Assembly (NCBI GenBank): GCA_002898255.1 | Contig: BEIE01000001.1 | Span: 806,001-870,000, forward strand | Source: a bacterium HR28 | Lineage (GTDB): Bacteria > Chloroflexota > Chloroflexia > Thermomicrobiales > Thermomicrobiaceae | Length of the DNA: 64,000 bases | Reading direction: 5' to 3' | Shown: piece after piece, positions 1-64,000 of the stretch | How positions within the stretch are numbered: position 1 is the first letter of the stretch | Layout of the letters: each line of letters begins with the position of its first letter | Notes under the pieces: model-generated | Told to the model about the DNA's origin: nothing | The model's database searches: none | The model's input: the letters and a program-made list of their open reading frames with translations, nothing else | Translations under genes and position numbers: made by a program

Positions 1-899
1 TTCTTCGCATTCCAATACTTCTCGTTCTTCTCCAGCACCACGATCTTATCGTGCTCCCAGCGGACGAGCTTGAACGGACCGTTGCAGACGATGTTCTCTG
101 CTTCGGTCCACTTGTCGCCGTACTTCTCGACCGAGGGGCGATGTGCTGGGGCAGCGGCGATGTAGGCGGCAAGGATGGGGAAGTAGCCGCGTGGCCCCTC
201 GAGCGTAACCTGGAGTGTGTAGTCGTCCAGGGCTTTGACGCCGACGTCGTCGCGAGTGACACCGGGCTGCTGCGTGTTGAACGCCTCAGCATTCTTGATG
301 TCGTAGAGGAAGCCGGCGTATGGTGCCGCCGTGGCGGGATCGAGCTGGCGCTTCCAGGACCACTCGTAGTCGTGGGCGGTCACTGGGTCGCCGTTACTCC
401 AATAGGTGTCCTTGCGGAGATAGAACGTCCAGACGGATGCGTCCTCGTTCGGCTCCCAGCGTTCTGCAATATCGGGAACGACTTCGAGGTCAGGGGTGAA
501 CATCCCGAGCATAGCAAAGGTAGATGCATCCCCTTCGCAGTAGAGGTCGCGGTTGAAGTCGAAGCTCTGCGGGTCACGTTCCATGTTGGTGCGGAAGACC
601 TGCTCGGGAGCGAGTTCACCCTCTACCGCCGTCGGAGTTGGAGCGGCGGTCGGCGTTGGACCGACAGCACGTGGCGGCGTTGGTGTCGGGACGGGAGGCG
701 GGGTCACAGCGGCGGCTGGTGTGGGTGTCGCCTCAGGGCCGCGTTGGCATGCAGCCATGGCCAGCGCGGCACCGGTTGTGCCACCAACTGCACCGACAAT
801 GCGCACGAACTCGCGGCGATCCAGGTTGACTGCTTGGAAACGTTTCCAGAGAAGCGCCACCTGTTCAGGATCTTCCCACCAGCGGAGTTTGTCACTCAT
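1..899 (-). CDS. Peptide/oligopeptide ABC transporter substrate-binding lipoprotein (C-terminus outside window)
   Basis: Extracellular solute-binding protein family 5 (OppA/DppA type), capturing peptides for the permeases just upstream. Only the first 299 residues lie in the window; the gene runs off base 1. The N-terminus is unusual: about 25 charged residues precede a twin-arginine motif (DRREFVRIVG), a hydrophobic stretch and a lipobox-like AMAAC, followed by a long Thr/Pro/Ala linker. This suggests Tat export and lipid anchoring at the cysteine near residue 51. The mature part has family landmarks: a PQSFDFN segment, a WTFYLRKDTYWSNGDPVTAHDYEWSWKR-like region (usual SBP_bac_5 'lR.gvkfsdG.pvtA.Dv..s..r') and a CNGPFKLVRWEHD segment. 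The ATG at 899 has an excellent GGAGGAGGT ribosome site. It is the third gene of a minus-strand operon, 92 bases after the DppC-type permease. Confidence 0.9.
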   Translation of the reverse strand, partial: MSDKLRWWEDPEQVALLWKRFQAVNLDRREFVRIVGAVGGTTGAALAMAACQRGPEATPTPAAAVTPPPVPTPTPPRAVGPTPTAAPTPTAVEGELAPEQVFRTNMERDPQSFDFNRDLYCEGDASTFAMLGMFTPDLEVVPDIAERWEPNEDASVWTFYLRKDTYWSNGDPVTAHDYEWSWKRQLDPATAAPYAGFLYDIKNAEAFNTQQPGVTRDDVGVKALDDYTLQVTLEGPRGYFPILAAYIAAAPAHRPSVEKYGDKWTEAENIVCNGPFKLVRWEHDKIVVLEKNEKYWNAK

Positions 900-991
900 C
901 GTACCTCCTCCTCTCAAGATGAGCTGCTCACCTCGAACGTGCACGGTGGGTCGACAAGTCGCAGCAGGCCGCTTCCTTGTGTCACCCCCTC

Positions 992-1918
992 TCACTCACG
1001 CTTACGCGTTCGCGGATCGAGGGCATCGCGCAGTCCGTCGCCAAGGAACGTGAAGCTGAGCATGAGAAGCGCGATGAGGATGGTGGGGAAGAGCGGCATG
1101 TACCAGTACGAAGTAATGTACTGTTGCGTTTCACCAGCCATTTTGCCCCAGCTCGGTCGCGGCTCGGGGATTCCAATACCGATGAAGCTGAGCGCGGCCT
1201 CGGTGAAGATCGCCTGAGGGATGCCGAAAGTGAGAGCGACGATGATCGGTGAGAGAGCGTTGGGGAGCATGTGACGGGTGATAATACGCCACGGAGAGGC
1301 TCCTGCGGCTCGTGCAGCTATGACGAAATCACGCTCGCGGAGTGCGAGGAACTCGGCGCGTGTGAGGCGTGCCAGCGTGACCCAGCCAGTGACACCGATC
1401 GCAATGAAGATGTTTTGCATGCCGCGTCCCAGTGCGGCCATGATGAGGATGACGAAGAGGAGTTGCGGGAAGGCGTACATGACGTCGACAAAGCGCATAA
1501 GGAGCGAGTCGACGCGGCCACCCACGTACCCGGCCAGTGCGCCGATCGGCACGCCAATCAGAAAGACGATCACCTGTGCGCCAAGCCCGACGGCCATCGA
1601 GACCTGTGCACCCCAAATGAGCCGACTCAGCATGTCTCGCCCAACGAGGTCCGTACCGAGCGGATATTTGCCGGTCCAGGTTGGGAACTGGGAAACCGCG
1701 GTGAAATCGGCTTTATCGTACGGGTAGGGTGCGAGTATCGGTGCGAAAAGAGCCATAGCAGTAAAGATGAGGACGATGATCAGGCCAAACATCGCTAAGC
1801 GGTTCGCAAGGAGCCGGCTCAGCGCATCGCGCCAGAGTGTGCGGTGCGGTCGGGCTGCCCAGACCAGGGCGTCGAGCCGCTGTGCCTGTCCGGTCATCCC
1901 AGCACCAGTTGTTGCCAT
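992..1918 (-). CDS. Oligopeptide/dipeptide ABC transporter permease, DppC/OppC type
   Basis: Inner-membrane subunit of a peptide importer, 308 residues, the usual size for DppC. The N-terminal OppC_N segment (about residues 35-90, with the first membrane helix LFGLIIVLIFTAMALFAPI) is followed by a periplasmic loop with the characteristic PLGTDLVGRDMLSRLIWGA motif and five further membrane helices. The cytoplasmic EAA loop that contacts the ATPase is seen as 'AARAAGASPWRIITRHMLPN'. It lies 32 bases after the DppB-type gene and upstream of the binding protein, so all three are probably co-transcribed. No ATPase genes (DppD/DppF) are visible in this window; they may lie beyond base 1 or elsewhere. 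Confidence 0.95.
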   Translation of the reverse strand: MATTGAGMTGQAQRLDALVWAARPHRTLWRDALSRLLANRLAMFGLIIVLIFTAMALFAPILAPYPYDKADFTAVSQFPTWTGKYPLGTDLVGRDMLSRLIWGAQVSMAVGLGAQVIVFLIGVPIGALAGYVGGRVDSLLMRFVDVMYAFPQLLFVILIMAALGRGMQNIFIAIGVTGWVTLARLTRAEFLALRERDFVIAARAAGASPWRIITRHMLPNALSPIIVALTFGIPQAIFTEAALSFIGIGIPEPRPSWGKMAGETQQYITSYWYMPLFPTILIALLMLSFTFLGDGLRDALDPRTRKRE

Positions 1919-1950
1919 GAGGACACTTCCTCCCAGTATTTCCTCACGCG

Positions 1951-2883
1951 TCAGGCCAAGCGAATCCGCGGATCGACGATGCCGTACAGGATATCCACGA
2001 TGATGTTCATGATGGCCAGGAAGGCTCCATAGATCAAGATGACCGCCATGATCATCGGATAATCGCGTGCGATCAGACTGTCGACAAAGAACCGTCCCAT
2101 GCCGGGGACACGGAAGATCTTCTCAACGAAGGGAGAGCCTGTCCCGATCGCAGCGAACATCGGACCGAGGATGGTAATCGGGGGGATGAGCCCGTTCTTG
2201 AGCACATGACGCACAATGACTTGCCGGTCGCTCAAGCCCTTCGCATACGCGGTGCGGATGAAGTCCTGACGGAGTACCTCGACCATACTGGCGCGGGTAT
2301 AGCGAGCGATGATGCCAATTGGTCCTAGCGCGAGCGCGATCGTCGGCAGCACCCAGTCGATCGGGGAGTCCCAGCCGCCAGTACGTGGAATGACGGGGAT
2401 GAGCAGGACCAGGAGAACGATTAAGAACAGAGCGAGGATAAAGTTGGGAACAGCAACGCCAAGCGTCGCGATGAAGCTACAGAGGTAGTCGACCGGGCCG
2501 TTCTGATTGATCGCCGCGATGACTCCGAGCGGGATGCCCACCAGGATCGCCAAGGCCATCGCCATAATGCCCAGATGGAGCGAGATGGGAAGTGTGCTTG
2601 CCATAATGTCGCGGACTTCGCGTGTCTGGTACTGGTAGGAATAGCCAAAGTCCAGCGTGAAGATATGGCGGAGATACGTCAGGTATTGTTGCCAGAGGGG
2701 CTTATCGAGCCCGTACTTGCGCGCGAGCGCCTCTTGGGCAGCGGGTGGCAGCGGATTGGCTTGCGGGGCTCGTGGTTGGAGCGGGCTACCCGGCGTTGCA
2801 TGCATGATGATAAAGGTGATCAGGGAAATCGCGATTAATGTTGGAATGACCATGAGAAGCCGGCGCGCGATATACTGCGCCAT
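1951..2883 (-). CDS. Oligopeptide/dipeptide ABC transporter permease, DppB/OppB type
   Basis: First gene of the peptide importer operon; 310 residues, six predicted membrane helices. It starts with the typical DppB N-terminus (MAQYIARRLLMVIPTLIAI), then a long periplasmic loop holding PQANPLPPAAQEALARKYGLDKPLWQQYLTYL and the FGYSYQYQ element. The EAA loop is seen as YAKGLSDRQVIVRHVLKNGL, and the GSPFVEKIFRVPGMGRFFVDS motif near the C-terminus is diagnostic for the family. The ATG has a GAGGAG ribosome site about 8 bases upstream and a good sigma-70-type promoter about 80 bases upstream. It pairs with the DppC-type permease at 992-1918 to form the membrane channel. Confidence 0.95.
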   Translation of the reverse strand: MAQYIARRLLMVIPTLIAISLITFIIMHATPGSPLQPRAPQANPLPPAAQEALARKYGLDKPLWQQYLTYLRHIFTLDFGYSYQYQTREVRDIMASTLPISLHLGIMAMALAILVGIPLGVIAAINQNGPVDYLCSFIATLGVAVPNFILALFLIVLLVLLIPVIPRTGGWDSPIDWVLPTIALALGPIGIIARYTRASMVEVLRQDFIRTAYAKGLSDRQVIVRHVLKNGLIPPITILGPMFAAIGTGSPFVEKIFRVPGMGRFFVDSLIARDYPMIMAVILIYGAFLAIMNIIVDILYGIVDPRIRLA

Positions 2884-2964
2884 CGTCCACTCCTCGCTCT
2901 TGTCGTCACCTCGTTCGGAGTGCCCCGTCTTGCCGCAACCACTCAGTGAGACCTTTGCGCCTGC

Positions 2965-2994
2965 ACACTACCACAGTGACGGAATCGCTGTCAA
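2965..2994 (-). promoter_or_regulatory. Sigma-70-type promoter of the peptide transporter operon
   Basis: On the minus strand TTGACA (2994-2989) is followed by an 18-base spacer and TAGTGT (2970-2965). The -35 is a perfect consensus. The predicted transcript starts about 75 bases ahead of the DppB-type start codon. Seen by inspection only. Confidence 0.6.
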
Positions 2995-3138
2995 TGCCCC
3001 TGGGAGTGCGGTATGAACCGGCATTCGTCGCAGGTTTTGCCGATGTACTCGGCTGGCCACGCGACTGCGCGGAACCACCGCTACATTCCAGCGGCAAGTA
3101 TCCGGCCGAAGACAAGGGATGTGTGCGGGCACTAGATC

Positions 3139-3182
3139 CAAAAAAGAGGCCGCCAGACCGTGCAGAGCGCACGGTCTGGCGG
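3139..3182 (-). terminator. Rho-independent terminator of the ferredoxin-NADP reductase gene
   Basis: A perfect 14-bp stem (3150-3163 with 3169-3182) closes a 5-base loop. On the minus strand it is followed by a run of six T residues (3144-3139 region). It sits 26 bases past the stop codon of the gene at 3208-4233, which fits a classical intrinsic terminator. Confidence 0.85.
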
Positions 3183-3207
3183 AGAAAAAGGTGCCTTGCG
3201 AGCGTGC

Positions 3208-4233
3208 TCAGTCAGCCGAGACTGCGGTGCGCTCGCGTTTTTCCATGACGTTGGTGGAGTGGCCGGCGTCCAGGCGGGCGGAGGGGTCGAGATGGACGAC
3301 GGCGTGGTTGACGGCGGTGATCGCCTCGGCAACACCGGTGGCAATCAGCTTGAACTTGCCGGGGTAGGTCACCACATCACCAGCGGCAAAGACACCCGGC
3401 AGCCCGGTCGCCATCGTGCGCGGATCGACCACGATGCTATTGCGTTCGATCGTCAGGCCCCAGGTCTTGAGCGGACCGAGGTCGGCGGCGAAGCCGATAG
3501 CGACGATCAGGGCCTGGGCGGGGAAGACATGCTCCTCACCGGTCCGGGTCTGGTGGACGACGACTTCCTCGAGCCAGGCATTGCCGCGCACTTCCTTGAC
3601 CTCATAGAACGGGTAGTAGAGGGCGACGGGGGAGTCGTGCAGCTGCTGGACGGAGCGCTCGTGGGCGCGGAACTTGGAGCGGTGGACGAGTGTCGTCGAG
3701 CGGGCGAGGGGGTGGACGGCCAACGCCCAGTCGACGGCCGAATCACCGCCACCGACGATGACGACGTCCTTGTCGCGGAACTCCTCGAGGGAGCGGACGA
3801 GGTAGGTAACGCCTCGTCCCTCGAACTCCCGGACGCCTGGGGCCTCCAGGCGCTTAGGTTCGAAGGAGCCGACGCCGGCGCAGATGATGACGGTACGGGT
3901 GTAGTGGTCGGCCTTATCGGTCGTGAGGCGGTAGTAGCCGGCCTCAGGGAGCCACTCGAGGGACTGGGCGGTCTCGCCCAGGCAAGGGACGGCGCCGGTG
4001 GAGAGTCCCTGTTCCACAGCTCCCTTCACGTAGTCCTTGGCCAGCACCTTGGGGAAGCCGGCGACGTCGTAGATGTACTTTTCGGGGTAGACGGCGATGA
4101 GCTGGCCGCCGAGTTCGGGCAAGCTGTCGATGATCTTGGTCTTGAGCCCACGCATGCCGGCGTAGAAGGCGGCAAACAGCCCAACCGGCCCCCCACCGAT
4201 GATCGTAGTGTCAAATACGTCATGCTGCGTCAT
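3208..4233 (-). CDS. Ferredoxin--NADP reductase, thioredoxin-reductase-like (YumC type)
   Basis: Flavoenzyme of 341 residues that passes electrons between NADPH and ferredoxin or flavodoxin in the cytoplasm. The FAD-binding glycine motif IGGGPVGLFAAFYAG lies at residues 12-26, the NADPH motif VVIVGGGDSAVDWALA at 157-172, and the C-terminal FAD motif GVFAAGDVVTYPGKFKLIATG near 290. The CxxC redox pair of true thioredoxin reductases is absent between the two nucleotide domains, which is why I call the TrxR-like FNR subgroup. The start is placed at the ATG at 4233, which has GGAGGTGAG 7 bases upstream; an in-frame ATG at 4314 has no ribosome site and adds an unconserved extension. Single gene, ended by a strong terminator and divergent from trkH. 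Confidence 0.9.
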   Translation of the reverse strand: MTQHDVFDTTIIGGGPVGLFAAFYAGMRGLKTKIIDSLPELGGQLIAVYPEKYIYDVAGFPKVLAKDYVKGAVEQGLSTGAVPCLGETAQSLEWLPEAGYYRLTTDKADHYTRTVIICAGVGSFEPKRLEAPGVREFEGRGVTYLVRSLEEFRDKDVVIVGGGDSAVDWALAVHPLARSTTLVHRSKFRAHERSVQQLHDSPVALYYPFYEVKEVRGNAWLEEVVVHQTRTGEEHVFPAQALIVAIGFAADLGPLKTWGLTIERNSIVVDPRTMATGLPGVFAAGDVVTYPGKFKLIATGVAEAITAVNHAVVHLDPSARLDAGHSTNVMEKRERTAVSAD

Positions 4234-4338
4234 TGCCTTCTCACCTCCGCACCACTCATGGTGCACCCGTCCCCCGAACAACGTCGGTCGGAAGCGGGTC
4301 CCTTCCGGGAACACACATCACCGGCAGAGTATAGCGCG

Positions 4339-4368
4339 TTGACGAGCGTCACGGCTATCCCCTAGGCT
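4339..4368 (+). promoter_or_regulatory. Candidate promoter of the first trkH gene
   Basis: TTGACG (4339-4344), an 18-base spacer and TAGGCT (4363-4368), ending 28 bases before the start codon. The same two hexamers occur upstream of the second trkH gene (5905-5933), which supports both calls. Confidence 0.5.
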
Positions 4369-4396
4369 TGCCCGATAGTGGGGGAGTGGAAGCGAC

Positions 4397-5842
4397 ATGG
4401 ATCGCCTCAAGCATCCGAGCCGTCCTCAAGAACAAGTGCGTCGCCCTGGCGATCGGATTGTGCGCCGCGCTGTCGCCCCCCGTGAGGCTGTGCAACTGCC
4501 GCGACCGCGTGCACCGCGTCGTCCGCGTCCTATTGCACTACGACTCGCCATCGGGTTTGCGCTGCTGATCCTAGTGGGTACTGCGCTCTTGAGCTTACCG
4601 TTCGCCTCGGCCGATGGAAATCGTGCGTCGGTTGTCGACGCGCTCTTCACGGCGACCTCAGCTGTCTGCGTGACAGGACTCGTTGTTCGTGACACTGCGA
4701 CCGCGTGGAGTGGCTTCGGGCAGGCAGTTATCCTGGTCCTGATCCAGCTCGGTGGCTTCGGGTTCGCAACGAGCGCGACGCTCTTACTGGCGCTGCTGGG
4801 AATACGGCCAACGTTGCGGGACCGCCTGGCCTGCGGGATGAGTCTTGGCGAACCAGGGCCGGGCGGAGTGGTTCGGCTGCTCCAACGGCTTGCTGTCCTG
4901 ACGCTGATAATCGAGCTTGCTGGGACGCTCGTCCTGTTGCCAAGCGGGATTGCGGCAACGGGCTCCTTCTGGCGTGGGATCTGGTGGTCGCTCTTCCATA
5001 GCGTGTCGGCGTTCAACAACGCCGGATTCGATATCGTGGGTGGATTCCGCTCGATGACACCGTACCAGCATGCGCCGGAGATCTTACTCCCGATCGCTAT
5101 CCTGATTATCCTGGGAGGCCTGAGCTTCGCAGTACTCTCGGATGTCGTGCGCGAGCGCCGTTGGGGACGCCTGACGCTGGATAGCAAGGTCGTCTTGACG
5201 ACGACTGCCGTGCTGCTTGTGACAGGCACGGTGCTCATCCTGGCGTTCGAGTGGGATAACCCACGGACGCTCGGTATCTTGCCGATGCCTGATCGCCTGC
5301 TCAATGCCTTCTTCCAGGCGGTGGTGCCGAGAACTGCCGGCTTCAATTCGCTCGACGTGGCACACATGAACGACGAGTCGTTGTTCGTGACGATTGGGCT
5401 GATGTTCATTGGTGGGGCGAGCGGTTCCTTCGCGGGCGGGATCAAGGTGCAGAGCTGTGCCATCCTGATCCTTGCCGTGTGGACCGTCTTGCGTGGTCAG
5501 CGGCATGTTGCTGCTTTTGGCCGGGAAGTTCCCGCTGTCTTCGTCTTCCGCGCGATGGCGATCGTGCTCTTGGCAGTTGCGCTTGTTTTCCTCGCGAGTT
5601 TTCTTATCTCGCTTCTCGAGCCGTTCGGGTTGCTGGAGATCTGGTTTGAGGTGACGTCGGCGTTCGGAACGGTCGGGCTGAGTATGGGGATCACGCCGGA
5701 GCTCCATCCACTGAGCAAGCTCATCCTTGTCGGGACGATGTTCGCAGGGCGGCTTGGGCCGCTCACGCTGGCACTAGCGTTGGCAGAACGGACACGACCG
5801 GAGCCGGTGCGCTATGCGCGGACTGCGGTCGCTCTCGGATAA
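4397..5842 (+). CDS. Potassium uptake protein, TrkH/KtrB family (copy 1)
   Basis: Membrane-spanning cation channel subunit of 481 residues that imports potassium together with a cytoplasmic KtrA-type gating ring. It has four repeated membrane-pore-membrane units. The filter segments are visible as TATSAVCVTGLVVRDT, FNNAGFDIVGG, VPRTAGFNSLD and AFGTVGLSMGITPE, each with the conserved filter glycine. The first 45 residues are basic and contain RRPGDRIVRRAV, which recurs in copy 2 and is probably cytosolic. The ATG at 4397 has GGGGGAG upstream. It stands alone on its transcript, 145 bases before copy 2, and probably shares the KtrA encoded at 7453. Confidence 0.93.
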   Translation: MDRLKHPSRPQEQVRRPGDRIVRRAVAPREAVQLPRPRAPRRPRPIALRLAIGFALLILVGTALLSLPFASADGNRASVVDALFTATSAVCVTGLVVRDTATAWSGFGQAVILVLIQLGGFGFATSATLLLALLGIRPTLRDRLACGMSLGEPGPGGVVRLLQRLAVLTLIIELAGTLVLLPSGIAATGSFWRGIWWSLFHSVSAFNNAGFDIVGGFRSMTPYQHAPEILLPIAILIILGGLSFAVLSDVVRERRWGRLTLDSKVVLTTTAVLLVTGTVLILAFEWDNPRTLGILPMPDRLLNAFFQAVVPRTAGFNSLDVAHMNDESLFVTIGLMFIGGASGSFAGGIKVQSCAILILAVWTVLRGQRHVAAFGREVPAVFVFRAMAIVLLAVALVFLASFLISLLEPFGLLEIWFEVTSAFGTVGLSMGITPELHPLSKLILVGTMFAGRLGPLTLALALAERTRPEPVRYARTAVALG

Positions 5843-5904
5843 AGCGATCGGCGTCCTTGCGCGCGGTGTCCGAGTAGTTCGCATCGGCAGGACGGAGGCC
5901 TTAG

Positions 5905-5933
5905 TTGACGGTGTAACCGCGTCGGCGTAGGCT
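5905..5933 (+). promoter_or_regulatory. Candidate promoter of the second trkH gene and ktrA
   Basis: TTGACG (5905-5910), a 17-base spacer and TAGGCT (5928-5933). Identical hexamers are found ahead of copy 1. The leader to the GTG start is about 48 bases. Confidence 0.5.
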
Positions 5934-5987
5934 TCAGGACGCGTTCGATCGGGGCGCGCAACTGCGTCCCTAAGAGCAGGCGACACA

Positions 5988-7442
5988 GTGGAACGCTCAC
6001 CACATCCGAGACATCCCAGTCGCCCTCCGTCACTCGTGCGTCGTCCGGGTGACCGGACGATCCGGCGTGAGGCTTTGCCGAGCGAGGTCGTGCGGCTCCG
6101 CGTGCGGCACCGTCGGCGCCTGACGGTGCCGCTACTGGTTGCACTCTGGGGTGGTGCAGCGCTGTTGACGATCGCTGGTGCGCTACTTCTCCGTTGGCCT
6201 GCAACATGGGAGCCGGGTCAAGCGGTGTCCTGGTGGCAGGCGATGTTTGTCGCACTTTCCGCAGTCTGCACCGCGGGGTTCGCACCGGTCGATATTGGCA
6301 CGGTTTGGAATCGCTGGGGACAGGCTGTCATTGTCCTGTTGGTGGAAATCGGTGGGCTCGCATACGTCGCCACGGCGACCTTGCTTTTGGCCGGTATCAT
6401 GCGGCGGAGCACGGTCTTCGAGGCGCATCATGTGCTTGGCGTGCGGCTGGGTGAAGAGCAGCTTGGGGAGCTCCAGCCGTTACTGCGCCGTCTCCTCGTG
6501 GCGACGCTCGCAATTCAGCTTGTTGGCCTCCTGCTCTTGTTACCGGCGAGTGTCCGTTTCCATCGCGACTTGCCAGAAGCACTCTGGTGGGCGTTTGTCA
6601 CCGCGGTGACGGCATTCCACAACGCTGGCTTCGACTTCGAGCCCGGCTTCGGCGGGCTTGCGGCCTACCAGCGCGATGCGAGTGCGATCCTCCCGATCAG
6701 CTTGCTGGTGCTGCTTGGCGCGACTGGTTTCCCAGCGCTTTCCAATGTGGTTGCGCGGCGCTCCTGGCGGCGCCTCTATCCCGATACGCGCTTGGTGCTT
6801 GTCTCGAGCGCGATCCTCTTGGCGATTGGCACCGGAAGTATCTGGCTCATGGAGCGCGCGAATGCGGCGACGCTTGCTGGCTTGCCTTGGCATCTGCAGC
6901 TCCTTGATTCCTTTACGATCACCGCCAGCCGTACCGGTGGCCCTCGGGTGATCGACACACGCATGCTCGGTGAGGAAACGTCGTTCCTCCTGGGAGCGCT
7001 GACCTTCATCGGCGGTGCGAGCGGCTCAGTCGCGGGTGGGATCAAATTGCAGACGTTTAGTTTGCTGCTCCTGGCGATTATCGCTACAGTGCGAGGGAGC
7101 CGGCATGTTGTGGCTTTCGGTCGAGAGGTCGCGGATACGCAGGTTTTTCGTGCCCTCGCCATTGCAATCTTCGCGCTGCTTGTCACCTTTGGCGGTACTG
7201 TGGTGCTAGCGGTCTGGGCGCCGTATGAATTGCCCGTCGTGTGGCTCTTGGTGGTGCAAGCTTTCGGGCTGGCTGGGGCGGAGAGCGAGCTCGTTGCCAG
7301 TTTAGGTCTGGCTGGGCAGGCGGTGCTGGCGATCCTGATTGTACTCGGACGCTTCGGGCCGCTCGCTATCGCGTTGGTCTTTGCAACGGAAATTCCGCGG
7401 GAAGTGGTGCATTACGCTCAGGAATCGATACGGCTTGGCTAG
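5988..7442 (+). CDS. Potassium uptake protein, TrkH/KtrB family (copy 2, divergent filter)
   Basis: Second TrkH/KtrB-type membrane subunit, 484 residues, a paralogue of the gene at 4397-5842. The N-terminal RRPGDRTIRREALP segment matches copy 1, arguing for a local duplication. Filters 1 and 2 are conventional (VALSAVCTAGFAPVD, FHNAGFDFEPG), but filter 3 reads ASRTGGPRVIDT where copy 1 has PRTAGFNSLD, and filter 4 reads AFGLAGAESELVASLG instead of AFGTVGLSMG. The filter glycines are kept while flanking residues changed, so ion selectivity or conductance could differ. The start is a GTG with only a weak GCAGG ribosome site. It is followed after 10 bases by ktrA, so the two are co-transcribed. 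Confidence 0.9.
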   Translation: MERSPHPRHPSRPPSLVRRPGDRTIRREALPSEVVRLRVRHRRRLTVPLLVALWGGAALLTIAGALLLRWPATWEPGQAVSWWQAMFVALSAVCTAGFAPVDIGTVWNRWGQAVIVLLVEIGGLAYVATATLLLAGIMRRSTVFEAHHVLGVRLGEEQLGELQPLLRRLLVATLAIQLVGLLLLLPASVRFHRDLPEALWWAFVTAVTAFHNAGFDFEPGFGGLAAYQRDASAILPISLLVLLGATGFPALSNVVARRSWRRLYPDTRLVLVSSAILLAIGTGSIWLMERANAATLAGLPWHLQLLDSFTITASRTGGPRVIDTRMLGEETSFLLGALTFIGGASGSVAGGIKLQTFSLLLLAIIATVRGSRHVVAFGREVADTQVFRALAIAIFALLVTFGGTVVLAVWAPYELPVVWLLVVQAFGLAGAESELVASLGLAGQAVLAILIVLGRFGPLAIALVFATEIPREVVHYAQESIRLG

Positions 7443-7452
7443 GAGGAAGGAG

Positions 7453-8103
7453 ATGCGCAAGCAGTTTATGGTGTTGGGGGTCGGGCGGTTCGGGAGCGCG
7501 GTTGCGATCGAACTGGAGCGGCTGGGACACGAAGTGCTGGCAATCGATCGTTCTGAGCGGGCGATTGAGGCGGTGGCCGACTATGTCACGCACGCGGTGA
7601 CTGCCGATGTGACCGATCTGGAGGTTTTGCGGACGCTGGGTGCTCAGGACTTCGACGCGGCGGTGGTCGCGATCGGCGCCGATGAGCGTTCGAGTATCAT
7701 GGCGACGGTATTGCTCAAAAAACTCGGTGTGCGCTTCGTCCTCGCCAAAGCGCAGAACCAGCTGCACGGTGACATCCTGACGATGGTCGGTGCCGACCGC
7801 GTGGTCTATCCCGAACGGGAGACCGGTATTCGCGTCGCGCACAGCCTGACGATGCCGCTGGCAAAGGACTACTTTGACGTCGGGCCGGGTTATGGTCTCG
7901 CTAAAGTCGTCGTCGACCAGCGGATGGCAGGAAAAACGCTCGAAGAACTAGATCTCCGCGAACGCTTTGGAGTGACGCCACTGTTCTTGCGTCGCGGTGA
8001 CCAGGTCATCATGAACCCTCATCGTGGTGAGCGCTTGCGCCTCGGTGACGAGTTGACTATCGCAGGGCGTGATGAGCAGCTCCAGCAGGTGTTGCTGCTG
8101 TGA
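7453..8103 (+). CDS. KtrA/TrkA-family potassium channel regulatory subunit
   Basis: Cytoplasmic RCK protein of 216 residues that forms the nucleotide-gated ring beneath TrkH/KtrB. An N-terminal TrkA_N Rossmann domain begins MRKQFMVLGVGRFGSAVAIEL (GxGxxG) with an acidic residue at the end of strand 2 (AIDRSE) for ribose binding. A TrkA_C domain covers roughly residues 135-216 and ends with the typical GDELTIAGRDEQLQQVL. The ATG at 7453 has AGGAGGAAGG immediately upstream; the longer open frame from 7339 overlaps trkH and is not used. One KtrA for two TrkH copies suggests shared gating. Confidence 0.93.
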   Translation: MRKQFMVLGVGRFGSAVAIELERLGHEVLAIDRSERAIEAVADYVTHAVTADVTDLEVLRTLGAQDFDAAVVAIGADERSSIMATVLLKKLGVRFVLAKAQNQLHGDILTMVGADRVVYPERETGIRVAHSLTMPLAKDYFDVGPGYGLAKVVVDQRMAGKTLEELDLRERFGVTPLFLRRGDQVIMNPHRGERLRLGDELTIAGRDEQLQQVLLL

Positions 8104-8162
8104 GGGCGGACGGTTCTCGAAAAGTTTTTCGGCACGTCGGGTACAAGTAGAAGGAGGACAGT

Positions 8163-8942
8163 GTGCGACTCGCGCGGATTCTGGTCGATGGGGTGCCGAA
8201 AGCGGTTGTCGTCGAAGATGGGATCGCTTACGAAGCGCAAGGGGACTGGTTCATCGAACGTCCACGCCGCGGCCGTGCGCTTGGCCCATTTGAGTCGTTC
8301 AGCGTGTTGCCGCCAGTGGAACGACCAAGCAAGATCGTGGCGGTCGGGTTGAACTACGCTGCTCACGTCACCGAGAACGATCCGACGCGGAAGATCCCTG
8401 ACGAGCCGGTCTTGTTTCTCAAGCCACCAAGTGCGCTCCTTGGTCACGGGGGGACAATTCTCTTGCCACCTGGGAATCGGATCGACTACGAGGCAGAGCT
8501 CTGCCTCGTCGTCGGTCGACGGGCACGGCGCGTGCCAGAGTCTGAAGCGCTGGGGTATCTCCTCGGGTACACCTGTGGGAACGACGTGAGTCATCGCGAC
8601 TTTCAGTACAAGGACGGCCAATGGGTCCGCGGGAAGGGGTTCGACACGTTTTGCCCGTTAGGACCGTGGATTGAGACAGAACTTGACCCAAGCGACCTTG
8701 CGATTCGGTCGCGCTTAAACGGGGAGCTACGCCAGAACAGCCGCACGAGCCAGATGCTTTTCTCACCCGCTTTCCTCGTTTCCTTCATTTCACACGTCAT
8801 GACGCTGGAGCCGGGTGACATCATCATGACAGGGACTCCCTATGGAGTAGGGCCGATGAAGCCTGGAGACGTCATCGAGGTGGAGATTGAGGGGATTGGT
8901 GTCCTCCGTAATCTAGTCGGTGCACGTGACGATCGAGTTTGA
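8163..8942 (+). CDS. Fumarylacetoacetate hydrolase family protein
   Basis: FAH-fold enzyme of 259 residues; family members cleave or hydrate 2-keto-acid intermediates of aromatic degradation, or decarboxylate oxaloacetate. Visible features are an N-terminal lid of about 55 residues, the substrate segment KIVAVGLNYAAHVTEN (canonical 'vGlNY..Ha.e'), the metal ligands in DYEAELCLVVGRR (two Glu) and the Asp in YTCGNDVSHRDFQ, and the C-terminal ITGTPYGVG-like stretch seen here as MTGTPYGVGPMKPGD. The GTG at 8163 follows AGAAGGAGG. Exact substrate cannot be read from sequence. It is followed 11 bases later by an HD-domain gene, with no obvious metabolic link. Confidence 0.85.
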   Translation: MRLARILVDGVPKAVVVEDGIAYEAQGDWFIERPRRGRALGPFESFSVLPPVERPSKIVAVGLNYAAHVTENDPTRKIPDEPVLFLKPPSALLGHGGTILLPPGNRIDYEAELCLVVGRRARRVPESEALGYLLGYTCGNDVSHRDFQYKDGQWVRGKGFDTFCPLGPWIETELDPSDLAIRSRLNGELRQNSRTSQMLFSPAFLVSFISHVMTLEPGDIIMTGTPYGVGPMKPGDVIEVEIEGIGVLRNLVGARDDRV

Positions 8943-8953
8943 GGAGGCTCGGG

Positions 8954-9586
8954 GTGGCCGAGGCGTCGGAATTGCTGCGCTTCGTTCGCGCGATCGGCCG
9001 CCTGAAGACGCTGCGTCGGCAGGGCTGGATCGACCGCGGAGTGCGCGAGCCGGAGTCGGTGGCTGATCACAGTTTCCGGCTCGCGCTGATGGCGTGGGTG
9101 CTGGCACAGAGGCGTCCGGACCTGGATGCGACCCGGGCAATGCTCCTCGCACTCGTGCACGACGCGGCCGAGGCGATTGCGGGTGACCGGACTCCGTTTG
9201 ATGCGGCACTTCAGGCTGGGGCGGAGCCGGCAGTCCTCTTCCGTCAGCGACCGGTGTACGATCCCGAGGCCGAAGCACGGAAGACAGCTGCCGAGCGGGC
9301 CGCTCTCCGCGAGCTCGCTGCATTGCTCCCTGAGCCAGTTGGTGAGCGTCTGATCGAGGCATGGGAAGAGTACGAAGCTGCCCAGAGGCCCGAAGCACGC
9401 TTCGTTCGCCAGCTGGATAAGCTCGAGACTGTGCTCCAGGCCCTAGAGTATCGCGAGCGCCAACCAGACTTGATCATCGATTCGTTTATCCTGGGAGCGC
9501 TCGACGAGGTAACTGACCGGTCGTTGCGGGAGCTCCTGGAGCAGGCGCTCGCTGAGGCGGGGTGGCCTTCTGCTGGAGCGGGCTGA
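8954..9586 (+). CDS. HD-domain phosphohydrolase, YfbR/5'-deoxynucleotidase-like
   Basis: Protein of 210 residues with a metal-dependent HD phosphohydrolase domain. Metal-binding residues are visible as H in ESVADHSFRLALMAW, the HD pair in LLALVHDAAEAIAGD, and an Asp in the later RFVRQLDKLETVLQALEY segment. The arrangement matches the YfbR/HDDC2 family, which removes phosphate from deoxynucleoside monophosphates; the substrate here is inferred. I place the start at the GTG at 8954, which has GAGGAGG 6 bases upstream; a TTG at 8939 would overlap the previous gene and has no ribosome site. Probably translated from the same transcript as the FAH-family gene. Confidence 0.8.
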   Translation: MAEASELLRFVRAIGRLKTLRRQGWIDRGVREPESVADHSFRLALMAWVLAQRRPDLDATRAMLLALVHDAAEAIAGDRTPFDAALQAGAEPAVLFRQRPVYDPEAEARKTAAERAALRELAALLPEPVGERLIEAWEEYEAAQRPEARFVRQLDKLETVLQALEYRERQPDLIIDSFILGALDEVTDRSLRELLEQALAEAGWPSAGAG

Positions 9587-9641
9587 AAACAGGCCCGGAG
9601 CGCCGTGGCTCGTGCGACACGAGCAGGAGAGGAGGGGGCGG

Positions 9642-10976
9642 ATGCCGTTACTCGGTCAGCTCCTCGTCATCGCGGCCCTGCTGGCGGTGAATGCGTACTT
9701 TGCGGCAGCCGAGATCGCAGTCGTCTCCGTCCGACGCGCATATCTCCAGGCGCTCGCGGAAGAAGGCAATGCCGCGGCACGCTCGGTGTTGCGTCTGCTC
9801 GAGGAGCCGTCCCGTCTCTTGTCGACGATTCAAGTCGGTGTTACATTGGCCACTTTCTTCACATCGGCTGTTGGTGCTGTCTCGCTGGCTACGCCACTCG
9901 CACAACTCCTCGCTCGACTGCCACTCACCGAGCAACAGACTGCTGCACTGGCGCTCATCATCGTCACGGCTGGCCTTTCTTTCGTGAGCATCGTGCTCGG
10001 GGAACTCGTGCCCAAAACGCTTGCTGTCCAACATGCCGAGCGACTGGCGCTGGCGAGTGCGGGCCCGCTAGTGTTCTTGGCACGGATCACAGCGCCTGTT
10101 GTCTGGCTCCTCTCGAGTGTGACGACCATCGTGTTGCGTGGGCTTGGCGTGGCGCATCCTGGGCGGGTACCGAGTGTGACACGTGAGGAACTCCTCACGC
10201 TGCTTGATGTCGCGGCGCGTGAGGGTGCAGTGAGCCAAGACGAAGCCCGCCTCGTTGAGGATGCTTTCGAGTTCGGCGAGATTACCGTTCGGACGGTCAT
10301 GGTTCCTCGTGTTGATATGGTCACTGTGTCGGCAGGCACCCCGCTGGAACAGGCGGTTGAGCAGTTCTTCCGCACTGGTCTCTCGCGCCTTCCTGTGGTG
10401 GGAGACTCACCGGACGATATCCGCGGCATACTGTACGTCAAGGATGTCTTCCGGTTGGTCTGGCAGCAACCAGAAGCGAGGATGCTTCCGTGCCATCGCT
10501 TCGCGCGCTCCGCAGTCTTCGTCCCTGAACACACGCCGGCGCGTCAGGCGTTACGGCTATTGCGGCTGCGACGAACCAAGATCGCGATCGTCGTCGACGA
10601 GTTCGGGGGTGTGGCAGGACTGGTGACGCTGGAAGATCTGCTTGAGCGGATCGTCGGCGAGATCGCTGACGAGTTCGACCCGGACTACGAGCCGCTCCGT
10701 GAGATTGCGCCGGGCGTGCTCGAGGTGGACGGGAGAGTGTCGTTGGATGAGCTTCTGGATCGGTTGGAATTAGACGAAGAGGAACTCGGTGCGGAGTTCG
10801 AGGCCGAGTCGGTGGGAGGGGTCATCACCGAGTGCTTGGGGCGCTTCCCTGAGGTTGGGGATAAGGTTCAACTTGGCCCGCTCCAACTCGAGGTGCGTTC
10901 GATGGAGGGGCACCGAGTGCGGCTCGTCCGCGTTGTCTACGAGGCCCGCGACGAACAGGAATCGCGTAATGTGTGA
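9642..10976 (+). CDS. CNNM/CBS-domain membrane protein, HlyC/CorC family
   Basis: Membrane protein of 444 residues of the hemolysin-like CorC family, proposed to work in magnesium or cobalt efflux. An N-terminal CNNM (DUF21) domain with three to four membrane helices runs to about residue 190 and contains the family motif AEIAVVSVRRAYLQAL and VLGELVPKTLAVQ. Two CBS domains follow (about 205-325; GLSRLPVVGDSPDDIRGILY and TKIAIVVDEFGGVAGLVTLE), then a CorC_HlyC C-terminal domain (about 345-435). The ATG at 9642 has GGAGGGGGCGG upstream; the longer frame from 9612 adds ten charged residues without a ribosome site. Confidence 0.9.
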   Translation: MPLLGQLLVIAALLAVNAYFAAAEIAVVSVRRAYLQALAEEGNAAARSVLRLLEEPSRLLSTIQVGVTLATFFTSAVGAVSLATPLAQLLARLPLTEQQTAALALIIVTAGLSFVSIVLGELVPKTLAVQHAERLALASAGPLVFLARITAPVVWLLSSVTTIVLRGLGVAHPGRVPSVTREELLTLLDVAAREGAVSQDEARLVEDAFEFGEITVRTVMVPRVDMVTVSAGTPLEQAVEQFFRTGLSRLPVVGDSPDDIRGILYVKDVFRLVWQQPEARMLPCHRFARSAVFVPEHTPARQALRLLRLRRTKIAIVVDEFGGVAGLVTLEDLLERIVGEIADEFDPDYEPLREIAPGVLEVDGRVSLDELLDRLELDEEELGAEFEAESVGGVITECLGRFPEVGDKVQLGPLQLEVRSMEGHRVRLVRVVYEARDEQESRNV

Positions 10977-11066
10977 TCTTGCTCTGATGAACTCTGCCCG
11001 GTACACTGGTCTAATCGATCAGCGGTTCGATCAGATGCGCAAGCGCATTCAGAATCGAGGCACAGG

Positions 11067-11561
11067 GTGCAACAGCCGACGCGGTTCATCATCCTGGTCG
11101 GTGCAGTTCTCGCTGCGCTTGTCGTTGTGACGGCACTCGTCGTTTTGCTCGTGGAGCGGCGTGGGCCGCCGCAGTATCCCCCGGGCTCGCCCGAAGCCGC
11201 GGTGGTCAGCTACATCGAGGCGCTGCGGGCCGGAGATCCTGAGCGTGTCCGTGCGGCTCTCTCGATGCGTGCACAGCAGGAGCTGGAACGCCGGGAGCAG
11301 TTGGAGATCTACTACGATTTTGAAGCTGAGCTTCGGGGGGCAAGCGAGTCGTTGCGTGATGCGCGGGTGCGGATTGACCGTGTTGAGACTCGCGATGGCC
11401 GAGCGACTGTCACTTTGACGATCGAGCGTACGGCGTCTGACATCCAGCCTGGTTTTCCGTTGCCGAGCCTTGGTGGTGGGACGTTCAGTTACCAGCGGAC
11501 CTTAATCCTGGTGCGCGAGGACGGAGCCTGGAAAGTTGATGAACTCGCGTTCTATCTCTAG
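11067..11561 (+). CDS. Small membrane-anchored protein, function unknown
   Basis: 164 residues. One N-terminal membrane helix (FIILVGAVLAALVVVTALVVLLVE, about residues 7-30) anchors an extracytoplasmic domain. The outer part begins SPEAAVVSYIEALRAGDPERVRAAL, a layout seen in DUF4878/NTF2-like lipoprotein domains, and ends in strands DGAWKVDELAFYL typical of that fold. No lipobox cysteine is present. The GTG at 11067 follows GAGGCACAGG, a modest ribosome site. The next gene begins 30 bases after its stop, so the two are likely co-expressed at the cell surface. The NTF2-like call is inference from pattern only. Confidence 0.7.
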   Translation: MQQPTRFIILVGAVLAALVVVTALVVLLVERRGPPQYPPGSPEAAVVSYIEALRAGDPERVRAALSMRAQQELERREQLEIYYDFEAELRGASESLRDARVRIDRVETRDGRATVTLTIERTASDIQPGFPLPSLGGGTFSYQRTLILVREDGAWKVDELAFYL

Positions 11562-11591
11562 CCGGTCGTGGTCCTCGAGAGGAGCGGTACC

Positions 11592-13226
11592 GTGGCGATT
11601 GCGAGGCGGCTGTATCTCTACCTTGTGACGGCAATCGCGCTCGCCGTTTGGGCGACCGGTACTGTGCGTCTCCTGCGGGCGCTGTTCTTCGCCCTTTGGG
11701 AGTTTATTGCGCAGCCGGCCACGGCTGGTGATCCGGAGGCGTTTCGTCGCCAATTGAGCGTGAGCGTTGCGTTGCTGGTTGTTGCTTTCCCGATTTGGGC
11801 CGTGCACTGGTGGCTGCTCCTGCGTGGGATCGCGGCTGACCCGACTGAGCGTCGCTCAGCTCTTCGTTCACTGTTCCTCACGCTGGTGCTCCTTGTGACC
11901 TTCGGCTTTTGGTTGAGCAGCGGAGTGGAACTCCTGCGACTGATGCTCCTTGGTCTGCTCGGTGTCGCGGATCCGGTGCAGGTCAGCGTTCCACGTGCGC
12001 TTGAAGAGCTTGCCTTGTTTCTGGTGACTGCAGCCCTCTGGCTCGGGCACGCCAGGCTGGCGCGCGCGGAGCGTCGGACTGTTTCGCTGGAAGGGGCGGC
12101 CGATTGGCTTCCGCGACTCTACGGCTATGGTGCAGCAGCGACTGGGCTGACGCTGCTCGTTGTCGGGATCGCGAACCTCTTGCAGACGACACTTGACGTA
12201 CTCCTCACACCGGCGGCTGTGACTGGGACACAGCGCTTTCCGCTCGCCACGTTCGCAGCATTTTCGATCGGCGGTCTGGTCGCTTGGGGACTGCACTGGG
12301 GCGAAGCACTGCGCTTGGTAGCCGGTGAGTTCCCCGCGGCGGAGCGCGAGCGACGCTCGCTCGTCCGCTGGACCTATCTTGGCCTGGCCGTCTTCGCGGG
12401 CCTGGCGGGTCTTTTGGTTGCACTCGCGGCATTTCTCGATGCCACCTTGCGTTGGATGCTCGGTGTGCCCGATGGAGAGACGCTTCAGCGTCTCCGCCAG
12501 CTCTTGAGCCCGTGGGCCTGGGCGCTCCCACTCGTACTGGTGTGGTGGTACCACCGGGTAACCATGCAGCGTGAAGCAGCGGTACTTGCCACGCACCCAC
12601 GCGTCGGTCCCGACTGGGCCCTGGGAGTGACACGCCTGCTCGTCTATCTCTCGACGTTCGCAGGGTTGCTGCTCGCTGTCTTGGGGACGGGTGGGCTCGT
12701 CGGACTCTTGCTTAGAGCGCTCGTCGCGGCAGCGACAGGCACGACGCTCGGTAACTGGCGTGAGGATCTGGCTTTTACCGTGTCGCTGAGTGTGGTTGGC
12801 GGTGCAGCGTGGTTGGCGCTCTGGCGGGAAGTCGCGTTGCGCACCCTGCGCCAACCCGAAGCGGAACGAACGAGCCTCAGCCGGCGGGTGTACCTCTATG
12901 GGACGCTGGGACTGAGCGTTCTGGCGTTGCTCGGCACGGCTGGCTATGTCGTGTATCAGCTTGTCTCCTGGCTTTTCGGTCTACTCTCCTTGACCAGCGC
13001 ACTCAGCGATGCTGCCCCTGCGTTCGGCTTCACGCTCGTCGTGCTCGGCGTCCTGATCTCACACCTCACAGTGCTGATGCATGACGCGCGGGCGATCGCC
13101 GCCCGGCCGGTAACGCAGACGGTTCGGCTCGTCCTGCGGCTGCCACCAGAGAGTGACGTGGATGCTGTTGTGCGAGAACTCGCCGATCACTTGCCACCGG
13201 GTGCAATGCTCGAGCGGGCAACGTGA
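11592..13226 (+). CDS. Polytopic membrane protein built of about six DUF5671-like repeats
   Basis: 544 residues, almost entirely membrane helices. By eye it consists of six units of about 85-95 residues. Units open with an Arg-rich, Tyr-containing segment (RRLYLYLV, RSLFLTL, PRLYGYGAA, VRWTYLGLA, TRLLVYLST, RRVYLYGTLG), continue with a G/V/L helix and a hydrophobic-LLxAL segment, and close with a Trp/His-containing helix (VHWWLLLRG, WLGHARLAR, GLHWGEALR, VWWYHRVTM, WLALWREVA, ISHLTVLMH). This pattern matches the DUF5671 family, whose function is unknown. The GTG at 11592 with AGGAGCGG upstream is preferred over GTG 11568. The last 40 bases overlap the convergent DUF84 gene. Confidence 0.8.
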   Translation: MAIARRLYLYLVTAIALAVWATGTVRLLRALFFALWEFIAQPATAGDPEAFRRQLSVSVALLVVAFPIWAVHWWLLLRGIAADPTERRSALRSLFLTLVLLVTFGFWLSSGVELLRLMLLGLLGVADPVQVSVPRALEELALFLVTAALWLGHARLARAERRTVSLEGAADWLPRLYGYGAAATGLTLLVVGIANLLQTTLDVLLTPAAVTGTQRFPLATFAAFSIGGLVAWGLHWGEALRLVAGEFPAAERERRSLVRWTYLGLAVFAGLAGLLVALAAFLDATLRWMLGVPDGETLQRLRQLLSPWAWALPLVLVWWYHRVTMQREAAVLATHPRVGPDWALGVTRLLVYLSTFAGLLLAVLGTGGLVGLLLRALVAAATGTTLGNWREDLAFTVSLSVVGGAAWLALWREVALRTLRQPEAERTSLSRRVYLYGTLGLSVLALLGTAGYVVYQLVSWLFGLLSLTSALSDAAPAFGFTLVVLGVLISHLTVLMHDARAIAARPVTQTVRLVLRLPPESDVDAVVRELADHLPPGAMLERAT

Positions 13227-13765
13227 AGTGAGTCGCTGCGCTGTTGCTCCAGATCGCAGAGCGCATGCAGCAGAGCGATCGCTAAGAGTTCGACCCGGTC
13301 TCGCCGACCACGAGTGAGCACCGCCACGGCGCCACTCTCCCGGCTTGCTGTTCCGAAGGTGACCGTAAGTGCTGTGGCCAGATCGAGCCCCGCGAGTACG
13401 CGCTGGGCAAGCTGATCTGGGAGCGGAAACCGTTCGGCACCGCCGATGCCAAGACGCTCTTCTCGGTCAACCACGACGGCCCAGCTCACCACGTACCAGC
13501 GTCCGAGCGGGCCGGGTGCGACCCCTGATTCTAAGCCGATTCCGAAATCCGCATCAGTCTCGCTTCGCGCAGCCCGAGCTCGGGCGAGCGCACCAGCAAC
13601 TGTCTCTTCGTCGCTGAGCGGTTGCGCCCGCACACCGCTGGGGACAGCGACACAGACAAGTTCCCAACTTGGCCAGAAGTGTGGGGCCACACGCTCGACT
13701 GCGGCACGTTTGGTTGGGTGCTGCGAGCCGAGCGCTAAGCGAACGGGTGGCGCAAGGCCTCCCAT
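13187..13765 (-). CDS. Inosine/xanthosine triphosphatase, DUF84 (YjjX-like) family
   Basis: Protein of 192 residues resembling the house-cleaning NTPases that hydrolyse ITP and XTP. Family features are the N-terminal LALGSQHPTKRAAVERV (canonical 'v.vgS.NpvKi.Av'), the PLSDEETVAGALARARAA segment (QPlsdeET..GA..RA) and DFGIGLESGV (g.GlEgG). It starts 3 bases after the stop of the ABC-2 permease, so it is the last gene of that operon, and its end overlaps the converging membrane gene by 40 bases. The DUF84 family is normally about 170-180 residues; the C-terminal 20 residues are extra and unconserved in appearance. Confidence 0.8.
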   Translation of the reverse strand: MGGLAPPVRLALGSQHPTKRAAVERVAPHFWPSWELVCVAVPSGVRAQPLSDEETVAGALARARAARSETDADFGIGLESGVAPGPLGRWYVVSWAVVVDREERLGIGGAERFPLPDQLAQRVLAGLDLATALTVTFGTASRESGAVAVLTRGRRDRVELLAIALLHALCDLEQQRSDSLHVARSSIAPGGK

Positions 13766-13768
13766 TGG

Positions 13769-14839
13769 TCAAGCGACCTCCCGGCGGAGCGTCGTCATAG
13801 CAAGGACAAGCATGAGCGCAGCAAAGCTGACGAGCACAACAAGGTGCGGGACGAGCTCCTCGAGTCCTTGCCCACGCAACATGATGGCGCGCAATGCCTC
13901 GTTTGCCCAGGTCAACGGGAGAAACTGTGCGACCCACCGGAGTGGCCGGGGCAAGCTCTCCACCGGCCAGATGATGCCTGAGAGTAGTCCTTGGAGTGAA
14001 ATGACGAGGGGGATAAACTGAACGACTTGAAGTTCTGTTCGGGCGAAAGTGGAAAGGAAAATACCAAGGTTCACCGCACCGACCGTCAAGATGACGGTGA
14101 AAAGGATAACCAACCAGAGCGAGCCGACGGTATGGATGCGTAATACATAGGCGGTGAAGAGCACCATAAGGATAGATTGGATGAGTGCATAGAAGGCGAA
14201 ACCGAGCATGTACCCGAGTACGATCTCGGCCCGGTCGAGCGGAGAGACGATAAGGCGTTCAATGCTTCCTTGCAGACGCTCACGTAGGAAGGAGACCGAC
14301 GTGAGGAGGAACACGAAGAAAAACGCAAAGAAACCGACGAAGACCGGCGCAAAGGTATCAAGCTCATCGAACTGTGGACTGCCGGTGACGTACTCGAGAG
14401 CCAGTGACGGCTGGGTTCCCTGAGGAAGGAGCTGTTGCAGTGCGGTGCGCATCGCGGCTTGGCTGACGATCGCACTGACTTGGCGCGCTCGACCGGGCTG
14501 CGAGCCGTCCAGCACGAGCCGCATCGACGAGGAAGCAGTCGGTTCGATGAGTATGGCGCCAGCTGCTCGCCCGGCACGGACGCGCTCGATGGCCTGCTCG
14601 GGTGGGACACGCTCAACCCGGATAGAAAGAGCGGTGAGTTCCTGAGCGAATGCGGTGACGAACGGGTTATCGGGGGCGCTGAGGGCGAGGGTGATGGTGC
14701 GAGAGCTACCACGGTAGACATACCCAAGGAGGGAGAGGATAACGATGGGGGCGAGGAAGATGAGTGCCAGCGTGCGTCGGTCGCGGCGGATCTGACGCAC
14801 GATCCGGGTTGTGATGGCGAGTACGCGTCGCCAACTCAT
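13769..14839 (-). CDS. ABC-2 type transporter permease
   Basis: Membrane subunit of an ABC exporter, 356 residues. It has the ABC-2 architecture of the YhhJ/YbhR group: a cytoplasmic start (MSWRRVLAITTRIVRQIRRDRR), membrane helix 1 (LALIFLAPIVILSLLGYVY), a large external domain of about 130 residues, then five clustered helices from residue 185 to the C-terminus, including an SFLRERLQGSIERLIVSPL coupling segment and a QGLLSGIIWPVESLPRPLRWVAQFLPLTWANEALR signature split over the last loop. It overlaps the ATPase gene by 4 bases. Cargo is unknown; relatives export drugs or lipids. Confidence 0.9.
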   Translation of the reverse strand: MSWRRVLAITTRIVRQIRRDRRTLALIFLAPIVILSLLGYVYRGSSRTITLALSAPDNPFVTAFAQELTALSIRVERVPPEQAIERVRAGRAAGAILIEPTASSSMRLVLDGSQPGRARQVSAIVSQAAMRTALQQLLPQGTQPSLALEYVTGSPQFDELDTFAPVFVGFFAFFFVFLLTSVSFLRERLQGSIERLIVSPLDRAEIVLGYMLGFAFYALIQSILMVLFTAYVLRIHTVGSLWLVILFTVILTVGAVNLGIFLSTFARTELQVVQFIPLVISLQGLLSGIIWPVESLPRPLRWVAQFLPLTWANEALRAIMLRGQGLEELVPHLVVLVSFAALMLVLAMTTLRREVA

Positions 14840-15630
14840 CGGGCCGGCTCCACAGGAAGCAGAGGTTGGCCAGCCAGGGTAAGGAAAGCGTCTTCGAGCG
14901 TCGTCTGACCGGTCAGTGCACGCAGCGCGGCTGGTGTGTCGCTCGCCAAGAGACGGCCATCGCGCAGGATACCAAGCAGATCACAACGGTCAGCCTCGTC
15001 CATGATGTGCGTCGAGATGAGGAGCGTCGTCCCTCGTGCAGCGAGGGCACGGAAGTGCTGCCAAAGTGCCCGTCGCAAGAGCGGATCAAGGCCGACGGTC
15101 GGCTCATCGAGCACAAGGAGCTCCGGTTGATGAAGGAGGGCAACAGCCAACGAGGCACGCTGGAGCATACCGGTAGAAAACCGGTAGAGCTGGTGGTCCA
15201 GCCAAGCGAGCAAGTCGAGCTGCGTCGCCAAGTCTTCGATACGTTGCTCGAGTTCGCGACGGCTGACCTCATAGACAGCACCGAAGAAGCGGAGATTCTC
15301 ACGCAGGGTGAGGTCGGGATAGAGCGCTGGTGCCTGCGGCATGTATCCAATGCGTGCGGCAACACGTCGATCCGGCATTTCCCGGCCAAAGACGAGGAGA
15401 CGTCCTTCGCTCGGCCGTAGCGCGCCAACCACCATGCGGAGAAAAGTTGTCTTCCCCGAGCCGCTTGGGCCGAGTAACCCATAGATCACGCCGCGCGGAA
15501 TAACAAGTGAGATCCGATCCACGGCTCGCAGTGGGCCGAAGATGCGCGAGACGTCTTCTGCGACAATCGCGGCGTGCGCCGGTGCGATTGGCCGCCCTTC
15601 TCCGTCGCTGTCGTGAGCTGCTTCACCCAT
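14836..15630 (-). CDS. ABC transporter ATP-binding protein (ABC-2 exporter, CcmA/YbhF-like)
   Basis: Cytoplasmic ATPase of 264 residues that powers the permease encoded downstream. Walker A is GPSGSGKTTFLR (about residues 53-64), the Q loop is in GYMPQAPALYPDLTLRENL, Walker B is LLVLDEPTVGLD, and the switch His is in LLISTHIMDEADR. The ABC signature is degenerate: STGMLQRASLA in place of LSGGQxxR, as seen in many ABC-2 ATPases. A 4-base overlap with the permease shows translational coupling. The ATG at 15630 follows GGGAAGGATTGCCGCG. No convincing promoter was found. Confidence 0.92.
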   Translation of the reverse strand: MGEAAHDSDGEGRPIAPAHAAIVAEDVSRIFGPLRAVDRISLVIPRGVIYGLLGPSGSGKTTFLRMVVGALRPSEGRLLVFGREMPDRRVAARIGYMPQAPALYPDLTLRENLRFFGAVYEVSRRELEQRIEDLATQLDLLAWLDHQLYRFSTGMLQRASLAVALLHQPELLVLDEPTVGLDPLLRRALWQHFRALAARGTTLLISTHIMDEADRCDLLGILRDGRLLASDTPAALRALTGQTTLEDAFLTLAGQPLLPVEPAR

Positions 15631-15770
15631 CGCGGCAATCCTTCCCGCACCACCGCGCGTACCACTCGTCTCTATGCAGCGAAGGTCACAATGCTGCTTG
15701 GGGCAAGGATAACCGACTCGACCATGCTATGCAGCGGGTAATCGCAGCCAAAATCCATGCACATCCCTTT

Positions 15771-15819
15771 GTAGAGGTGCAATGTGTTGCGCCCGCAGCT
15801 CCAAAAGGGGCTGCATTCC
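15771..15819 (+). repeat. Dispersed repeat, copy A
   Basis: Begins GTAGAGGTGCAATGTGTTGC, continues with GCCCGCAGCTCC, and ends AGGGGCTGCATTCC. Shares both halves with copies at 29681, 29864 and 55208 (opposite strand). The first half is an imperfect palindrome. Confidence 0.65.
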
Positions 15820-15887
15820 CCGCCCCCAAAACACCAACCGGTTGCAACCGCTCCTGTCACAGGGATTTCGGTACGCTGCCGCGCGCG

Positions 15888-15940
15888 TTCTCCTTCGCGG
15901 GCCCATGGCCCAGTGTGTGCGATAAATCACGTCCCTACAA
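15888..15940 (-). repeat. Dispersed repeat, copy B (partial)
   Basis: On the minus strand it reads TTGTAGGGACGTGATTTATC, then a GC-rich segment. It matches the first half of the copy at 29584-29630, which reads TATAGGGGCGCGATTTACCG on the minus strand. The second half is poorly conserved. Confidence 0.5.
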
Positions 15941-16662
15941 CAAGTTCTTTATTAAGGGGATGGAATGTGTTGTGTGATCGTGGAGGTACGGAAGAGGCAG
16001 GCGCTGCCGACAGGGCAGCGCTCTGGGGAGGATGCTTGTGTCCCGGGTCCGCGCGCGTCGACTCGGCGTTCTCGTTCCGTGGAGGTACTGCGGAGGTGCA
16101 AAAAACGTGGTCGTACCCAAGACAGCGCTGTCCTCCGCAGGCGCACAATGGTGATGAAGGTATATTCCCGAACGGGACTTTCCTTGGCCGGCCGGTCAGC
16201 TGTCGGGAGAAATGTGCACAGCGTTGGTCGCTGGGGCTCTTGGGGTCAGGGGCGTGGACGCGCGGAATTTCGGGTGTCTTTTTGGCGAAGGGACACGGCT
16301 CCTTGGGTGCTTCCTGGATCTTCTACCGGTTCGCGTCACTCCTGGAGATCGGTGAAACGGAAGGCAGACGCGCGCAGGAGCTCCCCGTGCCACCAGAGGT
16401 GCGTGTGCCGGAACCGTATGGCTGTGTCGGTATCCGTCATCGTCTCGATGCGTAGAAGAAAGTGCTCAACTCCTCGTTCGGGCACGTGCTCGAACGGGGG
16501 CTATACCACTCCGGCAGAAAAGCGAGATGGAGAAGGTCACTTTCGCAGGCGCAACCTTGTCAAGGTCATGTGTCTCCTGTGCTGCTTGATCTGAACCACG
16601 CCTTGTGGGAGGGAAGGTGCCATCGTTGAGCGGAATACAAGATTGCCGGAAGGAAACGCTCC

Positions 16663-16691
16663 TTGCCGGGTTTTCACTGGATCGGTAGAGT
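16663..16691 (+). promoter_or_regulatory. Candidate promoter of the purine permease gene
   Basis: TTGCCG (16663-16668), a 17-base spacer and TAGAGT (16686-16691), 37 bases before the GTG start. Match is moderate. Confidence 0.4.
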
Positions 16692-16728
16692 TCGCGCTGT
16701 ACGGCCACGCTGTCGGAGGAGGTGACAG

Positions 16729-18180
16729 GTGAGCGAGCGGGCGATTGGGACAGGTGCTGCAGTGGGCGAGGGATGGCTCGAGCGCTTTTTCCATCTCCGC
16801 GAGCTCGGCACGAACGTGCGGACAGAAATCTTGGGAGGTGTGACAACTTTCATCGTGATGGCCTATATCATCTTCGTCAACCCTCAGATCCTCAGTACCC
16901 CTGACGTACCGGACAAGTTGCCGATTTCGGCGGTCACGACTGCCACGGCGTTCGTTGCGGGGGTAATGACGATCGCGATGGGACTGGTAACGAACCGTGC
17001 CTTCGCAATGGCGCCAGGCATGGGACTGAATGCCGTCGTCGCCTTCCAGCTGATGGGCGCGATGGGGCTGACCGCAGCGGAGGCGATGGGGGTGATCGTT
17101 GCGGAAGGGATCGTGATCACGATTCTTGTGTTGCTTGGCATCCGGCGCTACGTGATGGAGGCGATCCCGCTGGAGCTCAAGCAGGCGATCTCGGTCGGTA
17201 TCGGCCTCTTTATCCTGTTCATCGGTTTGGTGAATGGCGGGATCATTGTGGCGGATCCAGCAACGCTCGTTCGTCTCGGCGATCTCCGCGGTGTTCCCGT
17301 CTTCGTGACTGGCGTTGGCCTGATCATCACGCTGTTTTTGCTGGCGCGCGGGATCCGCGGCGCACTGCTCTGGGGAATCCTGCTCACCACTGTCGTCGCG
17401 ATTGTGGTTCGGGCAGTGACCGGCACTGAAGCCTTTCCGCCCGGCGTTGCCCAGCTCCCCAGCCAGTGGATTGCCGTGCCGGACTTCAGCCGGATTGGTG
17501 ATTTCAGCTTCGGATTCTTCACCAAGCTCGGCGTCCTGACGGCGATCCTCGTCGTCTTTTCGATCATGCTGGCCGACTTTTTCGATACGATGGGAACCTT
17601 AATTGGAGTAGGGCGGCGAGCTGGTTACCTGAACGAGCGGGGCGAGTTTCCGCAGGCTCAGCGAGCCCTTCTCGTCGATTCTCTGGGCGCGGTGATGGGC
17701 GGTGCTTGCAGTGCCTCTTCAGCAACGACCTACATTGAATCGGCAGCGGGCATTAGCGTTGGCGGTCGGAGCGGTCTGGTCTCGGTCGTTACCGGAATCC
17801 TCTTTCTCTTGTCGATGCCGTTCTGGCCGGTAGTTGGGATTGTTCCGGCACAGGCCACGGCACCAGCACTGATTATCGTGGGCTGGATGATGATGGGTGT
17901 GCTGAGCGAGGCTGAGGCGGAGGCGGAGGCAAAGGAATCGCGTGTCCGGATTGGCGGCATCGACTTTGCGAACCTTGAGATCGGCTTGCCGGTCACGGCG
18001 ACGATGCTGATGATGCCGTTCGCCTACAGTATCACTGACGGGATCGGTGCTGGGTTCATCACCTACACACTTATCAAAGTCTTTCGCGGGAAGTACCGCG
18101 ATGTGCATCCTGTGCTCTACGTCGTGAGCCTCGCATTCATTATCTACTTCTTGCGTCACGCGCTTGGGCTCGTGGTGTAG
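16729..18180 (+). CDS. NCS2 family nucleobase permease (guanine/hypoxanthine, PbuG/AzgA type)
   Basis: Proton-coupled purine transporter of 483 residues with about 12-14 membrane helices. It opens with the AzgA-type sequence LRELGTNVRTEILGGVTTFIVMAYIIFVNP. Further family marks are NRAFAMAPGMGLNAVVAFQ in helix 3, ADFFDTMGTLIGVGRRAGYLNERG in the substrate region (conserved Asp/Thr), and ASSATTYIESAAGISVGGRSGL, which corresponds to the conserved 'gtstvt.yiEsaaGi..GgrtGl' of the family. The GTG at 16729 follows GGAGGAGGTGACAG, an excellent ribosome site. It stands alone. No purine riboswitch was found in its leader. Confidence 0.95.
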   Translation: MSERAIGTGAAVGEGWLERFFHLRELGTNVRTEILGGVTTFIVMAYIIFVNPQILSTPDVPDKLPISAVTTATAFVAGVMTIAMGLVTNRAFAMAPGMGLNAVVAFQLMGAMGLTAAEAMGVIVAEGIVITILVLLGIRRYVMEAIPLELKQAISVGIGLFILFIGLVNGGIIVADPATLVRLGDLRGVPVFVTGVGLIITLFLLARGIRGALLWGILLTTVVAIVVRAVTGTEAFPPGVAQLPSQWIAVPDFSRIGDFSFGFFTKLGVLTAILVVFSIMLADFFDTMGTLIGVGRRAGYLNERGEFPQAQRALLVDSLGAVMGGACSASSATTYIESAAGISVGGRSGLVSVVTGILFLLSMPFWPVVGIVPAQATAPALIIVGWMMMGVLSEAEAEAEAKESRVRIGGIDFANLEIGLPVTATMLMMPFAYSITDGIGAGFITYTLIKVFRGKYRDVHPVLYVVSLAFIIYFLRHALGLVV

Positions 18181-18190
18181 TTTGCAAAGG

Positions 18191-18409
18191 TCAGGTTGGG
18201 GCGGTCTGTCGAACTGCTGTGATCACCAACACAAGGAAGGCGAGACCAATGAGATAGGCACCGAGAACGGCCGCAAGCGTCCACGTGAGCCCGCTCAGAG
18301 GCTCGCCGGTCGTGTCACTGAATTCTGCCTGGCGGATACAATCGAGCAACCAATGTGGTCCGATAAGAAAGACAAGTAGGGCCAGGAGCGCTGTGACGAC
18401 GTCGAGCAT
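18191..18409 (-). CDS. Small two-helix membrane protein, unknown
   Basis: 72 residues with two membrane helices (about 3-22 and 45-66) joined by a polar loop containing DCIRQAEFSDTTGEP. The C-terminus VLVITAVRQTAPT resembles the C-terminus of the next upstream small gene (LAVIAVRQRATS). It lies 22 bases after that gene and ends 10 bases from the convergent purine permease. An upstream GGAG is present 7 bases before the ATG. Function is unknown; the two genes look like an ancient pair. Confidence 0.55.
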   Translation of the reverse strand: MLDVVTALLALLVFLIGPHWLLDCIRQAEFSDTTGEPLSGLTWTLAAVLGAYLIGLAFLVLVITAVRQTAPT

Positions 18410-18431
18410 AAGGAGGCTCCTGGCCCGTCTG

Positions 18432-18605
18432 TCAACTCGTCGCGCGCTGGCGGACAGCGATGACTGCCAAGATCAAGACAAGTGCTGCGAGTGCAAGGAA
18501 GAGCACGGCACCGACTGCTCCACTGATCCAACCAGCGAAGGTGAGTAAGGCGAGCAGGCCGAAAAGCGGTAGCAGGAACCAGATCAAGACCTGCAAACGC
18601 GGCAT
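18432..18605 (-). CDS. Small two-helix membrane protein, unknown
   Basis: 57 residues, nearly all hydrophobic: helix 1 about 5-24 (LQVLIWFLLPLFGLLALLTF) and helix 2 about 31-50, with a short GWISGAVG turn. The ATG at 18605 has AAAGGAG 7 bases upstream; a longer frame from 18737 has no ribosome site. Co-directional with the 72-residue gene and probably in one transcript. No family recognised. Confidence 0.5.
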   Translation of the reverse strand: MPRLQVLIWFLLPLFGLLALLTFAGWISGAVGAVLFLALAALVLILAVIAVRQRATS

Positions 18606-19053
18606 GGCAACGCTCCTTTCGCTGGAAAACTCGCTTGCAAGACGCGAGTTCCACAGCCGCATTTGGTCCCTGTAACTACAGGATACCATGGGAAGAGGGC
18701 GGTCGGAGCGAGATATTTCCGCATGTAGTCCGGGCATCGTACCTTCTCTCGTCAGGTTGTTGATCGTCGGGGCTTGTGCTGCCGCTACCGGTCCGAGATG
18801 TAGGGCGTCATCGATCGGGGCCGTGGGCTTCTCAACTCAACAGATGCAGAGCAGGGACCGTATCGAAGGACGTTGGCCATGAGTGAGTGGGGGTTGCCCA
18901 CCCACGTATCCTCTGCAGGAGGGGAAAGTAGCCGCTGTTGCGTCTGCTGAGGTCCCGGGAGCACCGCTTGCCGCGCCTTGAGGGTGTGGTTCGCGTCCGA
19001 AACCGGCTGTGATGGCGAATTGTCTCTCCAGCAACAGAAACGCTGCTCGCGCG
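18606..19053. other. Intergenic region, nothing recognised
   Basis: About 450 bases between the small membrane genes and the CDF gene. It must hold the promoter of the small genes; a TATCCT hexamer on the minus strand around 18683 could be a -10 but has no good -35. No coding frame, RNA gene or repeat was recognised. Confidence 0.4.
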
Positions 19054-19965
19054 TCATTCTGTCCAGATACGGTAGCCACGTGTGAGGCGCAGGTGCTCCG
19101 GGAGCGCAGGTTCGACGTGCACAGTGACATCTGCCGACTGTCCCACTGCCGCCTCGACGGCGCGGGCAACGGCACTGGCGATGTCATGGGCGGCTCGTAC
19201 GCTGAGCTCGGGGTCGACCTGGATGTGCAGGTCGACCCAGACGAGTCCATCACCGCCGCGGGTGCGGATGTTGTGGACGCCTTGGACCCCGGGCACGTTG
19301 CGCACGGCCTGCTCGATCACTTCGACGGGGACAACGGCGGTGTCGGAGAGCGTGAGTGCGGCATCGCGGATGATCGTCCATGCTCCCCAGCCGATGACGC
19401 CCGCGATACCGGCTGCGAGGAGCGGATCGACGATCGGATAGCCGAGGCGAACAGCGATAAGCCCACCGATCACGGCGATCGACACCAGTGCGTCGGCCGC
19501 GGTGTGCTTGGCGTCGGCGCTTAGGATCGGGCTGCGCAGTTGGCGCCCGCGCTGACGCTCCCACAAACTCACGCCAATGTTGACGCCCAAGGTGACAGCC
19601 ATGACTGCAAAGGAAAGGCCGGTCACGTCCGGATATGCACCAATCTGGAAGCGACGCCACGCCTCTTGCAGGATCTGGACAACGAGCAGTCCCATTGCCC
19701 CGGCGATGACAAGTGCGGTGAGTGCCTCAAAGCGCCGGTGGCCATAGGGGTGTTGCGGATCAGGCGGTCGCGAGGCAACAGCCATCCCGATTAGTCCGAC
19801 GATGTTGGCGGAGGCATCTAACAGCGAGTTCAATCCGTCTGCGAGAATCGAAAGGCTGCCAGTGAGAGCTCCCACGACGAGCTTGGCCACTGCGACCAGG
19901 AGGTTGAGCGCGAGGACGGTCGCGAGGGTCTGTCGGATGGCGCGGGTACGAGACGGGACGTTCAC
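19054..19965 (-). CDS. Cation diffusion facilitator family metal exporter
   Basis: Membrane exporter of 303 residues for divalent metals (zinc, iron, manganese or similar). Six helices are followed by a cytoplasmic metal-binding domain. Metal site motifs are visible: SILADGLNSLLDASANIVGL in helix 2 (D..nsl.D), HPYGHRRFEALTALV after helix 3, and ADAKHTAADALVSIAVIGG in helix 5 (H..sDa.vS). The C-terminal domain has VPGVQGVHNIRTRGGDGLVWVDLHIQVDP, the typical CDF 'h.lr.r..g....vd.hi.vd'. The GTG at 19965 has GGGGGAG upstream; open frame further upstream to 20442 has no family similarity. Single gene, divergent from the dehydratase gene. Confidence 0.92.
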   Translation of the reverse strand: MNVPSRTRAIRQTLATVLALNLLVAVAKLVVGALTGSLSILADGLNSLLDASANIVGLIGMAVASRPPDPQHPYGHRRFEALTALVIAGAMGLLVVQILQEAWRRFQIGAYPDVTGLSFAVMAVTLGVNIGVSLWERQRGRQLRSPILSADAKHTAADALVSIAVIGGLIAVRLGYPIVDPLLAAGIAGVIGWGAWTIIRDAALTLSDTAVVPVEVIEQAVRNVPGVQGVHNIRTRGGDGLVWVDLHIQVDPELSVRAAHDIASAVARAVEAAVGQSADVTVHVEPALPEHLRLTRGYRIWTE

Positions 19966-20441
19966 CGGCTCCCCCAGAGGACTGCCGTGCCTCAGCTTAA
20001 CTCTACTTGGCCGGTTCTCGCGCGGAGAAGAGTAAACCCTGAATTCACGCCAGCAAACAGTCGCGGACAATCGATAATTGGCGATTTTTGCGGCAACCTG
20101 TACACGGTCAAAAGGTACTAGAAAATCTTCTGTACACTCGCACCGAGCCGTGGAATGTTCTGAGGCGGAGAGCAGAGGAGCCTCCTTGGGCTGCTGCGCG
20201 TGGTCTGCCAAGTCACTGAGCGGCGGTAATCTCGGCGAGCAATGGCGAGGAGTCAGCGAGTTCCTCGCTGCATGCCGCTCAATCGGTCGTGGTCGTGCGC
20301 GATACGGGAAGCCCGCCTTGGTGTGGTGAAGATCGAGCTTGGGTGGCAAGCTACCGGTACTGAGCATGCCCGTCGCGCAAATTTCGCTTGTTCCCGTCGT
20401 ATGATTCGCCGCGAGTCTCGCGGGGAGTTTGGAGGGCAGCA
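19966..20441. other. Divergent intergenic region with a repeated CTGTACAC octamer
   Basis: About 475 bases between divergently read CDF and dehydratase genes. A locally AT-rich patch (20085-20140) holds two direct copies of CTGTACAC (20098-20105 and 20130-20137), 32 bases apart, which could be operator half-sites. A TATGAT at about 20399-20404 could be a -10 for the dehydratase gene but lacks a good -35. No coding frame is convincing. Confidence 0.4.
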
Positions 20442-21635
20442 ATGCGGATCACGGATGTCCGCTGCGCGGTGCTCGGCGAGCACCCAGTCGTGCGCATAGT
20501 GACAGACGAAGGGATCGACGGGTACGGGCAGGTCGAGTCGACCAAGTCGTATGTCAAGTGGCACGTGCTTTTTTACCGTGAGCACCTTCTCGGTGAGGAT
20601 CCGACCGATGTCGCGCGGGTGATGCGCAAGATCCGTCGTCTGGGTGCATTTAAGCCGTGGGGCAGCGCGGTCAGTGCGATCGAAATGGCGTTGTGGGACA
20701 TCACTGGCAAGGCGTATGGCGTGCCGGTGTACAAGTTGCTCGGTGGGAAACTCCGTGATCGGGTGCGGATCTACAACGGCGGTGTGCGGCAGCCGCTCCG
20801 CGGGTACCAGCCGGAGCATTTTGTCGAACACGTCCGTTTCATGAAACAGGCACCGGAAAGATTTTCTATTGTGAAGGTCTCGGTCGGCTATCACGGGCCG
20901 ATGTTCGACGCGCTTCCTGGTGCACGCTACGGTGACCCGGTGCGTGGTGCGACGCCGTACCTGAGCCGTGGACCGCTAACCGAACGTGGGCTGCGGCATC
21001 TTGTCACTTGCGTGGAGGCAATGAAGGCCGAACTCGGCGAGGAGATCGGGCTCGCGCTGGATTGTGGGCCGGGCTGGACCGTCCCAGACGCGATTCGCTT
21101 CGCTCGTGCCGTTGAGCATCTGAACCTGCTTTGGCTTGAGGATCTGATCACCGGTGACTACACGCCGTACGTTCTGGCCGATGTTTACCGCGAGGTGACA
21201 GAGCAAACCACTGTGCCGATCCACACGGGTGAGCAGATCTACCTGCGTGAGAACTTTGTGGAGTTGATCGAGCGACACGCGGTCCGGATCATCGGCCCTG
21301 ACCCAGCCGACGTCGGTGGGCTAGCCGAGCTGAAGTGGGTCGCCGAGTACGCGGATCTTCACGGTATCCTGATCGCTCCGCATGGGATCTATGATGGTCT
21401 TATTGGTCTTGCTGCACTCGTTCATGTCTGTGCAACGCTTCCTGACAACTTCATCGCCTTTGAGTATCCGGTGGCACGACCGGAATGGTGGTATGACATC
21501 GTCGTTGGTCTACCTGATCCGATCGTGGTTGATGGGCATATCGCAGTCTGGGATAGTCCGGGACTTGGTGTCACCTTCGACGTCGAACGCGCGCGGCAGT
21601 ATCTGGCCGAAGAAGACCGGGGATTCTTCGACTAA
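20442..21635 (+). CDS. Enolase-superfamily sugar-acid dehydratase (mandelate racemase/muconate lactonizing family)
   Basis: Cytoplasmic magnesium enzyme of 397 residues. It has the capping domain (residues 1-115, with WDITGKAYGVPVYKLLGG) and a TIM barrel. Metal ligands can be assigned as Asp207 (LALDCGPGW), Glu233 (WLEDLI) and Glu264 (IHTGEQIY); a candidate catalytic Lys145 (IVKVSVG) and His314 (IAPHGIYDG) are present. The GE pair at ligand 3 and the PHG motif recall the galactonate/mannonate dehydratase subgroups, but Gly lies where galactonate dehydratase has His two residues after ligand 1, so the substrate is open. The ATG at 20442 has GGAGGG upstream. It begins a plus-strand catabolic cluster. 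Confidence 0.88.
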   Translation: MRITDVRCAVLGEHPVVRIVTDEGIDGYGQVESTKSYVKWHVLFYREHLLGEDPTDVARVMRKIRRLGAFKPWGSAVSAIEMALWDITGKAYGVPVYKLLGGKLRDRVRIYNGGVRQPLRGYQPEHFVEHVRFMKQAPERFSIVKVSVGYHGPMFDALPGARYGDPVRGATPYLSRGPLTERGLRHLVTCVEAMKAELGEEIGLALDCGPGWTVPDAIRFARAVEHLNLLWLEDLITGDYTPYVLADVYREVTEQTTVPIHTGEQIYLRENFVELIERHAVRIIGPDPADVGGLAELKWVAEYADLHGILIAPHGIYDGLIGLAALVHVCATLPDNFIAFEYPVARPEWWYDIVVGLPDPIVVDGHIAVWDSPGLGVTFDVERARQYLAEEDRGFFD

Positions 21636-21665
21636 CGAGACCGAGCGCTAAGGGGGAAAGGAGCG

Positions 21666-22421
21666 ATGATACTGAACTTCGATATCCCGGATATCGAGCG
21701 GCCACCTCGCGATCTTCTCACAGCACTGAGTGCTGAAGTAAGTAGTGCGGCAGCAACCAGCGCGCTCTATCGTCTAGGCATCCGCGACTCGCATTTGCGA
21801 GGTCTGGTGAGCTTCAGCCCGGGGGTGAAAGTCGTCGGGCCAGCCCTCACGCTCCAGTTCATGCCGAAGCGGGAGGACGTGTACGGCCAGACAGAGTATG
21901 ACGACGTGGAACGGCAGCTGCACCGTCATGTTCTCTACAAGGCGCAGCCGGGCGACGTTGTCGTCGTGGATGCACGGGGACATCTTGGCAGTGGTGTTTT
22001 CGGCGAGATGATGCTGACATACTTCAAGGCTAAAGGTGGTGTCGGAGTGGTCGTTGATGGTTGTATCCGCGACTTTCCACGTGTCAAGGAACTCGGCCTT
22101 GGCCTTTGGCTCCGAGGCGTAACGCCGAACTTCCACACCCAAACCGATCTCTTCCCCTTCGCTGTGAACGTGCCGATCGCCTGCGGGGAACGCCTGGTTT
22201 TGCCGGGCGATATCATCATCGCCGACGACGACGGTGCGGTTGTGGTGCCGCGTCAGCTCGCCGAGGCGGTGCTCGCCGACGCGCGTGAGCATGCGGAGTG
22301 GGAGGCGTTCGCCCGAGAGCGGCTTGCGGCTGGAGGCGACTTGCGGGTCTACTATCCCCTGACCGAAGCAGCCCGGACCGAGTACGAGGCCTGGCGACAA
22401 GGACGCCGACAACAAGGCTGA
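21666..22421 (+). CDS. RraA family protein (HMG/CHA aldolase-like)
   Basis: 251 residues of the RraA/4-hydroxy-4-methyl-2-oxoglutarate aldolase fold, 30 bases after the dehydratase gene. The core motif is present: GHLGSGVFGEMMLTYFKAKG (gxlGg...t.aa...G) followed by VVDGCIRDFPRVKEL, in which the Arg-Asp pair binds pyruvate and the divalent metal in catalytic members. The position beside a sugar-acid dehydratase suggests that it splits a 2-keto-3-deoxy or similar acid into pyruvate and an aldehyde; this is inference. The N-terminal 30 residues and a C-terminal helix with REHAEWEAFARERLAAGG are typical of longer members. Confidence 0.85.
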   Translation: MILNFDIPDIERPPRDLLTALSAEVSSAAATSALYRLGIRDSHLRGLVSFSPGVKVVGPALTLQFMPKREDVYGQTEYDDVERQLHRHVLYKAQPGDVVVVDARGHLGSGVFGEMMLTYFKAKGGVGVVVDGCIRDFPRVKELGLGLWLRGVTPNFHTQTDLFPFAVNVPIACGERLVLPGDIIIADDDGAVVVPRQLAEAVLADAREHAEWEAFARERLAAGGDLRVYYPLTEAARTEYEAWRQGRRQQG

Positions 22422-22879
22422 CGCGAACGACTCACAGAGACGAGCTTTCAGCGTCCTTCCCGGCGAGCCATCCGCTGTTCGCATAGGGTTTGAAAGGCCC
22501 AGCGAAAAGCCGAGGCGTGGGGCGCGGTACGACGGTGCCCAGTCCGGAGCCGAAGTTCGTCTGCCCGTTGTCGTCGCCCCGCGATGAGCAGTTGCAGCAA
22601 CGTTCCCCACCACTTTGGTCGGCGTGGCCTCTCTCCGTGCGATGGACTCCCACATACAAGCTGCGGATGAGCAGGATCTCACATGGATGCCCGTTCCCGC
22701 TTGGCGGAAGGGGGTGGAAACTGGTTGCCGAGGGAGACTGGCAGCTCGTTTGGGCGCACATTCTCGCAACACTCGTGCAAGCCGTAGGCTCTGGCCCGTC
22801 ACGTGCTTGGTGGCGCGCGTCACGAGGTACTGCGCTAGGATACCGCTGAGGCATGGCGGCCGGGAAAGGAAGGCGAGAC
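22422..22879. other. Intergenic region, nothing recognised
   Basis: About 460 bases between the RraA and aminoacylase genes in an otherwise tight cluster. No ribosome-site-led frame, no repeat copy and no clear promoter was seen. It may be the site of a lost gene. Confidence 0.35.
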
Positions 22880-24508
22880 GTGGAAGTCGATCTCCTTATT
22901 CGCAACGGGCAGATCGTCGACGGGACGGGGAATCCATGGTTCCACGGTGATGTCGCGGTGCGGGGGGATCGAATCATCGCCGTGACACCGCCGTGCTGCA
23001 TTGCGCCTGAGAATGCCCGGGAAGTCATCGATGCCACGGGGTGTGTCGTTTGCCCGGGGTTCATTGACATCCAGAGTCATTCCATCTATCCGCTCATGAT
23101 CGACGGGCGATCCGTCTCCAAGATCGCGCAGGGGGTCACCACCGAGATTATGGGGGAGGGGTGGACGCCAGCGCCGTTTGGGGGACGGATCCGCGAGCCG
23201 ATCCCTCGCGCCTACTTCGCTCGGCCGCTGCCGGAGTGGGAAGAGCGGGCGCGCCGGTGGCGTCGTTTCCGCGACTGGCTGGAGGCGATGGTCGAACGCG
23301 GCGTTTCGCCGAACATTGGAGCGTTTCTGGCCGGTGGGACACTTCGCGAGTTCGTGAAAGGCTACGACATGACGCCTGCAACACCTGACGAACTCGCGGC
23401 GATGCGTCGCCTCGCTGCCGAGGCGATGGAAGACGGTGCGTTTGGCGTGGCCTACGCGCTGATCTATCCGCCGGATGCCTATACCTCAACCGAGGAACTC
23501 GTGGAGATCTGCCGCGAGGTACGACGCTGGGGAGGCATCTACATCACGCATATCCGTTCAGAGGCGGAACGGCTCTTTGAGGCGCTCGAGGAGGCGATCA
23601 CAATCGGCCAACAGGCGGAGATCCCCGTCGAGATCTATCACTTAAAGGCCTCAGGAAGGCGAAATTGGTGGAAGTTCCCGAGCGTCATTGCCCGGATCGA
23701 GCAGGCTCGGCGCGAAGGACTCGACATAACCGCCGACGTCTACCCTTACACAGCGGCCGGTACCGGGTTGGCCTCAGTCTTGCCGCCCTGGGTGGCAGCG
23801 GAGGGCCGCTTCTACGAAAATCTCCGTGACCCAGTGATGCGCGCCCGTATCCGGCGAGAGGTTGAACAACCCTCGGGTGACTGGGAAGCGCTCGGTCTGG
23901 AGGCTGGGCCGGAGGGGATCATGCCGGTCGGGATGCGCCATCCGGAACTCCAACGGTACGTGGGGAAGCGCCTCTCGGAGATTGCTGCTGAGCGGGGGCA
24001 AGACTGGATCGATACAGTGATCGATCTCCTGCTCACCGAGCAGCGCAACATCTTTACCATCTACTTTGTCATGGATGAAGCGAACGTGCGGCTGGCACTC
24101 CGACAGCCCTGGGTAAAAGTGGCGACGGACGCTGGAGGCCTTGATCCTGCCTGGGCACGGGCAGATGGGCCTGTGCACCCGCGTGCCTACGGGACATACC
24201 CACGGGTGATTGCGCGCTACGTACGGGAAAGCCGTGATCTGACACTGGAAGAGGCGATTCGCAAAATGACGTCGGCCGTCGCGGATCGGCTCGGCCTGCG
24301 TGACCGCGGTCAGGTGCGGCCGGGCTTCTTTGCTGACCTCGTTGTCTTCGATCCAGTCACAATCAGTGATCGAGCAACCTTCGCGGATCCCCACCAGCTG
24401 CCCACGGGGATCCGACACGTGTGGGTGAATGGCGTCCAGGTGCTGCGAGACGGTGTTCACACTGGGGCACTACCGGGCCGGATTGTCTCTGGGCGTGCCT
24501 GCGCGTAG
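22880..24508 (+). CDS. N-acyl-D-amino-acid deacylase-like amidohydrolase (variant metal site)
   Basis: Amidohydrolase-superfamily protein of 542 residues with the D-aminoacylase layout: a small beta domain at both ends (DLLIRNGQIVDGTGNPW, and VRPGFFADLVVFDP near the C-terminus) around a TIM barrel. His224 (YITHIRSE), His254 (EIYHLKASG) and the catalytic Asp417 (VATDAGG) are in place. The usual HxH is QSH (Gln65-Ser66-His67) and the usual metal-bridging Cys in GNCG is replaced by a GEGW motif (92-95). The protein therefore belongs to a variant subgroup and may act on another N-acyl or cyclic substrate. I choose the GTG at 22880 (AAGGAAGGCGAG upstream) over ATG 22853. Confidence 0.82.
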   Translation: MEVDLLIRNGQIVDGTGNPWFHGDVAVRGDRIIAVTPPCCIAPENAREVIDATGCVVCPGFIDIQSHSIYPLMIDGRSVSKIAQGVTTEIMGEGWTPAPFGGRIREPIPRAYFARPLPEWEERARRWRRFRDWLEAMVERGVSPNIGAFLAGGTLREFVKGYDMTPATPDELAAMRRLAAEAMEDGAFGVAYALIYPPDAYTSTEELVEICREVRRWGGIYITHIRSEAERLFEALEEAITIGQQAEIPVEIYHLKASGRRNWWKFPSVIARIEQARREGLDITADVYPYTAAGTGLASVLPPWVAAEGRFYENLRDPVMRARIRREVEQPSGDWEALGLEAGPEGIMPVGMRHPELQRYVGKRLSEIAAERGQDWIDTVIDLLLTEQRNIFTIYFVMDEANVRLALRQPWVKVATDAGGLDPAWARADGPVHPRAYGTYPRVIARYVRESRDLTLEEAIRKMTSAVADRLGLRDRGQVRPGFFADLVVFDPVTISDRATFADPHQLPTGIRHVWVNGVQVLRDGVHTGALPGRIVSGRACA

Positions 24509-24519
24509 AGGAGGAACGC

Positions 24520-25761
24520 ATGCTCGCCTTGCAGGTCGTGGAGAGCGTGCCTCGCTATGTCCTTGCCAAGGCCATTGGGCGGTGGCGTCCTGAAGTCTTC
24601 TGGAATGGGCTCGGTCTCCTGGAATTCCGAGATGTCCCCGAGCCGAGGCTACCGACCGCCGAATGGGTGCGCATTGCGACACGCTACAGCGGCATTTGTG
24701 GCAGTGATGTGGGGCTCATCACGCTCCATGCCAGTCCGACGACATCGCCGCTGGTTTCCTTCCCTTTCACGTTGGGACATGAGACGGTTGGCCGCATTGT
24801 GGAACTCGGGACCGGAGTTGAAGGACTGCACATCGGCCAGCGTGTCACGGTGAATCCGCTGCTCGCCTGTGCGGCTCGCGGTTTCCGCGAGCCGTGCCCG
24901 GAGTGTGCGCGTGGCATGCCGAACCGCTGCTTGCGCTTTCGTGAGGGGACTGTTTCTCCGGGTATCATGATCGGCTTCTGCCGAGATACTGGCGGGGGAT
25001 GGAGCGCGAGCTTCGTTGCGCACCGGTCGCAGGTCGTTCCCATCCCTGACCACGTGAGCGATGAGGAAGGAGTGCTGGCCGAGCCGTTCGCAGTAGCCTT
25101 ACACGCGGTATTGCAGAACTGCCCGGCCGACGACTCCACGGTGCTGGTGCTCGGCGCGGGAATTATCGGGCTGCTGACAATCGCTGCGTTGCGGGCGATC
25201 GGTTCGCGGGCGCGGGTACTCGTCACGGCACGGTACCCCTTCCAGGCGCAGGCAGCAGAACGGCTGGGTGCGGACGTCGTCCTGCTTGGTCGCTCGGGCC
25301 CTGCGCTGTATCGAGAGCTGTCCCGCCTGACCGGAGCGCGAGTGCTGCGAGCTCGGTTCGGCCGCTGGCTGATGCAGGGTGGGGTCGACCAGGTGTTCGA
25401 TTGTGTCGGGTCAGGGCGATCTGTCCATGACGCGCTCGCGGTCACGCGGGCCGGTGGCCGAGTCGTGCTGGTTGGGTTGGCAAGCGACCCACGAGGTGTG
25501 GACTGGACTCCAGTCTGGCTACGGGAAGTGGAGATCCGTGGCTCGATGGCCTACGGGGAGGCAGAACTCGATGGGATTCGTGCCTCGTGCGTTGCACACG
25601 CTGTACGGCTCATGGCGGAGCGGCGAGTGGAGCTCGGCTGGCTGGTGACGCACCGGTTCGCGCTCTCGGACTACCGTGCGGCGTTGGCTGCCGTGACGGC
25701 GAAGGGGGAGAGCGGGGTCATCAAAGCGGTGTTCGAGTTCCCCAGCGAGACGAGCGTCTGA
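24520..25761 (+). CDS. Zinc-dependent medium-chain alcohol/sugar dehydrogenase
   Basis: 413 residues of the MDR superfamily, 11 bases after the aminoacylase gene. An N-terminal GroES-like domain carries the catalytic zinc site (SGICGSDVG and LGHETVG). The structural zinc lobe has four cysteines within CAARGFREPCPECARGMPNRC, with wider first spacing than usual. The NAD(P) domain has VLVLGAGIIGLLTIAALRAIG. Residues 265-300 contain an insertion-like segment (YRELSRLTGARVLRARFGRWLM). The ATG at 24520 follows AGAGGAGGAACGC. Its place after dehydratase, aldolase-like and amidohydrolase genes suggests oxidation of a polyol or sugar acid, or of a 2-keto intermediate. Confidence 0.88.
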   Translation: MLALQVVESVPRYVLAKAIGRWRPEVFWNGLGLLEFRDVPEPRLPTAEWVRIATRYSGICGSDVGLITLHASPTTSPLVSFPFTLGHETVGRIVELGTGVEGLHIGQRVTVNPLLACAARGFREPCPECARGMPNRCLRFREGTVSPGIMIGFCRDTGGGWSASFVAHRSQVVPIPDHVSDEEGVLAEPFAVALHAVLQNCPADDSTVLVLGAGIIGLLTIAALRAIGSRARVLVTARYPFQAQAAERLGADVVLLGRSGPALYRELSRLTGARVLRARFGRWLMQGGVDQVFDCVGSGRSVHDALAVTRAGGRVVLVGLASDPRGVDWTPVWLREVEIRGSMAYGEAELDGIRASCVAHAVRLMAERRVELGWLVTHRFALSDYRAALAAVTAKGESGVIKAVFEFPSETSV

Positions 25762-25770
25762 GTGTCCGCA

Positions 25771-25812
25771 TGACAAGCCGCGGCCTGTAGGCAAACAGGC
25801 CGCGGCTGTCAT
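25771..25812. terminator. Bidirectional terminator-like hairpin between convergent genes
   Basis: A 13-bp perfect GC-rich stem (25776-25788 with 25795-25807) with a 6-base loop, extended by a further TGAC/GTCA pairing around a bulge. It lies midway between the converging stops at 25761 and 25830. The T tract on the plus side is short (CATTT). Confidence 0.65.
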
Positions 25813-25829
25813 TTGGGTCTGCCTCTGTC

Positions 25830-26996
25830 TTAGGACATGGGAACTTGCGGAATAAGCTTCCCCTCGATCCGTTCCAGGATTTCGTCCATGCTGCGGCCGG
25901 TAATCGTCACACCGTGGTTCTTCAGGCCGATGACCGCACGTGTGGGATCCGGTTCTTGCGCGAGCGTGTTCGAGACGGCTAGTGCCAGCTCCAATGTCCC
26001 GCAGGGATAGTTAATCTCGGTCGAGCGGATCCCCTCCATCCAGGCGTGGACATGGACGATAGCGCCGATCTCGGGATGCTGCTGGTAGATCATCCAATGT
26101 TCGATTGCATCCACCGACACGCGGCGTGGCTCGACGTTGGGCGGCACGCTCAAGATGATCGCAGGGATAGTGGGATCGAAGCCACTGACCATCAGGATGT
26201 CACGACCGATCACTTCCAGCTGTGCCTTGTTAACGCCGCTCGCACTCATCCAGAAGCGGTGACGGTCCTTACGAGCGCTCAGGTTGCCGTAGCTCAATCC
26301 GCCAAGGCCGTAGAGCCGCTTGACGTGGCGAAGGTCCTCTTCGCTCAGGAGCTCGTGCACCGGGAAGGGGGCAGGCAACAAATTCATCGCCTCCAGGCGC
26401 TTCCCGGCCCGCGAGATCTGCTGCGTGATCTCATCGCCGTTCCAGAGTTCCGGCTCGAGATCGGTGCGGAACACGTTATTGATGACGAGCCGTGATGCAG
26501 CGAGCGGATGGAGGCGCTCGTAGATGGTCGCGAAGAAGAGGTCGTCTTCACCAGGACGATACGGGATGCCGTAATGTCCACGTTCGAGCGTGACGAAGTG
26601 CGCCTCCGGCCCGTGCTCGCCCGGAATCAGGATGAGAACAAGGTTAGCAAGCGCATATAGCAGATAGGGGTAACAGGCTGTGAGGATGTCCTGCGGGCGC
26701 TCTGGGAATTCTGTAATCCCGACGACAAATGTGGCCTGTGCTTTGCGGCGATAGCGGGCAGGGCGATCGTGCGGGAAGACGTTGAGCACGAGTCGGATGT
26801 CGGGGATCGGCTTGGGATGGTACTCATGTCCTCGTCGCTCGAGCTCACGTCGGAGTCCATCAATGAACCATCGGAGCTGGTCGCTCGGGGGTTCGCCATA
26901 GATCGTAAACGTGCCGGTTTCTGGCTCCTCGGCGAGGATGCGTAACGCTTCGGCCAGGGCCTCGGTTTGGTTGAAGATCCGCTGTTCGGTCGTCAT
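25830..26996 (-). CDS. Class II aldolase/adducin family protein with an extra N-terminal domain
   Basis: 388 residues. The C-terminal half (about 205-388) is a class II aldolase domain: GGLSYGNLSARKDRHRFWMSASG (the phosphate-binding GN.S.r), zinc ligands His315 and His317 in IVHVHAW, and His361 in GLKNHGV. The N-terminal 200 residues form an unrecognised domain with TGTFTIYGEPPSDQLRWFIDGLRRELERRG and a hydrophobic LLYALANLVLIL stretch; ordinary class II aldolases are only 200-270 residues. The start is placed at the ATG at 26996 because the preceding open frame looks unconserved; the AAGGAG is rather far (about 13 bases). Opposite strand to the catabolic cluster but plausibly linked. Probable role: retro-aldol cleavage of a sugar phosphate or keto acid. 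Confidence 0.8.
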   Translation of the reverse strand: MTTEQRIFNQTEALAEALRILAEEPETGTFTIYGEPPSDQLRWFIDGLRRELERRGHEYHPKPIPDIRLVLNVFPHDRPARYRRKAQATFVVGITEFPERPQDILTACYPYLLYALANLVLILIPGEHGPEAHFVTLERGHYGIPYRPGEDDLFFATIYERLHPLAASRLVINNVFRTDLEPELWNGDEITQQISRAGKRLEAMNLLPAPFPVHELLSEEDLRHVKRLYGLGGLSYGNLSARKDRHRFWMSASGVNKAQLEVIGRDILMVSGFDPTIPAIILSVPPNVEPRRVSVDAIEHWMIYQQHPEIGAIVHVHAWMEGIRSTEINYPCGTLELALAVSNTLAQEPDPTRAVIGLKNHGVTITGRSMDEILERIEGKLIPQVPMS

Positions 26997-27082
26997 CGTG
27001 CTACTCGTTCTCCTTGATCCAGCGAAAGTCGCGGGCAAATGCACCCACACCGTTCGATTGTGGCAGAGGCGAGGAGCGACGG

Positions 27083-28084
27083 TCAACCGCTCGATGGGCA
27101 GGTGCCCTGAGGGACACGGAGTGTTAGGGCGCGTGGCACGGCGCGTGCTTCGATGTCGGTTGTCCCCACCGGTTCGCCATCCATCTCGACGCGGATCGGC
27201 TCAGCTGCCTCGACGCGGACCGTACGCCCGCTCCAATGCTCGACAGCCGGATGCCCCACGTGTGCCCCGCGGTAGACAGCTGGCAGCAAGGAGCCGAGGA
27301 GTTCCAGCCGCGAGACGTTACGTAGCACGAATACCTCGAGTTGCCCATCGGTGACCGAGGCCATCGGGGCGATGCGCATGCCCCCGGCGTGAAAGCGACC
27401 GTTGGCGATCGCAACCATCAGCGCCGGGCCTTCAAAAACATGGCGACCATCGACGGTGATAGAGAGCGTAGCGGCGCGGTGACGCAAGATCGTACGCATC
27501 GCTCCGACGAGGTAGGCGAGAAAACCGCCAAGCTGCTTTGTCGAGTGACTTACCCAGGCGGCCGTCTCCGCACCGAGGCCGATATCGGCCATATTCACGA
27601 AGAAGCGACTACGCGGCAGACCGGCGGGGTCGCGGAATTGCAGAAAACCCACGTCGACCCGGCAGGTCTCTCCCCAGCGCAAGAGGTCGACTGCTTGTTC
27701 CGGGCGAGTAATGCCAAACAACCGAGGGAAGTCTCGCCCTGTGCCACAAGGGACAATGGTCAACGTGACTGGCCCAAGTGGATGACCGTCTTGGTCGAGA
27801 CAGCCGTTCACCACCTCGTTAAGCGTTCCGTCACCGCCAACGACGAGGAGTTCCCGTACTCCGTTCTGGACGAGATGACGAGCGAGGTAGGTCGCGGCGC
27901 CGGGCTCTGCGGTGTGAAGCTCGTCAACACGAAGCCCAAGCTGTTCCAGCCGCTGGCGGATGGATGGCCAGGCGCGCGCTGGGCGACCACTCCCGGCGAC
28001 CGGATTGACGATGGCGTGGACTGTCGCTGGGAGGAAGTGCGCTGCGCTTGCGGGTGTGGTCTGCGTTCGTCGTTCCTGCTGCAT
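27083..28084 (-). CDS. Diacylglycerol kinase family lipid kinase (YegS/BmrU-like)
   Basis: 333 residues. The DAGK catalytic domain begins with VHAIVNPVAGSGRPARAWP, followed by GVRELLVVGGDGTLNEVVNGCLD (the ATP-binding GGDGT) and LTIVPCGTGRDFPRLFGI (the P.GT.nD.aR). The C-terminal beta-sandwich contains FHAGGMRIAPMASVTDGQLEVFVL, typical of YegS-type kinases. Likely phosphorylates a lipid head group at the inner membrane face. Start: the ATG at 28084, with GAGG about 10 bases upstream, is preferred because the frame further upstream looks unconserved. It is followed by the aldolase gene 86 bases downstream on the same strand. Confidence 0.88.
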   Translation of the reverse strand: MQQERRTQTTPASAAHFLPATVHAIVNPVAGSGRPARAWPSIRQRLEQLGLRVDELHTAEPGAATYLARHLVQNGVRELLVVGGDGTLNEVVNGCLDQDGHPLGPVTLTIVPCGTGRDFPRLFGITRPEQAVDLLRWGETCRVDVGFLQFRDPAGLPRSRFFVNMADIGLGAETAAWVSHSTKQLGGFLAYLVGAMRTILRHRAATLSITVDGRHVFEGPALMVAIANGRFHAGGMRIAPMASVTDGQLEVFVLRNVSRLELLGSLLPAVYRGAHVGHPAVEHWSGRTVRVEAAEPIRVEMDGEPVGTTDIEARAVPRALTLRVPQGTCPSSG

Positions 28085-28868
28085 CGGAGTAGGCGACCTC
28101 ACTCTCTCGCGATCGTTCCCATGGTAGCGCAGAGTGTATTCCCTGTGAAAGGCATAGGATGACCCCGTGATCATAAGCTATCGTGCTGCCTTTCGGCGGG
28201 AAGAGGCTCGAGGCCGATGGAGGGAGTTCCCGCTGGCCTCGGTGAGTGCAGGGTGGGGCAGTGCCAGGGCTCAGAAAGCGTCAAAGGAGGATGCTCCTAG
28301 AGAGAGCACAACATACGTCCCAGCAAAGCGGACAGTACGGGGCTGCGCCGCGGAAAAGGATCTCAGCGGTGGCTTGGGCGCGGGGAGTTCTTGCCGTGGG
28401 CCGCCGGGCACTTGGCTTTGACGGTTCTGTGCCAGCGTCGCCGGGAATCCCCGGTGCTGCGGTGCCCCATCGTGAGGAGGGCGTGTCGATCGAGAAGCGC
28501 CAACGTGGATTCCGAATCGGCTTTCTCGCGCTGTGTTCGTCCAGCGACGGATCGGGCAGGTCGCTGACGAGCGATGCGGGACGTGGAAGCAACTGGCTGC
28601 GCCAGCCATGCCACACTGCCGAAAACGATCGGCGAGCAAACTGCAGCGTGTCCAGATCCCCAGACGCACGGTGGTGGGTGGGGCGCCACCTGTCCCTCTG
28701 GGGGCGCGATGATTGCACCTGCTGCCGTGTCAGGGTACCGCCATGTATGGCGCCCGCACGCCCGGAGGGGCTAGATACCGCTCGTGCTGTAACCAACACC
28801 GGCCTCGCCCCACCAGGTCGGCCGCGGCTCGTGGCTGCCGTGTTACAGCGGCCCGCTCCCGTGGCTGA

Positions 28869-29070
28869 CCACCCTCACCCCCAACCCCTCTCCCGTCTTT
28901 GGCTCCCCTCACCCCCGAATCCCCTCTCCCGCAACATGCGGGAGAGGGGGACGAGGGGGTGAGGGTGGTATCCCTCTCCCGTACACCGGGAGAGGGGGGA
29001 CGGGGTGAGGGCGGTATCCCGCACGTCGCGGGTGAGGGGGGTGATGGGCGGTAACCGCGGGTGAGGGTGG
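28869..29070. repeat. Cluster of CTCACCCC/CCCTCTCCCG palindromes
   Basis: A perfect 13-bp stem with a 3-base loop sits at 28921-28949 (CCCCTCTCCCGCA arms). A second palindrome at 28972-28996 has a 10-bp stem (CCCTCTCCCG arms) and 5-base loop. Both are flanked by longer inverted arms, for example CCACCCTCACCCCC (28869-28882) against GGGGGTGAGGGTGG (28955-28968). GAGGGTGG/GAGGGCGG units then recur to about 29070. Confidence 0.75.
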
Positions 29071-29583
29071 TGCCTGGGCGAGGGTGACAGAGTGCGCCAG
29101 GGGCGGGCAGTCGTTCCGCTCAGGTCAGCAGCGATCTGTGAGCACACCGTCACGATGGTCATCCCGCCAGCGCGCGCAATACCTTACGCCCCGGCAAAGT
29201 GACGGCCATCGTCCCCCTTTCTGGAGGGGCGCCCGAACTCACGCCCGCGCGTTTCCGGCGCGCACTTCATGCCGCCCGCACGCTGGCAAGGTGTTGGTTC
29301 AACAACGGGAGGCCAACAGGATTCGTGCTGTGCGACCCGGGCGGCGACCTACGAGCTCACCGTCATCCTGACCCCACCGCCGACGAGTCCGATTGATCGG
29401 GCCCTTACCCAAACGGCGCGTCTGCAATCGTGTCGAGGGCGGCATTGATGACGTCCGCACGCCCGATGGACGTCAATGTCAGGGGCTGATAGCGGTCTCG
29501 AGGGTGTGAAGGATGTTGATCGCGATCCATTGAGTCTGCGCTATCGTCCCTTCGGGAGCCCTTGCGGGTCGTTCGCGGATGTG

Positions 29584-29630
29584 TTGCCCGGCCTTTCGAC
29601 CAGCGGGCGCGGTAAATCGCGCCCCTATAA
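29584..29630 (-). repeat. Dispersed repeat, copy C
   Basis: On the minus strand reads TATAGGGGCGCGATTTACCG, then CGCCCGCTGG. GGGCGCGgtaaatCGCGCCC forms a near-perfect palindrome (29605-29624). Same family as copies A, B, D, E and F. Confidence 0.65.
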
Positions 29631-29680
29631 GGATCGCGGCGGGGTCCGTGGCGGAATGGACGGCATGACGCCCGCGTCTT

Positions 29681-29733
29681 GTAGGGGCGCAATGAATTGT
29701 GCCCGCGCTCCTCGTAGGGGCTGGACATCCCCC
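29681..29733 (+). repeat. Dispersed repeat, copy D
   Basis: Reads GTAGGGGCGCAATGAATTGT, then GCCCGCGCTCCTCG, then TAGGGGCTGGACATCCCC. Both halves align with copy A at 15771-15819. Confidence 0.7.
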
Positions 29734-29863
29734 GTGCAGTGACGCCACCGGTCCCTCCCCTCCAAGAGTCGGCTACGGCCTGGGGGCGCAGTGTCATTCC
29801 GGCCCCGAGGGCTGGCGGATCCGATATATCGGAACCCTATGCACAAGGCGAGCACCCACCCGT

Positions 29864-29913
29864 CTAGGGGCGCCATTCTTCGCACGCGCAGTCCCGCAGG
29901 AGCTGCAACATCC
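29864..29913 (+). repeat. Dispersed repeat, copy E
   Basis: Reads CTAGGGGCGCCATTCTTCGC, then ACGCGCAGTCCCGC, then AGGAGCTGCAACATCC. Aligns with copies A and D over its whole length, with more substitutions. Confidence 0.6.
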
Positions 29914-30093
29914 TGCCGGCCCTATGGCAGGCAGCTGTGACGAATTACGCCCTGCCAATGCTCACGCCACGATCCCGCGTCCCGGATGGGCACCATTCAC
30001 GGCGCGCCACGAGGCCTGTGGTGACCTGCCCAGGCCTCCCCCTACCTACCCACGCGTCTCCAAGCACTCGCCACGCTGCAATCTCCACTTTCT

Positions 30094-30452
30094 TCACGGC
30101 ACTGCTCCACCTCCACCCATGTCCAGCTCGACAAGGGATTGAGTCAACGCCCCGGTCACGTCGTCTTCCTTGCGCGAGGCTGGCCGATGCTGCGCTTGCC
30201 CCTCGACGTCGACAAGGCGTGCCACACGATGTAACCGGCGCTGTAGATCCTGTTCAGCCAGGAACTCCTCCGTCGTGCCAGGCGTAGCGCTTCAAACTCC
30301 CGCTCCAGGTCGCCCGTAGCCTCAACCTGAATCGAGGCCAGAATCTGCTCTGCCAGCTCGGCGCACCCTCAGCAGTACTTCCGGCAGCACCTCGGTCCTG
30401 GGGCACGATCGGATCACCCCCGCCAGTGATGGACACCAGAGAACTCGCTCAC
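30094..30452 (-). pseudogene. Frameshifted remnant of an unrecognised protein gene
   Basis: Reading the minus strand, a GTG at 30452 with AAAGGAG upstream opens VSEFSGVHHWRG and then hits a stop. Shifting frame gives a continuous helical protein in three further pieces: EVLPEVLLRV (about 30393-30363), ELAEQILASIQVEATGDLER then EFEALRLA (about 30362-30285), and TTEEFLAEQDLQRRLHRVAR then LVDVEGQAQ (about 30285 down), ending LVELDMGG and a TGA at 30096-30094. The pieces join at plausible single-base frameshifts and look like an alpha-helical, Arg/Glu-rich bacterial protein. Family not recognised. The evidence is codon and residue pattern only, so chance cannot be ruled out. Confidence 0.35.
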
Positions 30453-30543
30453 CTTCTACTCCTTTCCGGCTCTACTGGTCTTTGAAGCGTCCGCAGGACG
30501 GGAAAAGGGACTATCTGGTGATGCGAAAACTGCCGAACTTGCC

Positions 30544-30581
30544 ACTCGCGATTTGACGCAATCGCGAGTGCGTGTTATGCT
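30544..30581 (+). promoter_or_regulatory. Promoter overlapped by a perfect 10-bp inverted repeat (candidate operator)
   Basis: TTGACG (30553-30558), a 17-base spacer and TATGCT (30576-30581) form a good sigma-70-type promoter. A perfect inverted repeat, ACTCGCGATT (30544-30553) and AATCGCGAGT (30560-30569) separated by TGACGC, straddles the -35 element and half of the spacer. This is the geometry of a dimeric repressor operator. It is about 88 bases upstream of the LysM/M23 gene that heads the mreB-mreC-murT-gatD run. Confidence 0.65.
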
Positions 30582-30669
30582 GCGCGTAAGAATAGGGGAA
30601 CTGGCGAGTTCGGCATCAGGACGCACAGATTCGGCGTAGGGCCAAGGGAAGGGAAGCCGGGCGAAGCCG

Positions 30670-32400
30670 ATGCCGCAGCACCCGCCGTCGGAAAGCAACC
30701 AGGAATCGACCGGTACACCGACCACTGTCCGTTTCGGATGGTCCCCTGAGCCGAAACGTGAGGAGGTCGTCCCAAACGGGAGGGGGTCGGTCAGCAACAG
30801 TTCCCCCGCTGAGACGAATGGTGCCAGCGTTCCTGGGCTGGATCGGCGTGCTCCACAAGGCGAGACGGTCGGTGGCAGCCACACGGTCGGGGATGGGATC
30901 AACGGCGCTCGGGAGCCTTGGTTGACCCAGCGGGCGTCAGGGAATAGGAGACTGGGTGGGGCTCCTGTGCTCGCCCCGCTCCAGCGGCCGACAGGTCGTG
31001 CTACCGCACGAGCGGTCGTCTCACGCGCAGCATCAGTGCCTGTTCGGCACCCGCGGTTGCGTGGGCGGTGGGTGCTCCACGTTGCGGTCCTGACCTGTGT
31101 CGTTGTTGTCACGCTCGGCGGTGGGTTCTGGCGACGACCGCTGCCGGTGCGGGTCGCTGCCGGTACGGATCAGATCGCCGCGGTATGGGATGGCGTCACC
31201 GGGGTGCAAGGACAACCGGTCGCGCAGGTTGCGAGTCTCAGCGTCAGCGACCCTCGACTCGGATACCTCGCGACCGGTGGGTTAGCGGTCAAGCCAGACG
31301 TCTTGGTGCTCGACACGTACGTGACGAGCGCCGGCGAGACAATTTATGACGTCTCCCGTGCGACGGGGCGGAGCGTGGAGACGCTCCTCTGGGCAAACAA
31401 CTTGCTCGACCCGGGCGCTCCGCTGCCAGCCGGGCTGCAGCTGCGTGTGCCGCCAGTCGACGGGATGCTGCACGTCGTACGTGAGGGTGACACGCTGGAG
31501 TCGGTGGCGGCTCGATATGGCGTCACACCGGAGGCGATCACCGGGTATGAGCCGAACGGTGTGCAACGCGATACGGACCTCGTACCCAACCGGCTCATCA
31601 TGGTTCCCGGCGGGAAGATGCCGAGTCGAGACCGGGTGATTATGTACACGGTGCAAGAGGGAGATACGCTCTGGAAGATCGCGCAGCGCTTCGGGCTCAA
31701 AGTGCAGACAATTACCTGGGCAAACTCTTTGCCCGATCCTGAGCTCATCTATCCGGGCCAGCAGCTGGCTATCCTGCCGACCGATGGTGTGATGGTGAAG
31801 GTCAAAGAGGGCGACACAATCGAATCACTGGCCGAGTACTGGGGTGTGAAACCGGAAGCGATCCGCGATTACCCGATGAACGGGATTGGCCCGAATGGGG
31901 TGCTCCGCGTGGGGCAGCTGGTGATGATTCCAGGTGGTGAACCACCACCGCCACCACCTCCACCACCCCCGCCACCTGCCCCGAGTGCGCCGCCAGCGTC
32001 GGCACCCAGCAGTCCGCCAGCGCAGCGGCAGGCACCACGTGGCTCGTTTATCTGGCCAACGACTGGGGTGATCACGCAATACTTCCATGCCCGCCACAAC
32101 GGTTGGGATATCGCCAACAACATGTACACGCCGATTGTGGCGGCCGACAGTGGCACGGTGATCTTTAGTGGCTGGAACAACTATGGGCTCGGTTATGCCG
32201 TGGCGATTGACCATGGGAACGGTTTCGTGACGTGGTATGGGCATATGGCTGAACCCCCGCCGGTGCAGGTGGGGCAGTGGGTCAATCAGGGACAATATAT
32301 CGGGCCGATGGGGAGCACCGGCTATTCGACCGGGCCACACGTTCACTTCATCATCATGTACAACGGCGTCTACCAAGACCCGGCACTCTACCTTCGGTAG
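30670..32400 (+). CDS. Membrane-anchored LysM/M23 murein endopeptidase
   Basis: 576 residues. A 130-residue Ser/Pro/Arg-rich cytoplasmic segment precedes one membrane helix (about 134-152). Outside are four LysM-like modules (about 214-262, 265-314, 322-371, 374-422), a run of twelve prolines (425-436) with a Pro/Ala/Ser hinge, and a C-terminal peptidase M23 (LytM) domain. The zinc and catalytic residues are in place: His476 and Asp480 (HNGWD) and His557/His559 (GPHVHF). The enzyme should cut peptide cross-links while bound to glycan. It lies 26 bases before mreB, so cell-wall opening is probably co-expressed with the elongation scaffold. The ATG at 30670 has only a weak ribosome site; later in-frame starts are possible. 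Confidence 0.88.
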   Translation: MPQHPPSESNQESTGTPTTVRFGWSPEPKREEVVPNGRGSVSNSSPAETNGASVPGLDRRAPQGETVGGSHTVGDGINGAREPWLTQRASGNRRLGGAPVLAPLQRPTGRATARAVVSRAASVPVRHPRLRGRWVLHVAVLTCVVVVTLGGGFWRRPLPVRVAAGTDQIAAVWDGVTGVQGQPVAQVASLSVSDPRLGYLATGGLAVKPDVLVLDTYVTSAGETIYDVSRATGRSVETLLWANNLLDPGAPLPAGLQLRVPPVDGMLHVVREGDTLESVAARYGVTPEAITGYEPNGVQRDTDLVPNRLIMVPGGKMPSRDRVIMYTVQEGDTLWKIAQRFGLKVQTITWANSLPDPELIYPGQQLAILPTDGVMVKVKEGDTIESLAEYWGVKPEAIRDYPMNGIGPNGVLRVGQLVMIPGGEPPPPPPPPPPPPAPSAPPASAPSSPPAQRQAPRGSFIWPTTGVITQYFHARHNGWDIANNMYTPIVAADSGTVIFSGWNNYGLGYAVAIDHGNGFVTWYGHMAEPPPVQVGQWVNQGQYIGPMGSTGYSTGPHVHFIIMYNGVYQDPALYLR

Positions 32401-32426
32401 AAGCCGGTGGGAGGAAGGGCAAAAGG

Positions 32427-33503
32427 ATGATTCGACCGCTCAGCGCACTGTTCGGGTTGTTCAGCCGTGATCTCGGGATCGATCTGGGCACGGCGAACAC
32501 CTTGGTCTACGTGCGCGGGAAGGGGATTGTTATCTCCGAGCCGTCCGTCGTGGCCGTCGACAAGAAGACGAAGCGCGTGCTCGCGGTCGGTGTCGAAGCG
32601 AAGGCGATGGTTGGGAAGACCCCGGAGTCGATTGTCGCTGTCCGTCCGCTCAAGGATGGGGTGATCGCCGACTTCGATACCGTCGAAGTGATGCTGCACT
32701 ACTTCATCCGCAAGGTGCACTCCCAGCAGCTCCTGACCCCACATCCACGCGTTGTGATTGGGATTCCTTCCGGGGTGACCGAGGTCGAAAAGCGGGCGGC
32801 GAAGGACGCGGCATTGAGTGCGGGAGCGCGCGAAGCCTATACGATTGAGGAACCGATGGCGGCGGCAATCGGAGCCGGGCTGCCGATCAATGAGCCGGTC
32901 GGCAGTATGATCGTGGACATCGGCGGTGGCACGACGGAGGTGGCCGTCATCTCGCTGGGTGGAATCGTCGTCAACCGATCGATCCGCGTGGCAGGAGATG
33001 AGATCGACGAGGCCATCGTGCAGTGGGCCAGGCGTGATCATAACCTGATCATCGGCGAGCGGACGGCAGAAAATGCGAAGATCGCTGCCGGGTCGGCGTA
33101 CCCGCTTGAGGAAGAGCGACGCGTTGTCCTCCGCGGGCGTGACGTCCTGACCGGCTTGCCGAAGGCGGTAGAGGTGAGTTCGGTTGAGATCCGCGAGGCG
33201 ATCGCCGGCCCGGTGAACCAGATCATCGAAGCAGTTCGCTCCTGCGTCGAGGAGACCCCGCCGGAACTCCTGGCCGATATCATGGAACGCGGGATCGTCC
33301 TTGCCGGAGGTGGTGCGCTCCTCATGGGGCTCGATAAGCGGCTGCAAGCCGAACTCCGCATCCCGGTGTATCTTGCTGACGACCCGCTCACCTGTGTGGC
33401 ACGCGGTACCGGACGCGTCGCGGAGGCGCTCCACCTGTACCAGCGTGCATTGCAGGGAACGCAGCAACGGCGGACACCAGCGACCTCGACGTCAACGACA
33501 TGA
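32427..33503 (+). CDS. mreB: Rod shape-determining protein MreB
   Basis: Actin-like filament protein of 358 residues that organises cell-wall elongation beneath the membrane. Nucleotide-binding motifs are conserved: phosphate 1 DLGIDLGTANTLVYVRGKG, connect 1, phosphate 2 SMIVDIGGGTTEVAVISLGG, and adenosine GIVLAGGGALLMGLDKRL. The short basic-hydrophobic start MIRPLSALFGLFSRD could touch the membrane. The ATG at 32427 has GGAGGAAGGG upstream; an upstream in-frame extension to 32277 overlaps the M23 gene and is not conserved. mreC follows after 19 bases. Confidence 0.97.
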   Translation: MIRPLSALFGLFSRDLGIDLGTANTLVYVRGKGIVISEPSVVAVDKKTKRVLAVGVEAKAMVGKTPESIVAVRPLKDGVIADFDTVEVMLHYFIRKVHSQQLLTPHPRVVIGIPSGVTEVEKRAAKDAALSAGAREAYTIEEPMAAAIGAGLPINEPVGSMIVDIGGGTTEVAVISLGGIVVNRSIRVAGDEIDEAIVQWARRDHNLIIGERTAENAKIAAGSAYPLEEERRVVLRGRDVLTGLPKAVEVSSVEIREAIAGPVNQIIEAVRSCVEETPPELLADIMERGIVLAGGGALLMGLDKRLQAELRIPVYLADDPLTCVARGTGRVAEALHLYQRALQGTQQRRTPATSTSTT

Positions 33504-33522
33504 ATGACGAGACCGGTGAGGA

Positions 33523-34341
33523 ATGCCCGTCACGCTCAGGCGTGCTTCGCTGCTCATCTTGACAGTTGTGATGGTCCTCGCTGCCGTCGTCCTCCTCGAC
33601 CGACAGCAACGGCTGACGACCGTCAAAGCTCCTCTCGTCGCCCTCGTCACTGAGGCACAGCGCCTGCTCGCTCCTGCGCTGGGCAGAGTCTCGTTTCCAA
33701 CCTGGGCGAGTGACGACGAACTTCGCCAAGAAGTGGAACGACTGCGCAGTGAGCGTGACGCGCTCCTCGCCGAAGTTGCAAAGCTTCGACAGGCGCAACA
33801 GGAACTCGAACAGTTACGTGCCCAACTCCGTTTCCAGCAGGAGCATCCCGGGCTCCAGCTCGTACCGGCACGCGTAATCGGGTATGATCCTGAACAACCG
33901 CAACGAGTTCTCATCATCGACCAGGGGGCAGACGCGGGAATCCGGGTCGGTATGGCTGTACTGAACCCGAGCGTGATGGTGGGGATCGTCACGCGCGTCG
34001 AGAGCGATCGGGCGCAAGTAACAGTGCTCACCGACCCATCCATACAGCTCGGTGCTCGCCTTCTCGACTCCGGTGCGGAAGGGATCGTGTACGGGCGTGG
34101 CTGGCGCGAGAACGGCTCGCTCGAGTTCCGGCACTTACCCCCTGATACCCCGGTTCGCCAGGGTGAACTCGTTGTGACATCAGGACGGACAGCTGGGATC
34201 CCCCCTGGACTCGTCATTGGGGTCGTGACTGGGGGCACGCGGCAGGTCGCCGAGGACGAGCTCCGCCTGACGGTGCGGCCACTCGTCGAGTTTCGTTCGC
34301 TCGAGTCAGTGAGCGTTCTTCTCGGCCAAGCAAGCCAGTAG
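33523..34341 (+). CDS. mreC: Rod shape-determining protein MreC
   Basis: 272 residues: short cytoplasmic start, one membrane helix (about residues 6-25, LLILTVVMVLAAVVLLDRQQ), a coiled coil (about 65-105, DDELRQEVERLRSERDALLAEV) and the MreC double beta-barrel core with VIGYDPEQPQRVLIIDQGADAGIRVGMAVLNPSVMVGIVTRVE. It links the MreB scaffold to the wall synthases PBP2 and RodA. The ATG follows GGTGAGG. mreD is not next in line; it lies 15 kb away at 49275 beside PBP2. Confidence 0.93.
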   Translation: MPVTLRRASLLILTVVMVLAAVVLLDRQQRLTTVKAPLVALVTEAQRLLAPALGRVSFPTWASDDELRQEVERLRSERDALLAEVAKLRQAQQELEQLRAQLRFQQEHPGLQLVPARVIGYDPEQPQRVLIIDQGADAGIRVGMAVLNPSVMVGIVTRVESDRAQVTVLTDPSIQLGARLLDSGAEGIVYGRGWRENGSLEFRHLPPDTPVRQGELVVTSGRTAGIPPGLVIGVVTGGTRQVAEDELRLTVRPLVEFRSLESVSVLLGQASQ

Positions 34342-34346
34342 GTGGG

Positions 34347-35729
34347 ATGGTACGGATGACCACGCGCTTGGCGATCGTCACGGGGCGAATCGTCGCGTGG
34401 GCAATGCGGCGTTCGGGGCTTGGCGGGGGAACGGCCTTGCCTGGACTCATCGCGCTGCGCCTTGCGCCTGACTTGTTGACGACACTGGCAAGAAAGCTTC
34501 CATCTGGTGGCATTGTCGTTGCCGGAACGAATGGAAAGACGACGACCGCGCGTCTACTAGCCGAGTCGCTCCGTGCCAGTGGCCTTCAGGTCGTGCACAA
34601 CCGTTCTGGCAGCAATCTGCCGCGCGGTATTGCAGCGACGTTTCTCGAGGTCACGGACTGGTTGGGTCGGCTGGATGGTGATATCGCGGTGCTCGAGGTC
34701 GACGAGTTTGCCCTCCCAGCCGTGGTCAGGGCGGTGAAGCCGCGCATGCTCGTTCTTCTCAACCTGTTCCGAGATCAGCTTGACCGGTATGGAGAGCTGG
34801 AGACGATTGCACGAACCTGGCGGAGGGCGCTGGACGAGCTCTTACCAGATGCTACCGTGGTCGTGAATGCTGACGACCCAATCTTGGCTGAGTTGACTGC
34901 AGGCTTCCAGGAGCGTCGGTGGACGTTCGGGCTGGAGGATCCCGCAGTGGCGCTGCCAATGCTCCCACATGCGGCTGATTGGCGACTCTGCCCGCGCTGT
35001 GGGGCCTCGCTCGAGTACGAACGAGTTTTCCTCGGGCACCTCGGGCGCTATCGCTGTCGTGCTTGTGCCTTTGCCCGACCGGCGCCGACGGTTGTGGCGC
35101 GGACGGTACGGCAAGAGCCGGCCGGACTTGCGCTCGATGTGGACTGGGGCACTCGGACATTCGCGGTGCGCAGTCAGCTTTCCGGTGTCTACAACGCGTA
35201 CAACCTCCTCGCGGCGGCGAGCGCGGGATTTGCGCTCGGGCTCGCGCCAGAAACGCTGGTTCCGGCACTGGCCGAGGTCCCAGCAGCCTTCGGGCGGCAA
35301 GAGCGTGTTCGGTTGGCGGGACGCGAGCTCACGTTGCTCCTCATCAAGAACCCGACGGGGTTCAATGAGGCGATCCGGCTCCTCGTGTCAACAAAGAGAC
35401 ACTGCCCAGTGCTCATTGTGATCAATGACCTCGATGCGGACGGACGTGACGTCTCCTGGCTTTGGGATGTCGATCTGGAGGCGCTGCGAGTACTCTCGGT
35501 ACCGGTCAGCACCGGTGGGATCCGGAGCGGGGAGATTGCCCTCCGACTCGCCTATGCAGGGATCGAGCCATGTGGACGCTATCCTGGAGTCGTGGAAGCA
35601 CTCGATCGTTGGCTGGCGACTCTCCCCCCGGATGGCTGTGGCTGGGTACTCGCAACCTACACGGCGATGCTGGAGCTCCGTCGGGAGCTAGCCCGACGGG
35701 GTGTAGCGGTCGAATTCTGGGCGCAGTGA
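34347..35729 (+). CDS. murT: Lipid II isoglutaminyl synthase, Mur ligase subunit MurT
   Basis: 460 residues. With GatD it amidates the D-glutamate of lipid II to D-isoglutamine in the cytoplasm. The central Mur ligase domain starts with IVVAGTNGKTTTARLLAESL, the ATP-binding loop. A Cys4 zinc-ribbon insertion (LCPRCGASLEYE and YRCRACAF, about residues 215-245), characteristic of MurT, and the C-terminal DUF1727 domain (INDLDADGRDVSWLWDVDLE) distinguish it from MurC-F. The first ATG at 34347 has AGGTGGG; ATG 34356 is an alternative. It lies 5 bases after mreC and 12 bases before gatD. Confidence 0.92.
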   Translation: MVRMTTRLAIVTGRIVAWAMRRSGLGGGTALPGLIALRLAPDLLTTLARKLPSGGIVVAGTNGKTTTARLLAESLRASGLQVVHNRSGSNLPRGIAATFLEVTDWLGRLDGDIAVLEVDEFALPAVVRAVKPRMLVLLNLFRDQLDRYGELETIARTWRRALDELLPDATVVVNADDPILAELTAGFQERRWTFGLEDPAVALPMLPHAADWRLCPRCGASLEYERVFLGHLGRYRCRACAFARPAPTVVARTVRQEPAGLALDVDWGTRTFAVRSQLSGVYNAYNLLAAASAGFALGLAPETLVPALAEVPAAFGRQERVRLAGRELTLLLIKNPTGFNEAIRLLVSTKRHCPVLIVINDLDADGRDVSWLWDVDLEALRVLSVPVSTGGIRSGEIALRLAYAGIEPCGRYPGVVEALDRWLATLPPDGCGWVLATYTAMLELRRELARRGVAVEFWAQ

Positions 35730-35741
35730 CGGAGGGACGTC

Positions 35742-36506
35742 GTGCGCTTGACAATATGCTGGCTGTATGCGCGCACGATGAACATTTACGGTGACCGTGG
35801 CAATGTCCTGGCCCTGGTCGAGCGATGTCGTCGCCGAGGAATCGAGACGGAGGTGGTAGAAATCGGGGTCGGGGAGCCGCTCGAACCGGGTCGCTGTGAC
35901 CTCTTCTTCTGGGGCGGGGGACAAGACCGAGAGCAGATTGCCGCGGCTGAGGACCTTCAAGGCACCAAGGGGGAGGTCTTGCGGGCGGAGATCGAGCGAG
36001 GAGTACCGCTCCTCGCGGTCTGTGGCGGATACCAGCTGCTCGGTCGGTTCTACCGACCGCATGAGGGACCGGAGCTCCCCGGGCTCGGCGTGTTTGACGC
36101 CTGGACAGTTGCTGGATCACGGCGGATGATTGGGAACGTGGTCGTGGATTCCCCCGACTTCGGCGAGTTGGTCGGCTTTGAGAATCACAGTGGGCGCACC
36201 TTTCTTGGCCCTGGTGCTCGTCCGCTCGGCACGGTACGGATCGGGTACGGCAACAACGGCAAGGATCGAACGGAGGGGTGCCGGTACCGTAACGCGATTG
36301 GCACATACCTTCACGGACCAGTACTGCCGAAGAACCCGCAACTGGCCGATCATCTGATCGCCTGTGCGCTTGCATTGCACGGGTGGGTTGGTAGCTTGGA
36401 ACCGCTCGACGACGCACTCGCGCGGGTGGCGCATGAGGAAGCAGTGGAGCGTGCGCGCGTAGAACGGCCGACGCTTCGCCGCTTCTGGCCGCTCACGAGA
36501 CGGTGA
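35742..36506 (+). CDS. gatD: Lipid II isoglutaminyl synthase, glutamine amidotransferase subunit GatD
   Basis: 254 residues, CobB/CobQ-type class I glutamine amidotransferase that supplies ammonia to MurT. The nucleophilic Cys lies in VPLLAVCGGYQLLG (about residue 94) and the catalytic His in GTYLHGPVLPKNPQLADHLI (about 189). The start RLTICWLYARTMNIYGDRGN is typical of the family. The GTG at 35742 follows GGAGGGACGTC. The last 14 bases overlap the 3' end of the convergent GH57 gene, marking the border between the cell-wall and alpha-glucan operons. Confidence 0.92.
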   Translation: MRLTICWLYARTMNIYGDRGNVLALVERCRRRGIETEVVEIGVGEPLEPGRCDLFFWGGGQDREQIAAAEDLQGTKGEVLRAEIERGVPLLAVCGGYQLLGRFYRPHEGPELPGLGVFDAWTVAGSRRMIGNVVVDSPDFGELVGFENHSGRTFLGPGARPLGTVRIGYGNNGKDRTEGCRYRNAIGTYLHGPVLPKNPQLADHLIACALALHGWVGSLEPLDDALARVAHEEAVERARVERPTLRRFWPLTRR

Positions 36507-38937
36507 GATCGGCTTCCGCTGTCTCGAATGCGATCCAGAGAACATCGCAGAGCGCGCGGAAACGCTCGATCCATTCGCGTGCCGCTTGCTCACCTCGCTG
36601 GGCGCGCCAGCGTCGCTCTGGTAGTGCGCGCTGCAGCAACTCGTAGACGATGTTCTGGACACGCCACGTATTGACTGGTTCGCTGAGGTGGCTGGCAACC
36701 TTGGCCAAGCCCGTAAGGGTGTTCAAGAGCTCCAGGTCGTCCGGCTGGTGACGCCACTCCTGGGCGAGTGCTTCGAGCGCTTCTTGGAGCGCGTAGGCGA
36801 GTCCAGGCTGGTCGAGGGTGAGTTGCCAGACTTCTGCCTCCTGGAAGAGTTGCTCCAGCCTCTCGACTGAGGGACGTGGTTCGGCTAGTGTGTGACGCAG
36901 TTCCGCGTTGACTGTCATCTCAGCGGCGATAAGGAAGGCACGCGGGATTGGGGCACCCAAATCGGCGAGGAACCGCATCAAAGGCTGACTGTCCTCGTAC
37001 AAGTGGCGATACAGCTCCTCAGCTTCCGCGAGGGTCGAGGTGAGGATGATGTGGAGAAGCTTGCGCTGCTCGTCCTTGAAGAGAGATCGCAGTGAGTAAT
37101 CAGCCCGGCCGAATGCACGGTCAAGTGCCCGCACCGTTTCTGGCAGATCTGCCCGGCCGAACGGTTCGCTGAGGAGTTGACGGACTTCCGCGTAGCGCTC
37201 TGGTGTGCCGTCCGATTCGACGCCGCCAACGAGGTTGTGCTCGCCGAGGTGTAGGGCAGCGGTGAGAAACGCTAGCTGTCGTCCAGTGAGTGTTGAAGTC
37301 ACGCGGACACGGGCAATGAAAAGGTGTGCTCGTCCGGCACGTTGGGCGATCCCCTCGAGGCGCTCGATTTCAAAGCAACCGATAGAGGCGCGCTCTGGAT
37401 AGTCCTCGAACAGCGCGCTGAGGGCATAGTGCGCAGCGACATTGGCAAATTCGACCCGTGCTGGCCGAACCAGGCGTTCCCAGACACCGCGGCCGTCGTG
37501 ATACTGTGGGAGATTACTCGGCGCACGCGCTAGGCGCTCAACGAACTCTTGCTCAAGCGAGGTGTGGAACAGCTCCTCAGCGATCTGGATGACACGAGCA
37601 GCGGACTGGAGGGCCTGGACAGTCTCCAGCCCGGAGAGTTCGTCGAAGAACCAGGCGTCACTGCTGTACATACGCAAGGCGTGTCGCTGCATCTCGAGCG
37701 CCTCGAGCACGAGGATCTGCTCCTCAGGTCGGAGCGCACGCACCTGCCAGCGCTCCAGAAAGCGCTGCACGTTCCCTGGCGAACGATCAAGAATCACTTC
37801 AATGTAATCGTCACGAGCCCCCCAGGGATCGTGGAGGAGTGTCCCAACGTGTTGCTCGTACAACAGAGCGACTGTATCACGCAGCCAGTCGAGCGCTTCG
37901 CGGAGCGGCCCGCGCCACTCCTGTGTCCATTCGGGGTGGCTTCCCATCTTGCACCCACAGTTGCTCCGCCAGCGCTCGATGCCATGGATGCAGCTCCAGG
38001 ACGTCTGCTCCACGATCTGCGCTTCCCACGTTGGCGGGTGCTCGGCCAAGTACGCTCCGTAAGTGATAACACGGGCGTCCTTTGCAGCTTGGATGGTGGC
38101 GATGGCTGCAGCGAGGGCCATGTCCCCGAAGCGGTGATGATGGCCGTACGTCTCGCCGTCGGTCGCAATGTGGGCGAGCCGATCGGCGGTGTCGCTCGCG
38201 GCGGAAAGCAAGCGCGCGCCGAGCTGCCGGCCGTCCTGTAAGAGATCACCAAAGGCGACGTCGCGAGCGATCGCACCATCGTAGAAGAAAGCAACAACTT
38301 CTCGGTCTGACGAGAGTGCAATGCGGTAGGGCCGCGTGGTTTCGACGCGACCTCCTGAGACGTCCTGCCACCCGCTAAAGCCCGGGGGGCGGACGGCTGC
38401 TGCCTGGTGCGGCGCGAGGATGACGAAGCGCAGGCCGAGATCGGCCACCAGTTCGAGGGTTGGCAGATCGACTGCCGTTTCCGGCAGCCAGATCCCTTCC
38501 GGTCGCCGGCCGAAACGATGCTCAAAGTCACGGATACCCCAGAGAAGCTCGGTGCGTCGGTCACGCTCGTTGGCGAGCGGCAAGATTACGTGATGGTAGG
38601 GGTGGGCGATAGCGGGGCCGTGCCCGTTGAAGCGTTCGCATCCCTCGCGGTCAGCATCGAGAATCGCGCGGTAGACGTCGGGGGCTTCGCGTTCGAGCCA
38701 CCAGAGCAGTGTTGGGCCGAAGTCAAAGCTGATCCAGGCGTAGTTGTTCACAATCCGGACGATACGACCGCGCGGGTCGAGGATTCGTGACCAGGCATTG
38801 GGGCCATAGCACTCGGCGGTGATCCGCTCGTTCCAGTCGTGATACGGGTAGGCAGAATCCTCGAGTTCGACGATTTCGAGCCAAGGATTCTCCCGTGGCG
38901 GCTGATAGAAATGCCCATGGATGCAGACATACCTCAC
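36493..38937 (-). CDS. Glycoside hydrolase family 57-type protein with DUF3536 domain
   Basis: 814 residues, last gene of the alpha-glucan operon. The N-terminal GH57 catalytic barrel starts [20 protein letters not shown]; the likely nucleophile Glu153 is in [17 protein letters not shown] and the likely acid Asp260 in [33 protein letters not shown] follows. The C-terminal 400 residues are helical and correspond to the DUF3536 region. Family members include alpha-amylases, branching enzymes and amylopullulanases acting on alpha-glucan, but DUF3536 types are largely uncharacterised. The GTG at 38937 shares a GTGA overlap with the glgB stop, which fixes the start; the longer frame to 39171 lies inside glgB. 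Confidence 0.88.
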
Positions 38938-40877
38938 GGCAGGCTCCGATCGCTCGCACGCTCGAAGATCACGATGGCGAGTGGTGGCAGCGTGAGCACC
39001 AGTGAGTAGCGGCGTCCATGCCAGGGAACCGGAACCGTTTCCACCCCACCAAGGTTGCCCCAACCACTGCCGCCATACTCGCGCGCGTCGCTGTTGAGAA
39101 GTTCGCGCCAAAAGCCCGGGAGCGGAGCTCCGACGCGGTAATTCTGACGTGGCACCGGGGTGAAGTTGCACACGACGAGGAGTTCCTCGCCGGGACGCCG
39201 ACTCTTGCGGAGGTAGACGAGCACGCTGTTCTCGGCGTCATTGCAGTCGATCCATTCAAAACCTTCGGGCGAGCAGTCGAGTTCGTACAGCGCTGGCTTC
39301 GTCCGCGCGAGGTGGTTCAAGTCAGCCAGCCAGCGCCGAACGCCCTCGTGCGGTGCATACTGGAGGAGATCCCAGTCAAGGCTTGTCTCGTGGTTCCACT
39401 CGCGCCACTGTGCGAGTTCGGCTCCCATGAAGAGAAGTTTCTTGCCGGGCAGCGTATATTGGTAGCCGTAGAGCAGCCGGAGGGTGGCAAATTTTTGCCA
39501 ATCGTCACCCGGCATCTTGGCGAGCAGGGATCCTTTACCATGCACGACTTCGTCGTGCGAGAGTGGCAGGACAAAGTTCTCGTTAAAGGCGTAGAGCATG
39601 CGAAACGTCAACTCGTGGTGATGATATTTCCGGTAGATCGGATCGTGGCTGAAGTAGCGCAACGTATCGTGCATCCAACCCATGTCCCATTTGAGCCCGA
39701 AGCCGAGTCCGCCGACGTAGGTTGGTCGTGATACCATCGGCCAAGCAGTCGATTCTTCGGCGATCGTCTGGACGTCGGGGAAGTGTCGGTAAACCTCCTC
39801 ATTCAACCGTCGCAGGAAAGCGATCGCCTCCAAGTTCTCGCGCCCGCCGTATTCATTGGGGATCCACTCGCCTGGACCGCGGGAGTAATCGAGATAGAGC
39901 ATGGAGGCGACGGCGTCGACGCGGAGTCCGTCGGCATGATAGCGATCGAGCCAGAACATGGCGCTGGAGAGCAAGAATGTCCGTACTTCGTTGCGCCCAT
40001 AGTTGAAGATCGCCGTGTGCCAGTCAGGGTGGAAGCCCTTACGGGGGTCAGCATGTTCGTAGAGGTGCGTCCCATCGAAGAAGACAAGACCGTGCTCGTC
40101 GGTTGGGAAATGCGAGGGAACCCAGTCGAGGATCACGCCGATGCCCTGCTGATGGAGTTCGTCGATCAACGCCATGAAGTCCTGTGGCGTGCCGTAGCGT
40201 GCTGTTGGCGCGAAGTAACCAGTGATCTGATATCCCCATGAGCCGTAGAAGGGATGCTCCATCACCGGCAAAAACTCCACGTGCGTGAAGCCCATGCGGC
40301 GCACATGCTCCGCCAGGCGTGGAGCGAGTTCCCGGTAGGTGAGCCAGCGGTTCCCCTCTTCCGGGACGCGCATCCATGATCCGAGATGCACCTCGTAGAT
40401 CTGCATCGGGGCGTCGAGCGCATTTGCCTGCCTGCGTCGGTGCATCCAGTCGGCGTCGTGCCACTCGTAGTCGAGTTCCCAGACGATTGACGCGGTTCCC
40501 GGTGGACACTCGTGCCAGAACCCATATGGATCGGCCTTGAACACCTGATACCCGTGGTAACGAGAGACGATATGGTACTTATAACGCGCACCTACCCTGA
40601 GTCCTGGGATGAAGCCTTCCCAAATGCCGGAGCTCCCGCGCGGTGCGAGAGGGTGCTTCCCTGGTGTCCAGTCGTTGAAGTCACCGACAACCGAGACACG
40701 CTCGGCATTGGGAGCCCATACGGCGAAAAACACCCCCTCTTCGCCGTCAAGCGCGCATGGATGCGCACCCATTTTCTCGTAGGCCCGGAGCCAGGTGCCC
40801 TCGTTGAACAGGTACACATCGTGATCAGTAAGGAGAGACCGATCGTGGCGCACCGGGCCGACGCGCTGTTCCACCAT
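38934..40877 (-). CDS. glgB: 1,4-alpha-glucan branching enzyme GlgB
   Basis: 647 residues, GH13 enzyme that makes alpha-1,6 branches in glucan. A CBM48 domain (about 45-135, [20 protein letters not shown]) precedes the catalytic barrel: nucleophile Asp321 in [18 protein letters not shown], general acid Glu in IAEESTAWP (372-380), and the substrate-binding [15 protein letters not shown]. It lacks the long N-terminal N1 domain of E. coli GlgB, as thermophile enzymes often do. The ATG at 40877 has GGGGGTGTGAGG upstream and is 4 bases past the malQ stop; the longer frame to 40961 lies within malQ and is unlikely. Confidence 0.95.
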
Positions 40878-40881
40878 CGCC

Positions 40882-42951
40882 TCACACCCCCTTCCCCAGC
40901 CGGTCGTGCGACGGGCGAGTGGGAGCACTCGCGGCGCGTTGCCGACTTTTCTCTCGGGCACGGTTGAGCGTTTTGAGGAGCTCTAAGACGACTGGAGTGG
41001 TGGCAAAGTCAGCCATGCCGTACTGCGTCAGGCGGCGCCAGTTCGGCTGTTCGAGGCCGGTCCCTGGTCGATTCTGCGGTTGGCGCTCGCCCCAGAGATC
41101 CTCGAGGTTAACCAGAACGACCGCGGCGTCACTGGAACCGAGGAAACGTAACAGTGCACCGATAACGTCGTTCAGCCGTGGCGCAGTATGCTGTTCGAGA
41201 AAACCTGCGCTTGCGAGCCAGGCGACGACGGCGCGCTGAATATCCTGCCCCCACTCGTCCCAAAGCGCGGCGAACGGTGGGAGGTCATGCGTGTCCAGAC
41301 TGGCCACGCAAAGTCTCGGTGGTGTGGTGAAGGTGCCGTTGCGCCGCTCAAACGGCAGAACCCACAGCCGGAGTAACCCCTCCCTTGCCATTGCCTGCCG
41401 CACGGCTCGCGGGACAGTGCCAAGGTCTTCACCCGCGACGGCACATCCGGTACGGTAACTCTCGATTGCTAGGACGGCGTAGTACTCCTCAGCCGGATAG
41501 CGGACGTAGACCCCTTCCCGTCCGCTCGCCTGCGCGGGGACCCAGTACAAGCGGTGGAACCCCATGACGTGGTCGATACGGAGAAGGCGTGCTGTGCCGA
41601 GATGGTGAGTAAAGACCGCTCGCACGTAGCGATACCCGTCCTCGCGGACGCGTTCTGGATGGAGCGGCGGAAAGCCCCATACCTGTCCCTCGGCGAAGAA
41701 CGGGTCAGGCGGCGCACCGGCACTCGCGTCCGTTGCGAAGAGATGCGGCCAGCGCCAGACATCGAACCCTTCGGGATGGACGCCGAGCGGTAGATCGAGA
41801 TAGAGCGCGTCATGGCCAACCGTGGCGATCTGCTGCGCCGCCAGCCATTGTGCCACTGCATAGGGCCAAGCAGGCTCACCAGGTCCCACCTCACTCCTCA
41901 GGAGTTCCACACGGAGACTGGACGACCAACGGCTGGGACGACCAAAACGATCGACCGCAGCGCGGAAACGCGCGTACTCCGCGAGGATCGGATGGGTATC
42001 CAGCCAGGTCTCGATCTCTTGCCGCAAGGCAGGCTGCTGCGCCAGTTGGTGGCTGGCGACTTTGAGCGCGGCGAAGCGTTGTTGCCAGCTCGTCTGGTAG
42101 TCCACTAGGCGCGTGCCACTGGCCCCTGGTACCGTCGTGAGCTGGTACTCCTCTACGTCAACTGGAAGCGGAAGCGCACGAAGATCGACAAAAAACTCGC
42201 TCCACGCAAGGCGACTGACTGGTGCATATGGACTGGGGTCATAAGGGTCATCGCCGAGGAACGTGGGCAGGAGCGGGAGGGTTCCCACGAGCGCACCACC
42301 GCACTGGCGCGTCCAAGCTGCAAGTTCCTGGAGTCGTCGGTAGGTCGCTCCGTCGCGCGGCTCCTCACGCCAAGCGGCGTACAGCGGGAGGAAGACGCCC
42401 CAAACAGAGTTAAGCCCGACATCTTCCGGAGGTCGTACAGTCGCCGGGCGTACCATCAAGAGCGTGCGAGTGATTCGACCATCTGGACAAGCGATCTCCA
42501 CCTCGTGGTACCCGATCGGCAGCCGATAGTGAAGTGGCAGCTCGACCTGCATGCAGGTGAAGTCAAGGCTGGGCGCGAGAGGTGCTGCCGGCTGCACAGT
42601 GGTGAGTTCCTCGCTGGAGACGACGAGGTGGAGCACGTCGTCGTTCTCGCTGCGGACAAGAAGTTCGAAGCGGCCACGAGGTTCTGCTGGGAGAAGCAGA
42701 CGGAGACGAGGTGTTCCCCGTCCGTGTGTCCAGACGTGCACCGGCTCACAGCGTCGCTCCAAGCGTGCTTGCCACCGCTCCCGCAGCAGCGTCGCTGCTT
42801 CTTCAGGCGTACGGATCGGAATGCCGAGGGCACGGAGCGTCGCAAGGAGCTGTTCTACACGGGCGACCTGCCGCACTCCGGCGATGTCACGGTAGGCGAG
42901 CTGGAGGCCGGCATCGTGAGCCAGTGCGCGGAGGGCAGCGAACCGGTTCAT
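40882..42951 (-). CDS. malQ: 4-alpha-glucanotransferase (amylomaltase) MalQ
   Basis: 689 residues, GH77. It moves maltosyl or longer units between glucans. About 170 N-terminal residues form the extra domain seen in actinobacterial and proteobacterial MalQ, then the barrel begins with [16 protein letters not shown]. Catalytic residues: nucleophile Asp460 ([16 protein letters not shown]), acid Glu508 (AGEDLGTVP) and the stabilising Asp556 ([10 protein letters not shown]). It overlaps the TreS-maltokinase gene by 4 bases, so it is translationally coupled. In this operon it can rework the maltooligosaccharides made or used by GlgE. Confidence 0.95.
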
Positions 42952-45900
42952 GCACCACCCTCCCGGGCGCGGAGCAGCTCGAGGATGCCGCGGAGCGGGA
43001 TTGCGAGCCAGCCTGGCCGGTGTCCCAGCTCATAGCGGAGCTCGTAGATCGCCTTGTCCATCAAGTAGGCTTCGAGCAGCACCGCTAGCTGTTTCGGGTC
43101 ATTGGGGATCAGCGTTGTGGATTGCAAGCCCTCAAGATAGCCCTGCAGGAAAACTGCGGCGACCCAACCGTACCAGAAGCGAAGCCACGCCTCTGCCCGT
43201 GCCGTGTCGTGCAGCAGACCACGCTGCAGTTGGTCGAACAGGGTTGCCGAGGCAGCATAGTGGAACGAGCGGAGCATGCCAGCGACATCGGTCAGCGGCG
43301 AGCGCTTGAGCCGCCGCTCGCTGAGCGGGCGAGCTGGCTCCCCCTCAAAGTCGATGATGACGAAGTCGCGACCGGTATAGAGCACCTGCCCGAGGTGGTA
43401 GTCACCATGGCAACGGATGCGCTGGGCCGGTAGAAGCTGCTGCAGCAATCGCTGGTAGACTTGGACGATCTCGCGTTCGCGTTGGAGGACAGTCTCGGCC
43501 TCGCTGCGGACATTCTCGGGAAGCTGGGCAAGCCGATCCCGCAAGAGGGTGAAGGTCTGCAGCAGCTGACTGCGCATTGCCTGGTAGAGCGAGCGCTGGT
43601 AGAGCATCGAGAACGGTTCCGGTGCAAACGCGGGATCATCGGTAAGGCTGGCGAGTGCTCGGTGGAGTTCAGCGGTGCGCTGGCCGAGGAGATAGGCGGA
43701 CTCGACATACGTGTCAATCAACTCATAGACGATCGGCGGCGGGGAGCTTGCCGCGCGGGCCAAGAGGGCTTCAGCATCCAAACCGAGAGACGGGGGCTCT
43801 TCGCTGTAAGCGAGGGCGCGTTCAAGGAATCCAGCAAGCATGTCCAGCGTGTACTGCCAAGCGTCACCCTCATTCGGTACATAGCCGAGCAACACGGCAA
43901 GCGTCATCGCCTCGCCGCTCGCCGGCCGATAGTCGAGGCTGCCGGCCAGAGGCGGGACGTATCGAAAACCAAGTCGCTCGGTCAGCGCTCGTTCGAGCTC
44001 GAGTTCTGGGTTCGGGCCAGGTTCGATCCTCCGGTAGAGCTTGAGGAGGACCCGTTCTGGGAAGATCACAGAGGTGTTGCTTTGTTCCGCGCGACCGAGC
44101 ACTGGTTCGGGGAGCGGTGTGCCCGGCCAGACCAAGCGACGGAACGCGGTCGTCGGCTGTGCGACCACCGTGCCGTGCTCTCCCCGGAAACGTCGCCGGC
44201 GACCGATCTGCTCGACGAGACTGCGGCTGAACGAGGGAACCGCGAGCGCGTCGACGAGGAGAGCCGTTTCGTCGGGTAACGCACGCGCAATGACGGCATG
44301 TGGTGTGCGTTCGATGAGTTCGCGTGCAAGATCGCCGCGGGCGATGGCCAGCGGCAGGACATACAGTTCCGGATCGCCCTCGGTGTACTCGACGGAGATA
44401 AGGAGGAGGGTTGCCGCTACCCCGTCGACGGGAAGCGGTATCTGATCAGCGATCCGTACCTGCTTGATCCGCCGGGCCTTACCCGCAAACCAGCGCCGCG
44501 CCCGAAGGTAGCGTGGGAGTTCATCCAAAAGCGCGCGCTGCGCCGTGCTGAGGTCCAGTGTCCCCTCGCGCTCCCGTACCGGAATGACCGGGAGCTCACT
44601 CGGTGTCACCACGAGCAGCTCTTCGCCGGCGCGCGGGCGCTCGAGGCTGAACCAGTAGAAGCTGTGCGGGCCAAGCATAACCCGATACGGCTCTTCGCCG
44701 ATCGGCGGGAACTCGATACGACCGAAGAGTTCTATCGGAACCAGGCCACGATAGGCCGAAAGATCCAGTTCAGCCCACTGGACAAAGCGGGAGAGGTTTG
44801 CAACGACGAGGATCGTTTCCTGCTCGTAGCGGCGGACATAAGCCAAGACTTTCCGGTTGTCGACCGGGATGAACTCGAACGACCCGCGCCCGAACGCCTT
44901 AAACTGTTTCCGGAGCGCGATCAGTCGCTTCATCCACCAGAGCAGCGAATGGGGATTTGCCTGCTGCGCTTCGACATTGACCGCCTCGTAGTGGTACTCG
45001 GCATCGACGATCACTGGCAAATAGAGGCGCTGGCGCGGTGCGGTAGAGAAGCCAGCGTTGCGGTCGGCGCTCCACTGCATCGGCGTGCGCACGCCGTTCC
45101 GGTCCCCAAGATAGACATTGTCCCCCATCCCGATCTCGTCACCGTAGTAAATGACCGGGGTGCCAGGGAGCGAGAAGAGTAGGCCATTCATCAGCTCGAT
45201 GCGGCGCCGGTTGTTCCCGAGGAGCGGCGCAAGCCGCCGGCGGATGCCAAGGTTGATACGGGCAACTGGATCACGAGCATAGACGCGATACATGTAGTCG
45301 CGCTCTTCGTCGGTAACCATCTCGAGCGTCAGCTCGTCGTGATTGCGCAGGAATAGGGCCCATTGAGCAGTTTCCGGAATGGGCGGGGTCTGGGACAGGA
45401 TATCGACGATCGGGAAGCGGTCTTCCATACGGATTGCCATAAAGAGGCGCGGCATCAGCGGAAAGTGAAAGGCCATATGACACTCGTCGCCCTGCCCAAA
45501 ATAGGCGACCGCGTCTTCCGGCCACTGGTTTGCCTCGGCCAAAAGCATGCGATTGCGGTAACGACTATCAACGTAACGGCGGAGCTCCTTCAAGAAAGCG
45601 TGGGTCTCGGGCAGGTTCTCGCAGTTCGTCCCTTCACGCTCATAGAGATATGGCACGGCATCAAGCCGCATCCCGTCGACACCAAGGCGCATCCAGAAGT
45701 CGACGACGCGGAGGATGGCACGACGCACCGCTGGGTTGTCGTAGTTGAGGTCGGGTTGATGCGAGTAGAAGCGATGCCAGTAGTAGGCTTTGGCCACCGG
45801 ATCCCACGCCCAATTGGAAGTCTCGAAGTCCTTGAAGATAATGCGGGCCTCTTTGTACTTTTCCGGCGTGTCGCTCCAGACGTAGAAGTTGCGCCAGACA

Positions 45901-46316
45901 CTGCCGGGTGCCGCGCGCCGTGCCCGTTGGAACCACGGATGCTGGTCAGACGTGTGGTTGAGGACGAGCTCGGTGATAACCCGGATCCCGCGCCGATGTG
46001 CCTCGCGGATGAACTCTTTGACGTCGCGGAGGGTGCCATAGGCGGGATGGACGTCCGTATAGTCGGCGATGTCGTATCCGTCGTCACGGAGCGGTGACGG
46101 GTAGAACGGTAAGAGCCAGACAGCGGTGATCCCGAGGTCTTCGAGGTAGTCAAGTTTTTGTGTGAGTCCTGGGAAGTCACCAATTCCGTCCCCGTTGCTA
46201 TCGTAGAAGGCGCGGACGTGGAGCTCGTAAATAATGGCGTCCTTGTACCAGAGTGGATCGTCGGGAAGCTGTGGTACCGGTGTGGCTCGACGACGTTCGG
46301 CGACCTTGACCGCCAT
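42948..46316 (-). CDS. treS: Trehalose synthase/maltokinase fusion (TreS-Mak)
   Basis: 1122 residues, two enzymes in one chain. Residues 1 to about 580 are GH13 trehalose synthase, which interconverts trehalose and maltose: nucleophile Asp219 ([14 protein letters not shown]), acid Glu261 ([11 protein letters not shown]) and Asp327 ([11 protein letters not shown]). Residues from about 610 to 1122 are maltokinase, an APH-like fold with HGDYHLGQ (970-977) and DFEGEP (989-994) carrying the catalytic and metal-binding Asp residues. The fusion channels trehalose to maltose 1-phosphate, the GlgE donor. It starts 9 bases after glgE ends and overlaps malQ by 4 bases. Confidence 0.95.
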
Positions 46317-46325
46317 AGAAGCCCC

Positions 46326-48347
46326 TCACTCGTAGTATTCAAAATCGTGCTCCGACCGGATGCGTGGACGGACAGCGAAGATATGCGCCGGCATGATGTG
46401 TGGATCAAGTTCCACGTAGTTCCGTGGCCCATGCCAGATGTATCGCTCACCGCTTAAAAGATCGTGCATCTGGTAGGGCGTCTCTGGCGTGATCCCGAGG
46501 GCGGCCAGATCGAGTGTGACCCAGCCTGCATGCCGATGGTGTGGGTCGAGATTGACCACTGTGACGATCGCGTTCTGCCCATCGCGACTGGTCTTGGAGT
46601 ATGCGATCAGCTCATCGTTGTCGACCGGATGGAACCGCAGTGTCCAGTCCTGCTGGAGTGCCGGGTTCTCCCGTCGGATTCGGTTGACGCGGGCAATGAC
46701 CGGCGCGATCGAGTGCGGTGAGTCGAGTTTCCAGTGCCGGATCTCATATTTTTCCGAATCTAGGTACTCTTCACTCCCAGGAGCAAGCGGCGTCGCTTCG
46801 CAGAGTTCGTACGGCGGCCCGTAGATACCGTAGCTTGCCCCGAGCGTGGCAGCCAAGATCAGGCGGATGAGGAAGGCTGGTCGGCCGCCGGTCTGCAGGA
46901 ACTCGGTCAGGATATCGGGAGTATTGGGCCAGAGATTGGGCCGGAAGAACTCACGCACCTCGGTCTGGGTGAGTTCGGTGAAGTAGGCCTCGAGCTCCCT
47001 CTTGGTATTCCGCCAGGCGAAGTAGGTGTATGACTGGGTGAAGCCGAGTTTGGCCAGGTGATACATCACCTTGGGGCGGGTGAACGCCTCGGAGAGGAAG
47101 ATCACCTCCGGGTAGTCTCGCTTGACTGTGTCGATTAGCCATTCCCAGAAGGCGAACGGCTTCGTGTGCGGGTTGTCGACCCGGAAGATACGGATACCTT
47201 GCTCGATCCAGAAATACACAATTCTGAGGAGTTCCAGCCACAGCTCCCGCCAGGCGGGTGACTCGAAATCGAAGGGATAGATGTCCTGATACTTCTTCGG
47301 CGGGTTCTCAGCGTACTGGATGGTGCCGTCGGGGCGACGACGGAACCACTCAGGATGCTCGCGGACGTACGGGTGGTCGGGCGAGCATTGGAAGGCAAGG
47401 TCGAGCGCGATTTCGATGCCGTAGTCGCGGGCGCGGGCCACGAACCGTCGGAAATCCTCGAGTGTGCCAAGCTGGGGATGAACGGCATCGTGCCCACCTT
47501 CCTCACTGCCGATTGCCCACGGACTGCCAGGATCATCCGGCCCGGCGACAAGACTATTGTTCTTCCCCTTCCGGTGGGTGCGACCGATCGGATGGATAGG
47601 CGGGAGGTACAGAACGTCGAAGCCGAGTTCGGCGATGTGTGGGAGCCACGCCTCGCAGTCCCGGAACGTTCCGTGCCGACCCGGTTCTGGGGAACAGGAG
47701 CGCGGGAACAGTTCATACCACGTGCTGAAGCGCGCGCGTTCACGGTCGACAACAACGCGCAGGACGCGCGGGTACTCAGCCATGAAGGGACGGGGATCGG
47801 CTCGTCGCATGCGCGCAGCGAGTTCTGGTGAGCGCGCAACAACGATCGCGTCCGGCCCCTGCCGCAGAGAGGTGGCCGCGTGTCGCAACCAGGCCGCATC
47901 GGCATCACTTGCCTGCGCTGCGGTCGCTTCAACGAGTTCGGCGCCGATCAGAAGGTCAACCGTGACGTCCTGCCCCGCATCGAGCCGCTTTTGCAGGTCA
48001 CGCTGCCAGGTCGCAAAACGATCAATCCAGGCAACAACCGTGTACTCCCAGACACCGAGTTCCGTCACGGTGAAACTTGCCCGCCAGCGGTCGTTGCTGA
48101 GGAAGGTCATCGGAACCTCGTGCCAGTCTTCCATCCCCGGGCCACGGTACCGGAGCATGGCGGCGAGTTCGTCGTGTCCGTCAGCGAAAATGTCTGCCTC
48201 GACGACGAGTTCGTCGCCGACAATCCGTTTGACCGGGAACCGTCCACAGTCGAGTTCGGGACTGACCCGCGCTATAACGACGCGTCGGCGTCCCTCGCTC
48301 GGCATCCATGCGATCGCTTCGCTCGCTTGAGTACCCGGTGTGGTCAC
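46326..48347 (-). CDS. glgE: Alpha-1,4-glucan:maltose-1-phosphate maltosyltransferase GlgE
   Basis: 673 residues, GH13_3 enzyme that extends alpha-1,4-glucan by two glucoses at a time from maltose 1-phosphate. An N-terminal beta domain (about 30-130) and helical insert precede the barrel, with the family string ELFPRSCSPEPGRHGTFRDC and PPIHPIGRTHRKGKNNSL. The nucleophile is Asp391 (FRVDNPHTKPF) and the acid Glu420 (IFLSEAFTRPK); these are three residues from the positions known in Streptomyces GlgE. The GTG at 48347 follows GGAGGG. First gene of the operon; the promoter must lie in the 116 bases shared with the divergent phosphoesterase gene but no clear one was seen. Confidence 0.96.
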   Translation of the reverse strand: MTTPGTQASEAIAWMPSEGRRRVVIARVSPELDCGRFPVKRIVGDELVVEADIFADGHDELAAMLRYRGPGMEDWHEVPMTFLSNDRWRASFTVTELGVWEYTVVAWIDRFATWQRDLQKRLDAGQDVTVDLLIGAELVEATAAQASDADAAWLRHAATSLRQGPDAIVVARSPELAARMRRADPRPFMAEYPRVLRVVVDRERARFSTWYELFPRSCSPEPGRHGTFRDCEAWLPHIAELGFDVLYLPPIHPIGRTHRKGKNNSLVAGPDDPGSPWAIGSEEGGHDAVHPQLGTLEDFRRFVARARDYGIEIALDLAFQCSPDHPYVREHPEWFRRRPDGTIQYAENPPKKYQDIYPFDFESPAWRELWLELLRIVYFWIEQGIRIFRVDNPHTKPFAFWEWLIDTVKRDYPEVIFLSEAFTRPKVMYHLAKLGFTQSYTYFAWRNTKRELEAYFTELTQTEVREFFRPNLWPNTPDILTEFLQTGGRPAFLIRLILAATLGASYGIYGPPYELCEATPLAPGSEEYLDSEKYEIRHWKLDSPHSIAPVIARVNRIRRENPALQQDWTLRFHPVDNDELIAYSKTSRDGQNAIVTVVNLDPHHRHAGWVTLDLAALGITPETPYQMHDLLSGERYIWHGPRNYVELDPHIMPAHIFAVRPRIRSEHDFEYYE

Positions 48348-48463
48348 GCGTTCCCTCCGACTCCACCAATTCCCTTCGCCCGTTCACTCTACTAAACGCG
48401 GTACGCTTGCTGCTGGTGCGTGGCACCGGCAGGGTCAGAGCCAAGCGAGGAGTAGACCGACCG

Positions 48464-49219
48464 ATGCGGGTGGCAGTGATTTCTGACACACACGGGAACC
48501 TCCCGGCATTCGAGGCGGTGTTACAGGACATTGAGCGGCTGGGGCCGGATCTGGTGGTGATGGCGGGCGACTTCGCCTTTGGCGGGCCGTGGCCGGGCGA
48601 GTGTATCGATCTCGTCCGCAGCCGTGGGATTCCGGCAGTCCGCGGGAACACCGACGAGTTCCTCGTGGAGGTCGCGACCGGTGGTACCCGGCCGGCGCAG
48701 GTTGATGACCCACGGCTGCGGCACCTTGAGAACCCGGCCATGGCTGAACGCTACCGGTGGTGCGCCGAGCGGCTCTCACGCGAGCAAGTGGAGTACCTCG
48801 CGTCGCTGCCCCTGCGCTACGCAGTACCAGCGCCGACCGGGGCGGTACTTGTGGTGGTCCATGCGACGCCTTGGAGCGCACACCCAGTGGTGCCGCCAAA
48901 CGCGCCGCGTGAGCAGCTTGAGGAACTGCTCGAGCGCTCCGGCGGGGCGGCGCTTGCCTATGGGCACATCCACGTGCAAGTGCGCTGGGAGCTCGACGGT
49001 CGGCTGGTGGTCGCGGTCGGGAGTGTGGGACTCCCGTTTGACGGCGACCAGCGGGCGGCCTACACGGTGTTGGAGTGGAACGGCGAGCGATGGGGCGTGA
49101 CCTTCCGACGGGTCGCTTATCCGGTCGAGCAGACGATTGAGGCGCTCCGGAGAAGCGGAATGCCGGGAGCGGAGCTGCAGGTGCGGGTGCTGGAGACAGC
49201 CCGACCGCCTGGAACGTGA
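48464..49219 (+). CDS. Metallophosphoesterase, YfcE/MJ0936-like
   Basis: 251 residues of the calcineurin-like phosphoesterase superfamily. Metal-binding motifs appear in order: AVISDTHGNLPAFEAVL (D, H), VVMAGDFAFGG, AVRGNTDEFL (canonical GN.D/H), VVVHATPW and LAYGHIHVQ (GH.H). Members of this subfamily hydrolyse phosphodiesters; the natural substrate is unknown. The ATG at 48464 follows GCGAGGAG; an upstream in-frame extension to 48308 overlaps the divergent glgE gene. Not obviously connected to mreD, which starts 55 bases later. Confidence 0.88.
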   Translation: MRVAVISDTHGNLPAFEAVLQDIERLGPDLVVMAGDFAFGGPWPGECIDLVRSRGIPAVRGNTDEFLVEVATGGTRPAQVDDPRLRHLENPAMAERYRWCAERLSREQVEYLASLPLRYAVPAPTGAVLVVVHATPWSAHPVVPPNAPREQLEELLERSGGAALAYGHIHVQVRWELDGRLVVAVGSVGLPFDGDQRAAYTVLEWNGERWGVTFRRVAYPVEQTIEALRRSGMPGAELQVRVLETARPPGT

Positions 49220-49274
49220 GCGACAGCGTGGTACGATTGCCGGGACTGCAAACGAGTGGTCGGAGTGCGGTCTG

Positions 49275-49763
49275 GTGCGGCAGCTGGTGATCGCGACGCT
49301 CCTCCTTGGAGCGGCTGTGCTCGAGGTCACGGTGCTCCCGCGCGTGACACCCTTTGGCCTGTTCCCGGATTTTGTGCTGGGGATCGTCCTCGTGGCTAGC
49401 GCATTAGAGGGGCTCGGTGCTGGCGTTGCCTGGGCGATTGCAGGGGGCGTACTCTTCGACCTGCTCACGGCGAGCCCGCTTGGTGCGCACGTCCTTGCAT
49501 TGCTGCCGGCAGTGTTTGCCGGCTCGGCTGCCCGGCGCAGCATGTATCGGAGTGCGCTTCTCCCGTTGATGGGACTCGTGGGTGGACTCACGCTCGCGTA
49601 TCGCTTCCTTCTCATACTTTTGCGATGGCCAGGTTCGGCCGAGGCTTGGCTGGACGCGATGGTGACAGCTGTGTTGGTTGGTCTTCTCAACGTCATCGCG
49701 GTGCCAGTCGTGTATGGGGTCGTTGCCCTGCTGGGGCGAGCGGGGGTGCGACGTGCGCACTAA
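49275..49763 (+). CDS. mreD: Rod shape-determining protein MreD
   Basis: 162 residues, about five membrane helices. The start VRQLVIATLLLGAAVLEVTVLPRVTPFGLFPDFVLGIVL shows the MreD pattern (q.tl.p.....g..PDl.L), followed by GAGVAWAIAGGVLFDLLTASPLGAH (G...Gl..Dl.s..plG). It belongs to the elongation complex with MreB, MreC, RodA and PBP2. The GTG at 49275 has only a weak ribosome site and I place the start by similarity. It overlaps the PBP2 gene by 11 bases. Confidence 0.82.
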   Translation: MRQLVIATLLLGAAVLEVTVLPRVTPFGLFPDFVLGIVLVASALEGLGAGVAWAIAGGVLFDLLTASPLGAHVLALLPAVFAGSAARRSMYRSALLPLMGLVGGLTLAYRFLLILLRWPGSAEAWLDAMVTAVLVGLLNVIAVPVVYGVVALLGRAGVRRAH

Positions 49764-52008
49764 AGTTTCCCGGCGTGGGCTGGATCTTCCCGCTCCCAAG
49801 TCGATCGTGCCACCAGAGACGCCGGAGCCGGGGCGTGACCAGCGTCTGACGCGGCGTGTGTTCCTGCTGCGCGGTGCTATGGTGCTCGGCTTTGGTGCCG
49901 TGCTGGCCAAGCTCGGCCTGATGCAGCTGCGCGAGCGGCCGCGGTACCAAGCGGCGGCTCAAGGCAGCATGGTGCGGTTTGAGCCATTACGTGCTCCACG
50001 CGGGCTGATCTTGGACCGCAACGGCGAAGTCCTGGCGCGTAACCGGCGGAGTTGGACCGTCTGGCTGGTTCCAGCTGAACTGCCGGATGATGAGGTGGAG
50101 CGCGAACGGATTCGCGAGCAGCTGACCACTGCGCTGGGGCTCGACGAGCTCCTGGTAGTGAATCGTCCGGCGCTTCCGCCGGGGAACGAACGGGCAGTAC
50201 TGGACGAGCTAGCCGAAGTGCTCAACGTACCGGGAGCCGAAGTAGCGGGTAAGGTCTTCTCTGCGCCGAAAGACCAGCGTTATGTCGTTGTCCGGGAGAA
50301 GCTGCGACCCGAGGAGGCAGCCTCGCTGCGCGAGGCTGCGAAGCGGCTGCCGGGCGTCCACGTGCTGAACCGCTTCGATTATCTGGCAGCGGCGGCGGCA
50401 GGGAGTGCCGTGCCGGTGGCACTGGCGGAGGATGTTCCGCGCGAGCTCGCCTTGACGCTGGCGGCCAATCCGACGGCGCTCCCAGGTATCCGTGTGACGG
50501 ACGACACGTTGGTGCGTGAATATCCGGGTGGACCAGACTTCTCACATATCCTTGGCTACGTAGGCCCGATCACCAAAGAAGAGTACGAAGCGGCAGGTGG
50601 CGACAGTCCGGCCAACCCCTACCGACCGGACGACCGCGTGGGGCGTGGTGGCGTCGAGCAGGCGATGGAGGAGGTGCTACGGGGGCAGCACGGCGGGCGC
50701 TGGGTCCAAGTGGATGCGCGCAACGTTGTTGTGGGCGAGGTGCCAGGGCGCCGACGTGACCCGGTACCTGGACTGACGGTAGTCCTAACGATCGATGCTG
50801 AATTGCAACGGGCCGTCACCCAGGCGCTCGCCGAGGGGATCCGCGAGGCTGACCGTGCAGCACGCGAGAAAGGGCGTGATCCGGTTGGCTCGGGTGTGGC
50901 CATTGTGCTCGATCCACGCTCGGGAGAACTCCTGGCGCTGGTGTCACTGCCAACCTACGACAATGCGCGGTTCGTGCGCGGCCTGACCCAGACCGAATAC
51001 CAGGCGCTGTTGGATGATCCGTTTCACCCGCTCGTCAATTTTGCGATCAGTGGAGAATTCCCCCCAGGCTCGACGGTCAAGCCGCTCCTGGCGTGTGCTG
51101 CGCTCCAGGAAGGAGTGATCACCACGCAAACCACATATACCTGCCGTGGGTCGATCCGTGTGCCGACGGTCTGGGACGAGCAGGGTGGCAATACCTACGT
51201 GTGCTGGCTGGCAACGGGACACGGTGAGATCCAGGTGCTCGATGGGATCGCGCAGTCGTGCAACGTCTTCTTCTACAACGTCGGGGCACCGGGGCAGACT
51301 CCGGAAGGCGGGACCGAACCGCTCCACTACTACATCCCTGGCGATCCAGAAAAGCACTATTTCGAGGGGCTCGGGATTGAGCGGATCGAGAAGTACTTGC
51401 GCGAGGTGTTCGGTTTTGGCCAAGCGACCGGCATTGAACTTGCTGGTGAGGCGGATGGGCTGGTACCGAATCCCCGTTGGCTCTTCCAGACGTTGCGGGA
51501 ATACTGGTCGGTCGGGGATACTATAAACGTCTCCATCGGCCAGGGGCACCTGGCCTGTACGCCGTTGCAGTTGGCCTGCGCGTTGGCCGCGATCGCCAAT
51601 GGAGGGACGTACTATCGACCACGGATCGTCAAGGAACTGCGCGACGCGGCCGGTCAGGTAGTGCGGCGGTTCGAGCCGGAAGCGGTTCGGCAATTGGCGA
51701 TCGCCCCGGAGCATATCGAGACGGTCCGGCGCGGGATGCGCCGGACGGTCACGGATGGTACGGCGAAAGGGAAGTTCGTGCGGACGGGCGACGATATCCC
51801 GATCGCGGGGAAGACAGGCACCGCCGAGTATGGCGAGGCGGAGGGCGGGCGGTACAAGAAGTCGCACGCCTGGTTTACCGCTTTTGCTCCCTACGACGAT
51901 CCGGAAGTGCTTGTCCTCGTGCTGATCCGTGACGGCGGAGAGGGGGCGACCTTCGCTGTACCGGTGGCTGACCGAATCCTGGCGACCTATTTCGGACGCG
52001 CCGCGTGA
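49753..52008 (+). CDS. mrdA: Penicillin-binding protein 2, elongation-type transpeptidase (MrdA)
   Basis: 751 residues. A basic cytoplasmic start and one membrane helix (about 35-58) are followed by a dimerisation/pedestal domain starting PRGLILDRNGEVLARN and a transpeptidase domain. The three active-site motifs are intact: SxxK at 440-443 (GSTVK), SxN at 502-504 (QSCN) and KTG at 687-689 (AGKTGTAEYG). Cysteines at about 464, 484 and 503 in the external domain are unusual and could form a disulfide. It cross-links peptidoglycan in the elongasome. The GTG at 49753 lies within the mreD end; 10 bases separate its stop from the minC region. Confidence 0.9.
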   Translation: MRTKVSRRGLDLPAPKSIVPPETPEPGRDQRLTRRVFLLRGAMVLGFGAVLAKLGLMQLRERPRYQAAAQGSMVRFEPLRAPRGLILDRNGEVLARNRRSWTVWLVPAELPDDEVERERIREQLTTALGLDELLVVNRPALPPGNERAVLDELAEVLNVPGAEVAGKVFSAPKDQRYVVVREKLRPEEAASLREAAKRLPGVHVLNRFDYLAAAAAGSAVPVALAEDVPRELALTLAANPTALPGIRVTDDTLVREYPGGPDFSHILGYVGPITKEEYEAAGGDSPANPYRPDDRVGRGGVEQAMEEVLRGQHGGRWVQVDARNVVVGEVPGRRRDPVPGLTVVLTIDAELQRAVTQALAEGIREADRAAREKGRDPVGSGVAIVLDPRSGELLALVSLPTYDNARFVRGLTQTEYQALLDDPFHPLVNFAISGEFPPGSTVKPLLACAALQEGVITTQTTYTCRGSIRVPTVWDEQGGNTYVCWLATGHGEIQVLDGIAQSCNVFFYNVGAPGQTPEGGTEPLHYYIPGDPEKHYFEGLGIERIEKYLREVFGFGQATGIELAGEADGLVPNPRWLFQTLREYWSVGDTINVSIGQGHLACTPLQLACALAAIANGGTYYRPRIVKELRDAAGQVVRRFEPEAVRQLAIAPEHIETVRRGMRRTVTDGTAKGKFVRTGDDIPIAGKTGTAEYGEAEGGRYKKSHAWFTAFAPYDDPEVLVLVLIRDGGEGATFAVPVADRILATYFGRAA

Positions 52009-52032
52009 GCGCGGGAGGTGAGAGGGGCAGCA

Positions 52033-52740
52033 ATGTTGGATGGTCAACGAGCCGAGGCTGCGGTGCGTGTGCGCGGCACGCAAGACGGCGTGCGGCTCCT
52101 GCTCCCGCCAACTGTGCCGTTCGCCGCTGTCCTTGCCCAGGTCCGTGACCTCCTGGAGACACGTGCGGCGTTCTTCCGCGGGGCCGCACTGACGCTTGAT
52201 TTCACCGAGCGCGAGCCGGTGCTGGACGAAATCGTGGCACTCCAGCAGGTGCTGGATGCACGTGGTGTGCGGGTGCAGGCGATCAGCGCTGGGACGGCCG
52301 AGTATCGCGAGCGATTGGCTCGCTGGGGATACCGGACGGAGGGGGCCGAACCTGCACGGCGGTTACGGCTCATCGCACCAGGAAGTGAGGAGGAAGCGGA
52401 CGGGAACGCGACCTACGTGCGACGGACACTCCGCTCGGGAATGTCGGTAGAAGCGGCTGGACACCTTGTGCTTATCGGCGACGTCAATCCGGGCGCGCTG
52501 GTCGTTGCGGGCGGTGACGTGCTGGTGTGGGGCGTGGTGCGTGGGACGGTGCATGCCGGACGCAACGGAGACACCGAAGCAGTCATCGCGGCGCTGCGGC
52601 TGGCGCCGATGCAGCTGCGCATCGCCAACCTGGTGGCGCGAGCTCCCGATCGGGGTGCGCAGCACCTCGATGCGCCAGCACTCGCGCGCGTGGCCGATGG
52701 GCAAATCATCATCGAACCGTGGCGAATCGAGCGACGCTGA
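52033..52740 (+). CDS. minC: Septum site-determining protein MinC
   Basis: 235 residues, FtsZ assembly inhibitor. The N-terminal FtsZ-binding domain (about 10-100) is diverged. The C-terminal beta-helix domain is plain: YVRRTLRSGMSVEAAGHLVLIGDVNPGALVVAGGDVLVWGVVRGTVHAG, followed by QLRIANLVARAP, matching MinC 'r.lrsGq.i...gdlvviGdVn.GaeviA.Gdi.V.G.lrG.ahaG'. ATG 52033 after GAGGGGCAGCA is preferred over GTG 52018. Same strand and close to mrdA and minD. Confidence 0.92.
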   Translation: MLDGQRAEAAVRVRGTQDGVRLLLPPTVPFAAVLAQVRDLLETRAAFFRGAALTLDFTEREPVLDEIVALQQVLDARGVRVQAISAGTAEYRERLARWGYRTEGAEPARRLRLIAPGSEEEADGNATYVRRTLRSGMSVEAAGHLVLIGDVNPGALVVAGGDVLVWGVVRGTVHAGRNGDTEAVIAALRLAPMQLRIANLVARAPDRGAQHLDAPALARVADGQIIIEPWRIERR

Positions 52741-52767
52741 GACAGACGCGCCAGCAGGAGGGGTGCG

Positions 52768-53592
52768 GTGGAGGAGCAGCAGGATCGCAACGGTCGGGTT
52801 ATTACCATCACGTCGGGGAAAGGCGGTGTGGGCAAGACGACGACGACCGCCAATGTCGGCGCAGCCCTCGCCGCCCGAGGCAAGTCGGTTGTCCTTGTCG
52901 ATGCCGATATCGGCCTCCGGAACCTGGACATTGTGCTGGGGTTGGAGAACCGGATCGTCTACGACATTGTGGATGTTGTGGAGGGACGATGTCGGCTGCG
53001 CCAAGCACTGATCCGCGACAAGCGGCTGGCGAATTTGGCCCTGATCCCGGCTGCCCAGACACGCGACAAGGAAGCGGTCTCGCCGGAGCAGATGCGGGAA
53101 CTGTGTGACGAGCTCCGCCAGCAGTTCGACTTCATTCTCATCGACTCGCCGGCCGGCATCGAGCGAGGATTCCGCAACGCGATTGCCGGAGCCGACGAAG
53201 TGTTGGTCGTGACGAACCCCGAAGTCTCGGCGGTGCGCGATGCCGACCGGATCGTTGGCCTGGTGGAGGCAGCTGAATTGCCACCGCCGCGGCTGATTGT
53301 CAACCGGATCGATCCGGAGCTCGTCCGACGCGGGGATATGCTCTCGGTCGACGACGTGCTGGAGATCCTGGCCATTCCGCTCATTGGCGTCGTGCCGGCG
53401 GACGAGTCGATTGTCACGGCAACCAACCGCGGCGAGCCGGTGGCGCTTGATCCGCAGTCGCGAGCTGGGCAGGCCTTCCGCGACATCGCAGCGCGGCTGC
53501 TGGGTGAGGACGTCCCGTTCCAGCCGCTCGAAGTCCCCAACGGGGTTTGGCGACGGATGCTGCGCGCGCTCGGCTTCGGTGGTCGAGCCTGA
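52768..53592 (+). CDS. minD: Septum site-determining protein MinD
   Basis: 274-residue membrane ATPase that carries MinC and is driven off by MinE. Deviant Walker A: ITSGKGGVGKTTTTANVGAAL; switch regions VLVDADIGLRNLDIVLGLENR and FILIDSPAGIERGF are canonical MinD. The C-terminal GVWRRMLRALGFGG can form the amphipathic membrane-targeting helix. The GTG at 52768 follows AGGAGGGGTGCG. Located 27 bases after minC and 20 bases before minE. Confidence 0.96.
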   Translation: MEEQQDRNGRVITITSGKGGVGKTTTTANVGAALAARGKSVVLVDADIGLRNLDIVLGLENRIVYDIVDVVEGRCRLRQALIRDKRLANLALIPAAQTRDKEAVSPEQMRELCDELRQQFDFILIDSPAGIERGFRNAIAGADEVLVVTNPEVSAVRDADRIVGLVEAAELPPPRLIVNRIDPELVRRGDMLSVDDVLEILAIPLIGVVPADESIVTATNRGEPVALDPQSRAGQAFRDIAARLLGEDVPFQPLEVPNGVWRRMLRALGFGGRA

Positions 53593-53612
53593 GGAGCGAG
53601 GAGGGATAGCGG

Positions 53613-53891
53613 ATGGGTTGGTTGGACACGCTCTTCGGTCGCGGGTCGGGCCGAGCACCGCGGGGCAGCGCGCAGGTCGCGAAACAACGTCTGGTAGAAG
53701 TGTTGGTGTACGACCACGTCAAGGTGACACCAGACGTCCTGGAGGCGATCCGCTCCGAGATGTGCCAGATCCTCTCGCGTCACCTCGACATTGACGCGGA
53801 TCGGATCGAGATCAGCATCGTCCGAGGTGAAGGCGGCGAGCGCCTGGTAGCCAACGTCCCCGTGCGGCGCACGGGGACAGGGCGACGATAG
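53613..53891 (+). CDS. minE: Cell division topological specificity factor MinE
   Basis: 92 residues, normal for MinE. The N-terminal MGWLDTLFGR is an amphipathic membrane segment; AKQRLVEVLVYDHVKVTPDVLEAIRSEM is the MinD-contact region and RHLDIDADRIEISIVRGEG the dimerisation region. The ATG at 53613 follows GAGGAGGGATAGCG. With MinC and MinD it makes a full oscillator-type Min system, implying mid-cell division of rod-shaped cells. Confidence 0.93.
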   Translation: MGWLDTLFGRGSGRAPRGSAQVAKQRLVEVLVYDHVKVTPDVLEAIRSEMCQILSRHLDIDADRIEISIVRGEGGERLVANVPVRRTGTGRR

Positions 53892-53900
53892 ACGCCCTGT
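53858..53900 (+). terminator. Tandem hairpins at the end of minE, weak terminator
   Basis: A CCCCGTGC/GCACGGGG hairpin ends about 53876 and an ACAGGGCG/CGCCCTGT hairpin (53877-53900) spans the minE stop codon. The following TTGGTTG is only partly T-rich, so termination is uncertain. Confidence 0.35.
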
Positions 53901-53985
53901 TGGTTGAGCCCTATACCAATTGCTGGCGAGCCGTGCTATCCTGGCGGTGTCGCACAGGTTGGACGGTCGAGGGGAGAACTGACGC

Positions 53986-54402
53986 ATGGTACCGGTGCCG
54001 GTGATCGGGATCCATCATATCGGGATCGTGGTGGGGAACTTGGACGAGGCGATAGAGGACTACAAGAAACTCGGTCTCGCATTCGATGGGGTCAAGGATT
54101 TCCCACACACGCGGGTGGCACTCTTCCACGGCGGGGAAAGCCACGTCGAGCTCTTCGAGCCGAAGGACCCGGAGTCAGACTTGGGGCGGTTCCTCGCCAA
54201 GCGTGGCGGAATTCACCATGTCGCCTACGCCGTCCGGGATATCCGTACGGCACTGGCACAGCTGGAGGCGCAGGGATTCCAGCTTATCCACCGAGAGCCG
54301 GTGATCGGGTTGCATGGACTCCCAGTGGCCTTTATCCATCACGAGTCCTGCCATGGGGTGTTGACCGAGCTCGTGGAAGTGCCGGAGGGCAGCAGTCACT
54401 GA
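53986..54402 (+). CDS. VOC-family protein, methylmalonyl-CoA epimerase-like
   Basis: 138 residues, two paired beta-alpha-beta-beta-beta VOC modules. Metal ligands: His in GIHHIGIVVGNLDEAIEDY, Glu in HVELFEPKDP, His in GGIHHVAYAVRDIRTAL and Glu in CHGVLTELVEVPEG. The set and spacing match methylmalonyl-CoA epimerase, which converts S- to R-methylmalonyl-CoA in propionyl-CoA metabolism. Lactoylglutathione lyase-like roles remain possible. It stands alone, 94 bases after minE, with no mutase gene nearby. Confidence 0.8.
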   Translation: MVPVPVIGIHHIGIVVGNLDEAIEDYKKLGLAFDGVKDFPHTRVALFHGGESHVELFEPKDPESDLGRFLAKRGGIHHVAYAVRDIRTALAQLEAQGFQLIHREPVIGLHGLPVAFIHHESCHGVLTELVEVPEGSSH

Positions 54403-55207
54403 GCGGCTCTGCCGGGTGTGGCGCCACGGGTGGTTTCGTGCCGACCAGCGCCTGTGGTTTGCGGTGTCGCCTCTGGCGCGCATGCCCTCGGGCTGCCTCC
54501 TCGATGTATGGGAACCGCTGCGTTCCCGCAGCTGCTCCTCACGTTTCCCCTGCTCCTGGGGGCGCTACCTCGACGTGCCCCGGACCAGCGTACTTTCGCG
54601 CTTTGTCGGGGCGACCAATAGTGGGGCGGGCAAGTCTCGGCCGATCTCCCTCTCGTGCTCGTCAACGCTTGCAGCGCGCGTGCCTTGAACCGCAGGGGAA
54701 GCTCCTAGGATAAACCGGGGTGACGCCCACATCCGGACGAAGATTGCTCTGGCCGATTCAGACCCCTTCCCTGCTCGTCTCGGAGCGGCCGGAATTGGTT
54801 GCGGCCGCCAGTCGGTCCAGCTGACGATAGGTGCTGAGCGTCCCAGCCGCGCGTAGGCAGGTCTTTCGGGAGTTGCGCACCGTGGCAAGTTTCTGGCCAC
54901 AGTCGCAGCGGAGGGGTGCCCTGGTCCCGAGGCACCGCGTCTTTATCCGCAAGCCTGTCCGGCCTCGCGCTGGCTGGTCGACAGGGAGGGACACAGGAGG
55001 CGGATAGAGTCGTGGTGACGTCGCCTGCTGTGCGTTCTACCCGATGCCACCCGTCTGACCGCCTCCCTTGAGTGGCCGTTGGCAGGTCGCGCCCTCAGGT
55101 ATACGGGCGCCAGGAACAGTGTCCGGGTAGTGGTGGGTGCTGTGGACTACGCTCATATCAACGCTGGACCGCAATTCGTCACGCCTGTCGGCCTGTGGAA
55201 CTCGCAG

Positions 55208-55256
55208 GGTGATGCAGCCCCTGCGGGGTTGCGGGTGCCGTAAATGACGCCCCTAC
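55208..55256 (-). repeat. Dispersed repeat, copy F
   Basis: On the minus strand reads GTAGGGGCGTCATTTACGGC, then ACCCGCAACCCCGC, then AGGGGCTGCATCACC. Aligns with copies A, D and E end to end. Confidence 0.7.
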
Positions 55257-56229
55257 GGTATGACCACACGCAAGTTCGGGTAGGAGCCCGATTCATCGGA
55301 CCCGCCGGCGCAGAGAGCTGGGGACACACAAGGGTGGCGATGGAAAACCGCTGGCACCGGCATCTAGTCCGGCACGTCGAGAAGGGTTCGGGCTGGATGT
55401 AGCCCCTGGAGGCTGGGACGGAGGCCGGTGCGCCCGCGAGGGTGTGGGTGGTCGGGAAGTCGGCGCTGGGCGTGGGGACACCACCTCCTTGGGCGGTGTC
55501 AGGTGGTGTGGGGTTGAAAGGGTTGCGTCCGCGTCTCACAGCGACCGCGTACGCCGGGGGCGAAACGCTGGATTGGGGTGCCGCCGGGGTGACGGCGAGG
55601 CTGGTCGCATGGCGGGGCTCATCCCCGCTCAGCGCCGGTCAAAACAGCAAACAAAGGGTCGGCCCTTGGCGAAAGGAGACGAATCATCGGCAGCGGAACG
55701 GAGTCTCAGGCTCAGATGGTCGCACCGCCGCGTGATGATGGCTCAAAGTAGTTCGAAACGGTCAGGTCGAGCTGGCCGTCGGTGCTCTTTGCTCCTTGGA
55801 CGCACCGCTGATCTCAAGACCGGAGTGTCCCGTGCTCTCTTCACAGTACAGGTGAGGAACGAGTCTGAGGAACTGGGTTGGAAACGACTGGCCGCGCCGA
55901 GCAACGTGGGGTACATTGCTCACTCCGATTCATCCTGGCAGTACCTGTGATGTTTGTGCCGACCCCTCTAGTGAAGCAGTCCCGGAGCCGATCGCTCCGA
56001 GTGACTGAAAGGAAACCAGCACCCCACAAGCAGCGAAACCGGTGAACGCCAGCCACGAGAAGCACCTGACCGCTAGCGCTCAGCTTGTTGCCTCCGGCGA
56101 GTTGGGAGCTCGCTGGGCCGTGTGGGGATACACCGGAGTTGGCAGGACGCCGGATACGTGGTGGCTCATGCCACCTCCGGCGTGTCCGGACAGTCTGTAC
56201 GAACAGCGGCGGTAGTAGACAGAAGGTGC

Positions 56230-56258
56230 TTGCGCGGTGGGGTGTCCGTGCATATGCT
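56230..56258 (+). promoter_or_regulatory. Candidate mraZ promoter
   Basis: TTGCGC (56230-56235), a 17-base spacer and TATGCT (56253-56258). The predicted start of transcription, about 56265, falls in the first boxes of the MraZ operator, giving a leader of about 95 bases. The -10 equals that of the M23/mreB promoter. Confidence 0.55.
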
Positions 56259-56260
56259 TG

Positions 56261-56305
56261 TGGACAACTGTGGGGGAAGGTGGGGATAAGTGGGGGCTCC
56301 TGTGG
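56261..56305 (+). promoter_or_regulatory. MraZ-binding operator, five boxes at 10-bp spacing
   Basis: Boxes start at 56261 (TGGAC), 56271 (TGGGG), 56281 (TGGGG), 56291 (TGGGG) and 56301 (TGTGG), each one helical turn apart. MraZ is known to bind direct TGGGN repeats separated by 5 bases ahead of its own gene. Three boxes match exactly and the outer two are degenerate. Placed just after the -10, it should let MraZ repress the whole dcw operon. Confidence 0.8.
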
Positions 56306-56358
56306 AAAAGTACCCGGCGATCGTTCCCCCGCAGGTCTGAGCGACGAGGGCAGCAGTC

Positions 56359-56787
56359 GTGTTCCTCGGGCGATACACCCACGCGATCGACGAGAAAGGG
56401 CGGCTGGCCATTCCGGCTCGCTTCCGCGAGGCGTTTCGTGGTCAAGGGGTACTCACGCGCGGGATCGATCGCTGTCTTACGCTCTACCCAATGGCCTCCT
56501 GGCAGCCGCTGGCCGAGAAGGTCTCTTCTCTCTCAATCAGCGACCCGGATGCTCGCGCATTTCGTCGTATGGTCTTTGCCGAGGCGACAATCGTCGAATT
56601 CGACCGTCAGGGGCGCATCCTCATCCCACCCGAACTCCGGGAGTACGCCGGGCTTGACCGTGAAGCCATCGTCGTGGGAGTGCACTCCTATATCGAAATC
56701 TGGAGTCCGGAGGGATGGGCCACGCAGGCCGAACTTCTGGCAGCTGAGGGCCCATCGATCGCTCAGCGCCTGGCGAGCCTGATCTGA
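56359..56787 (+). CDS. mraZ: Transcriptional regulator MraZ
   Basis: 142 residues, ring-forming DNA-binding protein with two SpoVT/AbrB-like halves. Each half has the conserved Dxxx[24 protein letters not shown] (first) and [23 protein letters not shown] (second). It represses the dcw cluster through TGGGN repeats, which are visible upstream. The GTG at 56359 has a modest GAGGG site. First gene of the cluster, sharing its stop with the rsmH start (TGATG). Confidence 0.95.
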
Positions 56788-57779
56788 TGCCGAACGGAGC
56801 CGGGCAAGCCATGCCCGAAAACGCTCTTCCCCTCGCAGACAAGTCGGCGTCGACGACGATCCATGAGCCGGTACTCTTGCATGAGGTGTTGACCTACTTG
56901 GCACCGCGCCCCGGCGGACGATATGTTGATGGAACGTTCGGAGGCGGCGGCCACGCTCGTGCCATCCTCGAAGCGAGTGCGCCGGATGGTCGCCTGCTTG
57001 CCCTGGACGCGGATCCGGCGGCCGTCGAGCGTGCCCAAGCCCTTGCCGAGCGATACCCTGGTCGGCTCATTCCTTGTCACGGAAATTTCCGTGAACTGGC
57101 CCGATTGGCCCGTCAATACGGGTTCGATGCAGTCGACGGGGTGCTCTTCGACCTTGGCCTGTCTTCCGACCAGCTTGCTGACCCGCGGCGGGGGTTTTCG
57201 TTCCAACTCCCTGGCCCCCTCGATATGCGGTTCGATCCGACACAGGGAACTCCTGCGGCGGTGATCGTCAATACCTGGTCGGTCGAGGAGCTCACTGACC
57301 TTTTCTGGCGTTACGGTGAGGAGCCTCGGGCTCGGGCCATCGCGCGTGCAATCGTCGCGGAGCGGGCACGCCGACCCATTGAGACGACGACGCAGCTGGC
57401 CGAACTCGTCGAGCGGGTTGTGGGTACCCGGCGCGAGCGTATTCATCCAGCGACGCGGGTCTTCCAGGCACTGCGGATCGCGGTGAACGAGGAACTGGAG
57501 GCTCTGGCGTCCGGGCTGGAACAGGCGCTCGAGTTACTCCGTCCGGGTGGGCGGCTGGTGGTCATCGCCTTCCACTCCTTAGAAGACCGAATCGTCAAAC
57601 AGTTTATGCGGCGGGAGGCGTCGGCTTGTCTCTGCCCGCCGGGGACCCCGATCTGCGTCTGCGGGCACGTCCCGCGCTTGCGGATCCTGACGCCGCGGGC
57701 AGTACGCCCGTCAGCGGAGGAAGTCGCACGAAACCCGCGCAGCCGGAGCGCCCGGCTGCGCGCTGCGGAGCGGGTGTGA
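56787..57779 (+). CDS. rsmH: 16S rRNA (cytosine-1402-N4)-methyltransferase RsmH
   Basis: 330 residues, SAM-dependent methyltransferase acting on the decoding site of 16S rRNA. Marks: [36 protein letters not shown] (here seen as separate HEPVLLHE and [10 protein letters not shown] motifs), [42 protein letters not shown], and near the C-terminus [31 protein letters not shown] cluster follows. Standard second gene of dcw clusters. The N-terminal 25 residues are extra. Confidence 0.96.
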
Positions 57780-57780
57780 G

Positions 57781-58239
57781 GTGATGGTGGCGGAAGGTGT
57801 ACGGTCGGTCACGGGCTCTCGCCCGCAACCGGTCGGCCGTCCAATCGTGCGGCGACGCGGTCGGGCTTGGCTCGCGTTAACCCTGGTGCTGGTGGGAGCG
57901 TTGGCTGGCCTATGCCTGCTCTACCTTGAGCAGACGAGTCGGGTGGTGGAACTTGGGTACGAACTCACAGCGCTCCAACACCAGCGCGATTCCGTCGCTC
58001 TCGAAGCGGCGGCCCTGCGTTACGAACTGGCCCGACGCCAGTCCCTCGCCCGGATTTACGAGCTTGCCACGCGCGAGTATGGCATGGTGCCACTCCGGCG
58101 AGTCGAGCCGCTCGAGGTTGAGCGCTCGCCCGTACTACCGACCCCGACCCCGACCGAACCTCCACGCGCACCGTGGTGGCAGCGAGCAAACGACGCGCTC
58201 CTTGGTATCGGACGCGCACAAGCGGGGGATGAGCCATGA
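57781..58239 (+). CDS. Cell division protein FtsL-like, septum formation initiator family
   Basis: 152 residues between rsmH and ftsI, the normal place of ftsL. A basic cytoplasmic start of about 28 residues, one membrane helix (about 32-51, LALTLVLVGALAGLCLLYLE), then a short coiled coil (VVELGYELTALQHQRDSVALEAAALRYEL, seen as heptads) and a LARIYELATREYGMVPLRR segment like FtsL/DivIC 'ie..A.e.lGm'. A Pro-rich external tail follows. GTG 57781 or ATG 57784 can start it. The 3' end overlaps ftsI by 4 bases. Sequence similarity is weak; the call rests on position and topology. Confidence 0.75.
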   Translation: MMVAEGVRSVTGSRPQPVGRPIVRRRGRAWLALTLVLVGALAGLCLLYLEQTSRVVELGYELTALQHQRDSVALEAAALRYELARRQSLARIYELATREYGMVPLRRVEPLEVERSPVLPTPTPTEPPRAPWWQRANDALLGIGRAQAGDEP

Positions 58240-59963
58240 ACGGGCTGTCGGCGCGCCGTCTTCGCGTGCTCTTGGCTGCCTTTGTGCTGTTCAGCGGCGC
58301 GGTCAGCTACCGGGTGGTGTCGTTTGCTGTGCTCCAGGGGCCGGTTCTCGCGCAGCGTGCCGAAGCGTTCCGCTATCGTGAGGACATCGTGCCGGCGCAC
58401 CGCGGGGATATCCTCGATGCCAGGGGACGTGTGCTGGCGACGGATATACCGGCTGATCGTGTCTCGGCAATCGTCCGTCAGGTGGAGGATCCACATCGGA
58501 CGGCGCAGCTCCTTGCACCCTTGATCGGACGTTCAGCCGAGGACATTGAAGCGGCGCTGACACAACCCGGCCGGGAGTGGGTCGTGCTTCAACGTCAGCT
58601 CGATCCGGAGGTCTCGGCCCAAATTCGTGCTTTGGAACTCCCAGGTATCGTGTTGGATCCAGAACCGAAGCGAGCCTACCCGATGGGTGATTTCGCCTCG
58701 CAGGTGCTTGGCTTCGTCAACTGGGAATATCGCGGGGCCTACGGATTAGAGGCGGCATATGACAGCGTCGTTGGGGGCATCCCGGGCCAGCTCGTCGGTG
58801 AGCGCGATCTCGCTGGGAATGTGATCGCGTTGGGGCAGAGCTCCTGGAACCCACCGAAAGACGGCGCGACGCTCGTCCTGACGATCGATAGTGCGGTGCA
58901 ATATATCGCCGAATCGGTGCTCGATCGCACGATCCAGGAGCAGCGGGCTGCTGGAGGAACGATTATCGTCATGGATGTTCGAACCGGAGCGATCTTGGCA
59001 ATGGCCAATCGCCCCTCATTTGACCCAAATCGGTTCACAGCCGTCAGTGATCCAGCCCTGTTTGTCAATCCCTCGGTCAGCGCGACGTATGAACCGGGTT
59101 CTACTTTCAAGGTGATCACCATGGCGCTCGGGCTCGACGCTGGCGTTGTGACCCCGCAGACTGTCGTCGATGGAGGTGCCTATCGGGAACTCCCTGACGG
59201 GACGCGTATCTACAATGCTCTGCTCCAGGAGTTCGGTCCGGAAACGATGACAGAGGTCTTGATCCACTCAAGCAATGTCGGCGCAATGGAGGTCGTTGAC
59301 CGGCTTGGGCCAGAGAGATTCTATGACGGAGTCGAGCGGTTTGGCTTCGGGCAACCAACCGGAGTCGATTTGCCGGGTGAGGTGGAGGGGATTGTCAACC
59401 GACCGGGGACAGCGGGCTGGTCGTTGACGACCTTCTATACAAACGCGTTTGGGCAGGGGATTGCGGTGACGCCGTTGCAGCTGGTGACTGCTGTTTCGGC
59501 AATCGCTAACGGGGGCGTGTTGATGCGGCCCTACATTGTGCAGGAGATCCGGGATGGGCAGCGAATCCAAGTGACTCAGCCGACCCCGGTACGACGAGTG
59601 ATCCGTGAGGAGACAGCACGCACGCTGAGTGAGATGCTCGCAGAGGTGATGGACAGCTACTCGACACGCTTTCGCATCCCGGGGTACCGGATCGCTGCGA
59701 AGACGGGAACGGCGGAAATTCCAGGGCCACACGGTTATGAGCGCGGTGAGGGGGCAACCATCGCCTCGGTGATCGGGTATGGACCAGTGGAGAACCCGCG
59801 GTTCTGCGTATTGGTCAAGATCGACCGGCCCAAGGGATCGCCCTGGGGTGAGCGGGCCGCCGGCCCAGCGTTCGCCGAAGTTTTTCGGCAACTGCTCTTG
59901 CTTTACGGGATTCCACCGTCACAGCCAGTCAACAGCGTGACGGGAGAAGGGGGACGGCCATGA
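58236..59963 (+). CDS. ftsI: Division-type penicillin-binding protein, FtsI/SpoVD family
   Basis: 575 residues. One N-terminal membrane helix (about 8-32), a PBP dimer domain starting PAHRGDILDARGRVLATDIPAD, and a transpeptidase domain with SxxK at 289-292 (GSTFK), SxN at 345-347 (SSN) and KTG at 489-491 (AAKTGTAEI). No PASTA repeats. It cross-links septal peptidoglycan with FtsW. It overlaps ftsL and murF by 4 bases each, so the run is translationally coupled. Confidence 0.94.
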   Translation: MNGLSARRLRVLLAAFVLFSGAVSYRVVSFAVLQGPVLAQRAEAFRYREDIVPAHRGDILDARGRVLATDIPADRVSAIVRQVEDPHRTAQLLAPLIGRSAEDIEAALTQPGREWVVLQRQLDPEVSAQIRALELPGIVLDPEPKRAYPMGDFASQVLGFVNWEYRGAYGLEAAYDSVVGGIPGQLVGERDLAGNVIALGQSSWNPPKDGATLVLTIDSAVQYIAESVLDRTIQEQRAAGGTIIVMDVRTGAILAMANRPSFDPNRFTAVSDPALFVNPSVSATYEPGSTFKVITMALGLDAGVVTPQTVVDGGAYRELPDGTRIYNALLQEFGPETMTEVLIHSSNVGAMEVVDRLGPERFYDGVERFGFGQPTGVDLPGEVEGIVNRPGTAGWSLTTFYTNAFGQGIAVTPLQLVTAVSAIANGGVLMRPYIVQEIRDGQRIQVTQPTPVRRVIREETARTLSEMLAEVMDSYSTRFRIPGYRIAAKTGTAEIPGPHGYERGEGATIASVIGYGPVENPRFCVLVKIDRPKGSPWGERAAGPAFAEVFRQLLLLYGIPPSQPVNSVTGEGGRP

Positions 59964-61357
59964 TCGGCCTGCGGGACGTGCTCGAGGGCACGAAGGGCGT
60001 CTTGCGAGGCTCGGCCGCGCCCGACCTGCTCTTCCGACGTGTCTGGCATGATTCGCGCTCGATCCAGCCAGGCGACCTTTTTGTCGCGGTGCGGGGCGAA
60101 CGGCATGATGGCCACGATTTCATCCCCGATGCCGTGCGGCATGGTGCAGTCGCCGCTCTTGTCGAGGCGCGGCGGGCTGAAGAGTTCGCGAGCCTCGGGG
60201 TGCCGCTGATCGTCGTGGACGATTCGCTGGCTGCGTTGCTCCGGTTAGCGAGCTACTGGCGACGACTCTTTGATGTCCCAGTGGTTGCGGTCACGGGGAG
60301 CGTCGGCAAGACCAGTACGAAAGAGGCCATCGCCTCGGTCCTCGCGCAGCGTTTCCAGGTGGTGCGCAGCAGAGGGAGCTTCAACACGGATATCGGGGTT
60401 GCCCTCGATCTGCTGGACATCAACCCTGACACGGATGTCGTCGTGCTCGAGTTCGGCGAAGCATATCGGTTGGGCGAAGTGCGCGAACTGTGTGCACTGG
60501 CAGAGCCGCGGATCGGTGTAGTGACCAATGTGTCGCACGCGCATCTGGCACGCATGGGAACACTGGAGCGCATCGCGCAAAGTATCGCCGAGCTCCCGGA
60601 ATCATTGCCGGACGATGGTGTTGCTGTCCTCAATGGGGACGATTTCCGCGTCCGGCTGATGGCTGAGCGGACGCGAGCGCGTGTCCTCTGGTATGGGCTC
60701 TCTCCAGATTGCCATGTTCGGGCGGAGGACATTGAGAGCCGTGGGCTAGAGGGAATCTCGTTCGATCTTGTCGCCTACGGAGAACGAAATCGGGTGCGCT
60801 TGCCGCTGCTTGGGCAACATAGCGTCCATCATGCCCTGGCTGCCATCGCCGTCGGCTACGAGTTTGGCTTGACGCTCGACGAGATGCTATCCGGTTTCCG
60901 TGATCCACGTGTGCAGGTGCGGCTCTTGACCGTGCCGGGTGTCAACGGCGCGACGTTGCTTGATGACACCTACAACGCGAGTCCGGCGTCCTGCATGGCG
61001 GCGCTCTCGCTGTTACAGGAAATTCCGGCCCAGCGCCGCATCGCAGTCTTCGGGGACATGTATGAGCTTGGCTGGTACGAGGAAGAAGGGCATCGGATGG
61101 TCGGGCGGCGGGCCGCCGCGGTCGTCGATCGTCTCTACACGCTGGGGCCACGCGCGCGCTGGATCGCTGAGGAAGCGATTGCCTCGGGGCTTGCACCAGA
61201 ACGGGTCTACGCGACTGATGACCGTCGGGAGCTTGTCGCGGTGTTGCGTGAGACGCTACGGCCGGGGGATTTTGTGCTGGTCAAAGGAGCACGCGGGATG
61301 CGAATGGAAGAAATTGTCGAGGCGTTGCGAGCACCGAGCGAGGAGCGTGAACGGTGA
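59960..61357 (+). CDS. murF: UDP-N-acetylmuramoyl-tripeptide--D-alanyl-D-alanine ligase MurF
   Basis: 465 residues. Three Mur ligase domains: N-terminal with VWHDSRSIQPGDLFVAVRGERHDGHDF (typical MurF), central ATPase with VAVTGSVGKTSTKEAIASVL, and C-terminal with GATLLDDTYNASPASCMAAL and AVFGDMYELG. Adds D-Ala-D-Ala to the precursor. The ATG overlaps ftsI by 4 bases; murE, which normally precedes it, is missing here. The 3' end overlaps mraY by 4 bases. Confidence 0.95.
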   Translation: MIGLRDVLEGTKGVLRGSAAPDLLFRRVWHDSRSIQPGDLFVAVRGERHDGHDFIPDAVRHGAVAALVEARRAEEFASLGVPLIVVDDSLAALLRLASYWRRLFDVPVVAVTGSVGKTSTKEAIASVLAQRFQVVRSRGSFNTDIGVALDLLDINPDTDVVVLEFGEAYRLGEVRELCALAEPRIGVVTNVSHAHLARMGTLERIAQSIAELPESLPDDGVAVLNGDDFRVRLMAERTRARVLWYGLSPDCHVRAEDIESRGLEGISFDLVAYGERNRVRLPLLGQHSVHHALAAIAVGYEFGLTLDEMLSGFRDPRVQVRLLTVPGVNGATLLDDTYNASPASCMAALSLLQEIPAQRRIAVFGDMYELGWYEEEGHRMVGRRAAAVVDRLYTLGPRARWIAEEAIASGLAPERVYATDDRRELVAVLRETLRPGDFVLVKGARGMRMEEIVEALRAPSEERER

Positions 61358-62373
61358 CGGAGCTCCTCGAGCTGATGCGTTCACGGAGTGTTTTGCCGCG
61401 AGATCCAGGAGAGAACCTCGCGCTCTCGCTCGCACTCTCGGGTGTCGCCTTCGCCGTGACGGTCGTAGTCGGGAAACCGTATATTGCGTGGCTGCGACGG
61501 CACAACATCGGCAAGCAGATCCGTGTGGAGGGGCCGGAGGGACACCGGACAAAGCTCGGGACGCCGACGATGGGCGGTTTCATGTTCACCGTCCCAGTCG
61601 TCGTTCTGACGGTGATCTTCAATCTCGCTGGGCGACTCTCCATGCTCTTGCCCCTGGGAGTACTGATTGGGACGGCGATCCTCGGTGCGATTGACGACCG
61701 GTTGAGTCTGGTGACGACTCAACGGGGTGGGGTGACGGCGCGCTTCAAGATGGCGTGGCTCTTGCTGTTCTCGCTGCTCGCTGCGCTTGTCCTACACTTC
61801 CCGCTCGGTTTGCGCAGTATCTACGTGCCGTTCTTCGGCAAGTTCGATATCGGACTGTGGTACATTCCCATCGCCGTCCTTGCTATCGCTGGATCGGCCA
61901 ACGCCGTGAACTTGACGGATGGGCTGGATACCCTTGCGGGCGGGACGGCCGCGGTGGCTTTCACGGCCTACGGGATCATCGCGTTCCTCCAGGGCCAGAT
62001 TCAGGTGGTGACCTTCTGCTTTACGATGGTCGGAGCGATCCTTGGGTTCCTCTGGTACAACGCTCATCCGGCGCAGGTCTTTATGGGAGACACCGGGTCA
62101 CTGGCGCTCGGTGCGGCGCTGGCCACGGCTGCCTTCATGACTGGGCAGTGGTTACTCTTGCCACTGATTGGAATCGTCTTCGTGGCCGAAGCGGTATCGG
62201 TAATGTTGCAGGTCGCCTATTTCAAGCTGACCGGTGGCAAGCGTCTCTTCCGGATGGCTCCGTTACACCACCACTTCGAACTCCTTGGCTGGTCAGAGAC
62301 GCAAATCACGATGCGCTTTTGGCTGGTGAGTATGATGGCAGGCCTGCTGGGGATCGCCTTGGCACTCGTCTAG
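61354..62373 (+). CDS. mraY: Phospho-N-acetylmuramoyl-pentapeptide-transferase MraY
   Basis: 339 residues, about ten membrane helices. Makes lipid I from UDP-MurNAc-pentapeptide and undecaprenyl phosphate. Conserved motifs: KLGTPTMGGFMF, the double Asp in LGAIDDRLSLV, NAVNLTDGLDTLAGG, VFMGDTGSLALG and the MraY-specific PLHHHFELLGWSE. Start is a GTG at 61354. MurD begins 21 bases after its stop. Confidence 0.97.
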   Translation: MTELLELMRSRSVLPRDPGENLALSLALSGVAFAVTVVVGKPYIAWLRRHNIGKQIRVEGPEGHRTKLGTPTMGGFMFTVPVVVLTVIFNLAGRLSMLLPLGVLIGTAILGAIDDRLSLVTTQRGGVTARFKMAWLLLFSLLAALVLHFPLGLRSIYVPFFGKFDIGLWYIPIAVLAIAGSANAVNLTDGLDTLAGGTAAVAFTAYGIIAFLQGQIQVVTFCFTMVGAILGFLWYNAHPAQVFMGDTGSLALGAALATAAFMTGQWLLLPLIGIVFVAEAVSVMLQVAYFKLTGGKRLFRMAPLHHHFELLGWSETQITMRFWLVSMMAGLLGIALALV

Positions 62374-62394
62374 GCTTGGGACGGGAGCACAGGC

Positions 62395-63807
62395 ATGACC
62401 AGTGAGCAGCAGCTCGATCTCCGTGGCAAGCGCGTCCTCGTGATGGGACTTGGGACGCGTTCTGGCGGTCTGGGCGTCACGCGCTGGCTCGTCGAGCAGG
62501 GTGCGGAGGTCACAGTGACCGATCTACGGTCTGCCGAGGAGCTCCGACCCAGCCTCGAGGCCTTACGCGATCTCCCGGTGCGCTTCGTCCTCGGTGAGCA
62601 TCGCCGTGAGGACTTTGAAGAGGCCGAGATTGTGGTGCGGAATCCCGCTGTTCCTCGGGAGTCCCCCTGGCTCGCGCTCGCGCGGGCTGCTGGCGCACGG
62701 ATCGAGATGGAGATGACCCTCTTCTTCCGCGTTTGTCCCGCACCGATCATCGGCGTGACCGGTACCAAGGGCAAGACGACAACTGCGACACTCTGCGCGA
62801 CGATCTTGCGTCAGTGGAAACCCGAGACAGTTCTAGCCGGCAATCTCGGGCGCTCGGCATTCGAACTGCTTCCAGCAATCGGCCCAGATACGCCGGTGGT
62901 CCTCGAGTTGTCCAGTTGGCAACTGGAAGGGCTCGATGAGCATGGAATGAGCCCGCACATTGCCGTCCTGACGACCATTTCGCCTGACCATCTCGACCGC
63001 TATCCGTCATTTGAGGCCTATGTGGATGCAAAGCGCGCCATTGCCCGCCACCAGCGTCCTGGCGACTGGTTCGTTGTCAATCGTGACGACCCGGTGGTCT
63101 GGTCGTGTCGGGACACTGGCGCAGGACGCGTGATCGCCTTTGGACAGGACGACGGAGTAAGCGAGGGAGCCTTCCGAAAGGGTGATCGTCTGGTCTGGCG
63201 GTTTGCTGGCCAGGAGGAGGAACTCCTGCATCGTAGGGAGATACCCCTGGCCGGTGACCATGCCGTTTCTGATGCCTTGGCTGCGGTGGCTGCAGCACTC
63301 CTCCGCGGTGCAGCGCTCGAGCATGCCAGAGCGGGGTTACGGGGGGCCCAGCCAGTGCCGCACCGGCTTGAGCTTGTGGCCCATATCGATGGTGTCGAGT
63401 TCGTCAACGACACCGCAGCCACGGCACCGGTCGCAGTGCTCGCCGCACTCGAGACGTTCCGCGGGCGGCCAATCGTCCTCATTGGGGGTGGTGCAGCAAA
63501 GGGGGTGTCTCTGGGGGAACTCGCTCAGGTCGTTGCGGCACGCGTACGGGCGGTCGTACTCCTTGATGGGACAGCCACACCCGAGTACAAGGCTGCGCTC
63601 GAGAATGCAGGCGCGCGTGTCTTTGGCCCATACCGGTCGATGGAGGAGGCGGTTCACCAGGCGGCGCGTTTGGCTGAGCCAGGTGGTGTTGTGTTGCTCT
63701 CGCCTGGCTGTGCGAGTTTTGGGCTCTTCCGGGACGAATTCCATCGCGGCGAGGCGTTCCGCGCTGCGGTCAGGCACTTGGCTAGCCGCCAAGGAGTGGA
63801 GCGATGA
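62395..63807 (+). CDS. murD: UDP-N-acetylmuramoylalanine--D-glutamate ligase MurD
   Basis: 470 residues. The N-terminal Rossmann-like UDP domain (LRGKRVLVMGLGTRSGGLGVTRWL) has a slightly altered glycine motif. The ATP loop is IIGVTGTKGKTTTATLC, followed by LELSSWQLEGLDEHGMSPHIAVLTTISPDHLDRY (seen as SSWQLEG and SPDHLDR motifs) and EFVNDTAATAPVAVLAALE in the C-terminal domain. Adds D-glutamate to UDP-MurNAc-L-Ala; MurT/GatD in this window would later amidate that residue. It overlaps ftsW by 4 bases. Confidence 0.96.
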   Translation: MTSEQQLDLRGKRVLVMGLGTRSGGLGVTRWLVEQGAEVTVTDLRSAEELRPSLEALRDLPVRFVLGEHRREDFEEAEIVVRNPAVPRESPWLALARAAGARIEMEMTLFFRVCPAPIIGVTGTKGKTTTATLCATILRQWKPETVLAGNLGRSAFELLPAIGPDTPVVLELSSWQLEGLDEHGMSPHIAVLTTISPDHLDRYPSFEAYVDAKRAIARHQRPGDWFVVNRDDPVVWSCRDTGAGRVIAFGQDDGVSEGAFRKGDRLVWRFAGQEEELLHRREIPLAGDHAVSDALAAVAAALLRGAALEHARAGLRGAQPVPHRLELVAHIDGVEFVNDTAATAPVAVLAALETFRGRPIVLIGGGAAKGVSLGELAQVVAARVRAVVLLDGTATPEYKAALENAGARVFGPYRSMEEAVHQAARLAEPGGVVLLSPGCASFGLFRDEFHRGEAFRAAVRHLASRQGVER

Positions 63808-64000
63808 GGCGTCTGGTCCGTGCGTTTGCTCGACTCCTGACTCCTCCGGGAGAGCGGCGCGTCCTCCACGAACCAGACCTCGCGCTGTTACTCACGATTC
63901 TCGCGCTCAACACGTTCGGGCTGGTAATGGTGTTCAGCGCCAGTGTCGGCAGTGACAGCAGCTACGCTGTCCGGCACGCCGTCTGGTTAGGATTGGGATC
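63804..64000 (+). CDS. ftsW: Cell division glycosyltransferase FtsW (5' part only)
   Basis: Only 65 residues are in the window. After a basic start (MRRLVRAFARLLTPPGERRVLHEPDLALL) the first helix reads LTILALNTFGLVMVFSASVGS, the typical SEDS 'll..fGl.mv.SAS' motif, then AVRHAVWLGLG. Context (after murD in a dcw cluster) favours FtsW over RodA. The gene continues past base 64000. Confidence 0.88.
   Translation, partial: MRRLVRAFARLLTPPGERRVLHEPDLALLLTILALNTFGLVMVFSASVGSDSSYAVRHAVWLGLG

Follow-up and report, generated by a model that had tools for sequence, protein, structure and literature searches.

A class II aldolase variant and a predicted CoaB-like-fold partner domain in a conserved fusion family of Chloroflexota

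The window (the whole stretch of DNA analysed, 64,000 nucleotides) contains a gene, P0001, whose product joins a class II aldolase-family domain to an N-terminal part of different character. What this second part is, and what the two parts might do together, is the question addressed here. The gene belongs to a genome of 3.12 Mb in 8 contigs, that of a bacterium related to the thermophile Thermomicrobium, and its parts and the adjoining genes are listed in Table 1. Upstream of 26996 the reading frame stays open as far as a TTG at 27086, from which it would encode 418 aa.

Table 1. Positions in the window of the fusion gene, its parts and the adjoining genes
Feature	Coordinates	Strand	Description and basis
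Two-domain fusion gene P0001	25830..26996	-	388 residues, stop codon within coordinates (translation)
N-terminal domain, predicted CoaB-like fold	26493..26921	-	Residues 26-168 (~143 residues); AF2, VIA-align
Connector, conserved	26355..26492	-	Residues 169-214 (46 residues); alignment A1; motifs INN....D, LW.GD
Class II aldolase-family domain	25833..26354	-	Residues 215-388; Pfam PF00596, FucA/AraD alignment, conservation counts
YegS/DAGK-type lipid kinase	27083..28174	-	Directly upstream of the fusion; TIGR00147, 177.6 bits against a cut-off of 118.65
Zinc medium-chain alcohol/polyol dehydrogenase	24421..25761	+	Convergent with the fusion; Pfam ADH_N, ADH_zinc_N

Conservation of the two-domain family

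Matches to P0001 were found in 27 of the 61 genomes of a set of relatives, its own genome counted, and in 19 of the 28 genomes of that set with a completeness of 90% or more and a contamination of 5% or less. A further weak match in genome G005 (E 5.1e-4, residues 8-124) is taken as chance. Meanwhile, a profile of the N-terminal domain (A2), built on an alignment (A1) of 23 sequences from which near-duplicates and the cut copy L013 were excluded, had a single match in each of 28 genomes out of a phylum sample of 400. Eleven genomes (the own genome and ten others) are common to the 27 relatives and the 28 phylum genomes, and all these counts refer to Chloroflexota. Short exact peptides of one family protein identified 10 loci in genome contigs, eight of them from Thermomicrobium, Thermomicrobiaceae, Thermalbibacter, Sphaerobacter or Dehalococcoidia and two from Bacterium HR26 and HR27, in which the match positions are the same as in relatives G018 and G006. 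The closest homologue with a named source is 98% identical and comes from a Thermomicrobium strain.

By a full-length profile, 44 distinct family sequences were recognised in the loci examined, and 41 of them cover nearly the whole two-domain profile. The remaining three comprise L013 and L049, which are cut by contig ends, and L062, for which just the first stretch was listed (total score 537.1); a piece of the N-terminal domain at a contig end (L066, genome G284) lies outside the 44. Cut copies aside, an N-terminal domain without the aldolase domain was thus not seen in these loci. Conservation was counted in an alignment of 43 rows, from which L062 and a duplicate of the query were left out.

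Both parts are under purifying selection, with the N-terminal domain held more loosely than the aldolase domain. In four pairs, dN was 0.111, 0.238, 0.244 and 0.366 for the former and 0.020, 0.065, 0.110 and 0.142 for the latter, and dS was 1.2-2.5 or saturated across both parts (at least 2.1 or saturated in the N-terminal domain). The fusion on which the original prediction was built is therefore real: sequence conservation that reaches across genera and classes, invariant residues and purifying selection mark it as a true family. In the open-licence literature, no report of a class II aldolase with an N-terminal domain in Thermomicrobium was found, and nothing on class II aldolase together with phosphopantothenoylcysteine or on adducin together with Chloroflexi.

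The N-terminal domain

Nothing in Pfam, NCBIfam, PHROGs, PDB sequences, viral contigs or plasmids (searched in protein mode) matched the N-terminal domain. No NCBIfam model has its best stretch on P0001 beginning before residue 224, and the PDB sequences gave four weak rows for P0001, three of class II aldolases/epimerases and one of a ribosomal protein (best E 0.18), and no match to the N-terminal profile at E up to 10. The 23 N-terminal domains found no credible family in Pfam, where three families were listed with a best E of 0.095. As the original prediction had held, the part is not a duplicated aldolase domain; this origin is ruled out by an hhalign comparison of the two parts (probability 0.16 percent). 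Y109, T136, E138 and G140 of the domain and N174 of the connector are invariant in all 43 rows.

The N-terminal domain is modelled with confidence. In the full-length AF2 model, made with 11 sequences, the ten-residue block means are 58-96 over residues 31-160, and the domain modelled alone has a mean pLDDT of 78.6 and a pTM of 0.75. The predicted elements follow the order strand, helix, short strand, strand, strand, helix, three strands, helix, and the model bears out the compact alpha/beta character previously proposed. In VIA-align, where Z 7-8 is typical of models that lack a clear match, entries of CoaB (phosphopantothenoylcysteine synthetase, PF04127 DFP) occupy ranks 1-14 of the best 50 listed for the domain model (Z 9.6-11.3, rmsd 2.7-3.3, 131-141 residues aligned), these 14 entries representing few source proteins. 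The next row is a mutase subunit (Z 8.7, 108 residues), and receiver domains appear at Z ~8 with 102-109 residues. For the full-length model, ten CoaB entries stand at the top (Z 8.6-11.2), followed by CosR at 8.5, barely below the lowest CoaB.

Other comparisons gave no such signal. Foldseek alone returned nothing at E 1e-3 or better; its best match was KaiC (1.8e-3, TM 0.29), and among the best 50 matches listed, with KaiC in most of the top rows, CoaB is absent. Pfam DFP was matched by none of the 23 N-terminal domains at E up to 10, a search in which the HMMER filters drop most matches above 0.1. The hhalign probability against CoaB was 0.18 percent locally and 0.17 globally, not above the controls (0.28 for CoaC, 0.26 for the aldolase part against CoaB and the above-mentioned 0.16 for the two parts of the fusion); the CoaB profile had 28 rows, from the own genome and 27 relatives, with the cut ahead of CoaB placed at residue 180 in the CoaBC of this genome. 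Because Foldseek and profile comparison are without signal, we propose only with moderate confidence that the domain has a CoaB-like Rossmann-type fold lacking the CoaB signature motifs, and we do not claim membership in CoaB/DFP. The likeness to CoaB would thus lie in the predicted fold, whereas the domain is ~50-75 residues shorter than the listed CoaB chains, is joined to an aldolase domain and has neither a sequence or profile match nor the signature motifs. A role of the fusion as a CoaB replacement is ruled out by the presence of CoaBC in the same genome.

The original prediction spoke of an unrecognised domain of ~200 residues and suggested profile search and structure prediction of residues 1-200. 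Its unrecognised status stands as far as the sequence libraries go, as no family matched, whereas the predicted fold does resemble a known one. The extent needs revision, the folded part being ~143 residues, followed by the 46-residue connector, which has low AF2 confidence.

The aldolase domain

Aldolase_II (PF00596) is the only Pfam family seen on P0001 (E 5.7e-16, 59.4 bits against a cut-off of 22.2). It matches in two stretches, the best at residues 229-318, which together take up positions 13-92 and 128-173 of the 183 in the model; the 35 positions between, 93-127, are skipped, with 10 residues in their place. In the alignment with FucA, whose numbering was checked on the fetched sequence, G237, N238, G254, S294, D296, H315, H317 and H361 correspond to G28, N29, G44, S71, E73, H92, H94 and H155. 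In FucA, residues 92, 94 and 155 are the zinc ligands and residue 73 is the acid; G28, N29, G44 and S71 belong to the phosphate site, and Tyr113 is catalytic. G237, N238, G254, S294 and D296 are kept in 43 of 43 rows, and H315, H317 and H361 in 42 (the remaining row having a gap), in agreement with the earlier claim that zinc-site residues lie in the C-terminal half. The motifs kept relative to FucA and AraD are GN.S (G237, N238) and SASG (G254), and the counterpart of FucA S72 is valine 295.

The fusion departs from FucA after the HVH motif, where ~25 residues are gone, including the position of Tyr113. The FucA segment that carries this tyrosine is absent in all 11 family members aligned (out of 44 sequences), and the shortened segment sits between HVHA and GT.ELA. 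AF2 performed poorly on the aldolase half, and 211 of the 388 residues of the whole protein are below pLDDT 50. None of the NCBIfam models reaches its cut-off on P0001. The best match is that of MtnB (methylthioribulose-1-phosphate dehydratase), TIGR03328, over residues 237-322; it remains far under its cut-off (40.9 bits against 137.05), and with 194 positions the model has no room for the N-terminal domain.

Judged from these alignments, the C-terminal half is a trimmed class II aldolase variant with a predicted zinc site. It shares the zinc-ligand residues, the acid and the phosphate-binding motifs with the class II aldolase/adducin superfamily (FucA, AraD, MtnB), from which the fusion differs by its 388 aa, its extra folded N-terminal domain and its connector. 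The excess length previously noticed is confirmed against E. coli FucA (215 aa) and AraD (231 aa), lengths taken from annotated coordinates. The assignment of this half as a class II aldolase holds in the Pfam match and the zinc residues, but the domain is shorter than usual and not a standard one. Two canonical class II aldolases (L130 and L131) are encoded in the same genome. What is new here is a class II aldolase variant with a partner domain of predicted CoaB-like fold, a fusion undescribed in the libraries searched.

Gene neighbourhood and candidate reactions

The genomic context of homologues, which the original prediction had recommended examining, was compared in 36 loci (the window, 31 further stretches and four loci from the peptide scan), with open reading frames picked by a custom script. 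Many of the loci come from close relatives, so the counts are not independent. In 17 of the 36 loci, including one of another class (L093, genome G298), the lipid kinase cluster lies no more than 288 bases upstream of the fusion and on its strand; it was unseen in the other 19, some of which end early. The kinase is a possible operon partner of the fusion gene. The zinc dehydrogenase cluster occurs in 15 loci, in 11 of them within 150 bases of the fusion on either strand. Its member in L085 is only 27% identical to that of the window, and L089 has a further match (41%) outside the set of the ORF picker. In six other loci an SDR cluster (one member scanned) is directly downstream of the fusion, so that one or the other dehydrogenase cluster is near the fusion in 21 of the 36 loci and neither in 15, some of which end early. 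Together, the kinase and dehydrogenase neighbours suggest a pathway of several steps, and the fusion may, as the original prediction put forward, bind a second substrate or couple aldol cleavage to another step.

Seven loci have, within ~4 kb of the fusion, a cluster of GT4 glycosyltransferases, of which one member was scanned. Three of these have a small extra cluster; its one scanned member, in L075, is a CDP-alcohol phosphatidyltransferase that comes close to phosphatidylinositol-phosphate synthases but stays under their cut-offs. These neighbours loosely tie the fusion to polar-lipid genes. Three further frames near the fusion (L085:5207-6589, L076:6168-8459 and L095:6461-6928) have no Pfam match at E 1e-3 and may be wrong. 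Elsewhere, the window contains a catabolic-looking run at 20388-24508 (+), with an enolase-superfamily dehydratase, an RraA-like protein and an amidohydrolase, and a compact alpha-glucan cluster at 36493-48347 (-). The latter comprises a GH57/DUF3536 protein, a CBM48/alpha-amylase (branching-enzyme-like), a 4-alpha-glucanotransferase, an alpha-amylase with maltokinase cap and APH domains (trehalose synthase-maltokinase-like) and a GlgE-type maltosyltransferase, the names beyond the Pfam families being inferred.

We consider it roughly an even call that the fusion is a zinc lyase/isomerase acting on a phosphorylated, possibly lipid-linked polyol, with the CoaB-fold domain helping to bind or enclose the substrate. 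The C-terminal domain has kept its zinc-site residues together with the acid and the glycine, asparagine and serine residues for phosphate binding, so its most likely activity would be enediolate chemistry, be it retro-aldol cleavage, epimerisation or dehydration, with a phosphorylated polyol- or keto-compound as substrate. The segment with the FucA catalytic tyrosine is missing, so acid/base function and the second-substrate pocket would have to come from elsewhere; the N-terminal domain may close the shortened pocket, or may hold a nucleotide or a portion of the substrate. The upstream kinase could make the phosphate and the adjoining dehydrogenase the carbonyl, both of which such chemistry needs. 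As the domain is new to the family libraries searched and the active site is re-cut, the reaction is probably outside the known class II aldolase assignments. The recurring pairing of the fusion with a lipid kinase and a dehydrogenase offers a testable pathway in a group with unusual membrane lipids, for which no biosynthesis was known when the Thermomicrobium roseum genome was published (PMC2615216).

Several other explanations deserve consideration. The fusion might have no tie to lipids and act in polyol catabolism as an ordinary sugar-phosphate aldolase/epimerase to which a regulatory domain has been added, an alternative that we regard as possible but somewhat unlikely. It would fit the dehydrogenase neighbour, which resembles threonine, scyllo-inosose, idonate and galactitol-1-phosphate dehydrogenases (each below cut-off), and the next genes of the window, which are those of the catabolic-looking run. 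However, in the stretches compared, the dehydratase and the RraA-like protein have homologues beside the fusion in L037 alone, and the amidohydrolase has them in just three loci (L037, L067 and L070), whereas the lipid kinase recurs even in another class (L093).

Rather unlikely, in our view, is that the N-terminal domain is solely a structural or oligomerisation module and that the aldolase domain works alone. The faster evolution of the N-terminal domain in dN is what such a module might show, but Y109, T136, E138, G140 and N174 are invariant and could form a site, and no full-length member found has lost the domain.

A bifunctional enzyme, in which the N-terminal domain would be a CTP-dependent CoaB-like ligase or nucleotidyl-activating domain passing its product to the aldolase site, appears improbable. 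CoaB structures with bound CTP, 1u7w and 6th2 among them, are part of the fold match, and a conserved basic stretch precedes a core strand: P79 and R84 are each kept in 42 of 43 rows (the other row having a gap), R83 is kept in 34, and position 85 is K or R in 41. Against this, nothing equivalent to the stretches TREPLDPVR, SSGKMG and AAVADY in the CoaBC of this genome was seen in the fusion (by eye, alignment A1), neither the DFP search nor hhalign found a relation, and the genome already has CoaBC.

The boldest case, which we hold to be very improbable, is that the fusion helps to build or break down the long-chain 1,2-diol backbone that stands in for glycerolipids in the membranes of T. roseum. 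The membrane of T. roseum consists of long-chain 1,2-diols, its genome has no plsB homologue, and the genome paper left the steps of diol formation to be clarified (PMC2615216). The aldolase site would link a three-carbon phosphate with a fatty aldehyde, or do the reverse; the neighbouring dehydrogenase would supply or remove the carbonyl, the DAGK-family kinase would phosphorylate the diol, and the CoaB-like domain would serve to hold a nucleotide or the acyl chain. If true, this would provide a missing step for the pathway left open in that paper (PMC2615216). The presence of PlsY (PF02660) was used as a marker for glycerol-free lipids. In the relatives set (at least 90% complete, at most 5% contaminated), PlsY is missing in 6 of 19 genomes with the fusion and in none of nine without it. 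Outside the order the direction is opposite (4 of 16 with the fusion against 6 of 11 without) in 27 hand-picked genomes, namely 16 of the 17 further fusion carriers in the phylum sample and 11 of the 20 non-carriers listed for it. As the trend reverses, PlsY gives the lipid idea no support, and with this contradictory signal the diol proposal is kept only as a bold case. No paper on Roseiflexus or Nitrolancea lipids was found in the open-licence literature. Finally, an artefactual N-terminal extension, from a mis-set start or a chance open frame, has nothing found in its favour and is refuted by the invariant residues across families and classes and by purifying selection.

As a separate observation, PlsY of the genus Thermomicrobium is divergent, with matches at E 1e-19 to 1e-23 (for example G000:C6:69819-70337), and that of most other members of the order matches at E 1e-38 to 1e-53.
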